Below are positions 1 through 43,090 of a stretch of DNA of 43,090 nt, piece by piece. A program made the translations under genes and the position numbers. Under the pieces are notes generated by a model. The model was not told the origin of the DNA. It did no database searches and saw only the letters and a program-made list of their open reading frames with translations. The DNA is from Ruegeria sp. PrR005 (GTDB taxonomy: Bacteria; Pseudomonadota; Alphaproteobacteria; Rhodobacterales; Rhodobacteraceae): assembly GCF_010500245.1 (NCBI RefSeq), contig NZ_JAAGOX010000018.1, forward strand, positions 1-43,090, written 5' to 3'. Position 1 is the stretch's first letter. Each line of letters opens with the position of its first letter.

Positions 1-87
1 CAGATCATGTGGGCGCTGGTGGATGGCGCGGGCCAGTCCTCGATCAACCTGCAAATCGGCAGCGATGTGTTCGATCTCTTGGCCTGA
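1..87 (+). CDS. C-terminal end of an RTX-type secreted protein (5' truncated by the window)
   Basis: The frame is open from base 1 and stops with TGA at 85-87. The last 28 residues begin [11 protein letters not shown] and end in VFDLLA. They match almost residue for residue the C-terminus of the RTX protein at 11039-15205 and of the relic at 15303-15657. In that family the C-terminal tail carries the type I secretion signal, so this is most likely the tail of a paralogous RTX protein whose body lies upstream. A GC-rich hairpin (arms 106-113 and 117-124) follows the stop but has no T-run. Only the tail is visible, so the size and domains of the whole protein are unknown. Confidence 0.8.
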   Translation, partial: QIMWALVDGAGQSSINLQIGSDVFDLLA

Positions 88-146
88 CCGAGCAACCAAA
101 GGACCGGCGGCGCCCAGCGCCGCCGCCCTGCGATGACCAGAGTATC

Positions 147-869
147 TCAGCCCCGCGCCAGGAACTCTTCCACCAGCAGGTTGAACACGGCGGGACGCTC
201 CATATGCACCGCATGCGCGCACCCGGGCACGACGGCCAGTTGCGCCCCCGGTATCGTCCGCCACAGCCGTTCCGTCTGCGACCAGGGATAGGTCCGGTCT
301 CCGTCGCCCCACAGGACCAGGGTTTCGGCACTGATCGACGGCAGATGCTCCACCCCCGACCAGTCCTGCATGGCACGCAACCCGGCCAGTATCGCGCCCA
401 GCGTGCTTTGCGCGGCAATGTCGGCGCAGGCGGGATATTCACCCGCCGCCTCTCTTTGCAAGAACCAGGTGGCCGCGATCCGGCGGGCCGTGGCTGCCGC
501 CCCGTCCGCCCGGGCGCGCTCCATCGAGGTCTCGATCGGCTCGAACCGCCCCGGCAACACGCCGACGGCGCCGGTGCTGTAGAGCACCAGTTTGTCCACC
601 CGCTCCGGTGCTTGCCGGACCATCTCCTGCACGATCATCCCGCCCATGGAATGACCCAGCAGGTTAAAGCGCTCCAGGCCCAGGCGTGACACCTCTTCCA
701 GCACCCAGGCCGCGAACCCTGCGATGGACGAAACCGGCGCCATCTGCGCGTTTTCGCCAAACCCCGGCAGATCGACGGCATGAACCGCACGATCCCAGCC
801 CAGCGGCGCCTGCAACTCCCATTGCGCGCTCCCACCCATGAACCCGTGGACAAGAACCAGCGGCCTCAT
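147..869 (-). CDS. Alpha/beta-fold hydrolase
   Basis: A 240-residue single-domain alpha/beta hydrolase. Visible are the oxyanion-side motif LVHGFMGG near the N-terminus, the nucleophile elbow GHSMGG, the acid in LWGDGDRTYPW, and the base His in CAHAVHMERP near the C-terminus. The substrate cannot be read from the sequence; esterase, lipase or C-C hydrolase activity are all possible. It is the last gene of the lyase/ABC operon. Its ATG (869-867) overlaps the permease stop (868-866) as ATGA, so translation is probably coupled. This start is preferred over longer readings because upstream in-frame residues are a shadow of the permease. Coupling suggests a role with the imported compound, for example removing an ester or acyl group, but that is inference. 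Confidence 0.88.
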   Translation of the reverse strand: MRPLVLVHGFMGGSAQWELQAPLGWDRAVHAVDLPGFGENAQMAPVSSIAGFAAWVLEEVSRLGLERFNLLGHSMGGMIVQEMVRQAPERVDKLVLYSTGAVGVLPGRFEPIETSMERARADGAAATARRIAATWFLQREAAGEYPACADIAAQSTLGAILAGLRAMQDWSGVEHLPSISAETLVLWGDGDRTYPWSQTERLWRTIPGAQLAVVPGCAHAVHMERPAVFNLLVEEFLARG

Positions 870-2407
870 CTCCGCCCGCCCTGCACGATGCGATCCAGGA
901 TCATGGCGCAGAAGAGGATCGAGAACCCGGCCAGGATCCCCTGCCCCACATTCGCATATTGCAACGCCTCCAGCACATCCTCCCCCAGACCCTTGGCCCC
1001 GATCAGCGAGGCCACCACGACCATAGCCAGCGACAGCATGATGGTCTGGTTGATCCCCGCCCTGATCGACGGGGCCGCCAACGGCAGATCCACCTTGGTC
1101 AGCAGGTACCACTTGTTGGCACCGAAACTGATCGCCGCCTCGCGCACGCTCTCTGGCACACCGCGCAGCCCCAGCACGGTCAGCCGCACCACCGGCGTGC
1201 CGCCGAAGATCATCGTGGTGACGACCGCAGCAGGCTTGCCGGTGCCGAAAAAGGCGATCACCGGGATCATGAAGACAAAGGCGGGCATCGTCTGCATGAA
1301 ATCCATGATCGGCTGGATTGCCGCGTAGAACCGCGGCCGCCGCGCCGCAAACATGCCCAGTGGAATACCGATCAGGATCGACAGGCACGCCGCCGTGCCC
1401 AGCAATGCCAGCGTCGTCATCGCCTTTTCCCAGAACCCCAGGAACCCCATATAAGCGAGGAAGGCGCCGGAGTAGATCGCCATGCGCACCCCGGCGGTGA
1501 GCCAGGTCAAGAGGATGATCAGGCTGGCGATCACGATCCAGGGCGTGCTGACAAACACGATCTCCAGCGCGTCCAGCATCAGCCGGATGAAATAGGTGAT
1601 CGCATCAAACAGCGCCTCGCCATTCAGCACCGCCCAGTTGAAAAACGCCTCGACCCAGTCAATGCTGATCAGCCGGATATCGGGATCGGTCGGAAAGCTG
1701 GCCAGCAGCGGAAAGCGCCCCGGAAAACTGTAATGCAGCATGGCCGCCGCCACGATCAGCGCCATGAACACCGCGCTGAACACGATCTGCGGCACCGGCA
1801 TGCCGAACCGGACCGTCCGGTCGCTCAGCCAGTCCGAGAACCGCGATTCCAGTGCGGTATTGGCCACGATGGCCTGCGCCAGCTTGGCCAGCACCAGAAT
1901 GGCCAGTCCCGCCAGCGCAATCGACGGCCCCTGCGCCGCCAGCGCCTCGGCCTCGGCCCGGATACCGCCGATATTGGCCTCCAGCGACTCCACCGTGCGG
2001 GTATAGACATCCACCTTGTCCGACCCGCTCTCGATCGCCGCCGCCAGTTGCTGGCGCCTGAGTTCCAGCGTCCCCTCGATCGAGGCGATCCGCGCCATCG
2101 CATCCGCGCCCAGATCGCCGAACAGCCCGCGGGCGATCTGGACGAAAGCAATCGCCTCCAGGATCAGGAACGGCAGCGCCCAGGACCACAGCCCGCGCGC
2201 CCCGAACCAGATCGGCCCGAACAGCCCCGCAAACAGGTTGAAGGTCGGCGTGAACCGGGCCGAGGCACCGATCTTGTCAAAGTTCCGGATATAGTATTCC
2301 GGGTTCGTCCGCACAAAGGTGGCGATGTCCTCGCGCCGCTTGCGGGCATAGGCCAGCGCCGCTTCGCTTTGCGTATCTTCCAGTGGATTGATGCCGAGAT
2401 CCGTCAT
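866..2407 (-). CDS. Glycine-betaine/choline-type ABC transporter permease
   Basis: A 513-residue inner-membrane permease of the ProW/OpuAB class. It has an N-terminal hydrophobic region, a long soluble or coiled stretch at about residues 110-170, and then a C-terminal transport domain. The cytoplasmic EAA-type loop is visible as VPESVREAAISFGANKWYLL followed by a proline-rich turn, the site that docks the ATPase. It is larger than a minimal ProW because of the extra N-terminal membrane segment. Its ATG at 2407 overlaps the ATPase stop (ATGA). With the ATPase at 2404-3462 and the binding protein at 3531-4493 it forms a complete importer. The class usually imports quaternary amines, but the CuyA-like lyase in the operon points to an amino sulfonate such as cysteate. 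From memory, a cysteate importer cuyTUVW has been described in Ruegeria pomeroyi; orthology is not checked. Confidence 0.9.
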   Translation of the reverse strand: MTDLGINPLEDTQSEAALAYARKRREDIATFVRTNPEYYIRNFDKIGASARFTPTFNLFAGLFGPIWFGARGLWSWALPFLILEAIAFVQIARGLFGDLGADAMARIASIEGTLELRRQQLAAAIESGSDKVDVYTRTVESLEANIGGIRAEAEALAAQGPSIALAGLAILVLAKLAQAIVANTALESRFSDWLSDRTVRFGMPVPQIVFSAVFMALIVAAAMLHYSFPGRFPLLASFPTDPDIRLISIDWVEAFFNWAVLNGEALFDAITYFIRLMLDALEIVFVSTPWIVIASLIILLTWLTAGVRMAIYSGAFLAYMGFLGFWEKAMTTLALLGTAACLSILIGIPLGMFAARRPRFYAAIQPIMDFMQTMPAFVFMIPVIAFFGTGKPAAVVTTMIFGGTPVVRLTVLGLRGVPESVREAAISFGANKWYLLTKVDLPLAAPSIRAGINQTIMLSLAMVVVASLIGAKGLGEDVLEALQYANVGQGILAGFSILFCAMILDRIVQGGRR

Positions 2408-3462
2408 GATACTTCGGTTCCCTCAATGACCGTGCGCAGCAGATCGGCACGGGTGATCACACCGACATCGGCACCTTCCGCCTGCACCAGAATGGGATTG
2501 TCGTCGTCTATCGCCAGGGTGATTAGGTTGCTCAGCGTCTCGCTTTCGTCCACCCGCCGCATATCGGCGGGCAGCGGCCCGGCCCGGCTCACATATTCGG
2601 CAATCGGCTGCATCACCGCATGCGCATGCACAACCTTCAGCCGCGAAATCCCGGCGACAAAATCGGCCACATAATCATCGGCCGGATGCATCACAATATC
2701 CTCGGCCGTGCCGATCTGAACCATCTTGCCGTCGCGCATGATCGCGATCCGGTCACCGATCCGCACCGCCTCATCCAGATCATGGGTGATGAACACCGTG
2801 GTTTTCTTCAGGATCTTCGACAGCCGGATGAACTCGTCCTGCAACTGGCGGCGGATCAGCGGGTCCAACGCCGAGAACGGCTCGTCCATCAGCAGCACAT
2901 CGGGGTTGGCCGCCAGCGCGCGTGCCAGCCCGACCCGCTGCTGCATACCGCCGGACAGTTCGTGCGCGAACTTGGCGCCCCAGGCGCCGAGTTCCACGAT
3001 ATCCAGAATGGCCGCCGCCTGCCGCATCCGCTCGTTCTTGGCCACTTTGCGGATTTCCAGCGGCATCGCCACGTTGTCCAGCACCGACCGGTGCGGCATC
3101 AGCGCAAAATTCTGGAACACCATCCCGATCTTCTGATTGCGGAACCTCTGCAACTCGCCCGGGCCCAGCGCCATCACATCGGTGCCCTCGATCTCGATCT
3201 TTCCCGCCGTCGGCTCCAGCAACCGGTTGAAATGCCGCACCAATGTCGACTTGCCGCTGCCCGACAGGCCCATGATGCAGAAGATCTCGCCACGGTTGAT
3301 CGACAGGCTCACATCGGCCACGCCCACGACCGCGTTGAACTCGGCCAGCACCTCGGCCTTGCTCAGGCCCCGCTCCAGAATGGCCTGAAGCGCCGCCTCC
3401 GGCCTGCCGCCGAAAATCTTCCAGACGTTTGAAAGCTCGATAACTTTTTCTTGTGCCATCAT
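2404..3462 (-). CDS. Glycine-betaine/proline-type ABC transporter ATP-binding protein
   Basis: A 352-residue ProV-type ATPase that powers the importer. In order it shows the extended ProV N-terminus, Walker A (GLSGSGKST), the Q-loop (VFQNFALMPHRS), the ABC signature (LSGGMQQR), Walker B (LLMDEPFSALDP) and the switch His (ITHDLDEA). A C-terminal segment of about 80 residues resembles a CBS-type regulatory region, ending around GVITRADLLRTVIEG. In ProV/OpuA relatives such regions sense ionic strength or nucleotides; this one is short and may be degenerate. Two adjacent ATG codons (3462 and 3459) are possible starts; a TAGGA element just upstream fits the second slightly better. Its stop overlaps the permease start as ATGA. 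Confidence 0.93.
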   Translation of the reverse strand: MMAQEKVIELSNVWKIFGGRPEAALQAILERGLSKAEVLAEFNAVVGVADVSLSINRGEIFCIMGLSGSGKSTLVRHFNRLLEPTAGKIEIEGTDVMALGPGELQRFRNQKIGMVFQNFALMPHRSVLDNVAMPLEIRKVAKNERMRQAAAILDIVELGAWGAKFAHELSGGMQQRVGLARALAANPDVLLMDEPFSALDPLIRRQLQDEFIRLSKILKKTTVFITHDLDEAVRIGDRIAIMRDGKMVQIGTAEDIVMHPADDYVADFVAGISRLKVVHAHAVMQPIAEYVSRAGPLPADMRRVDESETLSNLITLAIDDDNPILVQAEGADVGVITRADLLRTVIEGTEVS

Positions 3463-3492
3463 GTCCTACCGGGCGCGTTCAAGGCAGCGGAA

Positions 3493-3514
3493 GGCGGCAG
3501 AAGACACCGCCGCC
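3493..3514 (-). other. Intercistronic hairpin between receptor and ATPase genes
   Basis: GGCGGC at 3493-3498 pairs with GCCGCC at 3509-3514 across a 10-base loop, in the gap after the receptor stop codon. There is no T-run on the transcribed strand, so it looks like an mRNA-stabilising or partial-stop structure rather than a full terminator. Such hairpins are common after binding-protein genes in ABC operons. Confidence 0.35.
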
Positions 3515-3530
3515 CTCCCCAGCAATGGCC

Positions 3531-4493
3531 TCAAAGGCCAAGCATCGCGTCCACGCGATCCGAGTTCGCGGCGACCCATTCCTTGGCCACTTCCGCCGGA
3601 TCGCGATCCTTGGCGCTGATCTCATAAGCCAGCGCGCTCACATCCGAGGCGCTCAGTTGGAACTTGCCAAAGAATTCGGCAATCGCGGGCGAACGGTCGG
3701 CCAGCGAGTTCGACCAGGCTATCTGCACCTGCTTCAGCGCATCCTTCGAGGCGACCATCGACTTCTGGTACCAGTCGGCATCGTCCGAGGGCTGCACCAT
3801 CACGTATTTGGCCGGGTCATAGGCGGGCTCGCTCAGCATCACGACCGGGAACATGAACCACACCGCATGCGGCTCGTAGCAGTAAAAGGCATAGCCCTCG
3901 CCCTTGGCGATGCTGTCCTTGATGCGCGCGGTCTTCACCGCTTCCTCAGCCCGGATCGGCTCGATGAAATCGAGCAGGCCGTAATCGCGCACCTTCACCT
4001 CGTTCACGTTGGCCGAGGCCCAGCCCGGTGCGCCGATCCACATCTCGCCCTTGCCATTGCCATCGCTGTCCATCGCTGCGGCCACATCGGGGCGGCCCAG
4101 ATCGGCGATATCGGTGATGTTCATCTTGGCGGCGAAATCCTGGCTCACGCAGAAACCCTGATTGCCCTCATAGGGGTTCGACGACAGGGTCACGGTGCCC
4201 TTGCCGTCGACATATTCCTTGGTAAAGCTCTCCTGATTGGGCAGCCAGACATCGGGATGCACGTCGATATCGCCCTTGCCCTGGTCCATCGCCTGGAAGA
4301 TCGTGGCGTTGTTGCCCGGCACATATTCGACGGTCCCGCCGATGCGGCTTGTCACCACCTCACCCAGAACATGTGCGATGGCCTGCGCCCCGGTCCAGGA
4401 CGGCACCCCGATCTTGACCTCTTCGGCCTGCGCCGCCAGGGCCAAGGGGCTGATTGCCGCTGAAAGGATCAGCGCCCGAAACTTGGATTTCAT
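3531..4493 (-). CDS. Periplasmic substrate-binding protein of a betaine-type ABC importer
   Basis: A 320-residue OpuAC/ProX-family solute receptor. A Sec signal peptide is clear: KSKFR, then a hydrophobic run, then cleavage after AQA near residue 23. The mature protein starts EEVKIGVPSW. The fold is recognisable by PGNNATIFQAM, DVWLPNQ and CYEPHAVWFMFP, which supply aromatic residues of the kind that cage cationic ligands. An AGAGGAG ribosome site lies 6-7 bases before the ATG. The gene is 42 bases after the lyase gene and 68 bases before the ATPase gene. The longer second gap holds a GC hairpin that could raise receptor over ATPase expression. The ligand is not proven: quaternary amine by family, cysteate or a similar amino sulfonate by context. 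Confidence 0.92.
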   Translation of the reverse strand: MKSKFRALILSAAISPLALAAQAEEVKIGVPSWTGAQAIAHVLGEVVTSRIGGTVEYVPGNNATIFQAMDQGKGDIDVHPDVWLPNQESFTKEYVDGKGTVTLSSNPYEGNQGFCVSQDFAAKMNITDIADLGRPDVAAAMDSDGNGKGEMWIGAPGWASANVNEVKVRDYGLLDFIEPIRAEEAVKTARIKDSIAKGEGYAFYCYEPHAVWFMFPVVMLSEPAYDPAKYVMVQPSDDADWYQKSMVASKDALKQVQIAWSNSLADRSPAIAEFFGKFQLSASDVSALAYEISAKDRDPAEVAKEWVAANSDRVDAMLGL

Positions 4494-4535
4494 TTTCGTC
4501 TCCTCTGTTGGTTATCGCCGTTGTTCGGCGTCTTT

Positions 4536-5579
4536 TCAGTTCAGTGAAGCAAGCAACTGGTCCTGATAGGCAAACAGCGCCGTCGACCCGCCAGTGTGCA
4601 AGAACAAAACCCTTTCGGTGGGTTTGAAGAAACCCTGCCGCACCATTCCGATCAAACCCGCCATGCCCTTGGCCGAATAGACCGGGTCGAGCAAAATGCC
4701 CTCCTGCCGCGCAAGCAGGCGGATTGCCTCCAGAGTACTCTCGGCCGGAATCCCGTAGCCCTCGCCGACATAGCCGTCATCGACCAGGATCTTGCTCAGC
4801 GGGATGCCCTCGGCGCCCAGCTTTTCCAGCGTCTTCTGGGTCAGTGCATGCACCGCGTTCATCTGGCGCTCGCGCGGTTGCCGGACACTGACACCCATGA
4901 CCGGCAGCGCATGGTCCAGCGCATGGAACCCGGCGACCAGCCCGGCCTGCGTGCCGGTGCTCCCGGTACCCATCACCAGCCAGTCAAAGGCCTGACCCGT
5001 CTCACGGGTGTGATCGACGATCTCCTGGGCGCAATTGGCATATCCCAGCGCGCCTGTAGGATTCGAGCCGCCGCCCGGAATGAAATAGGGCCGATGACCC
5101 TGCTCGCGCAGCTTCGCCGTAACCGCTTCAGCCTCGGCATTCATGTCCAGCCCTGCGGGCCGGAATTCATGCGTGGCGCCAAAAAGGTTGTCGAGCAGGA
5201 CGTTGCCTGTCTCTTCATAGCTCGCGTCGCGCCCGGGCACCCGCCGCTCCAGCAGCACGTGGCACTTCATGCCGACCTTACACGCCGCCGCAGCGGTCTG
5301 GCGCACATGGTTGGACTGCACCGCCCCTTGCGTGACCAGCATATCCGCCTTCTGCTGCATCGCCTCGCCGACCAGAAACTCCAGCTTGCGGGTCTTGTTG
5401 CCGCCCATCGCCAGCCCGGTGCAATCGTCCCGCTTGATGAAAATCGAAGGTCCGCCCAACAGCGCGCTCAGTCGCGGCAAGGGCTCGATCGGGGTCGGGC
5501 GATGACACAGCGCCGTGCGCGGAAAACGATCGAAGTCAATTCTGGCGGCTTCACGCGGCAGCGTTTCGATGTTGGCCAT
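4536..5579 (-). CDS. cuyA: CuyA-like PLP enzyme: L-cysteate sulfo-lyase / D-cysteine desulfhydrase family
   Basis: A 347-residue fold-type II PLP enzyme of the D-cysteine desulfhydrase/ACC deaminase family. The PLP lysine is K62 in GGNKTRKLEF. The phosphate-binding glycine loop is GTGSTGTQAG, and GGGSNPTGALGY and LHTGGSTALF are family marks. From memory, these motifs and MNAEAEAV resemble L-cysteate sulfo-lyase (CuyA, described from Silicibacter pomeroyi), which turns cysteate into pyruvate, ammonium and sulfite; D-cysteine desulfhydrase is the main alternative. The ATG at 5579 is preferred over an upstream GTG at 5609 because AGGA lies about 7 bases before it. It is the first gene of an operon with a binding-protein importer, and a LysR regulator is divergent. 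No sulfite exporter is visible nearby. Confidence 0.75.
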   Translation of the reverse strand: MANIETLPREAARIDFDRFPRTALCHRPTPIEPLPRLSALLGGPSIFIKRDDCTGLAMGGNKTRKLEFLVGEAMQQKADMLVTQGAVQSNHVRQTAAAACKVGMKCHVLLERRVPGRDASYEETGNVLLDNLFGATHEFRPAGLDMNAEAEAVTAKLREQGHRPYFIPGGGSNPTGALGYANCAQEIVDHTRETGQAFDWLVMGTGSTGTQAGLVAGFHALDHALPVMGVSVRQPRERQMNAVHALTQKTLEKLGAEGIPLSKILVDDGYVGEGYGIPAESTLEAIRLLARQEGILLDPVYSAKGMAGLIGMVRQGFFKPTERVLFLHTGGSTALFAYQDQLLASLN

Positions 5580-5660
5580 GACAAATCCTGATGCGAGTTT
5601 CGTTGGCACAAGACTGCGACAGGGCTTTCCACCGATCCAATGCTATGTTTGGATGACATT

Positions 5661-5675
5661 ATGCAAAATTTGCAT
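5661..5675 (+). promoter_or_regulatory. Perfect LysR-type T-N11-A operator between the divergent lyase and regulator genes
   Basis: The sequence ATGCAAA-A-TTTGCAT is a perfect 7-1-7 inverted repeat and contains TGC-N7-GCA, which satisfies the T-N11-A rule for LysR-type regulators. It lies in the 109-base gap between the lyase start (5579) and the regulator start (5689), only 13 bases before the latter. Binding there could repress the regulator's own gene and activate the divergent operon. This is inference from position and symmetry. Confidence 0.65.
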
Positions 5676-5688
5676 GAGATCGGAAAAA

Positions 5689-6606
5689 ATGGACATCCTC
5701 CACTTCAAGGACCTAGAGCGTCTGAAACGGACCGGCAACTTCTCCCAGGCCGCCGCTCTGGGAAACCTGAGCCAACCGGCGTTCAGCCGCAGGATCAAGG
5801 CGCTCGAAGCCTGGGTCGGCGCCACCCTGATCGACCGGACACACCAGCCGGTCACCCTGACCACCGCGGGCGAGCAGATGCTCGAAGCCGGGTTGCAGGC
5901 GCTGTCCCGGATCGAGCAGGAGCGCAGCCAGATCCTCGAAGCGCAGTCGCTTCCCGACAAATATGTCGTCACCTTCGGCGCCCAGCATTCCATCGGCTGG
6001 CGGTTCTACCCCGCCTGGCTGCAAGAGCTCGAAGATGCCTATGGCCCCGTCCTGTCCCGGCTCCGGGCCGACGACCTTCCCAATTGCATGCGTGACCTGC
6101 AAAACGGCGACGTCGATTTTGTCATCGCCTATGTCGGCGCCAACACGGCGCAACACCGGATGGTCGAGTCGATCAAGATCGGCGAAGACCAGCTTGTCCC
6201 GGTCTGCAAACCCAACGCGGACGGCTCGCCGCTGTTCGATTTCGACACCCCCGGGGTCCGCATGCCCTTTCTGCGCTTCGGCGACGCCGCACCGATCGGA
6301 ACCCATCTGGAACCGCTGTTCCAGCGACACAGGATCTCCGACTGCCTGCGCACGGTCTATGAAAACTCGATGGCCGGGGCGCTGCGCATCCGGGCGCGTG
6401 CCGGCGACGGGGTCGCCTGGCTGCCCAAAAGCCTGGTGCTGCCCGACCTGGAAAGCGGCATCCTGGTCCGCACCGGCAAGCCCGACTGGATGGTCGACCT
6501 GTCGATCCGCATGTTCCGCAACAAGGAACGCTCGAACCGGGTGACGCGCTCGATCTGGACCTTCCTCGAAGTCCGCCAATCCGTCTCTCTGGTCAAGGAG
6601 GGCTGA
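5689..6606 (+). CDS. LysR-family transcriptional regulator, divergent from the lyase/ABC operon
   Basis: A 305-residue LysR regulator. The winged helix-turn-helix occupies residues 1-60 (LERLKRTGNFSQAAALGNLS, then QPAFSRRIKALE), followed by the linker helix and a two-lobe effector domain ending near 300. The start is placed at 5689 because MDILHFKDLERL aligns with the usual LysR N-terminus. An in-frame ATG at 5674 is possible but overlaps the palindromic operator. It probably controls the divergent operon, with the imported amino acid or sulfonate as effector; CuyR would be the matching name if the lyase is CuyA. Relatives in this position are typical local activators. Confidence 0.88.
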   Translation: MDILHFKDLERLKRTGNFSQAAALGNLSQPAFSRRIKALEAWVGATLIDRTHQPVTLTTAGEQMLEAGLQALSRIEQERSQILEAQSLPDKYVVTFGAQHSIGWRFYPAWLQELEDAYGPVLSRLRADDLPNCMRDLQNGDVDFVIAYVGANTAQHRMVESIKIGEDQLVPVCKPNADGSPLFDFDTPGVRMPFLRFGDAAPIGTHLEPLFQRHRISDCLRTVYENSMAGALRIRARAGDGVAWLPKSLVLPDLESGILVRTGKPDWMVDLSIRMFRNKERSNRVTRSIWTFLEVRQSVSLVKEG

Positions 6607-6722
6607 CAGACGCCCGGCCCTGCAATTTTCCAACACGCTTTACGTTGCCAGCGGAAGGTGGTGTTCTATCCTCAGTCCCACGTCCGCCCCACCTTCCGAC
6701 CCCGATTGGAAAAGCGCAGCTC

Positions 6723-7826
6723 ATGTCCATCTGGCGACAGTTTCTGATTATCCTGCTGGCCGTGGGTCTCTCTTACGCCGGGTATGAATACTATCAGCGC
6801 TCTCTGGGCGACACTGGCGCCACCTCCGAGGGTGCAAACCGCCGCTCCGGCACACCGGCGGTCGTCGAACTCGCCCGGGCCGAGATCCGCACCCTGAGCG
6901 ACACGGTCGAAGCGGTCGGAACCACCCGCGCGCGCCAGTCCATCGACATCGTGCCCGAGGCCGATGGCCGCGTCGAAAAGATCCTGTTCGAACCCGGCCA
7001 GCAGGTGTCAAAGGGGGCCACACTTGTACAGCTCGACGACACCATTGCCCGCGCCGATCTGGCCGAGGCCGACGCAAAACTGATCGAACGCGAACGTGTG
7101 CTCGAACGCGTGACCCAGTTGCGCGGCTCCAGTACGGTCTCCGAGGCGACGCTCGAAGAGGCCATCGCCCGGCTGGCCGAGGCCCGCGCCCAGCTCGACC
7201 GGGCCGAACAGCGGCTCGCCGAACGTGTCATCCGCGCGCCTTTTGCCGGTACGGTCGGTCTTGCCGATGTCGATCAGGGCGCCCGGGTCACGGCCGGCAC
7301 CTATATCACCCGGCTCGACGACCTGTCCGATGTCGAGGTCGAATTCTCCCTGCCCGAAACCCTGTTTTCCCAGATCAGCAAGGGACAGGAGATCACCGCC
7401 ACCAGCCCGGCCTTTCCCGACCGGGAATTCGTCGGACAGATCGAGGCCGTGGACACCCGCATAGACCCGGTCAGCCGCTCGTTTCGCACCCGCGCCGTGA
7501 TCCCCAACTCCGACGGCACCCTGCCTGCGGGGATGTTCATGTCGCTGCAACTGACTCTGTCGCAAAGCGACCGCATCGTCGTGCCCGAAGAGGCGATCGT
7601 CTTTCAGGCCGCCGAAACCTATGTCTTTGTCGTCGCCGACGGAAAGGCGCAGCAGGTCACGGTCAGCACCGGCCAGCGCCGCGACGGGGTCGTGACCATC
7701 GAACGCGGTCTGGAAGAAGGGGCCGAGGTTGTGATCCGCGGCCTCCACCGCGTCCGCAACGGCGGCGCGGTCGAGGTGCTGAACCAGCCTCAGGCGGCGG
7801 GCCAAAAGACGAACAGCGACTCATGA
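6723..7826 (+). CDS. RND efflux periplasmic adaptor (membrane fusion protein)
   Basis: A 367-residue HlyD/AcrA-type adaptor. The N-terminus has a hydrophobic anchor (FLIILLAVGLSYAG). A biotinyl-lipoyl half-motif (EADGRVEKILFEPGQQVSKG), an alpha-helical hairpin rich in Glu, Arg and Ala (about residues 110-165), the second lipoyl half (VIRAPFAGTVG) and beta-barrel and membrane-proximal domains follow. The start at 6723 gives a clean anchor and a GGAAAAG ribosome site; an upstream in-frame start adds a proline-rich stretch unlike the family. Its stop overlaps the pump ATG as ATGA. No outer-membrane channel gene is adjacent, so it may share a TolC-type protein. Confidence 0.92.
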   Translation: MSIWRQFLIILLAVGLSYAGYEYYQRSLGDTGATSEGANRRSGTPAVVELARAEIRTLSDTVEAVGTTRARQSIDIVPEADGRVEKILFEPGQQVSKGATLVQLDDTIARADLAEADAKLIERERVLERVTQLRGSSTVSEATLEEAIARLAEARAQLDRAEQRLAERVIRAPFAGTVGLADVDQGARVTAGTYITRLDDLSDVEVEFSLPETLFSQISKGQEITATSPAFPDREFVGQIEAVDTRIDPVSRSFRTRAVIPNSDGTLPAGMFMSLQLTLSQSDRIVVPEEAIVFQAAETYVFVVADGKAQQVTVSTGQRRDGVVTIERGLEEGAEVVIRGLHRVRNGGAVEVLNQPQAAGQKTNSDS

Positions 7827-10800
7827 CGCTGACAGATCTCTCCGTCCGCCGCCCGGTTCTGGCCGCCGTCGCCAACCTGCTGCTCATCGTGATGGGCATC
7901 ACCGCGCTGCGCGACATTCCGGTACGCGAACTGCCGGATGTGGACAATGCCGTTGTCACAGTGACCACAACCTATCGCGGCGCCGCCCCCGAGGTGATCG
8001 ACACCGACATCACCGAAACCATCGAAGGCGCCGTCGCCTCGATCTCTGGCATCCGCTCGATCAGTTCGGAAAGCCGTCAGGGCTGGTCGCGGGTGGTGAT
8101 CGAATTCGCCGCTGGCCACGATGTCGATATCGCCGCCAATGACGTCCGCGATGCGGTCGGCCGCGTCCGCGACGACCTGCCCGACGAGGCCAACGCGCCC
8201 GAGGTCGAGAAGAGCGACGCCGACTCCGATCCCGTCATGCGCCTGGCAGTGGTCTCGGACCGGATGACCACGGCCGAGATCACCGATTACATCGACCGCT
8301 TCATTGCCGACCGTCTGGCGACACTGGATGGAGTCGCCAACCTGCGCGTCTACGGCGAGCGCGCCTTTGCCGTCCGCATCTGGCTCGACCGGCGCGCGCT
8401 GGCCGCGCGCCGCCTGACGGTCGAAGACGTGGAACGCGCGCTCCGCCGCAACAATGTCGAACTGCCCGCGGGCGAGGTCGCCTCGACCAACCGGCAACTC
8501 ACCGTCCGCCTGAACAGCCGGTTGCAAAGCATCGACGATTTCCGCGACGTTGTTCTGGACCGCGTCGAGGGTTACCCCGTTCGCCTGCGCGACGTGGCCC
8601 GGGTCGAACCCGGCGTCGCAGACGATTCCACCATCGCCCGCAGCGACGGGCGCGATGCGGTGGGCGTCGCGGTCCAGCGGCAAAGCCAGTCCAACACCTT
8701 GCAGATCTCGCAAGCGGTGCGCGCCGAGATCGACAAGATCAACCCGACCCTGCCCGAGGGGATGGAAATCCTCGTGGGCTCCGATGACGCGCTCTTTGTG
8801 GGCGCCTCGATCCGCGAGGTGGTCATCGCGCTCCTGATCTCGCTGGCGCTGGTCGTCGCGGTCATCCTCGTCTTTCTGCGCTCGCTGCGCGCCACGCTGG
8901 TGCCTGCGGTCACCATCCCGGTCTCGCTGATCGGGGCTTTCGTGCTGATCGGGGCCTGGGGCTTCTCGATCAACACGCTGACGCTGCTGGCACTGCTGTT
9001 GGCCATCGGCCTTGTCGTCGACGACGCCATCGTCGTGCTGGAAAACATCCAGCGGCGGATCGAAAACGGTGAAACCCCGCTGGTGGCCGCCGTCAAAGGC
9101 TCGCGCCAGGTGACATTTGCGGTGATCGCCACCTCGGTCACGCTGATCGCGGTCTTCGTGCCGCTCTCCTTCATGCCCGGCCAGGTCGGCCGCCTTTTCA
9201 TCGAGTTCGGCTGGGTCATGGCCGGCACCGTGGCGATCTCGACCTTTGTCGCCCTCACCGCCTGCCCGGCGCTGGCCTCGAAACTCCTGGTCAAAAGCAA
9301 GGGCGAAGCCAAGGACGCGCCCGACGAACCCCGGGGCGCCGTGCAGCGGACCTATGCCGCTTTCCTCCGGCTCGCGCTGCGCATGCCGCTTGTCGTGCTG
9401 GTCTTTACCGCAGCGGTAACCGGCGGCGCCGCGCTGCTTTACGGCTCCCTCCCGCGCGAGCTTGCCCCGCGCGAGGATCGCGGCGTCGGTTTCGTGCCGC
9501 TGACCGCCCCCCAGGGCAGCACCGTGGAATACACCGACCAGGCGGCGCGTCAGGTCGAGGCGCTGCTGCAACCGCTGCGCGATCAGGGCGTGGTCGAAAC
9601 CGTCTTTACCTTTACCGGCTGGGGCAACCGCGCCTGGCGCTCCTTTGTCGTGTTCCGCCTGACCCCCTGGGAAGACCGCGACATGAGCGCTGCCGATGTG
9701 GCCAGTTCGCTTGCCCCGAAAATGCGCGAGGTCACCATCGCGCGCGGCTTCCCGGTGACCCCGGCGGGGCTTGGCCTGCGCGGCAACTCGACCCCGGTCC
9801 GCGTCGTGGTCAGCGGCCCCGATTTCGACAGCGTCAAAGGCTGGGCCACCGCGCTCCTCGCCAGCGCCGAGGAGATTGAGGGGCTGGTCAACCCCGAGAT
9901 CGACTTCGAACAGAACCTGCCCCAGCTCGAGGTCCGCATCGACCGCGAACGGGCCGACGATCTGGGCATCTCGGTCGACGCCATCGCCACCACGATGCAG
10001 TCGATGCTGGCCTCGCGCCAGGTCACCACCTTTGTCAGCCGGGGCCGCGAATATCCGGTCCTGCTCCAGGCCGAGGAGCGCGACCGCAGCGCCGCCTCGG
10101 ATATCGACAACATCTACCTGCGTTCTGGCGACGGCAAGACACTGGTCCCCCTGGGTGCGCTGGTCAGCGTGTCCGAAAACGCCGCCTCCCCATCTCTGCG
10201 CCGGTTCGACCGGCTGCCCTCGATCCAGCTCTCCGGCGCGCTGGCCTCGGGCGCTGACCTTGGAACCGTGCTGGGACAACTGGAACAAAAGGCGGCCGAA
10301 ATCATCCCGGCCAGCGGCAAGCTGGGCTATGACGGCCAGTCGCGCACGTTCAAGGATACCTCGGTAGGCGCGGTCACCGTTTTCGCCATGGCGCTGCTGA
10401 TCGTGTTCCTGGTCCTCGCCGCCCAATTCGAAAGCTTCGTACATCCGTTCATCATTCTGCTGACCGTCCCGGTGGGTGTGGCGGGGGCAATTTACGCGAT
10501 GTCGGCAGGCGGGCTGTCCTTCAACGTCTACAGTCAGATCGGCATCATCCTGTTGATAGGTCTGGTGGCCAAGAACGGCATCCTGATCGTGGAATTCGCC
10601 AATCAGCTCCGCGACGAGGGCAAATCGGTGCGTGACGCGGTCATCACCGCCTCGGTGCTCCGCCTGCGCCCCATCGCGATGACCGTCGTCTCCACCATCC
10701 TCGGTGCCCTGCCCCTCGTCCTGGCCTCCGGCGCGGGCGCCGAAAGCCGCAACGCCATCGGCACCGTCATCATCGCCGGACTGGGCCTCTCGGCGGTGCT

Positions 10801-10912
10801 GATGCTGGCGGCCACGCCGGTGCTCTACGACCTGCTCGCCCGGTACACCAAACCGCGCGGCGCCGTCGAAAAAGCCCTGGAACAGGAACTGACCACCGCC
10901 GGTCAGAGCTGA
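7823..10912 (+). CDS. RND-family inner-membrane multidrug efflux pump
   Basis: A 1029-residue HAE1-type RND transporter with the expected full length. A first membrane helix (residues about 12-30) is followed by a large periplasmic loop, a group of helices around 335-480 including the proton-relay pair in GLVVDDAIVVLENI, a helix near 525, a second periplasmic loop, and the last helices at 855-1010. The repeated motif FLRSLRATLVPAVTIPVSLIG is typical. It extrudes substrates using proton motive force together with the adaptor encoded just upstream. Substrates cannot be deduced. No regulator gene is adjacent on this strand. Confidence 0.95.
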   Translation: MTLTDLSVRRPVLAAVANLLLIVMGITALRDIPVRELPDVDNAVVTVTTTYRGAAPEVIDTDITETIEGAVASISGIRSISSESRQGWSRVVIEFAAGHDVDIAANDVRDAVGRVRDDLPDEANAPEVEKSDADSDPVMRLAVVSDRMTTAEITDYIDRFIADRLATLDGVANLRVYGERAFAVRIWLDRRALAARRLTVEDVERALRRNNVELPAGEVASTNRQLTVRLNSRLQSIDDFRDVVLDRVEGYPVRLRDVARVEPGVADDSTIARSDGRDAVGVAVQRQSQSNTLQISQAVRAEIDKINPTLPEGMEILVGSDDALFVGASIREVVIALLISLALVVAVILVFLRSLRATLVPAVTIPVSLIGAFVLIGAWGFSINTLTLLALLLAIGLVVDDAIVVLENIQRRIENGETPLVAAVKGSRQVTFAVIATSVTLIAVFVPLSFMPGQVGRLFIEFGWVMAGTVAISTFVALTACPALASKLLVKSKGEAKDAPDEPRGAVQRTYAAFLRLALRMPLVVLVFTAAVTGGAALLYGSLPRELAPREDRGVGFVPLTAPQGSTVEYTDQAARQVEALLQPLRDQGVVETVFTFTGWGNRAWRSFVVFRLTPWEDRDMSAADVASSLAPKMREVTIARGFPVTPAGLGLRGNSTPVRVVVSGPDFDSVKGWATALLASAEEIEGLVNPEIDFEQNLPQLEVRIDRERADDLGISVDAIATTMQSMLASRQVTTFVSRGREYPVLLQAEERDRSAASDIDNIYLRSGDGKTLVPLGALVSVSENAASPSLRRFDRLPSIQLSGALASGADLGTVLGQLEQKAAEIIPASGKLGYDGQSRTFKDTSVGAVTVFAMALLIVFLVLAAQFESFVHPFIILLTVPVGVAGAIYAMSAGGLSFNVYSQIGIILLIGLVAKNGILIVEFANQLRDEGKSVRDAVITASVLRLRPIAMTVVSTILGALPLVLASGAGAESRNAIGTVIIAGLGLSAVLMLAATPVLYDLLARYTKPRGAVEKALEQELTTAGQS

Positions 10913-10987
10913 CCCGCCCGACCCCGAACGCGGCCAACCATAGGTCGGCTGCCTCAAAAACCGGTCTTTTGTGCTACCATCGGGGTC

Positions 10988-11007
10988 AGGAATGATTCCT
11001 TTTTTTA
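10988..11007 (+). terminator. Possible small terminator after the RND operon
   Basis: AGGAA-TGA-TTCCT is followed by a run of seven T. The stem has only five pairs, so it is weak, and it lies 31 bases before the RTX gene. An 8-base inverted repeat (GACCCCGA at 10920, TCGGGGTC at 10980) sits just before it. It could equally be part of the RTX leader. Confidence 0.3.
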
Positions 11008-11038
11008 TTATCTTAAGTCTTCGGGGGAAAGTTTAGTC

Positions 11039-14000
11039 ATGGTCGATCCAAGCCGTTTTACCACCGTTAGCGATAACTCACTTCTGCCGTTCGGCGGCAC
11101 GCTGATCGCCCAGGGCGACGACAACGAAGAGGGGCCGTTCGACATAACGGCGATCTTCGAGACCGGCTTCAGCTTCGGCAGCCAGACCTTCACCGAAATG
11201 CTCATCGGGACAAATGGCGGCGTCACCTTCAACACCGAAAACCCGGAAGTGTTCTTCGGCAATACGCTGAACGCCATCGACTTCTCGATCGCGCCTTTCA
11301 ACGACGATCTGGATACGCGGACGCTTCCGCCCGGTCCCAATCCGGGGGTCTATTTCGACACCAACACGGATCGCGATTCCGTCGTGGTCACCTGGAACAC
11401 CATCGGGCGGTTCTCGAACAACGTCACGACACCCAACACGTTCCAGCTCGAGATCATGGATCTCGGCGACGGAGACGCCGAACTGATCTTCCGCTTCTTC
11501 GACATGCAGGGCAGCAACGGCCAGTTCCATATGGGCGCCCGAACCGATGACGGTTTGCCGGTGTACCTGTCCGGCGGTGCCGCCACGGATCAGCTTGGCG
11601 AGGCCGCCAATCTGGAAACGCTGGTCGGCAATACCGGCGTGGCCGGGGTCTGGCAGATGCGCGTCATCGACGGCCAGCTCCAGCCGACCGACTTTGGCGG
11701 CGAAGTGCAGAACGGCAATTCCGCCAACAACACCCTGAACGGCTCGCCGCTCAACGATGTCCTGTCCGGCGGTGCTGGCAATGACACCATCTTCGGTTTC
11801 GATGGCATCGACACGCTGAACGGCAACGAGGACAACGATTCCATTCTGGGCGGCGACGATGCCGACCTGATCCATGGCGACGACGGCAACGACACGCTGA
11901 GTGGCGAAGAAGGCAACGACTCGATCTTTGGCGATTCGGGCGACGACTCGCTGTTCGGCGGCAACGGCACCAACGAGCTGGAGGGCGGCGCGGGCGCCGA
12001 CACTCTGGACGGCAGCGGCGGCGGTACCTCGATCGCGGCATACACGACATCCGCGACCGGCCTGCGGGTGGATCTGAGCAACACCGCATCCAACACAGGC
12101 GACGCGGTCGGCGACACCTACAGCAACCTCTTTGACCTGCGCGGCTCGGCCTTCGGCGACGAGCTGGTCGGCGACAACAATTCCAACGACCTGTTCGGCG
12201 GCGCGGGCAATGACAGCCTCACCGGCAATGACGGCAACGACCTGCTCGAAGGGCAGGAAGACGACGATCTTCTGAACGGCGGTGCGGGCAACGACACGCT
12301 TGATGGCGGCCTGGGCGCCGACAACCTGATCGGCGGCACCGGCAACGATTTCGCCAGCTATCGCAACGCCACCTCCGGGGTCGTCGCGGATCTGTTCGAC
12401 CGCACCCTCAACACCGGCGAGGCGGCAGGGGATACCTATTCCGAGATCCTCGGCCTGACTGGCAGCAAATTCGCCGACACGCTCGGCGGCAATACCGGCA
12501 ACAACGACCTGCGCGGCGATGACGGCGACGACCTGCTGATCGGGCGCGAAGGCAACGACACGCTGCTCGGCGAAGATCATGACGATGTCCTGGTCGGCGG
12601 TCTCGGCGCCGACCAGCTGAACGGGGGCAGCGGGCTCGACACCGCCTCTTATGCCGATGCGGCAACCGGCGTGCTGGCGGACCTGGCAAGTTCCGGCAGC
12701 AACACCGGCGAGGCGGCGGGCGATACCTATAACAGCATCGAAAACCTGATCGGCTCGACCTTCGCGGACACATTGCGCGGCGACAACGGCGACAATCTCC
12801 TGTCGGGCGGCGCCGCCAATGACAGCCTCGTCGGTTCCGGTGGTGACGATACGCTCCGCGGTGGCGCGGGTGAGGACACCCTTGTCGGAGGCAGCGGCTC
12901 CGACACCGCAGACTACTCCGAGGCCGCCGCCGGGCTGAACGCCGACCTGTCCAATTCCGCAGGCAACACCGGCGAGGCACGCGGCGATGTCTATTCCAGC
13001 ATCGAGAACCTGATGGGCTCGGGTTTTGGCGACACCCTGACCGGGGACAGCGGCGACAACACCCTGTCGGGCATGGCCGGCGATGACCTGCTGCACGGCA
13101 ACAGCGGAACCGACGGTTTCGACGGCGGCGAAGGGTCCGACACCGTCAGCTACGCGGGCGGCAATTTCGTGGTTGTCGACCTCGAGGACAACAGCGCCAA
13201 TGGCGGCGAGGCCAACGGCGACACCTTCACCGGTGTCGAGCACCTGATCGGTACCGACAATTCCGACGACCTGTTGGGCGATGACGAGAACAACAACTTC
13301 TTCGGCGGCGGCAATGTCGACATCCTCAACGGCCGGGGCGGTGACGACACCCTGCGCGGCGGTGCCGGCAACGACACCCTGACGGGCGGCAGCGGTGCGG
13401 ACAACTTCATGGTCGAGACCGGCATGGGCAACGATGTCGTCACCGACTTCATCCTGGGCGAGGACAGCATCGACTTCTCTCTGCTCTCCTCGGCCGAACG
13501 GGATGCGGTCACCTTCTCGACCAATGGCAGCGGCGACCGTGTCGTCAACCTGGGCGATGGTTCGACCATGACCCTGACCGGTGTGCCCGGCAACAGCGCC
13601 CCCACCGGAGCGGTGACGATCTCGGGCACCGCGCGGCAAGGGGAAACGCTCACCGCCAATACCGACGGTGTCTCTGATCTCGATGGCATCGACACATCCA
13701 CCGAGGCGGGCCAGTGGCTGCGCAACGGCACGCCCATCGCGGGCGCGACCGGCGACACCTATACCCTGACCCAGGCGGATGTCGGCGCCCAGATCTCGGT
13801 GCGCTACAGCTACACCGACAATTTCGGCACCAGTGAGAGTGTCACCAGCACCCCGACAGGCGCGGTCGAGAACGTCAACGATGCCCCCACCGGCGCGGTG
13901 ACGATCTCGGGTATCGCGCGGCAGGGCCAGACCCTGACCGCCAATACCGACGCGGTGGCCGATGCCGATGGCATCAACGAAGCCACCGAGGCGGGCCAGT

Positions 14001-15205
14001 GGCTGCGCAACGGCACGCCCATCGCGGGTGCGACCGGCGACACCTATACCCTGACGCAGGCGGATGTCGGCGCCCAGATCTCGGTGCGCTACAGCTACAC
14101 CGACAATTTCGGCACCAGTGAGAGTGTCACCAGCACCCCGACAGGCGCGGTCGAGAACGTCAACGACGCCCCCACCGGCGCGGTGACGATCTCAGGTACC
14201 GCGCGGGTGGGCGAAACTCTCAGCGCCAATACCGACGCGGTGGCCGATGCCGATGGCATCATCGAAGCCACCGAGGCGGGCCAGTGGCTGCGCAACGGCA
14301 CGCCCATCGCAGGTGCGATCAATGACACCTATACCCTGGTGGCCGCCGATGCCGGTGCCCAGATCTCGGTGCGCTACAGCTATACCGACAATTTCGGCAC
14401 CAACGAGAGCGTCACCAGCGCCGCCACCGGGCCGGTCGCCGGCGGGTCGCTGACCCTGGTCGGCACGCCCGGGCGCGACACGCTCGACGGCGGTGACGGC
14501 GATGACGACATCTCCGGGCTTGGCGACAATGACGTCCTGCGCGGCTTTGCCGGCAACGACACGCTGCGCGGCGGCGATGGTGCCGACACGCTGAACGGTG
14601 GCGAGGGCGATGATGTCATCATCGGCGGCGCCTCGGGAGCCGATCTGCGCGATGTGGTCTTTGCGGGCGCGGGAAACGATTCCGTCGATGCAGGCGCAGG
14701 CAACGACCAGGTCTTTGGCCAGGGCGGCAACGACACCATCGCCGGCGGCGCGGGCGTGGACGATTTGCAAGGTCAGGATGGCGATGACGTGATCACCGGC
14801 TCGGCGTTTTCCGATCTGGTTTTTGGCGGCGCGGGCAACGACTTTGTCAACGGCGGCTTCGGTTCCGACCGGATCAACGGCGGCACCGGTGCCGACAAGT
14901 TCTTCCATGTCGGTGCCAGCGGCCACGGCTCGGACTGGGTACAGGATTACAACGCCGCCGAGGGCGACGTCCTCCTGTTCGGCATCGGATCGGCCACCCG
15001 CGACCAGTTCCAGGTCAACTTCAACCACACGGAAAACGATGCGGGCGAGCGCGCGGGCAATGACGACGTGCAAGAGGCCTTCGTGATCTATCGCCCGACA
15101 GGCCAGATCATGTGGGCGCTCGTGGATGGCGCGGGCCAGGGGTCGATCAATCTCCAGATCGGCAGCGACGTGTTCGACCTGCGCCTGCCGTTCGAGGGGC
15201 TCTGA
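11039..15205 (+). CDS. Large RTX calcium-binding secreted protein with nidogen-like N-terminus
   Basis: A 1388-residue acidic protein. Residues about 20-190 resemble a nidogen-like (NIDO) domain ([23 protein letters not shown]). From about residue 235 to 800 there are blocks of GGxGxDxLx RTX nonapeptides alternating with a repeated spacer of the form [16 protein letters not shown]. Residues 857 to about 1140 hold three copies of a 95-residue unit ([12 protein letters not shown] onward). A second RTX block (about 1145-1320) and a C-terminal tail ([12 protein letters not shown]) follow. RTX repeats fold on calcium outside the cell, and the family leaves by type I secretion without a signal peptide; none is seen here. 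No type I ABC exporter is in the window. Catalytic motifs are not recognised, so an adhesive or matrix role is the best guess. A GGGGGAAAG ribosome site precedes the ATG. Confidence 0.92.
13607..14440 (+). repeat. Three tandem 285-bp (95-codon) repeats inside the RTX gene
   Basis: Units start at 13607, 13892 and 14177, an exact 285-base period. Units 1 and 2 are nearly identical over long stretches, including synonymous sites; unit 3 diverges more and is trimmed at its end. The protein unit runs from GAVTISG through [12 protein letters not shown] and YSYTDNFGT to [11 protein letters not shown] and looks like an Ig/cadherin-like stalk module. Near-identity at silent sites points to recent duplication or gene conversion. 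Confidence 0.9.
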
Positions 15206-15302
15206 GCCGCAACAGGCAAAAGGCGTCTCGCGGGGCGGCTCTAGACGTTCTCTCGCGAAACGCAGAACGTTCAACCTGATCCCTGCGGTGCGCACGGCGT
15301 CG

Positions 15303-15657
15303 CGGGGGGCTTTGTCAACGGCGGCTTCGGCTCCGACCGGATCAAGTGTGGCACGGGCGCGGACAAGTTCTTCCACGTGGGTGCCAGCGGTCACGGCTCG
15401 GACTGGGTGCAGGACTATAACGCCGACGAAGGGAACGTGCTGCTGTTCGGCAATGCCTCTGCCACCTGCGACCAGTTACAGGTGACTTTCAACCACACGG
15501 AAAACACGACGGCGAACGTGCAGGCAATGACGACGTGCAAAAGGCCTTCGTCATCTACCTACCTACCGGCCAGATCATGTGGGCGCTGGTGGATGGCGCG
15601 GGCCAGGGGTCCATCAACCTCCAGATCGGCGCGGACGTGTTCGACCTCCTGGGGTGA
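15303..15657 (+). pseudogene. Frameshifted relic of an RTX protein C-terminus
   Basis: The segment repeats the last about 120 codons of the RTX gene just upstream (compare 14841-15205). It begins abruptly with [12 protein letters not shown] in one frame, continues through [18 protein letters not shown], and loses one base around 15505-15530, after which the tail [11 protein letters not shown] is read in another frame to a TGA at 15655-15657. There is no start codon context or upstream body. It is the remnant of a tandem RTX paralogue. The final 87 bases are also strongly similar to bases 1-87. Confidence 0.82.
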
Positions 15658-15681
15658 AACCCGGCTCCGATGCAGACTCTC

Positions 15682-15708
15682 AAGGGGCGGACAATCTCCG
15701 CCCCTTTT
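15682..15708 (+). terminator. Rho-independent terminator after the RTX relic
   Basis: AAGGGGCGGA (15682-15691) pairs perfectly with TCCGCCCCTT (15697-15706) around a five-base loop and ends in four T. It lies 24 bases after the relic's stop codon and probably once ended the RTX paralogue's transcript. Confidence 0.78.
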
Positions 15709-15744
15709 GCCCGTTACCGAGCCCGGAAAACGCCCTGCAGCACT

Positions 15745-15792
15745 GTACAAAACGGTCAATCCACCACCGGAGGCACGTACAAAACGGTCAAT
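15745..15792. repeat. Two 16-bp direct repeats with 32-bp period
   Basis: GTACAAAACGGTCAAT occurs at 15745-15760 and again at 15777-15792. The repeats lie between the terminator of the RTX relic and the 3' end of the racemase-family gene, so they are in a non-coding gap of about 250 bases. Their role is not recognised; a residue of insertion or recombination is possible. Confidence 0.6.
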
Positions 15793-15915
15793 TCAGGCGG
15801 GCCTACCCACTTGGCACCCTCCCGCGTACCCGCATCCGACTGGGCTCGGGTTGGCGGTTTCCGTTCCCGCCAATAGATCGTCAGGTTTGATCCGGTTAAA
15901 TTTCCAACCAGCACC

Positions 15916-16656
15916 TCAACTGAACAGGCGACCCATTTCTGGCCTGCTGTCCCCTATCCCGGCCAGGTGCAGCATGTGCCAGCCAAGGGCAAGGTTGCTT
16001 GAGACCACTGGCACGCCGATGCGTTTTTCGACGGCGGGAATGACATTCAGGCACCGCAGATTGGTGCAGGATACGACAACCGCATCGCAAGGCGCCTGCG
16101 CCGCAACCCGTTCGACCGCTGCGGCAATCGACGCCTCCGAAATCCGCGCCACCACCCGGTCGTCACCTTCCTCGAAAGAGCCAAAACCGGCGATCTCGAA
16201 CCCGGCCTCTTCCAGCTTTCCGCGCATCCCGGCAGAAACTTCTGGAATGTAAGGCGTTACAAAACCAAGTTTTTTTGCGCCAAGATGCCGACAGGCCGCG
16301 ATGATCGCGGCCAGCGGATCGGTCACCCGCGCCCCGGCGCATACGCTCTCGATCGCACGGGCCACATTCGCCGAACCGATCACGGTCGAGGCCGAGGTGC
16401 AGCCGAACCCGATAGCATCGAAGCGCAGCGACGATGGCATCAGCCGGGTCGAGGCGGGCAAATCCTGCTCCATCCGCGCCAGGGTATCGGGCCGGATCTC
16501 GGGCACCATCGGAATGCGGCTGTGATAGAGCGCGACACCGGGCAGGTTCATCATCCGTGCGAACTCCGGTTCCAGCGTTTCGTCGGTTTCCAGGACGATC
16601 ACGCCGAGGGTCGCCCGCGTACCGATGCCGTTGTCAGTGGTGAAATCGATTTTCAT
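15916..16656 (-). CDS. Asp/Glu racemase superfamily protein (EutA / maleate isomerase-like)
   Basis: A 246-residue protein of the aspartate/glutamate racemase superfamily, in the maleate isomerase/arylmalonate decarboxylase/EutA branch. Two conserved cysteines are visible, in FGCTSAS (about residue 85) and VVSCTNLRC (about residue 200), the pair used for proton transfer or isomerisation in this fold; arylmalonate decarboxylases keep only one. An AAGGGG ribosome site precedes ATG 16656. The gene is 9 bases downstream of the M24 gene and is the last gene of a three-gene operon. EutA of ectoine-use clusters is the closest contextual analogue, but the substrate here is unknown. Confidence 0.85.
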   Translation of the reverse strand: MKIDFTTDNGIGTRATLGVIVLETDETLEPEFARMMNLPGVALYHSRIPMVPEIRPDTLARMEQDLPASTRLMPSSLRFDAIGFGCTSASTVIGSANVARAIESVCAGARVTDPLAAIIAACRHLGAKKLGFVTPYIPEVSAGMRGKLEEAGFEIAGFGSFEEGDDRVVARISEASIAAAVERVAAQAPCDAVVVSCTNLRCLNVIPAVEKRIGVPVVSSNLALGWHMLHLAGIGDSRPEMGRLFS

Positions 16657-16665
16657 AACAACCCC

Positions 16666-17832
16666 TTAGATGATGGGAAGCTCGGCCGCGGCCCGTTCCG
16701 TCAACAGCTCTGCGCCGGCCTTGCGGATAACGATGTTTTCCTCATGCACCATGATCCGCCCATCTCCGTAGCCTAACGAAGGTTCCAGCGTCAGAACCAT
16801 GTTTTCCACGATTTCGGTGCTGTCCCAGGCCGCGTGGGACGGCCATTCGGTCAACTGCATGCCCAGCCCGTGACCCAGCCGCCCCACATCGCCGCCCTGG
16901 TCGTCCATCTCGGCGATAACGCCTTGCATCGCCTGGAAAATATCCCGGCAGGTCGTGCCGGGACGGGCGGCAGCGATGCCAGCTTCGGTCGCGCGCCAGA
17001 GCACGTCATAGGCCCGGCGAGAGGCATCGTCGGCACTGCCTATGGCCCAGTTCCGGTCAAAATCGCAGAAATATCCATCCCAGGTCGACCCGGTATCAAG
17101 CATCAGGATATCACCGCGCGTAAGCGGGCGGCGCGAGGGTGGCGATATCACGTCGCGATAACCGCCGGTATCTGCGCCCCCCACCAGATAAGGGATGTCG
17201 TCAGCCCCCTGCCCCAACATCTCGCGGCGAAAGGCGCGAAACACATCCTCCAGCGGCTGCCCCTGATATGCTAAATCAGGCAAGCGGGCAAAGCTGCGCG
17301 AGGCTATTGCGCAGGCATAACCGATCTTTTCGATCTCTCTCTCGGACTTCACCATGCGCAGGCCGCGGATCAGACCGGTGGCATCAGAAATAGACAAATC
17401 GCCAAGCCCGGCCAGCAGCCGCTCGTAATCGTTGAGCGGCATACGCAGATGGGTTTCGTGCCCTTTCATCAGACCAACGACTTCCCTGCGCGACGCATGA
17501 GGTGCAAGCAATTCGGTCAACAGGCTGATGCCGTCATCGTCCGGGGCGGGCGCGCTCCAGGTCCGGATATCCTCGATCCAGGTCCCACGCATCAGTTCGG
17601 CGCCGATCTCGGGGATCACCGCCACCGGCTTGCCCGTGGCGGGCACGAACAGGAACCAGGGACGTGTCGGGCTTTGCCAGAACAGCGTGTGAAACCCGCT
17701 GAAATAGCGCATCTCGGGTTCCGTGGTCAGCAACAGCCCGGCCAGCCCGTCCCGCGCCATGGCGGCCTGCGCCTTGGCGGTGCGCATGACGTACTCAGCC
17801 TCGGGAAAACCTCTCTCGGGGATCATGGGCAT
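16666..17832 (-). CDS. M24-family metallohydrolase (Xaa-Pro aminopeptidase / ectoine hydrolase-like)
   Basis: A 388-residue creatinase/aminopeptidase-fold protein. The N-terminal domain covers about residues 1-155, the pita-bread domain the rest. All five metal ligands appear present: Asp in LMLDTGS, Asp in FCDFDRNW, His in GHGLGMQ, Glu in LEPSLGYG and Glu in VHEENIV. It should therefore be metal-dependent, unlike what I recall for the ectoine hydrolase EutD/DoeA. The start at 17832 is chosen because AGGAG lies five bases before it; an ATG at 17826 overlaps the upstream stop as ATGA, and 17850 is a third option. It may cleave a dipeptide or an N-acylated amino acid. It sits between M20 and racemase-family genes in one operon. 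Confidence 0.87.
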   Translation of the reverse strand: MPMIPERGFPEAEYVMRTAKAQAAMARDGLAGLLLTTEPEMRYFSGFHTLFWQSPTRPWFLFVPATGKPVAVIPEIGAELMRGTWIEDIRTWSAPAPDDDGISLLTELLAPHASRREVVGLMKGHETHLRMPLNDYERLLAGLGDLSISDATGLIRGLRMVKSEREIEKIGYACAIASRSFARLPDLAYQGQPLEDVFRAFRREMLGQGADDIPYLVGGADTGGYRDVISPPSRRPLTRGDILMLDTGSTWDGYFCDFDRNWAIGSADDASRRAYDVLWRATEAGIAAARPGTTCRDIFQAMQGVIAEMDDQGGDVGRLGHGLGMQLTEWPSHAAWDSTEIVENMVLTLEPSLGYGDGRIMVHEENIVIRKAGAELLTERAAAELPII

Positions 17833-18980
17833 TCGTGCTCCTGTCGGCAAGGCAGACGGTCCTGAACCAGCCTGACCCAGAATTCCGCGCCAATCGGCAA
17901 CAGCGCATCGTTGAAATCGTAGTCCGAGGAATGGAGCGGCTGACCGTGCGCGCCCTCTTCACCATTACCAAGCAGCAGGAAACAGCCCGGCACCTTGGCC
18001 GAAAACTGTGCGAAATCCTCGGAAAAACTCATCGGCGCACGATCGCGAACCAGGTTGCAGCCCGCAGCCTCGGCCGCCCTGTAGACCGCTTCGACCGGGC
18101 CAGGCGCGTTGATCGTTTCGACAAACTGCGTATCAAAGGTGACATTGGCGGAAATGCCATGCGCGGCTGCGACGCCCTGTGCCACTTGCCGCATGAGATG
18201 TTCCACGGTGCCCCTATCCTCGGGCAAACGGGCCCGGAAATCACCTTTTAGCGTGGCGTTGCCCGGCAGCACATTGCGCTGGCCGTCGGTCACGAACTCG
18301 GTGACGGAAACCACTACCCCGGCGGCAGGCGCCAGCTTGCGCGAGACGATGGTCTGAAGCGCAGTCACGATCTCGGCACCGACGGTAATCGCATCCACCC
18401 CGGTCTGGGGCATCGAGGCATGGCCGCCCTGCCCTTTGATCGCGATCTCGAACAAGGTCTCGCTGTTGCAGATGATCCCGGCGCGGGTCGAAATCTGCCC
18501 TACCGGCGCTCCGGGCAGGTTGTGGATGGCATAGACCTCTTCCACCGGGAACCGCTCAAGCACGCCCTCGTCCAGCATGGCGCCTGCACCCAGCCCGTGT
18601 TCTTCGTTCGGCTGGAAGAGGAAGACCACCGTACCGTCGAAATCTGACGATGCCGCCAGCCGCGCGGCGGCGCCGAGCAGCATGGTCGTATGGCCATCAT
18701 GACCGCAGGCATGCATCACGCCAATTGTCTCGGAGACGTAATCATGTACCGAGGTTTCGGTGATCGGAAGCGCATCCATATCCGCGCGCAAGGCAATCGC
18801 ACCATTGCCGGTGCCCTTCCTCAACACACCGACAACGCCCACGCCTTCGTGCACCTCAAGCCCGATGTCGCGCAGAAACGCGGCGACGACTTGTTTTGTA
18901 CGGTCTTCCCGAAACCCAAGCTCGGGATGCCGGTGCAGGTCGCGCCGAAGCCGCATCATCCGAGATTCAAAATCACCCAT
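17823..18980 (-). CDS. M20-family amidohydrolase (hippurate hydrolase/N-acyl-amino-acid deacylase type)
   Basis: A 385-residue M20D amidohydrolase. Metal-site motifs are clear: RADMDALPI, HACGHDGHTTMLLGA (with the bridging Cys typical of the hippuricase/IAA-amino acid hydrolase group), the Glu pair in QPNEEHGLGA, a His in GQGGHASMP from the dimerisation domain, and SEDFAQF near the C-terminus. It removes an acyl group from an amino acid or splits a small amide. An AAGGGA ribosome site precedes ATG 18980. It is the first gene of the operon with M24 and racemase-family genes, and its stop overlaps the M24 start region. It could play the deacylase part that EutE plays in ectoine breakdown, but it belongs to a different family. 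Confidence 0.9.
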   Translation of the reverse strand: MGDFESRMMRLRRDLHRHPELGFREDRTKQVVAAFLRDIGLEVHEGVGVVGVLRKGTGNGAIALRADMDALPITETSVHDYVSETIGVMHACGHDGHTTMLLGAAARLAASSDFDGTVVFLFQPNEEHGLGAGAMLDEGVLERFPVEEVYAIHNLPGAPVGQISTRAGIICNSETLFEIAIKGQGGHASMPQTGVDAITVGAEIVTALQTIVSRKLAPAAGVVVSVTEFVTDGQRNVLPGNATLKGDFRARLPEDRGTVEHLMRQVAQGVAAAHGISANVTFDTQFVETINAPGPVEAVYRAAEAAGCNLVRDRAPMSFSEDFAQFSAKVPGCFLLLGNGEEGAHGQPLHSSDYDFNDALLPIGAEFWVRLVQDRLPCRQEHECP

Positions 18981-19120
18981 CCAGGTCCCTTCCCGCCAGT
19001 TGCACCATTCATAGCGCAGTCGATTGCGGGTTAGGCATCACCGGGCGGTCACTGCGGCAAAAAGATTTTCGCAAACGGGCGGTTTGGCGACCGGTTTCGA
19101 TGGATCGTTCCCGGCATTGC

Positions 19121-19585
19121 TCAGATCGGCAGTTCCAGCCCGACCTTTGTCCGCTCCATCGCCACCGAGGTCCGGAACCGCCTGACATTCGAATTCTCAA
19201 AGAACAGCCGGTGCGTCAGCGCCTCGAAATCCTGCATGTCGCGGGCGGTACAGATCAGGATAAAGTCCGCCTCGCCCGTCACATAATAGCATTGCTGCAC
19301 CTGCGGTTCGGCCTTGGCCCGTTTGCGGAACAGATCGAGTTGTTGCAGCGATTCCCGTTCCAGTTCGACCAGAACGACAAAGGTCATGCGACAGTCGAAC
19401 TGCGACGGGTCGAGCACCGCGACTTCCTTCTGGATCAGTCTTGCATCGCGCATCCGCTTGAGTCGGCGCTGCACCGAGGGGACCGAAAGGCCGCATTCAT
19501 AGGCCAGCTGCTCCAGCCCGGCACGGCTGTCTTTCTGCAAGACACGCAGAATCGTCAGGTCAGCGTCATCGAGAACCAGGGACAT
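19121..19585 (-). CDS. Lrp/AsnC-family transcriptional regulator
   Basis: A 154-residue Lrp-type regulator. The helix-turn-helix covers residues 4-60 (LDDADLTILRVLQ, then GLSVPSVQRRLKRM), and the RAM effector domain follows from about 65 to 150 (VLVELERESLQQLDLF). It lies divergent to the PLP lyase gene and upstream of the M20/M24/racemase operon on its own strand. Family members respond to amino acids and commonly control such divergent catabolic genes. The 100-base gap to the lyase gene is the likely operator region. Confidence 0.92.
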   Translation of the reverse strand: MSLVLDDADLTILRVLQKDSRAGLEQLAYECGLSVPSVQRRLKRMRDARLIQKEVAVLDPSQFDCRMTFVVLVELERESLQQLDLFRKRAKAEPQVQQCYYVTGEADFILICTARDMQDFEALTHRLFFENSNVRRFRTSVAMERTKVGLELPI

Positions 19586-19686
19586 GTCGAATCCTTACGC
19601 TATGGGTCGGGATGTCGAGAAATATTATCGGTCTCCCGGCCGGATATGAACACATCGGCTCGAAAACCTTCTGTAATTTACCCATC

Positions 19687-20736
19687 ATGACACAAGCACA
19701 AACCCTCGACTTCGCCCCTGATTTCTCGCGCGCCTTGCAGTTTTTCAGAACTCAGGCGTCTTATGCCGTCTCGCCGCTGCACCAGTTGGCCGGGCCGAAT
19801 AGCATTACTGTCCTTGCCAAGGACGAAACCGGTCGCATGGGCCTGGGGGCGTTCAAGGCCCTGGGCGCGCCCTATGCCGTCGCACGCATTCTGGACGCCG
19901 CATGGCAACAGAAAACCGGCGAGACCCTGACACCCGCGCGTTATCACGATGACGATGTGCGCACCTTCGCGGCAGACTTCACCTTTGTCTGCGCCAGCGC
20001 GGGCAATCACGGAATGGGCGTTGCCTCGGGTGCGGCTGCGATGGGCGCCAAGGCGCGTATCCATCTTGCGGCCACGGTGCCCGGCGGTTTTGCGGATCGT
20101 CTGCGCGCCCTGGGGGCCGAGGTGGTCCGCTCGGGCAAGGTGTATGATGAAAGTGTTGCCGCCGCCATCGCCGATGCCGAAAGCTCCGGCGCCGTCCTGC
20201 TCGCCGATGGCACCTGGCCGGGGTACACCGAAATCCCGAAATGGGTGATGGAAGGCTATTGCGTCATCGCCGAAGAGCTGCGCGAAAGCTTCGAAGCCTC
20301 CGGCCAGTGGCCGACCCATGTCTTTCTTCAGGCGGGTGTCGGCGGGCTGGCCGCCGCCATGGCCTATATGATTCGTTTGAACTGGGCGCGACAGCCCGAA
20401 CTGATCGTCGTCGAACCTGAAGCCGCCGCATGTTTGCAGGCCAGCCACCGTGCCGGGCGCCCAACCCGCGCCGACGGCCCCGAGTCCGACATGGGAAGAC
20501 TTGACTGCAAGGAGCCCTCCATCGTTGCCTGGGCAGCGCTTGAGGCGGCCGGTGTCACCTATGTTGCGCTCTCGGAAGAGGAAGGCGCCGCGGCTGCCGA
20601 TGCGATCACCGCATTGGGTATTCCGACTACCCCGTCCGGAGCCGCTGGATATGCCGGAGTTCTCAAGCATCCGATGAAAGCCGCTGATGGAGAGGTGATC
20701 CGCCCCCTCATCATCGTGTCTGAAGGCCGAACGTAA
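19687..20736 (+). CDS. PLP-dependent lyase, diaminopropionate ammonia-lyase / threonine dehydratase-like
   Basis: A 349-residue fold-type II PLP enzyme. The PLP lysine is in LGAFKALGAPYA (about residue 54), the substrate/cofactor loop is ASAGNHGMG, and the glycine-rich phosphate loop is AGVGGLAAAMA. Overall it is closest to diaminopropionate ammonia-lyase (YgeX), which forms pyruvate and two ammonia, though it is shorter than that enzyme's usual length of about 400. EutB of ectoine clusters is another relative. The start at 19687 matches family N-termini but lacks a good ribosome site; an ATG at 19612 would add 25 residues. With the opposite-strand M20, M24 and racemase genes it implies release and deamination of a diamino or N-acyl amino acid. 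Confidence 0.82.
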   Translation: MTQAQTLDFAPDFSRALQFFRTQASYAVSPLHQLAGPNSITVLAKDETGRMGLGAFKALGAPYAVARILDAAWQQKTGETLTPARYHDDDVRTFAADFTFVCASAGNHGMGVASGAAAMGAKARIHLAATVPGGFADRLRALGAEVVRSGKVYDESVAAAIADAESSGAVLLADGTWPGYTEIPKWVMEGYCVIAEELRESFEASGQWPTHVFLQAGVGGLAAAMAYMIRLNWARQPELIVVEPEAAACLQASHRAGRPTRADGPESDMGRLDCKEPSIVAWAALEAAGVTYVALSEEEGAAAADAITALGIPTTPSGAAGYAGVLKHPMKAADGEVIRPLIIVSEGRT

Positions 20737-21079
20737 GGGGCACAAGCGAATCTTCGCGACGAATGGCACAGACGTCTCGAAGAACATTACTGTCGCTTCA
20801 CCTTTCGTACCGGTCCGACGGAATTGACCCCGGGCGAACAAGCGAGTTACCCGGGGTCATAAAGTGCTGGAATACACCCATCGGCGGCCTGGCTGCGGAC
20901 GCAAGCCAATACCTGCGCCCGCCTGCGAAACATGCACACTCGTCTCGAAAAAAAACCAGTAAGGCGGCCACTCACCTCCACCCTACAAAGTGCGCCGACA
21001 CCTGTGAGACTGACAGACGAAACCGTTTCTGCCTGTGATATTGGTCACAGAACGGCAAAAAATCGTAAACAACTGGAAT
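20737..21079. other. Gene-free gap between two convergent genes, with two inverted repeats
   Basis: No credible gene is seen in these 343 bases. Two symmetric sites stand out. TGACCCCGGG (20825-20834) pairs perfectly with CCCGGGGTCA (20850-20859) around a 15-base loop, possibly a bidirectional stop between the convergent lyase and NAD kinase genes, though no T-run follows. TGTGA-TATTGG-TCACA at 21034-21049 matches the CRP/FNR-type consensus exactly but lies at gene ends, not upstream of a start. Confidence 0.6.
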
Positions 21080-21841
21080 TCAGGTGAACTGCTCGGAAAT
21101 CAACCGCTCTTCCAGCCCGTGGCCGGGATCGAAGAGGATACGATGCCGGATCGCGGGCTCGGAACGGATCTCTACCCAGTCGATATCGGGAATCGAGGTT
21201 GAATCGGCATCCGCCATGACCGGGCGCTTGTCGGCATCAACGACATCGAAGCGAACCTGAGCCGTCTTGGGCAACAACGCGCCGCGCCATCGACGCGGCC
21301 GGAACGCGGCAATCGCCGTCAGGGCAAGGACATCCGAGCCGATCGGCAGAATAGGCCCATGCGCAGAGTAGTTGTACGCGGTCGAGCCAGCAGGTGTGGA
21401 CAGGAGCGCACCATCGCAAACCAATTCCGCCAGGCGCACCCGCCCGTCCACCGTGATCTTGAGCTTGGCCGCCTGCGGACCCGCGCGCAGCAGCGAGACC
21501 TCGTTGATAGCCAACGCCTTGTGAACCTGGCCCGACTGATCCATCGCGGTCATCGACAGCGGGTTGATGATCTCTTCTTCGGCGGCGGCAAGCCGGTCCA
21601 GCAGATCGGATTCGGAGTATTCGTTCATCAGGAACCCGATGGTTCCGCGATTCATGCCATAGACCGGAACATCCAGATGCTGCGTCCCGTGCAGCGTGCG
21701 CAGCATGTACCCATCCCCGCCCAGCGCGACGATGACCTCGGCATCCCGGGGCGCGACGTTTCCATAGCGGCCGACCAATGCGGCGCGGGCGGTTTGGGCC
21801 ACCGGGGCATCGCTGGCCAAAAAGGCGATTCTCTGGGGCAT
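21080..21841 (-). CDS. nadK: NAD kinase
   Basis: A 253-residue NAD kinase, which phosphorylates NAD to NADP in the cytosol. The diagnostic GGDG motif is at residues 41-44 (VALGGDGYMLRTLH), followed by YGMNRGTIGFLMNEY, the NE motif in AINEVSLLRAG, and DGALLSTPAGSTAYNYSAHG. The start at 21841 gives the length usual for alphaproteobacterial enzymes. Upstream in-frame codons at 21886 (with an AAAGG element) and 21928 are alternatives. It is divergent to glyA, and the gap between them includes a 14-base palindrome. Confidence 0.94.
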   Translation of the reverse strand: MPQRIAFLASDAPVAQTARAALVGRYGNVAPRDAEVIVALGGDGYMLRTLHGTQHLDVPVYGMNRGTIGFLMNEYSESDLLDRLAAAEEEIINPLSMTAMDQSGQVHKALAINEVSLLRAGPQAAKLKITVDGRVRLAELVCDGALLSTPAGSTAYNYSAHGPILPIGSDVLALTAIAAFRPRRWRGALLPKTAQVRFDVVDADKRPVMADADSTSIPDIDWVEIRSEPAIRHRILFDPGHGLEERLISEQFT

Positions 21842-21961
21842 CAAATCAAGTTTCCGGTGCTGCGCATTCGGTTCCGAAACAATCATACCTTTCCGCCCTA
21901 GACCAGACTTGACGCCGCAGTTGGCCATTTCGTCGCTTTACAGCCTTTTGCGGACGTCCGG

Positions 21962-21975
21962 TTTCCTATAGGAAA
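21962..21975. promoter_or_regulatory. 14-bp palindrome upstream of glyA
   Basis: TTTCCTATAGGAAA is a perfect palindrome in the gap between divergent nadK and glyA, 36 bases before the glyA start. Its symmetry and position fit an operator, but no cognate regulator is recognised. Confidence 0.35.
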
Positions 21976-22010
21976 TCGCAAAAATCGACCCCCAGCCATG
22001 CGGAGCCCCC

Positions 22011-23306
22011 ATGAACGCCAATCTTCGTGACACCGGTTTCTTTACCCAAGCCCTGTCCGACCGTGATCCCGAACTGTTCGGCGCGATCACCCAGGAACTC
22101 GGCCGCCAGCGCGACGAGATCGAACTGATCGCCAGCGAGAACATCGTCTCGGCCGCCGTGATGGAGGCGCAAGGTTCGGTGATGACGAACAAATATGCCG
22201 AGGGCTATCCGGGCCGCCGCTACTATGGCGGGTGCCAGTTCGTGGACATCGCCGAGAACCTGGCCATCGAGCGTGCCAAGGAACTGTTCAACTGCGGCTT
22301 TGCCAATGTGCAACCGAACTCGGGCAGCCAGGCCAACCAGGGTGTGTTCCAGGCGCTGATCAAGCCGGGCGACACCATCCTGGGCATGTCGCTGGATGCT
22401 GGCGGCCACCTGACCCATGGCGCGGCCCCCAACCAGTCGGGTAAGTGGTTCAACGCCGTGCAATACGGCGTACGCAAGCAGGACAACATGCTGGATTACG
22501 ATCAGGTCGAGGCGCTGGCAAAGGAGCACCAGCCCAAGCTGATCATCGCTGGCGGGTCTGCCATCCCGCGCCAGATCGACTTTGCCCGCATGCGCCAGAT
22601 TGCCGACATGGTCGGCGCCTATCTGCACGTGGACATGGCGCATTTCGCCGGTCTGGTGGCTGCCGGCGAGCATCCCTCGCCCTTCCCGCATGCGCATGTG
22701 GCCACGACCACCACGCACAAGACCCTGCGCGGCCCGCGCGGCGGCATGATCCTGACCAATGACGAGGACATCGCCAAGAAGATCAACTCGGCCATCTTCC
22801 CCGGCATCCAGGGCGGACCGCTGATGCATGTGATCGCGGCCAAGGCCGTGGCTTTTGGCGAGGCGCTGCGGCCCGAGTTCAAGAGCTATATCCAGCAGGT
22901 GGTCACCAATGCCCAGGCGCTGAGCGACCAGCTGATCAAGGGCGGGCTGGATACCGTGACCCATGGCACCGACACCCATGTGGTGCTGGTCGACCTGCGC
23001 CCCAAGGGGGTGAAGGGCAATGCCACAGAAAAGGCATTGGGCCGCGCGCATATCACCTGCAACAAGAACGGCGTGCCGTTCGACCCCGAGAAGCCGACCA
23101 TCACCAGCGGTATCCGCCTGGGCTCTCCCGCCGGCACCACGCGCGGCTTCGGCGAAGCCGAATTCCGCCAGATCGCGGACTGGATCATCGAGGTTGTCGA
23201 TGGGCTGGCCGCCAATGGCGAGGACGGCAACAGCGCCGTCGAGGAAAAGGTAAAGGCTGAAGTCGCAGCACTCTGCGCCCGCTTCCCGATCTACCCGAAC
23301 CTCTGA
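22011..23306 (+). CDS. glyA: Serine hydroxymethyltransferase
   Basis: A 431-residue fold-type I PLP enzyme that interconverts serine and glycine and loads one-carbon units onto tetrahydrofolate. The PLP lysine is K237 in [14 protein letters not shown]. Other family marks are [36 protein letters not shown] and the C-terminal [16 protein letters not shown]. Length and spacing are normal. A GGAG element lies shortly before ATG 22011, and a strong terminator follows the stop. The gene reads as ordinary housekeeping. Confidence 0.97.
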
Positions 23307-23332
23307 TCAGGTTTCCCGTAATTGACATTGCC

Positions 23333-23367
23333 ACCGCCACCGGGCACCCCCGGTGGCGGTTTTGTTT
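23333..23367 (+). terminator. Rho-independent terminator of glyA
   Basis: ACCGCCACCGGG (23333-23344) pairs perfectly with CCCGGTGGCGGT (23349-23360) around a four-base loop, followed by TTTTGTTT. It starts 26 bases after the glyA stop and ends 22 bases before the next gene. Confidence 0.9.
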
Positions 23368-23388
23368 GGTAAAGGTGCAGGGCTGATC

Positions 23389-24315
23389 ATGACAGACGGA
23401 ACGGGTAACCGCACACGGCGGCTGGAACGCCGCCTGGGCGACTGGATGCGTGCGCGCCTGCCGCATGTGCTGTCGGAACTGGTGATGTTCACGCTGAAAC
23501 AAGGCTGGGCGGCGCTCTTCGGGGCGCTGTTGCTGATGGGGCTGATCGTCTCGGACCGGATCTGGCAGCCGGGCTGGCCCTTGGCGCGCTATGATGCCTT
23601 GCTGATCTATGCGCTGGCACTGCAAGCGCTGTTCCTGCTGACCGGAATGGAAAGCTGGCGCGAGGCGAAGGTGATCGCGCTGTTTCATCTCACCGGCACG
23701 GCCATGGAGATCTTTAAGGTGCAAGCCGGAAGCTGGGACTATCCCGGTGACGGTCTGCTGAAGCTTTGGGGCGTGCCGCTGTTTTCGGGTTTCATGTATG
23801 CCTCGGTCGGGTCCTACATGGCACGGGTGATCCGGCTCTTTGACATGCGGTTTGCGCCTTATCCGCCCTTTGCTCTGACCCTGCTGCTGGCGGTGGCGAT
23901 CTATGTGAACTTCTTTGCCCATCACTTTCTGCCGGACATCCGGCCGGCCCTGTTTGCCGCCACCGTCTTGCTCTATGCCCGTACCCGCATCTGGTTCCGT
24001 ATTGGCGATGCACGCTATTGGATGCCGTTGCCGCTCGCCGCGTTTCTGAGCAGTTTCTTTTTGTGGCTGGCCGAGAATATCGGCACAGCGACACGCACCT
24101 GGCTTTATACCGGGCAGGTTGCGGGCGAGATGGTCAGGTTCAGCAAGATGGGCTCGTGGTACCTGCTGCTCTATGTCAGTTTTGTCACCGTCACGCTGAT
24201 CCTGCGCGACGCGCTCGGCAACAGAGCACTCCGGACCTCTGTTGCCGCATCCGGAGATGCAGTCTCAGGCGTTGGACCGGACGCAGCGCAAGGCGCGGCG
24301 CCTTCGATCAGATGA
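23389..24315 (+). CDS. DUF817 integral membrane protein
   Basis: A 308-residue polytopic membrane protein with about eight hydrophobic segments from residue 35 to 275. It matches the DUF817 (YoaT-like) family by motifs such as FHLTGTAMEIFKVQAGSW, YPGDGLLKLWGVPLFSGFMY and NFFAHHFLPDIR. Acidic and aromatic residues in the membrane segments (GTAMEIFK, AENIGTATRTW) are conserved in what I recall of the family, but no reaction is known. The start at 23389 follows an AGGTGCAGG stretch. Its 3' end overlaps that of the convergent gene at 24308 by eight bases. Confidence 0.85.
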   Translation: MTDGTGNRTRRLERRLGDWMRARLPHVLSELVMFTLKQGWAALFGALLLMGLIVSDRIWQPGWPLARYDALLIYALALQALFLLTGMESWREAKVIALFHLTGTAMEIFKVQAGSWDYPGDGLLKLWGVPLFSGFMYASVGSYMARVIRLFDMRFAPYPPFALTLLLAVAIYVNFFAHHFLPDIRPALFAATVLLYARTRIWFRIGDARYWMPLPLAAFLSSFFLWLAENIGTATRTWLYTGQVAGEMVRFSKMGSWYLLLYVSFVTVTLILRDALGNRALRTSVAASGDAVSGVGPDAAQGAAPSIR

Positions 24316-24682
24316 TCTTGCGCCAGGCCAGAAAGGCCAGCAGCAGCGCCGCAAAGGCCAAGAGGTTGAACGCCAGCCCGCCCAGCATGCCCAGCCACCA
24401 TCCCTTGCGCCGGTCGGCAAGATCGATGCTGCGCAAATGCGTCTGCACCTCTCCGGCAGCGGAGAGCAGGTGCGGGCTGTCGAGGGTCAGGCGCAGTTTC
24501 GGATGATCGACCATGGCCTCGATCCGCGCCAGATCCATGGCGCGGCGATAGATGCGGCGCGGCAGCCTGTGTTTGGCCCGGCGCAACGCCTGGCGCAGCG
24601 ACTTGCCACGCACGCCCAAACGCTCGCGTAGCAAGGCCACCGTCACCGCGATCTGATCCTGAATCTGGTTCTGTTCTGTCAT
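24308..24682 (-). CDS. Small membrane-anchored protein of unknown function
   Basis: A 124-residue protein. The N-terminal 85 residues are rich in Arg, Leu and Gln and look helical (QDQIAVTVALLRERLG, then a basic stretch RRAKHRLPRRIYRRAMDLAR). The C-terminus has one strong membrane helix (MLGGLAFNLLAFAALLLAFLAW) and a short basic tail. This suggests a cytoplasmic helical domain anchored at the inner membrane. No family was recognised. It overlaps the DUF817 gene end and is convergent with it. Confidence 0.7.
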   Translation of the reverse strand: MTEQNQIQDQIAVTVALLRERLGVRGKSLRQALRRAKHRLPRRIYRRAMDLARIEAMVDHPKLRLTLDSPHLLSAAGEVQTHLRSIDLADRRKGWWLGMLGGLAFNLLAFAALLLAFLAWRKII

Positions 24683-24773
24683 CCGCCTGATCCCCCGGCA
24701 GATACCCTAGACATTCTGTGCGCCGGTCTCAATGGGGCTGGTCGCGCCATGGCGGGCGCGATATCACGTCCCT

Positions 24774-25532
24774 ATGCTAAACACGATCATCCACGGCTCA
24801 CCAACCGAATACCCGCCCCTGCTCATCGCCCATGGCCTCTATGGTTCGGGCCGCAACTGGGGCGTAATCGCGCGGCGTCTGGCCGACCAGCGCCAAGTCA
24901 TCGCCGTCGACATGCGCAACCATGGCGGCAGCCTCTGGTCAGACCGACACGACTACCCGAGCATGGCCGAGGACCTGGCCGAGGTGATCACCCACCATGG
25001 CGGTCAAGCAGATGTCATCGGCCATTCCATGGGTGGCAAGACCGCGATGATGCTGGCGTTGAACCACGGCGATATGGTGCGCCGCCTTGTGGTGGCCGAT
25101 ATTGCCCCGGTCCCCTATTCCCACACCCAGCTACCGTTCATCGCGGCAATGCGTGCCGTTGACCTGTCCCGGGTCGAACGCCGCTCGGACGCTGAAGAGA
25201 TGCTGGCCGAACAGGGTGTCGACAAGGCGTTGCAGAGCTTCTTTACCCAGTCGCTCGACCTGTCCGGCAGACGCTGGCGTCTGAACCTCGACTCACTTGC
25301 CGCAAACATGCCCGCAATCATGTCGTTTCCCGAGCCGTCGGGACATTGGGCGGGGCCTGCCCTGTTCCTGGCAGGGGCCGAATCTGACTATGTCCGCCCA
25401 GAGCATCGCGACCGCATACGTGCGCTGTTCCCCGCCGCCCGCTTTGCCAAGATACCGGGCGCAGGACATTGGTTGCACGCGGATAAGCCGCGCGAGTTCG
25501 AAGCCGCCGCCCGGACGTTTCTGAACGCCTGA
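24774..25532 (+). CDS. Alpha/beta hydrolase, YbfF-like esterase
   Basis: A 252-residue alpha/beta hydrolase. It has the oxyanion segment LLIAHGLYGSGRNWG, the nucleophile elbow GHSMGGKTAM, the acid probably in AGAESDYVRPEH, and the His in GAGHWLHADKP. It most resembles YbfF/ABHD11-type acyl-CoA or short-chain esterases. The start at 24774 (MLNTIIHG) gives the family N-terminus; the longer reading adds residues with no similarity. No partner genes are nearby, so the substrate is not suggested by context. Confidence 0.9.
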   Translation: MLNTIIHGSPTEYPPLLIAHGLYGSGRNWGVIARRLADQRQVIAVDMRNHGGSLWSDRHDYPSMAEDLAEVITHHGGQADVIGHSMGGKTAMMLALNHGDMVRRLVVADIAPVPYSHTQLPFIAAMRAVDLSRVERRSDAEEMLAEQGVDKALQSFFTQSLDLSGRRWRLNLDSLAANMPAIMSFPEPSGHWAGPALFLAGAESDYVRPEHRDRIRALFPAARFAKIPGAGHWLHADKPREFEAAARTFLNA

Positions 25533-25621
25533 GAACGCTACACAAAAGGTGTATCGGCTATTTTCCGGCCGTGCATACGGCAGGCCGCCAAGGAAGCTGT
25601 TCCCCCGGCCGCCCGCATGCG

Positions 25622-25810
25622 TCAAGCCCCCTGATCATAGAGCCGCCGGGCCACCCACCAACTGACCGGCGCTGCGACGACAAATCCCGCGGCGGCCGCC
25701 AGCAGGATCGCGTTGAGCGAAACCATCCCGGCGGTCAGCACGGCAATAACGGCGGTGCCCGCCAGAGCGGTCGAGATCAGGCTATACAGAATCGAGGCAA
25801 GGCGCATCAT
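25622..25810 (-). CDS. Small two-helix membrane protein
   Basis: A 62-residue protein with two hydrophobic segments (SLISTALAGTAVIAVLTAGM and ILLAAAAGFVVAAPVSWWVA) and a charged C-terminus (RRLYDQGA). It resembles the short membrane proteins often annotated in roseobacters as CTP-synthetase-like or hypothetical; function is unknown. It lies just upstream of nothing on its strand and 74 bases downstream of the rhodanese gene, so it may be the second gene of that transcript. Confidence 0.65.
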   Translation of the reverse strand: MMRLASILYSLISTALAGTAVIAVLTAGMVSLNAILLAAAAGFVVAAPVSWWVARRLYDQGA

Positions 25811-25861
25811 GGCCGGTACTCCAGAAAATCAGGCGCGTCCGGCAGTGATATCTCAAGATTC

Positions 25862-25892
25862 GAATGTGATTTCCTTGATCTCGATCACATTC
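25862..25892 (-). other. Hairpin at the 3' end of the rhodanese gene
   Basis: GAATGTGAT (25862-25870) and ATCACATTC (25884-25892) are a perfect 9-base inverted repeat that spans the stop codon of the rhodanese gene. There is no T-run, so it may stabilise or partly stop the transcript, or serve as a protein site. Confidence 0.4.
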
Positions 25893-26268
25893 CGGGATCG
25901 ACCGGCTCAATCCGGTCCCCCGCCCAGTCGGAAAAACCGCCCAGGTTATAGACCTCGGCATAACCCATGTCCTTGAGCAGCTTGCCTGCCAGCGCAGCCC
26001 GCCCGCCCGAGGCGCAATGCAGCACGATCACCCGATCCTTGCGCAGTTCAGGGTCGTGATATGGGGTTTCGGGATCGGCGCGGAATTCCAGCATGCCGCG
26101 CGGAATGTGATGCGAGCCCGCCGCGCGCCCGGCCTTTTCCAGTTCCGGCGCATCGCGAATATCGAGCAACAGCGCCCCACTCGCGACCAGTTCCTGCGCC
26201 CGTGCGCTGTCGATACGCGGCACCGCCGCGTTTGCGGCGGCCATCATGTCCTTGACTGTCAATGTCAT
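25885..26268 (-). CDS. Single-domain rhodanese-like sulfurtransferase
   Basis: A 127-residue single rhodanese domain. The active-site loop is HCASGGRA with the catalytic Cys at about residue 87; LLDIRDAPELEKAG and YNLGGFSDWA are family marks. Such proteins move sulfane sulfur between thiols in the cytosol. ATG 26268 has AGGAG nine bases upstream and is preferred to a GTG two codons earlier. The loop CASGGR, rather than the CRxGxR loop of thiosulfate:cyanide enzymes, fits persulfide-handling members, but the donor is unknown. Confidence 0.9.
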   Translation of the reverse strand: MTLTVKDMMAAANAAVPRIDSARAQELVASGALLLDIRDAPELEKAGRAAGSHHIPRGMLEFRADPETPYHDPELRKDRVIVLHCASGGRAALAGKLLKDMGYAEVYNLGGFSDWAGDRIEPVDPGM

Positions 26269-26371
26269 CTGCACTGTCTCCTGATAGGGTCCAGATCAGG
26301 ATAACATGCCGATTTCGGCAGACGTAAGTCAAATTTGCGCGGGCAAGTCCAATGGGTTGCCCGCGCGACGC

Positions 26372-27859
26372 TCATCCCGCCTGATACTGCGGCGCCGAGG
26401 CCAGAAACCGCCCAAAAGCCTGGGCGTTTGGATAGGAGAACTGTTCGGCCAACGGATTGGCCCGTTTGCGGATCTTGGCGCCCATATCGGCCAGCAACTC
26501 GTCGAAATGCTTGAAGTGGAACGGTGCCGAGCAGAGCCCGCCATAGACCTGCGCGGCCGGACGCTCGTTGCGTTTCCAGTTCAGCATCATCTCGATATTG
26601 TCGTTCATCTGCCGGGCCGTAGGCTGGTTGGCCAGTTGCCCGTCCGCATAGCGCACCAGCCAGTTGGCAACCATTTCCGCCGACAGGATCGTGCAAAAGG
26701 ACGAGTTGAACCCGACAAATCCCATATCCGGTACATCCGGGTTCACCGACAGACGATAGACACGGTATTGGCCGTCCGCCTCGATCAGCTTGTCGCGGTA
26801 TTCCTGCGCAAGATAGGGTATGCCCAATTTCCAACCCACTGCCAGGACCGACAGGTCGCATGGCACCCTGTCGCCTGTGGTCAGCACCACATGGCCCTTT
26901 TCATAATGGTCAAATGTACCCTGTATGGGGCGGATCGACCCGTCCTTGAACCCTTCGAACAGGCCGGGGGTGACGATCGGGATCGAGCACGAGACGTCCT
27001 TTTCGATCGGCACATCGGGGACCATGTTCCACTTCTTCAACCCCAACTGGGTCTTCAGCATCATCTCCAGCCCGCGGAAGTTCGCCCAGACCAGCGGTTT
27101 CAGAATGGCGGCGATCACCCGTTGCAGCGGGGACTTGCCCCATTGGTTGAATTGCTGTTCCTGCGCCCGCATGTAGAGCAAACGCTTGAAGTTGATCCCG
27201 CCCACAAAATAGGGCACCCGCCAGACCGGTTCGCGATAGACGAAGGTCACCGATTTGGCGCCGTTGCGGGCGGCATTTACGACCAGGTCGGTTGCCGATT
27301 TCGACCCACCCAGAACCACCACATGTTTGCCCTGTGCCAAATCGCTGTCGGTGTACTCCGACGAGTGCATCACCTGCCCGCCCTCGGCTGTGAATTCGTC
27401 CTGTCCGGGATGGGTGATGATGTTCTTGTCGGAAAACTGCCCGGTGCAGATCGCGACAAAGTCGAAATCCTGTTGCCGCACCTGACCTGCCGCCTCGATG
27501 GTCAGGGTCCAGCCCGGTTTGCCATCGGCCCTGCGGTCCATCGACAGGATGTTGGTATTGAGCTGAAACAGCCGGGTCAGGTCATGCTTTCGGGCGTAGC
27601 TGTGCAGATAGGCATGTACCTGCGGTCCCTTGGGCCATTCGGGATAGTCGGCCGGCATCGGCAGATCGGTGTAGCAGTACAGGTCCTTGGGGCTCTGGGT
27701 CTGGACATCGGGGTAAGAGCGCGACAACTCCCATACCCCGCCGAAATCATGGGTCCGTTCGAACCCGAAAACGCGATGCCCGCGTTCATCGAACGCCTTT
27801 GCTGCGGCAAGACCCGACACCCCGCCGCCAATGACGGCGACGTTCTTTCGTTTTACCAT
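26372..27859 (-). CDS. Flavin-containing monooxygenase (FMO-like, NAD(P)H-dependent)
   Basis: A 495-residue two-dinucleotide-binding flavoprotein. The FAD motif GGGVSGLAAA is at residues 11-20, an FMO-type signature G-x-x-x-H-S-x-x-Y appears as GQVMHSSEY, and the NADPH motif is GGSKSATDL near residue 200. The leading F-x-G of the FMO fingerprint is altered. Class B monooxygenases of this kind oxygenate N, S or ketone groups. AGGAG lies seven bases before the start. The cupin gene lies just upstream in the same direction (15-base gap), suggesting a two-gene operon whose AraC regulator is divergent. It is longer than bacterial trimethylamine monooxygenase and probably not that enzyme. Confidence 0.88.
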   Translation of the reverse strand: MVKRKNVAVIGGGVSGLAAAKAFDERGHRVFGFERTHDFGGVWELSRSYPDVQTQSPKDLYCYTDLPMPADYPEWPKGPQVHAYLHSYARKHDLTRLFQLNTNILSMDRRADGKPGWTLTIEAAGQVRQQDFDFVAICTGQFSDKNIITHPGQDEFTAEGGQVMHSSEYTDSDLAQGKHVVVLGGSKSATDLVVNAARNGAKSVTFVYREPVWRVPYFVGGINFKRLLYMRAQEQQFNQWGKSPLQRVIAAILKPLVWANFRGLEMMLKTQLGLKKWNMVPDVPIEKDVSCSIPIVTPGLFEGFKDGSIRPIQGTFDHYEKGHVVLTTGDRVPCDLSVLAVGWKLGIPYLAQEYRDKLIEADGQYRVYRLSVNPDVPDMGFVGFNSSFCTILSAEMVANWLVRYADGQLANQPTARQMNDNIEMMLNWKRNERPAAQVYGGLCSAPFHFKHFDELLADMGAKIRKRANPLAEQFSYPNAQAFGRFLASAPQYQAG

Positions 27860-27874
27860 GGGTCTGTCTCCTGC

Positions 27875-28336
27875 TTACTGAGCGTCGGGCGGCGGCAGGA
27901 AATCAACCTCGTGCAGCGCTGATAGCCGCACCAGCTCGGCCGGGTCAGTCACCCCATCGAGCGCCTTGAACAGATCGAAGAGCTTGCGCGACGGCGCCAC
28001 CCCAAAGACGCAAGTCGCATCCTTGCCCGAGCGGTTGAAGACGCCGTGCGCGACACCTCTGGGCATCCGCACCACGTCACCCGGACCTGCCTTGTTCGCG
28101 GTCACATTCCCGGTCTCAAAACCGAAATCGACCTCCAGTTCACCGTCCAGCACCAGGATCCATTCATCCTGCGTCGGATGCACATGCGGCGGCACAAACG
28201 TGTCGGCCGGGACCGCGGCGTGCCACATGAACACGTTGTCGCTGTGCAGTTTCGGCGTGTAGGTCTGGCCGACCACGTTCCAGGCCAACCCCTCCAGCCC
28301 GGCCTTGGCGGATGTCACTCCGGCAGTTGTTTCCAT
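27875..28336 (-). CDS. Cupin-domain protein
   Basis: A 153-residue single-domain cupin. Motif 1 is PPHVHPTQDEWILVLDGELE, with two His and a Glu as metal ligands, and motif 2 is GPGDVVRMPRGVAHGVFN with the third His. It could be a small dioxygenase, an isomerase or a sensor. The start at 28336 has a strong AGGAGAACAGGG region upstream; longer readings are not supported. It is the first gene of the cupin-monooxygenase operon, divergent from the AraC gene, so it likely acts on the same unknown substrate or product. Confidence 0.87.
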   Translation of the reverse strand: METTAGVTSAKAGLEGLAWNVVGQTYTPKLHSDNVFMWHAAVPADTFVPPHVHPTQDEWILVLDGELEVDFGFETGNVTANKAGPGDVVRMPRGVAHGVFNRSGKDATCVFGVAPSRKLFDLFKALDGVTDPAELVRLSALHEVDFLPPPDAQ

Positions 28337-28445
28337 TTCCCTGTTCTCCTTTTTGCGAGGTGTTTTGGGAAACGCTATGAAGGGGCGCGGCCCCCGAATA
28401 TCCGAAAAGCGAAATTTTCCGCACATCTTTGCGGGCCGGAAAGTG

Positions 28446-28462
28446 GAAACACTTTGTGTTTC
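28446..28462. promoter_or_regulatory. Palindrome in the divergent cupin/AraC promoter gap
   Basis: GAAACAC-TTT-GTGTTTC is a perfect 7-3-7 inverted repeat in the 151-base gap between the cupin start and the AraC start, 25 bases before the latter. It is a candidate operator for the pair; AraC proteins more often use direct repeats, so another regulator is possible. Confidence 0.45.
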
Positions 28463-28487
28463 GGTTTCCTCGAGTCATGCTGATCAC

Positions 28488-29486
28488 ATGCTCAGCAAAC
28501 CGGACAAAACGCCGCTTCAGCGGTTCAGACAGTTCCAGACAAGGGAACTGGACGAGGCACGCGCGCTGGTGGCCCGGAATTTTTGCGGGCATCGCCTTGA
28601 AAGAGAATCACGCGCCGACCGGCTTGATGCCTGCCAGCACCGGGCCGGCGGCAACGGTCTGTTCTACAACTACATCCGCTATGGCGCCGATGTCATGATT
28701 GAACCCGGCGAGCTTGGATCCTTTTACCTGATACAGGTTCCGATCCGAGGCAGTGCGCTGATCCGCAACGGGACGAGCGAGGTTGAAACCGGCGCCACAA
28801 CCGCCTCTGTCCTCAACCCCGACCGGCATACCCGGATGCGGTGGAAGGAGGGCTGCGAACAGGTGCTCCTCCAGATAGGCAAGGCGCGGTTGACCTCGGT
28901 GGCAGAGGCGTTGACCGGAAACAGCCTTCAGGCTCCGGTTCGCTTTGATCCCAGCATCGACCGTACCCGCCCCGAAATGCAGCGTTGGCTGGGGCTGTTC
29001 CGGCGCGCGGTCTCGGCGGTGGATCACGGCGGCTTGCTGGACCCCGATCAGGCGCTGAGCCGGACGCTCGTCGAAGACGAGTTGATCATGGGGTTCCTTC
29101 AGGCTCAACCCAGCTCGATCTCACCCCTGCTGGAACGCCCCGAAACCGGCTCGCTGACGCCGCATGTCCGGCGCGCGCGTGAATACATGCAGGCGCATCT
29201 GGCCGACCCGCTGACGCTGGCCGATATCGCGGCTGCTGCTGGAACCTCGCCCCGCAACCTGCAACTTGGCTTCAGCCAGTTGTTGGAAATGACGCCGCTG
29301 GCTTATCTGCGGCTGCTGCGCCTGAACTTCGCCCGCTATCTGTTGCTGGAAAGCCCGCCACAGACCACAATCGCCAGCATTGCAGGGGCCGCCGGTTTTG
29401 CACATTTGGGCCGGTTTTCGGCCCAATACACGGCCCGTTTCGGCGAAGGGCCAAGCCAGACACGCAAGCAGCGCTATCTGATCTGA
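28488..29486 (+). CDS. AraC-family transcriptional regulator
   Basis: A 332-residue regulator with an N-terminal AraC-binding-like sensor (about residues 30-190) and a C-terminal double helix-turn-helix. The first is LTLADIAAAAGTSPRNLQLG, the second TIASIAGAAGFAHLGRFSAQ, followed by the usual RFGEGPSQTRK ending. The ATG at 28488 is chosen because earlier in-frame codons run back over the cupin start. It is divergent from cupin-monooxygenase and followed by a convergent RidA gene, so it likely controls this small oxidative cluster. Confidence 0.9.
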   Translation: MLSKPDKTPLQRFRQFQTRELDEARALVARNFCGHRLERESRADRLDACQHRAGGNGLFYNYIRYGADVMIEPGELGSFYLIQVPIRGSALIRNGTSEVETGATTASVLNPDRHTRMRWKEGCEQVLLQIGKARLTSVAEALTGNSLQAPVRFDPSIDRTRPEMQRWLGLFRRAVSAVDHGGLLDPDQALSRTLVEDELIMGFLQAQPSSISPLLERPETGSLTPHVRRAREYMQAHLADPLTLADIAAAAGTSPRNLQLGFSQLLEMTPLAYLRLLRLNFARYLLLESPPQTTIASIAGAAGFAHLGRFSAQYTARFGEGPSQTRKQRYLI

Positions 29487-29503
29487 CCCGACGCCGACCA
29501 AGG

Positions 29504-29848
29504 TCAATCGCAGGCAGCCGTGACGATGACCTCGACCTTGAGCGTATCGCGCGCCAGACGCGCCTCGCCGCAGGCCCGCGCGGGGGCGTGTCCTTCGGGC
29601 ACCCAGGCATCCCAAACCGCGTTCATCTCGGCGAAATCGGCCATGTCGGCAAGCCATACGATGGCTTGCAGAATTCGCGTGCGGTCCGAGCCCGCCTCGG
29701 CCAGCAGGGCATCGACGCGCGCCAGGCAATCTCGGGTCTGGTCGGCCACGGTTGCGCCATCGCCTACCTGCCCGCACAGATAAGCGGTGCCGTTATGCTT
29801 GACGACCTTGCTCATGCGCTGGCCGGTGCCGATACGGGTGATGGTCAT
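29504..29848 (-). CDS. RidA/YjgF family protein (enamine/imine deaminase)
   Basis: A 114-residue RidA-superfamily protein. Members form trimers and hydrolyse reactive enamines or imines released by PLP or amine-oxidising enzymes. Visible features are [38 protein letters not shown] and the ending [16 protein letters not shown]. In RidA proper a conserved Arg in the C-terminal segment binds substrate; here [10 protein letters not shown] supplies Arg residues near that place. GGAG lies eight bases before ATG 29848. It is convergent with the AraC gene and may detoxify products of the nearby monooxygenase. Confidence 0.88.
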
Positions 29849-29990
29849 TGTCTTGTCTCCGAAAAGAAGTTTTCGAACCCTTAGCACCGGACGTCAGCGT
29901 CCTCCAGTGCGAAGCAGTCAGAACAGGGCTTCCCCTCAAGACCCAACGCCATGCCCCCCGGATGCTTATGAATGGTGAGCGACCATTCGT

Positions 29991-31535
29991 CTATGGCTCG
30001 GGGGGCTGGGAGTAGACAATCGGTTTATCGGGAAACTTGGGTCCCTTTGGCGGCGGTGTCCACGGTGGATCGATCTCGTGCGGCTGAATGTGCTGTGGGT
30101 TGGCGAACCAGTCGAACGGGTTGTACTTGCCCTTTACCTGCGCAAGCGTGCCCAGATAGTCGGCCCAATAGGCGTTCGGGGCGTCCTTGATTCCCGGTCG
30201 GGGGTAATTCTGGTAAGACTGGCCATTCATGAACGGCGACATCAGCGCCATGAAATCATCCAGCCAGTCAATGTTCTTTTGATAGTCCTCCTGCCGGAAC
30301 CAGAAAACCTCGAGGAACAGGTTCATATAGACCTTGCGGTGGATGAAGGAATTCGGATCATCGCCTCGTGCGATTGCCCCGCCATACGGCTCCATACCGA
30401 TGTCATTCCACGGGTTCGGACATGTCGCCATGAAGTCGAACATTACCTTCCAGTCCGTCGCGTCGAGCATCTTGTCGATGTAGCCTGACTGTTTCTCCTC
30501 GAACACATAGTCGGGAGCGGACGGGATCGGCACCGGCTCGTCCAGCAGTCTGTGGTTCAACTCGACATAGCGTCCGGTCATCTGGATATCGAAATGTGTG
30601 CCGGGAAGGTCACGCAAAGGCTTGATCACCGCAGCACAGCTTTGCGCATCTCCATTGTATAGGCCGCGCATGTAGAAACGCGGCTGGTTATCGGCCATCA
30701 TCACCGCACACTGGTAACCCAGCTTTTCAAGCGCCGGGCCGACTATGTAGTCTTGCTGTAACATGACCAGTGCCGCCGGGGCATCGGCGGCGTCCCAGCT
30801 CAGCCCGAAACCGTACATGTCCCCCACTTCGTGAAGCTGGTACGTGATGCTGAGCAGGACGCCAAAGTTGCTCCCCATCCCGCCGCGCACGCACCAATAG
30901 AGATCGGAATTGGTCGTTTCATCGGCGATGACGATTCCGCCGTTCCACAACATCATTTCAAACTGAACGACATTGTCGCAATTCATCCCGAACTCGTGCG
31001 AGGTGAACCCGTATCCGCCGCCCTGCATATACCCGCCGACGCAGACATCGTCACAGCCGCCACCGGGCACGTGCAGGCCGAAATCGGACAGCACTGCGTT
31101 GAGACGGTGAAAGGACGTACCAGCGCCGACAATCGCGCGCCGCGTCACCCGGTCGACCCACACGGAATTGATCCGGCTCAGATCAATGACCATGCTGTTG
31201 TTGATCGAGAATCCTGCCGAACTGTGACCACCCGACCGGCAAACGGGCTTCAGATCGTGCGCAGACGCAAAGGCAAGGCAGTTCCGAACGTCGCTGTAAC
31301 ACTCGCAATAGACAATGATCTCGGGGAAGAATTGAAACTGTCGGTAGAACACCTGTCGCGCCGCGTCATAGTCGGGGTCACCGGGAACGACCACCTGCCC
31401 GCGAACCTGCCTTTCGAACATTCCTAGCTGATCATGTGTGAAAGGCGCGCGCCATTTCACTTGTTCGGAGGCGGCCGCGCTACGGGCACGAATGCGTACT
31501 TCCTTTGCGTGCTTGGCGGAACTACGTCTTTTCAT
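29991..31535 (-). CDS. FAD-linked oxidoreductase (BBE-like, bicovalent flavin type), divergent from the YcaO operon
   Basis: A 514-residue PCMH-type flavoprotein of the berberine-bridge/glucooligosaccharide oxidase class. The FAD-attaching His is in CRSGGHSSAGF (about residue 102) and the second attachment Cys is probably in PGGGCDDVCVGGY, followed by MQGGGYGFTSHEFGMNCDNV. The C-terminal BBE segment NAYWADYLGTLAQVKGKYNP is present. Such enzymes oxidise alcohols, amines or C-H bonds with oxygen. The N-terminus is unusually basic (MKRRSSAKHAKEVRIRAR) and is not a Sec signal. GGAGAGG precedes the ATG by eight bases. It is divergent from YcaO across a 105-base gap, so it may be a tailoring enzyme of the RiPP system; this is context only. 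Confidence 0.88.
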   Translation of the reverse strand: MKRRSSAKHAKEVRIRARSAAASEQVKWRAPFTHDQLGMFERQVRGQVVVPGDPDYDAARQVFYRQFQFFPEIIVYCECYSDVRNCLAFASAHDLKPVCRSGGHSSAGFSINNSMVIDLSRINSVWVDRVTRRAIVGAGTSFHRLNAVLSDFGLHVPGGGCDDVCVGGYMQGGGYGFTSHEFGMNCDNVVQFEMMLWNGGIVIADETTNSDLYWCVRGGMGSNFGVLLSITYQLHEVGDMYGFGLSWDAADAPAALVMLQQDYIVGPALEKLGYQCAVMMADNQPRFYMRGLYNGDAQSCAAVIKPLRDLPGTHFDIQMTGRYVELNHRLLDEPVPIPSAPDYVFEEKQSGYIDKMLDATDWKVMFDFMATCPNPWNDIGMEPYGGAIARGDDPNSFIHRKVYMNLFLEVFWFRQEDYQKNIDWLDDFMALMSPFMNGQSYQNYPRPGIKDAPNAYWADYLGTLAQVKGKYNPFDWFANPQHIQPHEIDPPWTPPPKGPKFPDKPIVYSQPPEP

Positions 31536-31640
31536 AACTGCGACCTCTCCACTAGTGAGGGAAATGAAAACTCAAATCAGGATTGCAAACAGAAACCTAA
31601 TCCCTTCCCTCTCCCCGAATAATGAGCGTATAGTTTGTTT
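31536..31640. promoter_or_regulatory. Divergent promoter region between the flavoprotein and YcaO genes
   Basis: This 105-base gap is clearly richer in A and T than its surroundings, as expected for a two-way promoter region. No convincing -35/-10 pair or operator palindrome could be fixed by eye, and the YcaO gene lacks a strong ribosome site. Confidence 0.4.
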
Positions 31641-32936
31641 ATGCCAACCGCGTGTAACGTTTCTTTTGTTAAAAAGTGCTTTTTGTCCGGCACACATCGA
31701 ACGGCCGATCCCACGGATACGTGGGCGCGAATCAAGCCGCTTTTCCCGGACATCGGAATTACTCGGGTCGCGGATGTCACCGGCCTGGATTGCATCGGAA
31801 TTCCTGTGTGCAATGCAATTCGCCCGAATGCCCGATCTTTGTCTGTCTCCCAGGGGAAAGGGGTCGGATTACCACAGGCGCGGGTTTCGGCGGCGATGGA
31901 GGCGATAGAACTCTTTCACGCCGAGAGAAAACTGAATGACGTTGAACAGGCCAGTTTCACACGATTGGGACGTGGCAACGCGGTCGATCCGCGCGACCTG
32001 TCTTTGCTTCGGGACGATACCCAGGAATTGCCGGACATTCCCATTCATTGGGTGCAGGGCCATGACTTGATCAATGGTCGCCCGGTTCGCGTGCCCCGCG
32101 ATCTTGTCAGCTGTGATCTGCGCCGCAATGCTCCGACGGATGGAATCTTTCTGACCAGTTCCAACGGGCTTGGCGCAGGAAACACAAAAGAAGAGGCCAT
32201 TCTTCACGCGGTCTGCGAAGTCGTCGAACGCGACGCGACATGCCTGCATCAGGCCGCGAGCGCCAGGTTCGGCGGCGAACCGGCCCTGGTCGATCCAGAT
32301 ACGATAGACGACCCCCTGTGCCTGTGGTTGATGGAGCGGATCACAAGCGCCGAAATTGACCTGCATGTGTGGGTTCAGCTTGGCGACTTGCCGATACCCT
32401 CTTTCGGATGTGCGATTTCGGACCGTCACGGCGGCAAGTTTCCCGGGGCGCCGATTGGCACATTCCAGGGATATGGATGCCATCCCGACCGGGGTATCGC
32501 CCTCTCACGCGCGATCACCGAAGCCGTCCAATCCCGGCTGACCTATATCGCCGGGGCGCGCGACGATCTGTTTCGCGACGATTACGCCAGCATCCAGACA
32601 GCGCGCAATCGCCGTGGCTGGCTTTCCTGGCTGGACGGCAAAGGGCCGATGATGGATTTTCGCCACTCGCCAAGCTGGGCAAGCGACGCCGTGTCTTTCG
32701 ACCTGGAGACAATGCTTGAAATGCTCGCACGTCAGGGCTTTGACCAGGTCATATCGGTTGACCTCACTTTGAGCAGGATCGGCATTCCGGTTGTCAAAGT
32801 CATCATTCCGGGACTGGTCGAACCGACGATTGGAAACCAGGCGCCAAGAGGCGAAAGGGTCGACGGCTTTCTTGAACGGTTGAACCTGATCATGGCGGGG
32901 ATGAACGGCGATCATCGCATGGGGTACCCGGCATGA
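31641..32936 (+). CDS. YcaO-family cyclodehydratase/thioamidase
   Basis: A 431-residue YcaO protein, an ATP-using enzyme that activates peptide-bond oxygens. The ATP-site motifs are visible: SQGKGVGLPQARVSAAMEA then IELFHAE, GLGAGNTKEEAILHAVCEVV with ERDA, and ALSRAITEAVQSR. The C-terminus ends HRMGYPA without the PxPxP of azoline-forming YcaOs, consistent with the TfuA-partnered thioamide group. ATG 31641 is preferred; a TTG two codons earlier is possible. Its stop overlaps the TfuA start as ATGA. With TfuA it probably replaces a backbone carbonyl oxygen with sulfur in a ribosomal peptide. A probable substrate with an NHLP-type leader is encoded at 38926-39855. Confidence 0.93.
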   Translation: MPTACNVSFVKKCFLSGTHRTADPTDTWARIKPLFPDIGITRVADVTGLDCIGIPVCNAIRPNARSLSVSQGKGVGLPQARVSAAMEAIELFHAERKLNDVEQASFTRLGRGNAVDPRDLSLLRDDTQELPDIPIHWVQGHDLINGRPVRVPRDLVSCDLRRNAPTDGIFLTSSNGLGAGNTKEEAILHAVCEVVERDATCLHQAASARFGGEPALVDPDTIDDPLCLWLMERITSAEIDLHVWVQLGDLPIPSFGCAISDRHGGKFPGAPIGTFQGYGCHPDRGIALSRAITEAVQSRLTYIAGARDDLFRDDYASIQTARNRRGWLSWLDGKGPMMDFRHSPSWASDAVSFDLETMLEMLARQGFDQVISVDLTLSRIGIPVVKVIIPGLVEPTIGNQAPRGERVDGFLERLNLIMAGMNGDHRMGYPA

Positions 32937-34021
32937 GCGACATTGTCGTCTTCTTGGGGCCGACGCTGTCCCGTCAGGAAGCCGGGCGTGTGCTGGACGC
33001 GCATTTCCTGCCGCCGGTTTCGCAGGGCGACATAATCTCGGTTGCGAATGACAATCCCAAGGCTATCGGGATCATTGACGGATATTTTCAACTGGTGCCC
33101 GCCGTCTGGCACAAGGAGATCCTGTACGCGCTGGACAAAGGCATTCCGGTCATCGGCGCGGCCAGCATGGGCGCGCTGCGGGCCGCCGAACTGGATGCGT
33201 TCGGCATGGTGGGTGTCGGGCGCATCTATCAATGGTACCGCAGCGGATTCCTGGAGGCCGATGACGAAGTCGCGGTCATCCATTCGCCTTTCGAGATCGG
33301 CCACCGCCCCCTGAGCGAAGCAATGGTCAATATCCGTGCCACCCTTGATCTTGCGGTTCGCAACAATACCCTGTCGAAGCAGAGCGCCATAGCCCTGTTG
33401 GAGGCCTGCGCGGCGACACCCTATTGGGAAAGAAGCTTTGACAGGCTTTTGGCCGATGCAAAAAGGCTGGGACTATCCGACAGCGAGTTGACAGCGCTGG
33501 AACGCTGCGAACGGGTGGATCAGAAACGGAGCGATGCTCTGGAAATGCTGGAACGGATGGCCCAGAGCCCGGCCGCTGGAGCAGCCGCGCCGGATTTCCG
33601 GTTCAACCGGACCAGCAAGTTCGACCGGCTCATGGATCAGGATACCTGTCTAGCGCGCAATGGGGATGCCCGCATAACCATCAGCGTATTGGCGGACTTT
33701 TACCGGCTGCACGGCAACAGGCTGTTTCCTGGCGCGGGTTCATTGGCGCTGGCCCAGGCTGGTGGCAGGGCAAACGACGTTGTTGACGCCTTGCGAGCAG
33801 AGGGACGTCTGGACGTCGTCCTCAACACTGCTGTGGCCTGTGATCAGAGCGACGGCCTGCGCCCCTGTGAGGGAGACGACAGGGTCGTGCTGGAGCAGTA
33901 TTGCCGTCAGGCAGGTTTGAGACCGGATCATACGATCGGTGAACTTGGACAGGCTGTTGGACTGAATGACAGCGAAAGATTTTTTGAACGGTTGCATCGT
34001 TTCACTTTGAGGAGCCCGTAA
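32933..34021 (+). CDS. TfuA-like protein, partner of YcaO
   Basis: A 362-residue TfuA-family protein. The N-terminal core has IVVFLGPTLSRQEAGRVLDA and the diagnostic GAASMGALRAAELDAFGMVG. The region after about residue 215 is specific to longer members. TfuA was first known from trifolitoxin synthesis, and TfuA pairs with YcaO in thioamide formation (methanogen McrA, thioviridamide-type peptides), where it is thought to supply or help deliver sulfur. The start ATG overlaps the YcaO stop, a sign of coupled production in equal amounts. The methyltransferase gene follows after five bases. Confidence 0.93.
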   Translation: MSDIVVFLGPTLSRQEAGRVLDAHFLPPVSQGDIISVANDNPKAIGIIDGYFQLVPAVWHKEILYALDKGIPVIGAASMGALRAAELDAFGMVGVGRIYQWYRSGFLEADDEVAVIHSPFEIGHRPLSEAMVNIRATLDLAVRNNTLSKQSAIALLEACAATPYWERSFDRLLADAKRLGLSDSELTALERCERVDQKRSDALEMLERMAQSPAAGAAAPDFRFNRTSKFDRLMDQDTCLARNGDARITISVLADFYRLHGNRLFPGAGSLALAQAGGRANDVVDALRAEGRLDVVLNTAVACDQSDGLRPCEGDDRVVLEQYCRQAGLRPDHTIGELGQAVGLNDSERFFERLHRFTLRSP

Positions 34022-34026
34022 TACGC

Positions 34027-34914
34027 ATGACTGCCCGAGCCGACACCGCCGGTCCCGACACCAACAGTGCTGCCACCACCCGGGAGCTTGTCTATCGATT
34101 TCACCAGACGTTGGATGGATCCTTTCCCGAGGCGCCCTCGACTCTGGGGCCGAACAGTTACATCCTTTTATGCTCGATCGCGCGGCAGCCGACCAACGCG
34201 GGACAGCCGCCGGTCATCCTGGATCTTGGCTGCGGTTCCGGACGGCTGTTGCAGATGCTTGTGGAACTGGGATTGCCACAGGAAAACCTGCACGGGGTCG
34301 ATTTCGTGCCTGAGCAGATCGCCCGTGCAAGACAACGTCTGGGTTCTGCCGCTATCAAACTTGCCTGCGCGCAATCTCAGGATCTGCCGTTCGGGTCCGG
34401 GTCGATCGACCGCATTGTCATCCATATGGGCTTGGCAACCATGCTGCCGCTAGAGCGTACACTGTCCGAAATCAACCGCGTCCTGACCCCTGGCGGAAAA
34501 CTTGCCGTCATCGTTGATGGCCAGGCGCGACCGGACACGATCGACCAGATGTATGCAAAGATCATCTATCAAGCCGTCTCTGAAGAGCAACCAGACCTGA
34601 TTTTACATGCCACCGGCGACAAGAGAGCCTGCGATCCCGTGGCTTTGTGTGACCTGGCCGACCGGCATACCGATCTGGTCTTGGAAGGTGAGGTCAAACC
34701 TTTTGAGCTTTTGCTGAGAATGGCGTGTTGGGAGTATCTGAGCTTTCTCGAAGGCGAATATCTTTGGGAACTCTTGAGCAACTCTGGGCGAGACCGTGTC
34801 CGAACTGCGGTCCTGAAGCTGTTCGAGGCGCACAAGAACGAACCGGCGACGATCCCGCTGGCGATGCAGTTGATGGTGTTTGAAAAGCGTGCAAACCCGC
34901 CTGCGGCAGAGTAG
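34027..34914 (+). CDS. Class I SAM-dependent methyltransferase of the YcaO-TfuA operon
   Basis: A 295-residue methyltransferase. SAM motif I is VILDLGCGSGRLLQML (about residues 65-80), the acidic loop HGVDFVPEQIARAR follows, and DLPFGSGSIDRIVIHMGLA and LTPGGKLAVIVDG are motifs III-IV. It lies five bases after tfuA with GAGGAG upstream, so it is the third gene of one operon. It may methylate the modified peptide, on N, O or S, but a small-molecule role cannot be excluded. It ends 10 bases before the convergent cyclase gene, with no obvious terminator. Confidence 0.9.
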   Translation: MTARADTAGPDTNSAATTRELVYRFHQTLDGSFPEAPSTLGPNSYILLCSIARQPTNAGQPPVILDLGCGSGRLLQMLVELGLPQENLHGVDFVPEQIARARQRLGSAAIKLACAQSQDLPFGSGSIDRIVIHMGLATMLPLERTLSEINRVLTPGGKLAVIVDGQARPDTIDQMYAKIIYQAVSEEQPDLILHATGDKRACDPVALCDLADRHTDLVLEGEVKPFELLLRMACWEYLSFLEGEYLWELLSNSGRDRVRTAVLKLFEAHKNEPATIPLAMQLMVFEKRANPPAAE

Positions 34915-34924
34915 ACGCCGGCCC

Positions 34925-37900
34925 TCAATCCTCGCCGAATGGTGACAGCAGCGGCGACGCCCACGGCAGTGTTTCGACATCCAGCCCCATGGTTCGCGCC
35001 GAGGAAACGATGAAACGACGTTCTCCGGCAAGAGAGAAGTCGGACGCGAGCTTGTACGCTGCGGCAAGGCAACCGGTGGCGGCGTCTGTATCTTGATCCC
35101 GTTCCAACCAATGTCTGGCGCATTCGACCAAGGTCCGAATTCTGGCACCAAGCCCCATGGACAGCCCGGCCCGCGCGCTTTGGTCCGCTTCCCTAAGCCA
35201 TGCCAACGGATCGGGGCCAAAACCACGATCGGCCAGTTGATCCAGTTTGGAACGCGCTTCGGACGACAAGGTCAACCTGTGTCTCAAGAACCTCGCGACA
35301 CACAGATACGTCAGCCCATGTTCGTGGTCCGTTTCGCCGCCTTGCAACATGTCCAAATGTTCGGAAAGGGTGGCAATGGCGGCGACGTCATCGCCCAGGG
35401 ATGCCTTGGCGGCAGCGAGATGCGGCAAGGTCTCATAGGGAATGGCATCTCCACCCAGGGTGCGCCGCTCTCGCATGGCACGTTCATAGGCTTCGATGGC
35501 AAGATCCAGCTTCCCGCACTCATGATGGACACGGCCGATGAAATGGTTTGCAAACCAGACCCCCGGCCGATCCCCAATGGAACTGGAAACCTTGAGCGCA
35601 CGTTCCAGGACCCCCAGTGCCTCGTCGAACTCGCCAACGGTAAACAGATCAATCCCGAGGTTTCCAATCGGATAGGCCAGTTCCTGTTTGTTACCGAGTT
35701 GTTCAAGGATAGGAATCGCGCGCCGGTTGTTTTCGATGGCTTGCCTGTAAGTGCCCAGAAGCCCATGCGCCGAAGCAATGCCAGCCAAGGAAATCGCAAT
35801 CAGGTTCTGGTCTCCAAGGCGCTCGCCAACCGCCAGGGATTGCCGATAGAATTCCTGCGCGCGGTAGTAATTTCCAGAATACTTGTACGTTCCAGCAAGC
35901 ATGCTGAGCGACTTGCCGACCATCTCCTGGTCATTTGCGCGGCGCGCGATGGCCCAGGCCAGTTCCAGCCGCTCTCGCGCCCTGGCGACATCCCCCGATT
36001 GGCGCAGAACGTCACCCAAAACGATCAGCATGTCGATTTCTTGTCTGGGATCTTCGGCCGCGAGAATGCCGGAAAGGCCGTGTTCCAGTACCTGAACAGC
36101 CTCTTCCCAATCTCCTGTCAGCGCCAGCAAGGCCCCCAGGCGCGCACTGATCGAAACTTGCAGATCAAGCTCGATACTGTATTTCAAAAGCCGCCGATAA
36201 AGATAGATCGCCCTGGGTGCATCCAGCTTTTGGTGTGCCATATCGCCGGCCGCCCGCAGATAGTGCTGCGCCTCTTCCGGCATTTCACCCTGTTCAAAGT
36301 GATAGGCCAGAGCCTCCATCCGGTCGAGGTCATCCTCTGCGGACAAACCCTCCAACGTTTGCGCGGCTTGGCGATGCAGGTTTCTGCGCACCACAACCAG
36401 TTGCATGTCATAGATCGCATTCCGCAGCATGGCATGCCGAAACCGATAGTGACCGGGCGCGTGTTCCACCCAGATCTGTTGCGCCTGCCCCTCTTCCAAC
36501 GCGTCGGCGATCATCCGGTCATCATTGAGCATCTTCCGCAAAAGCCGAGCTCCGAATTCATCGCCCAGAACGGCGGCGACCTGGATCACGGATTTCAGCC
36601 GCCCTGGCAAACGGTCTATGCGCGCCATGAGAATACCGCTCAACCCCTGAGGCAGGTGCGCCACAGCGTCCGGCGCCAACTCCACACGCGCGTTCACCCC
36701 CGTGCCCCGATGCAAGAACCCGCCCGAGGAACTCAACGTCAAAATCAGTTGTTCGAGGTAGAGTGGATTCCCGGCGCTCTTGTCCCGGAGATACTCGACC
36801 AGGCGCTGAGACACAGGGGCACCCAAGGCCCGCTCGGCGATCTGACGCACGCCACTCGGGCTCAAGCTGTCCAGTCGGATCATCGCTTGAAGGTTTTCAC
36901 GCCCGAACGGCATGTCGGGAACATTGCCGTTGTCGTCAAGGCGGCAACTGGCAAGCAAGGCGACCGGAAAGGCCGACTGGCTTGAAATCAAATTGAGCAT
37001 TTGTTTGGACGCCGTGTCGAACGTGCCCACGTTTTCCGCAATCAGCATCAACGGATTGCGCCCGGCCAAGGCCCGCAATAACGCAATTATCCCACGGAAA
37101 GTGTTTCGACTCCGAAGCTCGGGCCCGACCTGCGCATATGTTGAGTCCGACCAATGTACATTCAGGAGTGCCGCGATAAAGGATCTGGTAAACTCCAGTT
37201 CTTCGCGCAGCTCGGTGTCCGGGGTTTGATCACAGAGATTGTCAAACTCGGAGAGAAAAGCAGATCGCCTTTCCGCCTCGTCCTTCAATGCGCTCAATCT
37301 GAAACCCTCTTCCAGAGTTCTGAGGAAAGGGCCAAGCGGCCTCTCCAGAACAGTTTCCGGAATCAGGTTGATGACGACCGCTGATGTGCCCTGGCTCGCA
37401 TACGACTCCTTCAACCGTTGGTGGACGACCGAAAGCAGGGTGCTTTTCCCAGATCCTGCCCCCCCGGTCACAACCGCCGCTCCGCCCCCGCCGGAGTCGA
37501 GGATCGCCTGAACAGCCCCAAGAAGTTCACTGATCTGCTCGTCGCGTTCGACGATATCGCCAGAGGTGGTCACCTGGGCATGGATGTCGCGTCTTTCCCC
37601 CAGCACATAGACTGGCTGTGGGTCCGAGAACCCCTTCAACTCCAGATTGCCGACGAAATCAAAGTGAAAACGCCCTAGCGCATGATCCCGGGTGGAGTTG
37701 TCCAGCAGAAGCTGCCCGGGTTCTGCCGTAGAGGCCAGCCGGGCCGCAAGATTCACGTATCGGCTGGCACAAGTATAGACTTCGTGACGCCGCGACCCGG
37801 AAAATCCCGCATGCGACAGGCCATAGGTCAATCCGGCGCTGGCGGATGTTCCCAGATGCCCCAAAACATGAACGGCGAACTCTATGGCGCGCCCGACATC

Positions 37901-38824
37901 ATCCTCTGTCGCAATCGGCGCCCCCCAAAATATCAGCGCGGTGCACCCTTTATCACCATCCGTGATGCCATTGATGAAACCGCCATACAGATCATGAGCC
38001 TCGAAGAGGGTGGTAACGAACTCCTCCAGCTCTTCCTTCGGTCGGTCCAGATGCACAAACAGTGTCGCTGTCCAGCGAAACTGCCCGTATCCTTCGGCGA
38101 TTGCCACCGTATCGGGGTAGAAATCGGTGACAAGTGGATCGCTGGTTTCCGGTACCGGTGACAAAGGAAGCGGTGCCAGAAGGTTTTCGGCATCGTCCAC
38201 AATTCGGGCTGCCCCGCCGTGAACGCTTTTGGTTTTTGTCGCCGCTGAGAACCTTTCCGCGGTGGCCGAGGCCGCAATCAACTCGCCCGGCCCGGCCAGT
38301 TGCCGAACCTTGGCGGCATCGACGATCGGGGCTCCATCGAAGTAATAGATATGTCGCCGGCAAGAGCCGTCCCGCAGAATGCGCCAGTTCATTCGACCGT
38401 CGGCGATCCCAATTCGGGCGTTGATGGTGAATGTGCCGAAGCGCGTTTTGTAAATGTGTCGGGACCGGATGGTCTGGCGCATCTCCCACCCGGCGGCGAG
38501 GCCGCGGTTGATGGCAGATCCCAGTCCCGCCGTTTCCGGAAAGGCCGCAAGAAAGCCGTCACCAGTGTAATGGGCAACAAATCCGCCATGTTCGTATACG
38601 CAGGAGGTCATCGGTTCGAATATGGCGCGGATGATACTGGCCAGGATTTCCGCACCCTGAGGGCCATGAATGCTCAGCGCGTCGGTGACCTGGGTAAAGC
38701 CCGACGTGTCTACGTCGATGACAAGCGCCTGAAAATACCCAGCCGATCGCCCGGCTTTGTGTTGGTCGAGAATGAAAGTGGGACAGAGCGGCCGGATCGG
38801 GACCGAAATTGGGCTTGATTTCAA
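34925..38824 (-). CDS. Large class III cyclase / AAA-type ATPase / TPR signalling protein
   Basis: A 1299-residue cytoplasmic protein with the architecture of soluble adenylyl cyclases: cyclase domain 1 (about 30-200), cyclase-like domain 2 (about 240-430), ATPase (about 435-800) and TPR repeats (about 830-1200). Domain 1 has the metal Asp in DTSGFT (D39) and D89 in YTGDGFLAAF. Domain 2 (LFVHLDRPKEEL, ITDGDKGCTALIFWGAP) looks degenerate. Walker A is TGGAGSGKST near residue 455. From memory, cyclase fusion proteins recur beside NHLP-leader TOMM precursors. It lies between the YcaO operon (convergent) and the precursor gene (101 bases upstream, same strand), so co-transcription with the precursor and a control role are plausible. 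Confidence 0.9.
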   Translation of the reverse strand: MKSSPISVPIRPLCPTFILDQHKAGRSAGYFQALVIDVDTSGFTQVTDALSIHGPQGAEILASIIRAIFEPMTSCVYEHGGFVAHYTGDGFLAAFPETAGLGSAINRGLAAGWEMRQTIRSRHIYKTRFGTFTINARIGIADGRMNWRILRDGSCRRHIYYFDGAPIVDAAKVRQLAGPGELIAASATAERFSAATKTKSVHGGAARIVDDAENLLAPLPLSPVPETSDPLVTDFYPDTVAIAEGYGQFRWTATLFVHLDRPKEELEEFVTTLFEAHDLYGGFINGITDGDKGCTALIFWGAPIATEDDVGRAIEFAVHVLGHLGTSASAGLTYGLSHAGFSGSRRHEVYTCASRYVNLAARLASTAEPGQLLLDNSTRDHALGRFHFDFVGNLELKGFSDPQPVYVLGERRDIHAQVTTSGDIVERDEQISELLGAVQAILDSGGGGAAVVTGGAGSGKSTLLSVVHQRLKESYASQGTSAVVINLIPETVLERPLGPFLRTLEEGFRLSALKDEAERRSAFLSEFDNLCDQTPDTELREELEFTRSFIAALLNVHWSDSTYAQVGPELRSRNTFRGIIALLRALAGRNPLMLIAENVGTFDTASKQMLNLISSQSAFPVALLASCRLDDNGNVPDMPFGRENLQAMIRLDSLSPSGVRQIAERALGAPVSQRLVEYLRDKSAGNPLYLEQLILTLSSSGGFLHRGTGVNARVELAPDAVAHLPQGLSGILMARIDRLPGRLKSVIQVAAVLGDEFGARLLRKMLNDDRMIADALEEGQAQQIWVEHAPGHYRFRHAMLRNAIYDMQLVVVRRNLHRQAAQTLEGLSAEDDLDRMEALAYHFEQGEMPEEAQHYLRAAGDMAHQKLDAPRAIYLYRRLLKYSIELDLQVSISARLGALLALTGDWEEAVQVLEHGLSGILAAEDPRQEIDMLIVLGDVLRQSGDVARARERLELAWAIARRANDQEMVGKSLSMLAGTYKYSGNYYRAQEFYRQSLAVGERLGDQNLIAISLAGIASAHGLLGTYRQAIENNRRAIPILEQLGNKQELAYPIGNLGIDLFTVGEFDEALGVLERALKVSSSIGDRPGVWFANHFIGRVHHECGKLDLAIEAYERAMRERRTLGGDAIPYETLPHLAAAKASLGDDVAAIATLSEHLDMLQGGETDHEHGLTYLCVARFLRHRLTLSSEARSKLDQLADRGFGPDPLAWLREADQSARAGLSMGLGARIRTLVECARHWLERDQDTDAATGCLAAAYKLASDFSLAGERRFIVSSARTMGLDVETLPWASPLLSPFGED

Positions 38825-38925
38825 CGCTTCTTGATCCTGTTTGACGGTATTTCATCCTCCGATCACATCCGATGACGTGAACATCAAGCCCCACGTTCAA
38901 TGTCCCAGTTCCACTAAGGCAACCT

Positions 38926-39855
38926 TCAAGACTTGGTTTTGCCGGGCTTCCTTTGACCTTTTTTCGCTGCGGGTTTGGACGCAGGCTCATCCTCGGCGAC
39001 GCGGCGCCCTTCTGCTGTGCGGCGCCCTTCGGAAGTCGAGGGGGTGGCAGGCTGTTCCCCGGCCGGGGGTTCCTCGGCCACACGACGGCCCTCGGACGAG
39101 CTGAGGTCCTCGGACACGCGCCGCGCCGCGCTGTCACTGTCCGCCCCCCCGGGTTCGACAACCCGCCGCCCTTCCGCGACACGGCGGGCCTCAGCATCTG
39201 CGGTCCCTTCGTCCCAGTCATCAACTACGCGCCGTCCCTCGGCCACCCGGCGCGCAACGGCGTCCGAGGCTTCGAAATCGGCCTCATCAACGATACGTCT
39301 GGCTGCGCCGACCCGGCGCGCCGCAGAACCCGCGATCATTGCGTCTTCGTCTTCGGCGACGCGCCGGCCCTCGGCGACACGCCGTGCCTCGCCCACACGC
39401 CGTGCTTCGCCCACACGTCGTGCATCACCGACGCGGCGCGCCTCGGCGACCCGGCGCGCTGCGCTGTCCTCGATGGCGGGGACCCCGGAGAAGGCCACTT
39501 CTCCATCGCCTCCAACAATTGGAGGATGACCGGTTTCACCGTCTGCCCATGCCTTCAGGACAGAGTCGATCTTTGGCTTTGGGGGCAGTGGCAACACCAG
39601 CCGGTCTAAACGATTGAACGCCGAACCGCTCATCGACCATTGGGTCGCGCCATCCTCCACGACGACTTCGGTACCTGCCGGTACCGCCAGCCCCGCGTCT
39701 TTCAGCGCGCTTGCAGGATCAGCAATCAGTTGCGCCTTGAACGCCTTGTCCGTCCAGGCTCGCGCTATGATCTTGGAGATGCGCAGGGACCACAGGTGCC
39801 ATTCTGCACAATCCAAAGGGTGTAGAATGTCATGATCAAAATCGCCTTGTGTCAT
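38926..39855 (-). CDS. Probable RiPP precursor: nitrile-hydratase-like leader with sixteen RRV-type core repeats
   Basis: A 309-residue protein with two unlike halves. Residues 1-93 match the nitrile-hydratase leader peptide (NHLP) type: IIARAWTDKAFKAQLIADP, then ALKDAGLAVPAGTEVVVED and RLVLPLPPKP. After a linker (94-132) come sixteen (A/G)-R-R-(V/I/T)-x-x motifs, residues 133-288. Six are strictly head to tail (133-168); from 157 a 22-residue module appears, two motifs plus a ten-residue acidic spacer. The tail is Lys-rich. The only Cys is C16 in the leader, and the hexads lack Cys, Ser and Thr. ATG 39855 has AAGGGAG nine bases upstream; a longer reading to 39906 lacks support. It is the probable substrate of YcaO-TfuA at 31641-34021. 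This is inference; no exporter or leader peptidase is seen in the window. Confidence 0.82.
   Translation of the reverse strand: MTQGDFDHDILHPLDCAEWHLWSLRISKIIARAWTDKAFKAQLIADPASALKDAGLAVPAGTEVVVEDGATQWSMSGSAFNRLDRLVLPLPPKPKIDSVLKAWADGETGHPPIVGGDGEVAFSGVPAIEDSAARRVAEARRVGDARRVGEARRVGEARRVAEGRRVAEDEDAMIAGSAARRVGAARRIVDEADFEASDAVARRVAEGRRVVDDWDEGTADAEARRVAEGRRVVEPGGADSDSAARRVSEDLSSSEGRRVAEEPPAGEQPATPSTSEGRRTAEGRRVAEDEPASKPAAKKGQRKPGKTKS
38992..39459 (-). repeat. RRV-motif repeat array of the precursor core
   Basis: The array encodes residues 133-288. Bases 39352-39459 hold six contiguous 18-base units; further inward the unit is 66 bases (22 codons), with modules starting at residues 157, 179, 201 and 223 and irregular copies to 288. 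Codons differ between units: the two arginines are CGC CGG, CGC CGC, CGA CGT, CGG CGT, CGG CGT and CGG CGC in the first six. Protein identity with silent-site variation shows the motif is kept by selection on the peptide. Confidence 0.9.
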
Positions 39856-40212
39856 CGAAGTTAACTCCCTTGGTAAATCGTGAAACCCAGCCGGATCGCG
39901 CCACATCGATCAGCAAACTGAAAATCGGCTCAATACGGCAACTCGTGATGAGGGTAACGTTAACAAATCCCAAACTATTTTGCAGTCTGTTTCTCGGACA
40001 ATTTTTCGCGAAGCCCGGGCCCAGCGGTTGCCCCAGACTTGGAAGAAACCAGTGGACGCTCGGTTGCCGGGATCGAACCACGCGGCGATCTGTTTGATCG
40101 GCACGCCTGTTGCCACTGGTTTCACGACCTGTGGAACGCAACACGGGTGCACACGTGGCAGTCGACAGGACATCCGCCTCGAAATACGCCCGGTGGTTGT
40201 TTCCCTGTGCAG
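39856..40212. other. Gap upstream of the precursor gene, with a long inverted repeat
   Basis: These 357 bases hold no gene I can support. GAAACCAGTGG (40045-40055) and CCACTGGTTTC (40113-40123) form a perfect 11-base inverted repeat around 57 bases. A minus-strand frame at 39910-40173 reads KPVATGVPIKQIAAWFDPGN and further codon-like sequence, perhaps a small or decayed gene. The precursor promoter should be in the part near 39856-39960, which is the more AT-rich end. Confidence 0.5.
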
Positions 40213-42138
40213 CTAGTTGGCCACCAGCACTTCGGCCTTGAACCCGCCGTTGCGCCAGCGTGACAGGGCGGTCGCGAAACTGGGCCCCGGCAATCCGTCC
40301 AGGGCACCCGCATAATATCCGGCGGCCTGCAACCTTTCCTGAATGGCCTTAACGGTTTCCGGCGACCATTCATTCGTAGCAGTCGTCAATTGCTGCAAAA
40401 GCGTTCCGCGATCCTCGGCGACGCCCCGCAATAGCATATTGGCGGCTTGGTCAAAATCCCGGGAAACTCCACGTCCCTCATCCAGCAAGATCGCCGCCGC
40501 ACGATAGCCCTCATGCTCGCCATCACGCGCCGCCCGCAGGAAATAGTCCAACGCCAGTTCCGGCGTGTCGATCATGCCGTCCTGGGCCAGAACCCCGAGG
40601 TTGAAGACGGCCTTCGCCGATCCAACCTCGGCGGCCCTGCGCAAAAGGGAAATGGCCCGTTCAATGTCTTTCTCGCCTCGGTCGCCCTGGAACAGGGATA
40701 CCGCCAGATTGATCATCGCATCCGAACTGCCAGCCTCGGCCGCACGCTCGTACAAGGCAAAAGCGGCCTCCGTGTCCTGCGGGATGCCATTCCCGCTTTC
40801 AGTCAGTTGCGCGAGGCTTACCATCGCACGCAAGTCCCCGCGTTCGGCAGCACTGCGATACAGCTGAACCGCTCGCCGCAAATCCCCGGATGCGGCGGTC
40901 GCCCGCGCCAGCAGCGCGGTGTAATGAGGCAGATCTGGCGACTGAACGGATGCGGCAGAGCAGGCTTGTATCGCGGCCAGGGTGTTCTGGGCCAGACGGT
41001 CGAACGGAACACCGGGAACCGATGCGGTCGCATCACGGGGATGTGTCGCCAATCTCTCGCATATCGCCTCGGGCGTGCTGTCTTCGGCATTTGGCAGCAA
41101 CTCGAGCAGCCGCCGGGCTTCGGGTGCCCGTTCGCCTTGGGGAAAGCGTTCCAGATAAAACTCCAGCAACGGCCGCATTCTGCTTCGTCTGGCCAAGGTC
41201 CAGAGACGCTCGGCCTCTGCCTTTTCATCGCGAAAATCCAGAGCACGGGTCCGCGTGCCGGTTTGCAAAAAGGCCAACACGTCCTCGGCATGCGGGCCCT
41301 GGGGGTAGCGATCTATGTAGAGCTGCATCAACTCATCGTTCTTCGCCTCGATGGCGACCTGCCACAGCATGGTTTCCTCGGACACAGTCACCGGGTTGCG
41401 GTCGAACTGGAACGCGCGCGTAAGCGAGGAATTGTCCCAGGGGATCTGGCGGCCTCCGGTCGCGGCCAGAACATCGCGCCGGACAGCGATCATCAACTCG
41501 GACACATCCTGTCCTGGTGTGTAGATATGGTTGAGCAGCGCTTCTGTGAAAAAGCTGTTCCGCCCCGTGCCGTCATAAGCCACGTTGTCGGGTTGGGTCG
41601 CATAGGCGAACATGAAATTGGCAGAAGTTCCCACCCTGGCAAGACCGCTGCCTACTTCGGGTAGCTTGGCCCCGGCCATACCGAACGGATTGTCCCGGCA
41701 GGCGTCCAGAAAAACGAGTTTGAGACCTTTTGACCGTTCGAGCGCTTCGACGACACGCGCCAGTGGCACGGTCTGGTTTTGCAGATCCTCGGGTGAAGAG
41801 ATCCGCGCATCGGTCGGCACCAGGTAATTCTGCCCGTTTATCTGAAACCCATGCCCGGCGTAGAAAAACAAGGCGACATCGGCCGTTTCCGCCGCCTCGC
41901 TGAATTCTTCTATCGCTTCTCGTGTATCCGCCTGGCTGTAGTCGCTGCCCATGAGGACGTCAAAACCCAGCCCCTCAAGCGCCACGGTCAAATCAAGCGC
42001 GTCGTTCCTGGGGTTCTTCAGCGGTTCGATATGGCGGTACGACGAATTGCCCAGAACAAAGGCAACCCTCGTCTCGGCCCAAGAACCGGACGTCATCAAG
42101 AACAGCAGACCGGCGAATGCCGCAATCAGGGTTCGCAT
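40213..42138 (-). CDS. Secreted caspase-like (C14) peptidase with Sel1 repeats
   Basis: A 641-residue protein. A Sec signal peptide (MRTLIAAFAGLLFLMTSGSWA, cut near residue 21) leads to a caspase p20-type domain with H96 in FFYAGHGFQ and C147 in FLDACRDNPFG. A middle region of about 150 residues follows, then Sel1-like repeats (GDLRAMVSLAQLTESGNG, EAGSSDAMINLAVSLFQGD and others, about 440-590) and a C-terminal stretch (ETVKAIQERLQAAGYYAGAL) that looks like a peptidoglycan-binding domain. Bacterial relatives of this fold often cleave after Arg or Lys. The ATG at 42138 has GGGGAAG upstream and lies 10 bases after the stop of the MBG gene, so they form an operon. It probably acts in the periplasm. 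Confidence 0.9.
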   Translation of the reverse strand: MRTLIAAFAGLLFLMTSGSWAETRVAFVLGNSSYRHIEPLKNPRNDALDLTVALEGLGFDVLMGSDYSQADTREAIEEFSEAAETADVALFFYAGHGFQINGQNYLVPTDARISSPEDLQNQTVPLARVVEALERSKGLKLVFLDACRDNPFGMAGAKLPEVGSGLARVGTSANFMFAYATQPDNVAYDGTGRNSFFTEALLNHIYTPGQDVSELMIAVRRDVLAATGGRQIPWDNSSLTRAFQFDRNPVTVSEETMLWQVAIEAKNDELMQLYIDRYPQGPHAEDVLAFLQTGTRTRALDFRDEKAEAERLWTLARRSRMRPLLEFYLERFPQGERAPEARRLLELLPNAEDSTPEAICERLATHPRDATASVPGVPFDRLAQNTLAAIQACSAASVQSPDLPHYTALLARATAASGDLRRAVQLYRSAAERGDLRAMVSLAQLTESGNGIPQDTEAAFALYERAAEAGSSDAMINLAVSLFQGDRGEKDIERAISLLRRAAEVGSAKAVFNLGVLAQDGMIDTPELALDYFLRAARDGEHEGYRAAAILLDEGRGVSRDFDQAANMLLRGVAEDRGTLLQQLTTATNEWSPETVKAIQERLQAAGYYAGALDGLPGPSFATALSRWRNGGFKAEVLVAN

Positions 42139-42148
42139 CACTTCCCCA

Positions 42149-43090
42149 TCACAGATCCGAAACCCGCGAAAGCTGGATACCGACCGTTTCGAGGGAGTCG
42201 GCCACAGTTGTGATTGTCGCACGCTGAATCCCCGCCAGTTCGGGGTCATCGACCCGGACCAGAGCGATCGCCTTGCGGATCTCACCTGCCGCATTGTCCA
42301 GTGCCGTTCTGGCCTCGGCCAGCGCATCACGGCGGATCGCCTCACGTTCGGCATCAGTCGTTGCCGTGGCAAGGCGCCGTTCCGCCCGTTCGCGGCTCCG
42401 ATCGATGTCGGACCGCGCATTGCGGATGATGGTTGCCACGTTCTCCATACCCGGTGGCAGATCCGCCGTGATCTCGTCAAGCTCACCGGCAAAACTGTTC
42501 AATGCATCCGACAAACAGGCGAGGTAACGGCTGACATCGTTGCTGCCCTGCTGGCAGCTTTCGGCGGCAACCACCAACCGGTCCGAGAGGACCCGGACAT
42601 CTCCCAATGTCTTCAACGCTGCCTGCTTGGTCAGCCCGGTCGGACTCGTACCACCACCAATTGTCGTCCCTTCGGTGAACAGGACACGAATGTCATCTGT
42701 CGGGTTCGGCAGGCCAAAGCCACCCACTGAGGGCGGCCGCGGCACGGTATCGGCTGGCGCGTCCACGGTCATCGAACCGTCAACATAGGTGATATCGTAG
42801 TTCTCCAGCCCGGTGCCTGCGGCCGAGGTTACAGCAATCGCAAATGGACTATCCACAGCCAGAGCGCCGGTTGCACTGCCCGGACTGGTCAACTGAGCTG
42901 TGTTCACTCTGTCGCCTTCGACGATCAGACCGGACACCGAGAACTCGGTTCCTTGGAACACGAACTCTTCACCCTGGATCTTGGTCTGGTTCAGCGCCGT
43001 CACCACCAGCGGCGCGGGCGTCACCGTCAGCGCCCCGTCGACATAGGAGATCGCGTAGTTCTCCAGCCCCGTGCCCAGCGCGTCCGAGGC
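42149..43090 (-). CDS. C-terminal part of an MBG-repeat surface/secreted protein (N-terminus off window)
   Basis: The frame is open to the window edge and gives 313 residues before the stop at 42149. The first part has two copies of an MBG-type beta module, seen in GTGLENYAISYVDGALTV and GTGLENYDITYVDGSMTV, with APLVVTALNQTKIQGEEF between them. The rest is a helical, charged segment (about residues 140-310) rich in Ala, Arg, Asp and Glu (RSDIDRSRERAERRLATAT). MBG modules are typical of large filamentous haemagglutinin-like exoproteins. The helical C-terminus is not a standard sorting signal. It is 10 bases upstream of the caspase gene, as often seen for such exoproteins and accessory peptidases. 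Confidence 0.82.
   Translation of the reverse strand, partial: ASDALGTGLENYAISYVDGALTVTPAPLVVTALNQTKIQGEEFVFQGTEFSVSGLIVEGDRVNTAQLTSPGSATGALAVDSPFAIAVTSAAGTGLENYDITYVDGSMTVDAPADTVPRPPSVGGFGLPNPTDDIRVLFTEGTTIGGGTSPTGLTKQAALKTLGDVRVLSDRLVVAAESCQQGSNDVSRYLACLSDALNSFAGELDEITADLPPGMENVATIIRNARSDIDRSRERAERRLATATTDAEREAIRRDALAEARTALDNAAGEIRKAIALVRVDDPELAGIQRATITTVADSLETVGIQLSRVSDL

Follow-up and report, generated by a model that had tools for sequence, protein, structure and literature searches.

A cassette in the genome of Ruegeria sp. PrR005 (approximately positions 29,991-39,855 of the window, the whole 43,090-nt stretch of DNA that we analysed) probably encodes a YcaO-TfuA protein-modifying system, in which a 309-aa protein with an array of RRV repeats would be a multi-core thioamidation substrate with a folded leader and a cyclase partner. 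Its enzymes are nearest to a known thioamidation pair, its repeat units are conserved at the protein level, and other repeat arrays recur in the same set of YcaO proteins.

An inserted cassette shared by two Ruegeria genomes

PrR005 (G000) is a marine-type bacterium, and it has the cassette in common with Ruegeria sp. XHP0148 (G001). Among the five Ruegeria genomes searched (G000-G004), these two are its only bearers; in genus members without the cassette, its flanks abut other genes. The array gene, ycaO, tfuA, the methyltransferase gene and the cyclase gene are present or absent jointly in the genomes examined. Five cassette genes have a G+C content of 57-60%, lower than the 61-64% of the flanks, and a tRNA search of the window returned none. 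A caspase-like protease gene (40213-42492) was considered as a further member and rejected; it flanks the cassette and, in G002, adjoins unrelated genes.

The YcaO-TfuA-methyltransferase operon of the preliminary description is supported by three Pfam matches, all on the plus strand. The first gene (31635-32936) encodes a 433-aa YcaO of the TfuA-partner type (PF02624, E 3.3e-79), tfuA (32933-34021), which overlaps ycaO by 4 bp, a 362-aa TfuA (PF07812, E 2.3e-46), and the third gene (34027-34914) a 295-aa class I SAM-dependent methyltransferase (PF08241, E 3.3e-19). TfuA takes its name from the trifolitoxin gene tfuA of Rhizobium, where the cluster is that of a small peptide antibiotic. With regard to thioamidation, with which the pair had been linked at the outset, YcaO scores 239 bits against TIGR03266 (cut-off 365) and TfuA 221.8 bits against NF033432 (cut-off 235.2), so that by profile both appear closest to the thioamidation pair, though under the curated cut-offs. 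The nearest solved structure to the YcaO is the MJ1094 YcaO (6pe3/6peu, E 1e-37), and TfuA matches PDB 6xp8 (E 2.9e-42). The second YcaO of the genome (G000:C6) is SagD-like (108 bits, cut-off 219) and was rejected as a TfuA partner, the TfuA of the cassette being the sole match in this genome. A VarO-type heme oxygenase family was not among the Pfam matches of the six cassette proteins, and neither the YcaO nor the array protein matched PHROGs.

The array gene (38926-39855, minus strand) is convergent with the operon and lies 4 kb from the methyltransferase gene. This gap is filled by a gene (34925-38824, minus strand) for a 1299-aa nucleotide-cyclase/AAA_16 ATPase/TPR protein (Pfam AAA_16, TPR and Guanylate_cyc), which is downstream of the array gene on the same strand. 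The TOMM_kin_cyc-like protein shares its cyclase-ATPase-TPR architecture with the TOMM kinase/cyclase fusion model TIGR03903, whose name refers to TOMM systems, yet it matches over profile positions 340-1045 of 1267 (E 2e-41) with 141.9 bits, far below the cut-off of 705.75. A FAD-linked oxidase gene (29991-31535, minus strand; FAD_binding_4 and BBE, Pfam E 4.4e-27 and 6.7e-06) is divergent from ycaO inside the same inserted cassette; it accompanies the rest of the cassette in XHP0148 and is not beside RidA in G003 and G004. The preliminary description mentioned neither the cyclase protein nor the oxidase.

Leader and repeat array of the 309-residue protein

The array protein has a leader at residues 1-130 (39466-39855, minus strand) and an array at residues 131-290 (38986-39465, minus strand). 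A search with the NHLP leader model, suggested in the preliminary description, gave a match at E 3.8e-10 (TIGR03793, residues 44-87 as numbered in the 326-aa ORF), although its 39.5 bits are under the curated cut-off of 50.9. In the same numbering, NHase_alpha (PF02979) aligns to residues 42-85 with 28.2 bits, just over the cut-off of 27.2. The predicted structure of the leader comprises helices at 16-53 and strands at 63-90, with pLDDT of about 63-87 in leader blocks 20-90 of an AlphaFold model built from two sequences. The first-ranked Foldseek match was 8tb1, the structure of a proteusin (RiPP) precursor (E 2.3e-3, probability 1.00), with nitrile hydratases next; the whole model of the array protein found nothing at E 0.001 or better. 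These matches point to an NHLP-type fold in the modelled leader, in agreement with the leader type first proposed.

The leader carries an LX4L motif at 83-88, in which Leu83 is replaced by Val in XHP0148. In MprE7, LX4L is required for the action of its YcaO, and a Leu to Val swap in the motif restored product formation (PMC12455567). Residue 16 is the only Cys of the 309-aa protein, whereas 18 of the 24 other leader-like matches have a C[TS]LCSC site; with this single Cys and no nitrile hydratase metal site, we rejected a nitrile hydratase subunit. In NHLP/proteusin precursors, a Gly-Gly type cleavage site is expected ahead of the core, and residues 115-116 are GG in the PrR005 protein and AG in that of XHP0148.

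The repetitive C-terminal half, noted from the start on the other strand, holds 16 [AG]RR[VIT] units at residues 131-290 (14 RRV, one RRI and one RRT), whereas 20,000 shuffles of the same residues gave 0.27 units on average and never more than 4. The G+C content of the array DNA is 73%, and a 184-aa antisense ORF is also open, both of which would suit an incidental product of simple, GC-rich DNA repeats without protein meaning. Between PrR005 and XHP0148, however, the motif codons differ by 31 synonymous and 2 non-synonymous changes, including CGG/AGG swaps, versus 29 and 27 for the residues between motifs (Fisher p 2.1e-5). The RRV motif is therefore held at the protein level, and we rejected the DNA-repeat artefact, whose probability we take to be negligible, as far as two genomes allow.

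The composition of the array bears on the chemistry. The array has no Cys and 15 Ser/Thr among its 160 residues, with Ser/Thr in 2 of the 16 [AG]RR[VIT]xx units, which argues against azolines. YcaO enzymes do form azolines or amidine rings elsewhere, and the cassette YcaO matches the SagD model at 129 bits; with TfuA present and a TIGR03266 score far above that for SagD, such products in place of thioamides are very improbable.

An unmodified array could also be a charged, perhaps helical scaffold for docking of the cyclase/ATPase/TPR protein or of some other partner, with the NHLP domain a mere folded head. Its gene is directly upstream of the cyclase gene on the same strand, opposite ycaO, its charge is near balance (32 Arg, 36 Asp+Glu) and its unit spacings are irregular (6, 12, 15, 16 and 21). 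Two features weigh against a substrate: the gene is on the opposite strand and 4 kb from the methyltransferase gene, and the array model is of low confidence and helical (residues 129-229), which fits a structural role equally. We nevertheless consider the scaffold unlikely, as the cassette is shared in one piece, NHLP domains serve as leaders in modified peptides (PMC12455567), and the arrays of the same YcaO set differ in sequence, as expected for cores and less so for one binding surface.

The RRV protein was found in two genomes only, PrR005 and XHP0148, and its relatives on plasmids numbered 0 at E 1e-5 in 72,556 records. The expected co-occurrence of RRV proteins with ycaO-tfuA is thus seen in both genomes, but these form one syntenic lineage, and it counts as one event.

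Repeat arrays at other ycaO-tfuA loci

A wider association of arrays with ycaO-tfuA was seen in a first sample and was unrepeated in a second. Tandem-repeat ORFs, with repeats such as SGARV, SGAKV, SRAVMA and AGRWAVTP, occurred at 9 of 35 other loci and at 0 of 36 controls, the latter being stretches hand-picked at round coordinates on the same contigs of the same genomes. Five score thresholds were examined: 10 and 12 gave 10/35 versus 1/36, 15 gave 9 versus 1, and 18 and 20 gave 9 versus 0. Without the array of L125, whose reading frame is unsure, the count is 8/35 (p 0.002). The second sample, in which a single other family accounts for 13 of the 16 loci, had arrays at 0/16 loci and 1/16 controls; pooled, the samples give 9/51 versus 1/52 (p 0.007).

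In a YcaO tree, the loci divide into two sets. Arrays are present in 13 of the 33 rows of the set with the PrR005 YcaO and in none of the 22 rows of the other (p 4e-4). Omitting PrR005 and XHP0148 leaves 11/31 (p 1e-3), and omitting also the unsure rows and those labelled by eye (two Paracoccus rows, L031 and L032) leaves 8/28 (p 6e-3). The PrR005 YcaO itself sits on a long branch, with that of XHP0148 as its only close array-bearing neighbour. Where the reading frame is clear, arrays elsewhere run in the same direction as ycaO-tfuA, unlike the RRV gene. At L050, Pfam recognises the SGARV tail as a pentapeptide repeat (E 1.3e-5), a structural fold that would favour a scaffold. Cyclase-like proteins scoring at least 50 bits occur at 18 of the 35 loci and 0 of the 36 controls, or at 12 of 29 without the six loci that seeded the profile; one control, L131, barely missed the line at 48 bits.

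The YcaO-TfuA pair might instead have another target, either a small peptide without annotation or a housekeeping protein, with the RRV protein and the cyclase as a separate co-inserted module. No array was found in 20 of the 33 rows of PrR005's YcaO set, and four of these (L106, L109, L110 and L030) have a short RGADGRLY-type ORF instead. The closest characterised enzyme pair by profile (TIGR03266/NF033432), below whose cut-offs the PrR005 proteins fall, thioamidates a single Gly of the archaeal housekeeping enzyme McrA (PMC5589413). In Pseudomonadota, a bacterial YcaO has been tied to backbone thioamidation of a protein rather than a small peptide, namely the ribosomal protein uL16, a housekeeping target unlike the RRV protein (PMC13063428). 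Yet the cassette has little spare room: ORFs longer than 45 aa outside the six named genes are confined to the region 5' of the array gene, and the three tested had no family match, a search that small unknown peptides would escape. As the RRV, ycaO, tfuA, methyltransferase and cyclase genes also come and go jointly in the genomes examined, we judge another target distinctly unlikely.

A loose pattern ahead of the cores, G-x-DG-x-[LVY]-Y, matched 18 of 41 loci and 7 of 36 controls. Several matches on both sides are plainly spurious, and we rejected it as a shared motif, save as a lead. It has no match in the RRV protein, the window's own match lying in an unrelated ORF.

Proposed mechanism and related systems

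In the multi-core substrate reading, the NHLP domain, a folded unit of residues about 16-110, would be the docking leader. YcaO would activate backbone amides with ATP, TfuA would supply or position sulfide, and backbone thioamides would form in the 16 [A/G]-Arg-Arg-Val units, by analogy with the A/G-Pro-Arg core of thiovarsolin most likely at the small residue directly ahead of the first Arg. Further tailoring may come from the methyltransferase and perhaps also from the FAD oxidase, and the product may be cleaved between units or stay whole. The cyclase/ATPase/TPR protein, encoded right after the array gene, could act as its sensor or regulatory component.

Thiovarsolin (Streptomyces varsoviensis varA/varY/varT/varO) offers a close parallel, with a YcaO and TfuA acting on repeated short Arg-containing cores and a thioamide between Pro and Arg (PMC6511847). 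It has five repeats and the heme oxygenase VarO, whereas the candidate PrR005 system has 16 RRV units and an added methyltransferase and cyclase; neither an NHLP leader nor a cyclase is mentioned for thiovarsolin in the excerpted account (PMC6511847). MprE7 shares with the RRV protein a folded nitrile-hydratase-like leader and LX4L, but its YcaO, MprC, forms azolines at Ser/Thr/Cys (PMC12455567), while the RRV protein is 309 aa long with a 160-residue array without Cys. A 2021 survey states that every thioamidated RiPP known at that time from a TfuA-YcaO pair was actinobacterial, and that TfuA clusters of Ruegeria and others had Nif11-like precursors, a different leader type; its main text has no word starting with 'repeat' (PMC8120280). 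Titles and abstract openings in the open-licence literature revealed, among the matches listed, no RRV array and no repeat-tailed YcaO-TfuA precursors of Alphaproteobacteria.

As some related cassettes have other arrays, the system looks like a little-described mode of decorating repeat-tailed proteins. We raise tentatively, as a rather doubtful generalisation, that the PrR005 cassette belongs to a broad and as yet undescribed alphaproteobacterial class, in which YcaO-TfuA would thioamidate fast-changing repeat arrays on a carrier protein (of NHLP, 'LFGR' or 'RGADGRLY' type), usually beside a basic residue. These enzymes would be coupled to a cyclase/ATPase/TPR switch that resembles soluble adenylyl cyclase, and the array, once modified, would be an intracellular regulator or scaffold, not a secreted antibiotic. 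Being short, repeated and dissimilar sequences beside homologous enzymes, the recurring arrays are ready test substrates for TfuA-YcaO recognition. If the multi-core reading is true, a thioamide array of 16 copies attached to a folded leader, alphaproteobacterial and tied to a cyclase, would represent a new scale of backbone thioamidation and perhaps a new purpose for it.

Genomic setting of the cassette

The window is a complete contig (C18, 43,090 bases) of a genome totalling 5.07 Mb. Genes ycaO (31635-32936), tfuA (32933-34021) and the methyltransferase gene (34027-34914) form a plus-strand group that converges with a minus-strand group, comprising the gene for the 309-aa array protein (38926-39855) and, starting 101 bases past it, a co-directional gene for a 1299-aa protein (34925-38824) with Pfam matches to cyclase, AAA_16 and TPR. 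An FAD-linked oxidase gene (29991-31535, minus strand) diverges from ycaO. These coordinates and families confirm the preliminary description of a YcaO-TfuA-methyltransferase group with an NHLP repeat protein on the opposite strand. The 1299-aa protein is distantly related to TIGR03903, the model for a TOMM kinase/cyclase fusion (141.9 bits; cut-off 705.75). Matches to protease or transporter families were absent from all six cassette proteins, and the product may therefore remain intact inside the cell. The sole TfuA match in the genome is the window's own; a second YcaO (L062, G000:C6:7893-8816) is SagD-like at 108 bits, below the cut-off. Outside the cassette, a protein judged rhodanese-like by its sequence (25885-26274) is a possible sulfur donor.

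The entire cassette is syntenic in Ruegeria sp. XHP0148 (G001). In three further members of the genus, the left flank continues into an unrelated gene (G003 and G004, by DNA comparison) or the right-flank caspase gene adjoins unrelated genes (G002), which argues that about 29.9-40.2 kb is an insertion that two members have in common, out of five searched in the genus. G+C content is 57-60% in five cassette genes, 61-64% in the flanks and 66% in the array gene. The gene directly upstream of the array gene (40213-42492) encodes a caspase-like protein (Peptidase_C14) that also bears a peptidoglycan-binding domain and Sel1 repeats; G002 has it without the cassette. Caspase-like peptidases commonly cleave after Arg or Lys; the position of such a protease beside an Arg-Arg array may be chance or may not.

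The check set out in the preliminary description, co-occurrence of an RRV protein with ycaO-tfuA in other genomes, gave one further locus only, that of XHP0148. Among 146 other genomes, a protein search turned up a full-length relative in one, and 18 of 24 shorter matches carried a nitrile hydratase metal site. Scanning of GTDB r220 contigs returned one locus, again XHP0148, with a pattern of two exact 7-residue stretches that distant kin can escape; none of 72,556 plasmid records matched the array protein at E 1e-5.

Leader and repeats of the array protein

The leader spans residues 1-130. It matches the NHLP profile TIGR03793 at E 3.8e-10, with a score that falls under the curated cut-off; an NHase_alpha match barely exceeds its own. 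An AlphaFold model from two-sequence input (mean pLDDT 56.1; ~63-87 across residues 21-90) places helices at 16-53 and strands at 63-90. With this model, Foldseek gave no match at E 0.001 or better; 8tb1 ranked first (E 2.3e-3, prob 1.00), followed by nitrile hydratases. The 8tb1 entry is an NMR structure of a proteusin-class RiPP precursor, which PMC12455567 names as MprE7; there, YcaO action requires an LX4L motif and is rescued by a Val substitution. Such a motif occurs at residues 83-88 of the leader, its first position being Val in XHP0148. Elsewhere, three clustered leader-like matches (L009, L023 and L029; G121:C2, ~361-364 kb) are possibly a true NHLP precursor cluster.

Within residues 131-290 are 16 [AG]RR[VIT] units, spaced 6, 6, 6, 6, 6, 16, 6, 16, 6, 16, 6, 15, 12, 21 and 6 residues apart; 20,000 shuffles yielded at most four. 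The array contains 32 Arg and 36 acidic residues, with no Lys or Cys. The protein is 86% identical between the window and XHP0148, and all 16 Arg-Arg pairs are retained. By Nei-Gojobori counting, motif codons show 31 synonymous and 2 non-synonymous differences (omega 0.022), against 29 and 27 in the remaining array codons (omega 0.196; Fisher p 2.1e-5), which argues that the repeats are held at the protein level while synonymous sites drift; omega for the leader is 0.064. A repeat ORF in another genome (L021, G136) matches residues 134-169 weakly (E 8.1e-4), probably by chance.

Arrays and cyclases at other ycaO-tfuA loci

TfuA searches, in overlapping samples, were positive in 14 of 394 family, 21 of 385 class and 14 of 398 phylum genomes. 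All 35 new neighbourhoods from the family and class searches were examined, some limited by contig ends (L108 just 4.6 kb), alongside 36 control stretches taken from those genomes. With the window and XHP0148 excluded, a protein tandem-repeat scan with the threshold set at a score of 18 detected arrays at 9 of the 35 loci and none of the controls (p 9e-4): SGAKV (L049, L051), SGARV (L050, L052), AGRWAVTP.. (L107), DDSQRHAANFIGTTP (L112), DLVGRS (L114), SRAVMA (L118) and IAAGQIAGG (L125, reading frame unsure); GMNV (L120) scored 13. At L107 the opposite frame scored equally, and the sense was decided by the gene call together with an RGPDGVLY stretch. Except at L125, each of these arrays is co-directional with ycaO-tfuA. 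At L125, two very long adjacent arrays (11482-15228; periods 10 and 25 residues, frame unsure) lie beside ycaO-tfuA. Across these ten loci the repeat tails are dissimilar, and their N termini are of two types or more ('LFGRVVDD..' and 'RGADGRLY..'). The same 'LFGR' domain is N-terminal on two Paracoccus plasmids, where it is joined to two or three copies of RGMS type, under the scan's detection range. Arg or Lys occurs in every unit of eight of the nine counted arrays (exception L125), which, for units of 5-15 residues, is suggestive, not significant. A structural role is possible for some arrays, since the SGARV tail at L050 scores in Pfam as pentapeptide repeats (E 1.3e-5).

A third sample gave arrays at 0 of 16 loci and 1 of 16 controls, 13 of these loci coming from one other family (f174); pooling brings the counts to 9 of 51 loci and 1 of 52 controls (p 0.007). 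In a tree of 55 YcaO proteins (L058 left out by hand, L120 and L062 for want of a match in the feeding search), two sets separate under a midpoint root (SH-aLRT 92). Arrays occur in 13 of 33 rows of the set containing the window, both Ruegeria loci counted, and 0 of 22 rows of the other (p 4e-4); the contrast is 11 of 31 minus these two (p 1e-3) and 8 of 28 minus also two Paracoccus rows and L125 (p 6e-3). The array label changes 6 times on the tree against a shuffled mean of 11.8, with 0 of 500 shuffles as low, a figure to which near-copies contribute. The window's YcaO sits on a long branch whose exact neighbours the tree does not fix. Because arrays are confined to one YcaO set, the results of the first two samples and of the third can both hold.

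A profile built from seven cyclase/ATPase/TPR proteins matched (at least 50 bits) at 18 of the 35 loci and at none of the 36 controls, one control reaching 48 bits; minus six seed loci the count is 12 of 29, and the third sample gave 4 of 16 loci and 1 of 16 controls. In the first two samples, ycaO-tfuA is thus commonly linked with a cyclase/ATPase/TPR protein. Proteins of L106, L107, L112, L114, L117, L118, L055 and L030 score 202-453 bits against TIGR03903, all under its cut-off. On two Rhizobium plasmids (L081, L082), LFGR-type proteins adjoin adenylate cyclases, with no ycaO annotated within the fetched stretch.

A candidate thioamide-array substrate

By family knowledge, YcaO would activate amides in an ATP-dependent manner and TfuA would partner it in backbone thioamidation, a modification that PMC5589413 records on McrA. 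In thiovarsolin, according to PMC6511847, an A/G-P-R core present in five repeats yields a Pro-Arg thioamide. The window's units, A/G-R-R-V, have no Cys, and 14 of 16 are without Ser or Thr, making azolines unlikely and a thioamide preceding Arg the natural guess by analogy. The methyltransferase and FAD oxidase are candidate tailoring enzymes of the product. The best reading, which we hold to be moderately probable, is that the RRV array is a multi-core YcaO-TfuA substrate, as the preliminary description had proposed. Its nearest known system is the thiovarsolin-type multi-core substrate, from which it differs in its NHLP leader, its 16 RRV units and the cyclase in its cassette. On a bolder reading, it may represent a class of cyclase-coupled thioamide-array proteins.
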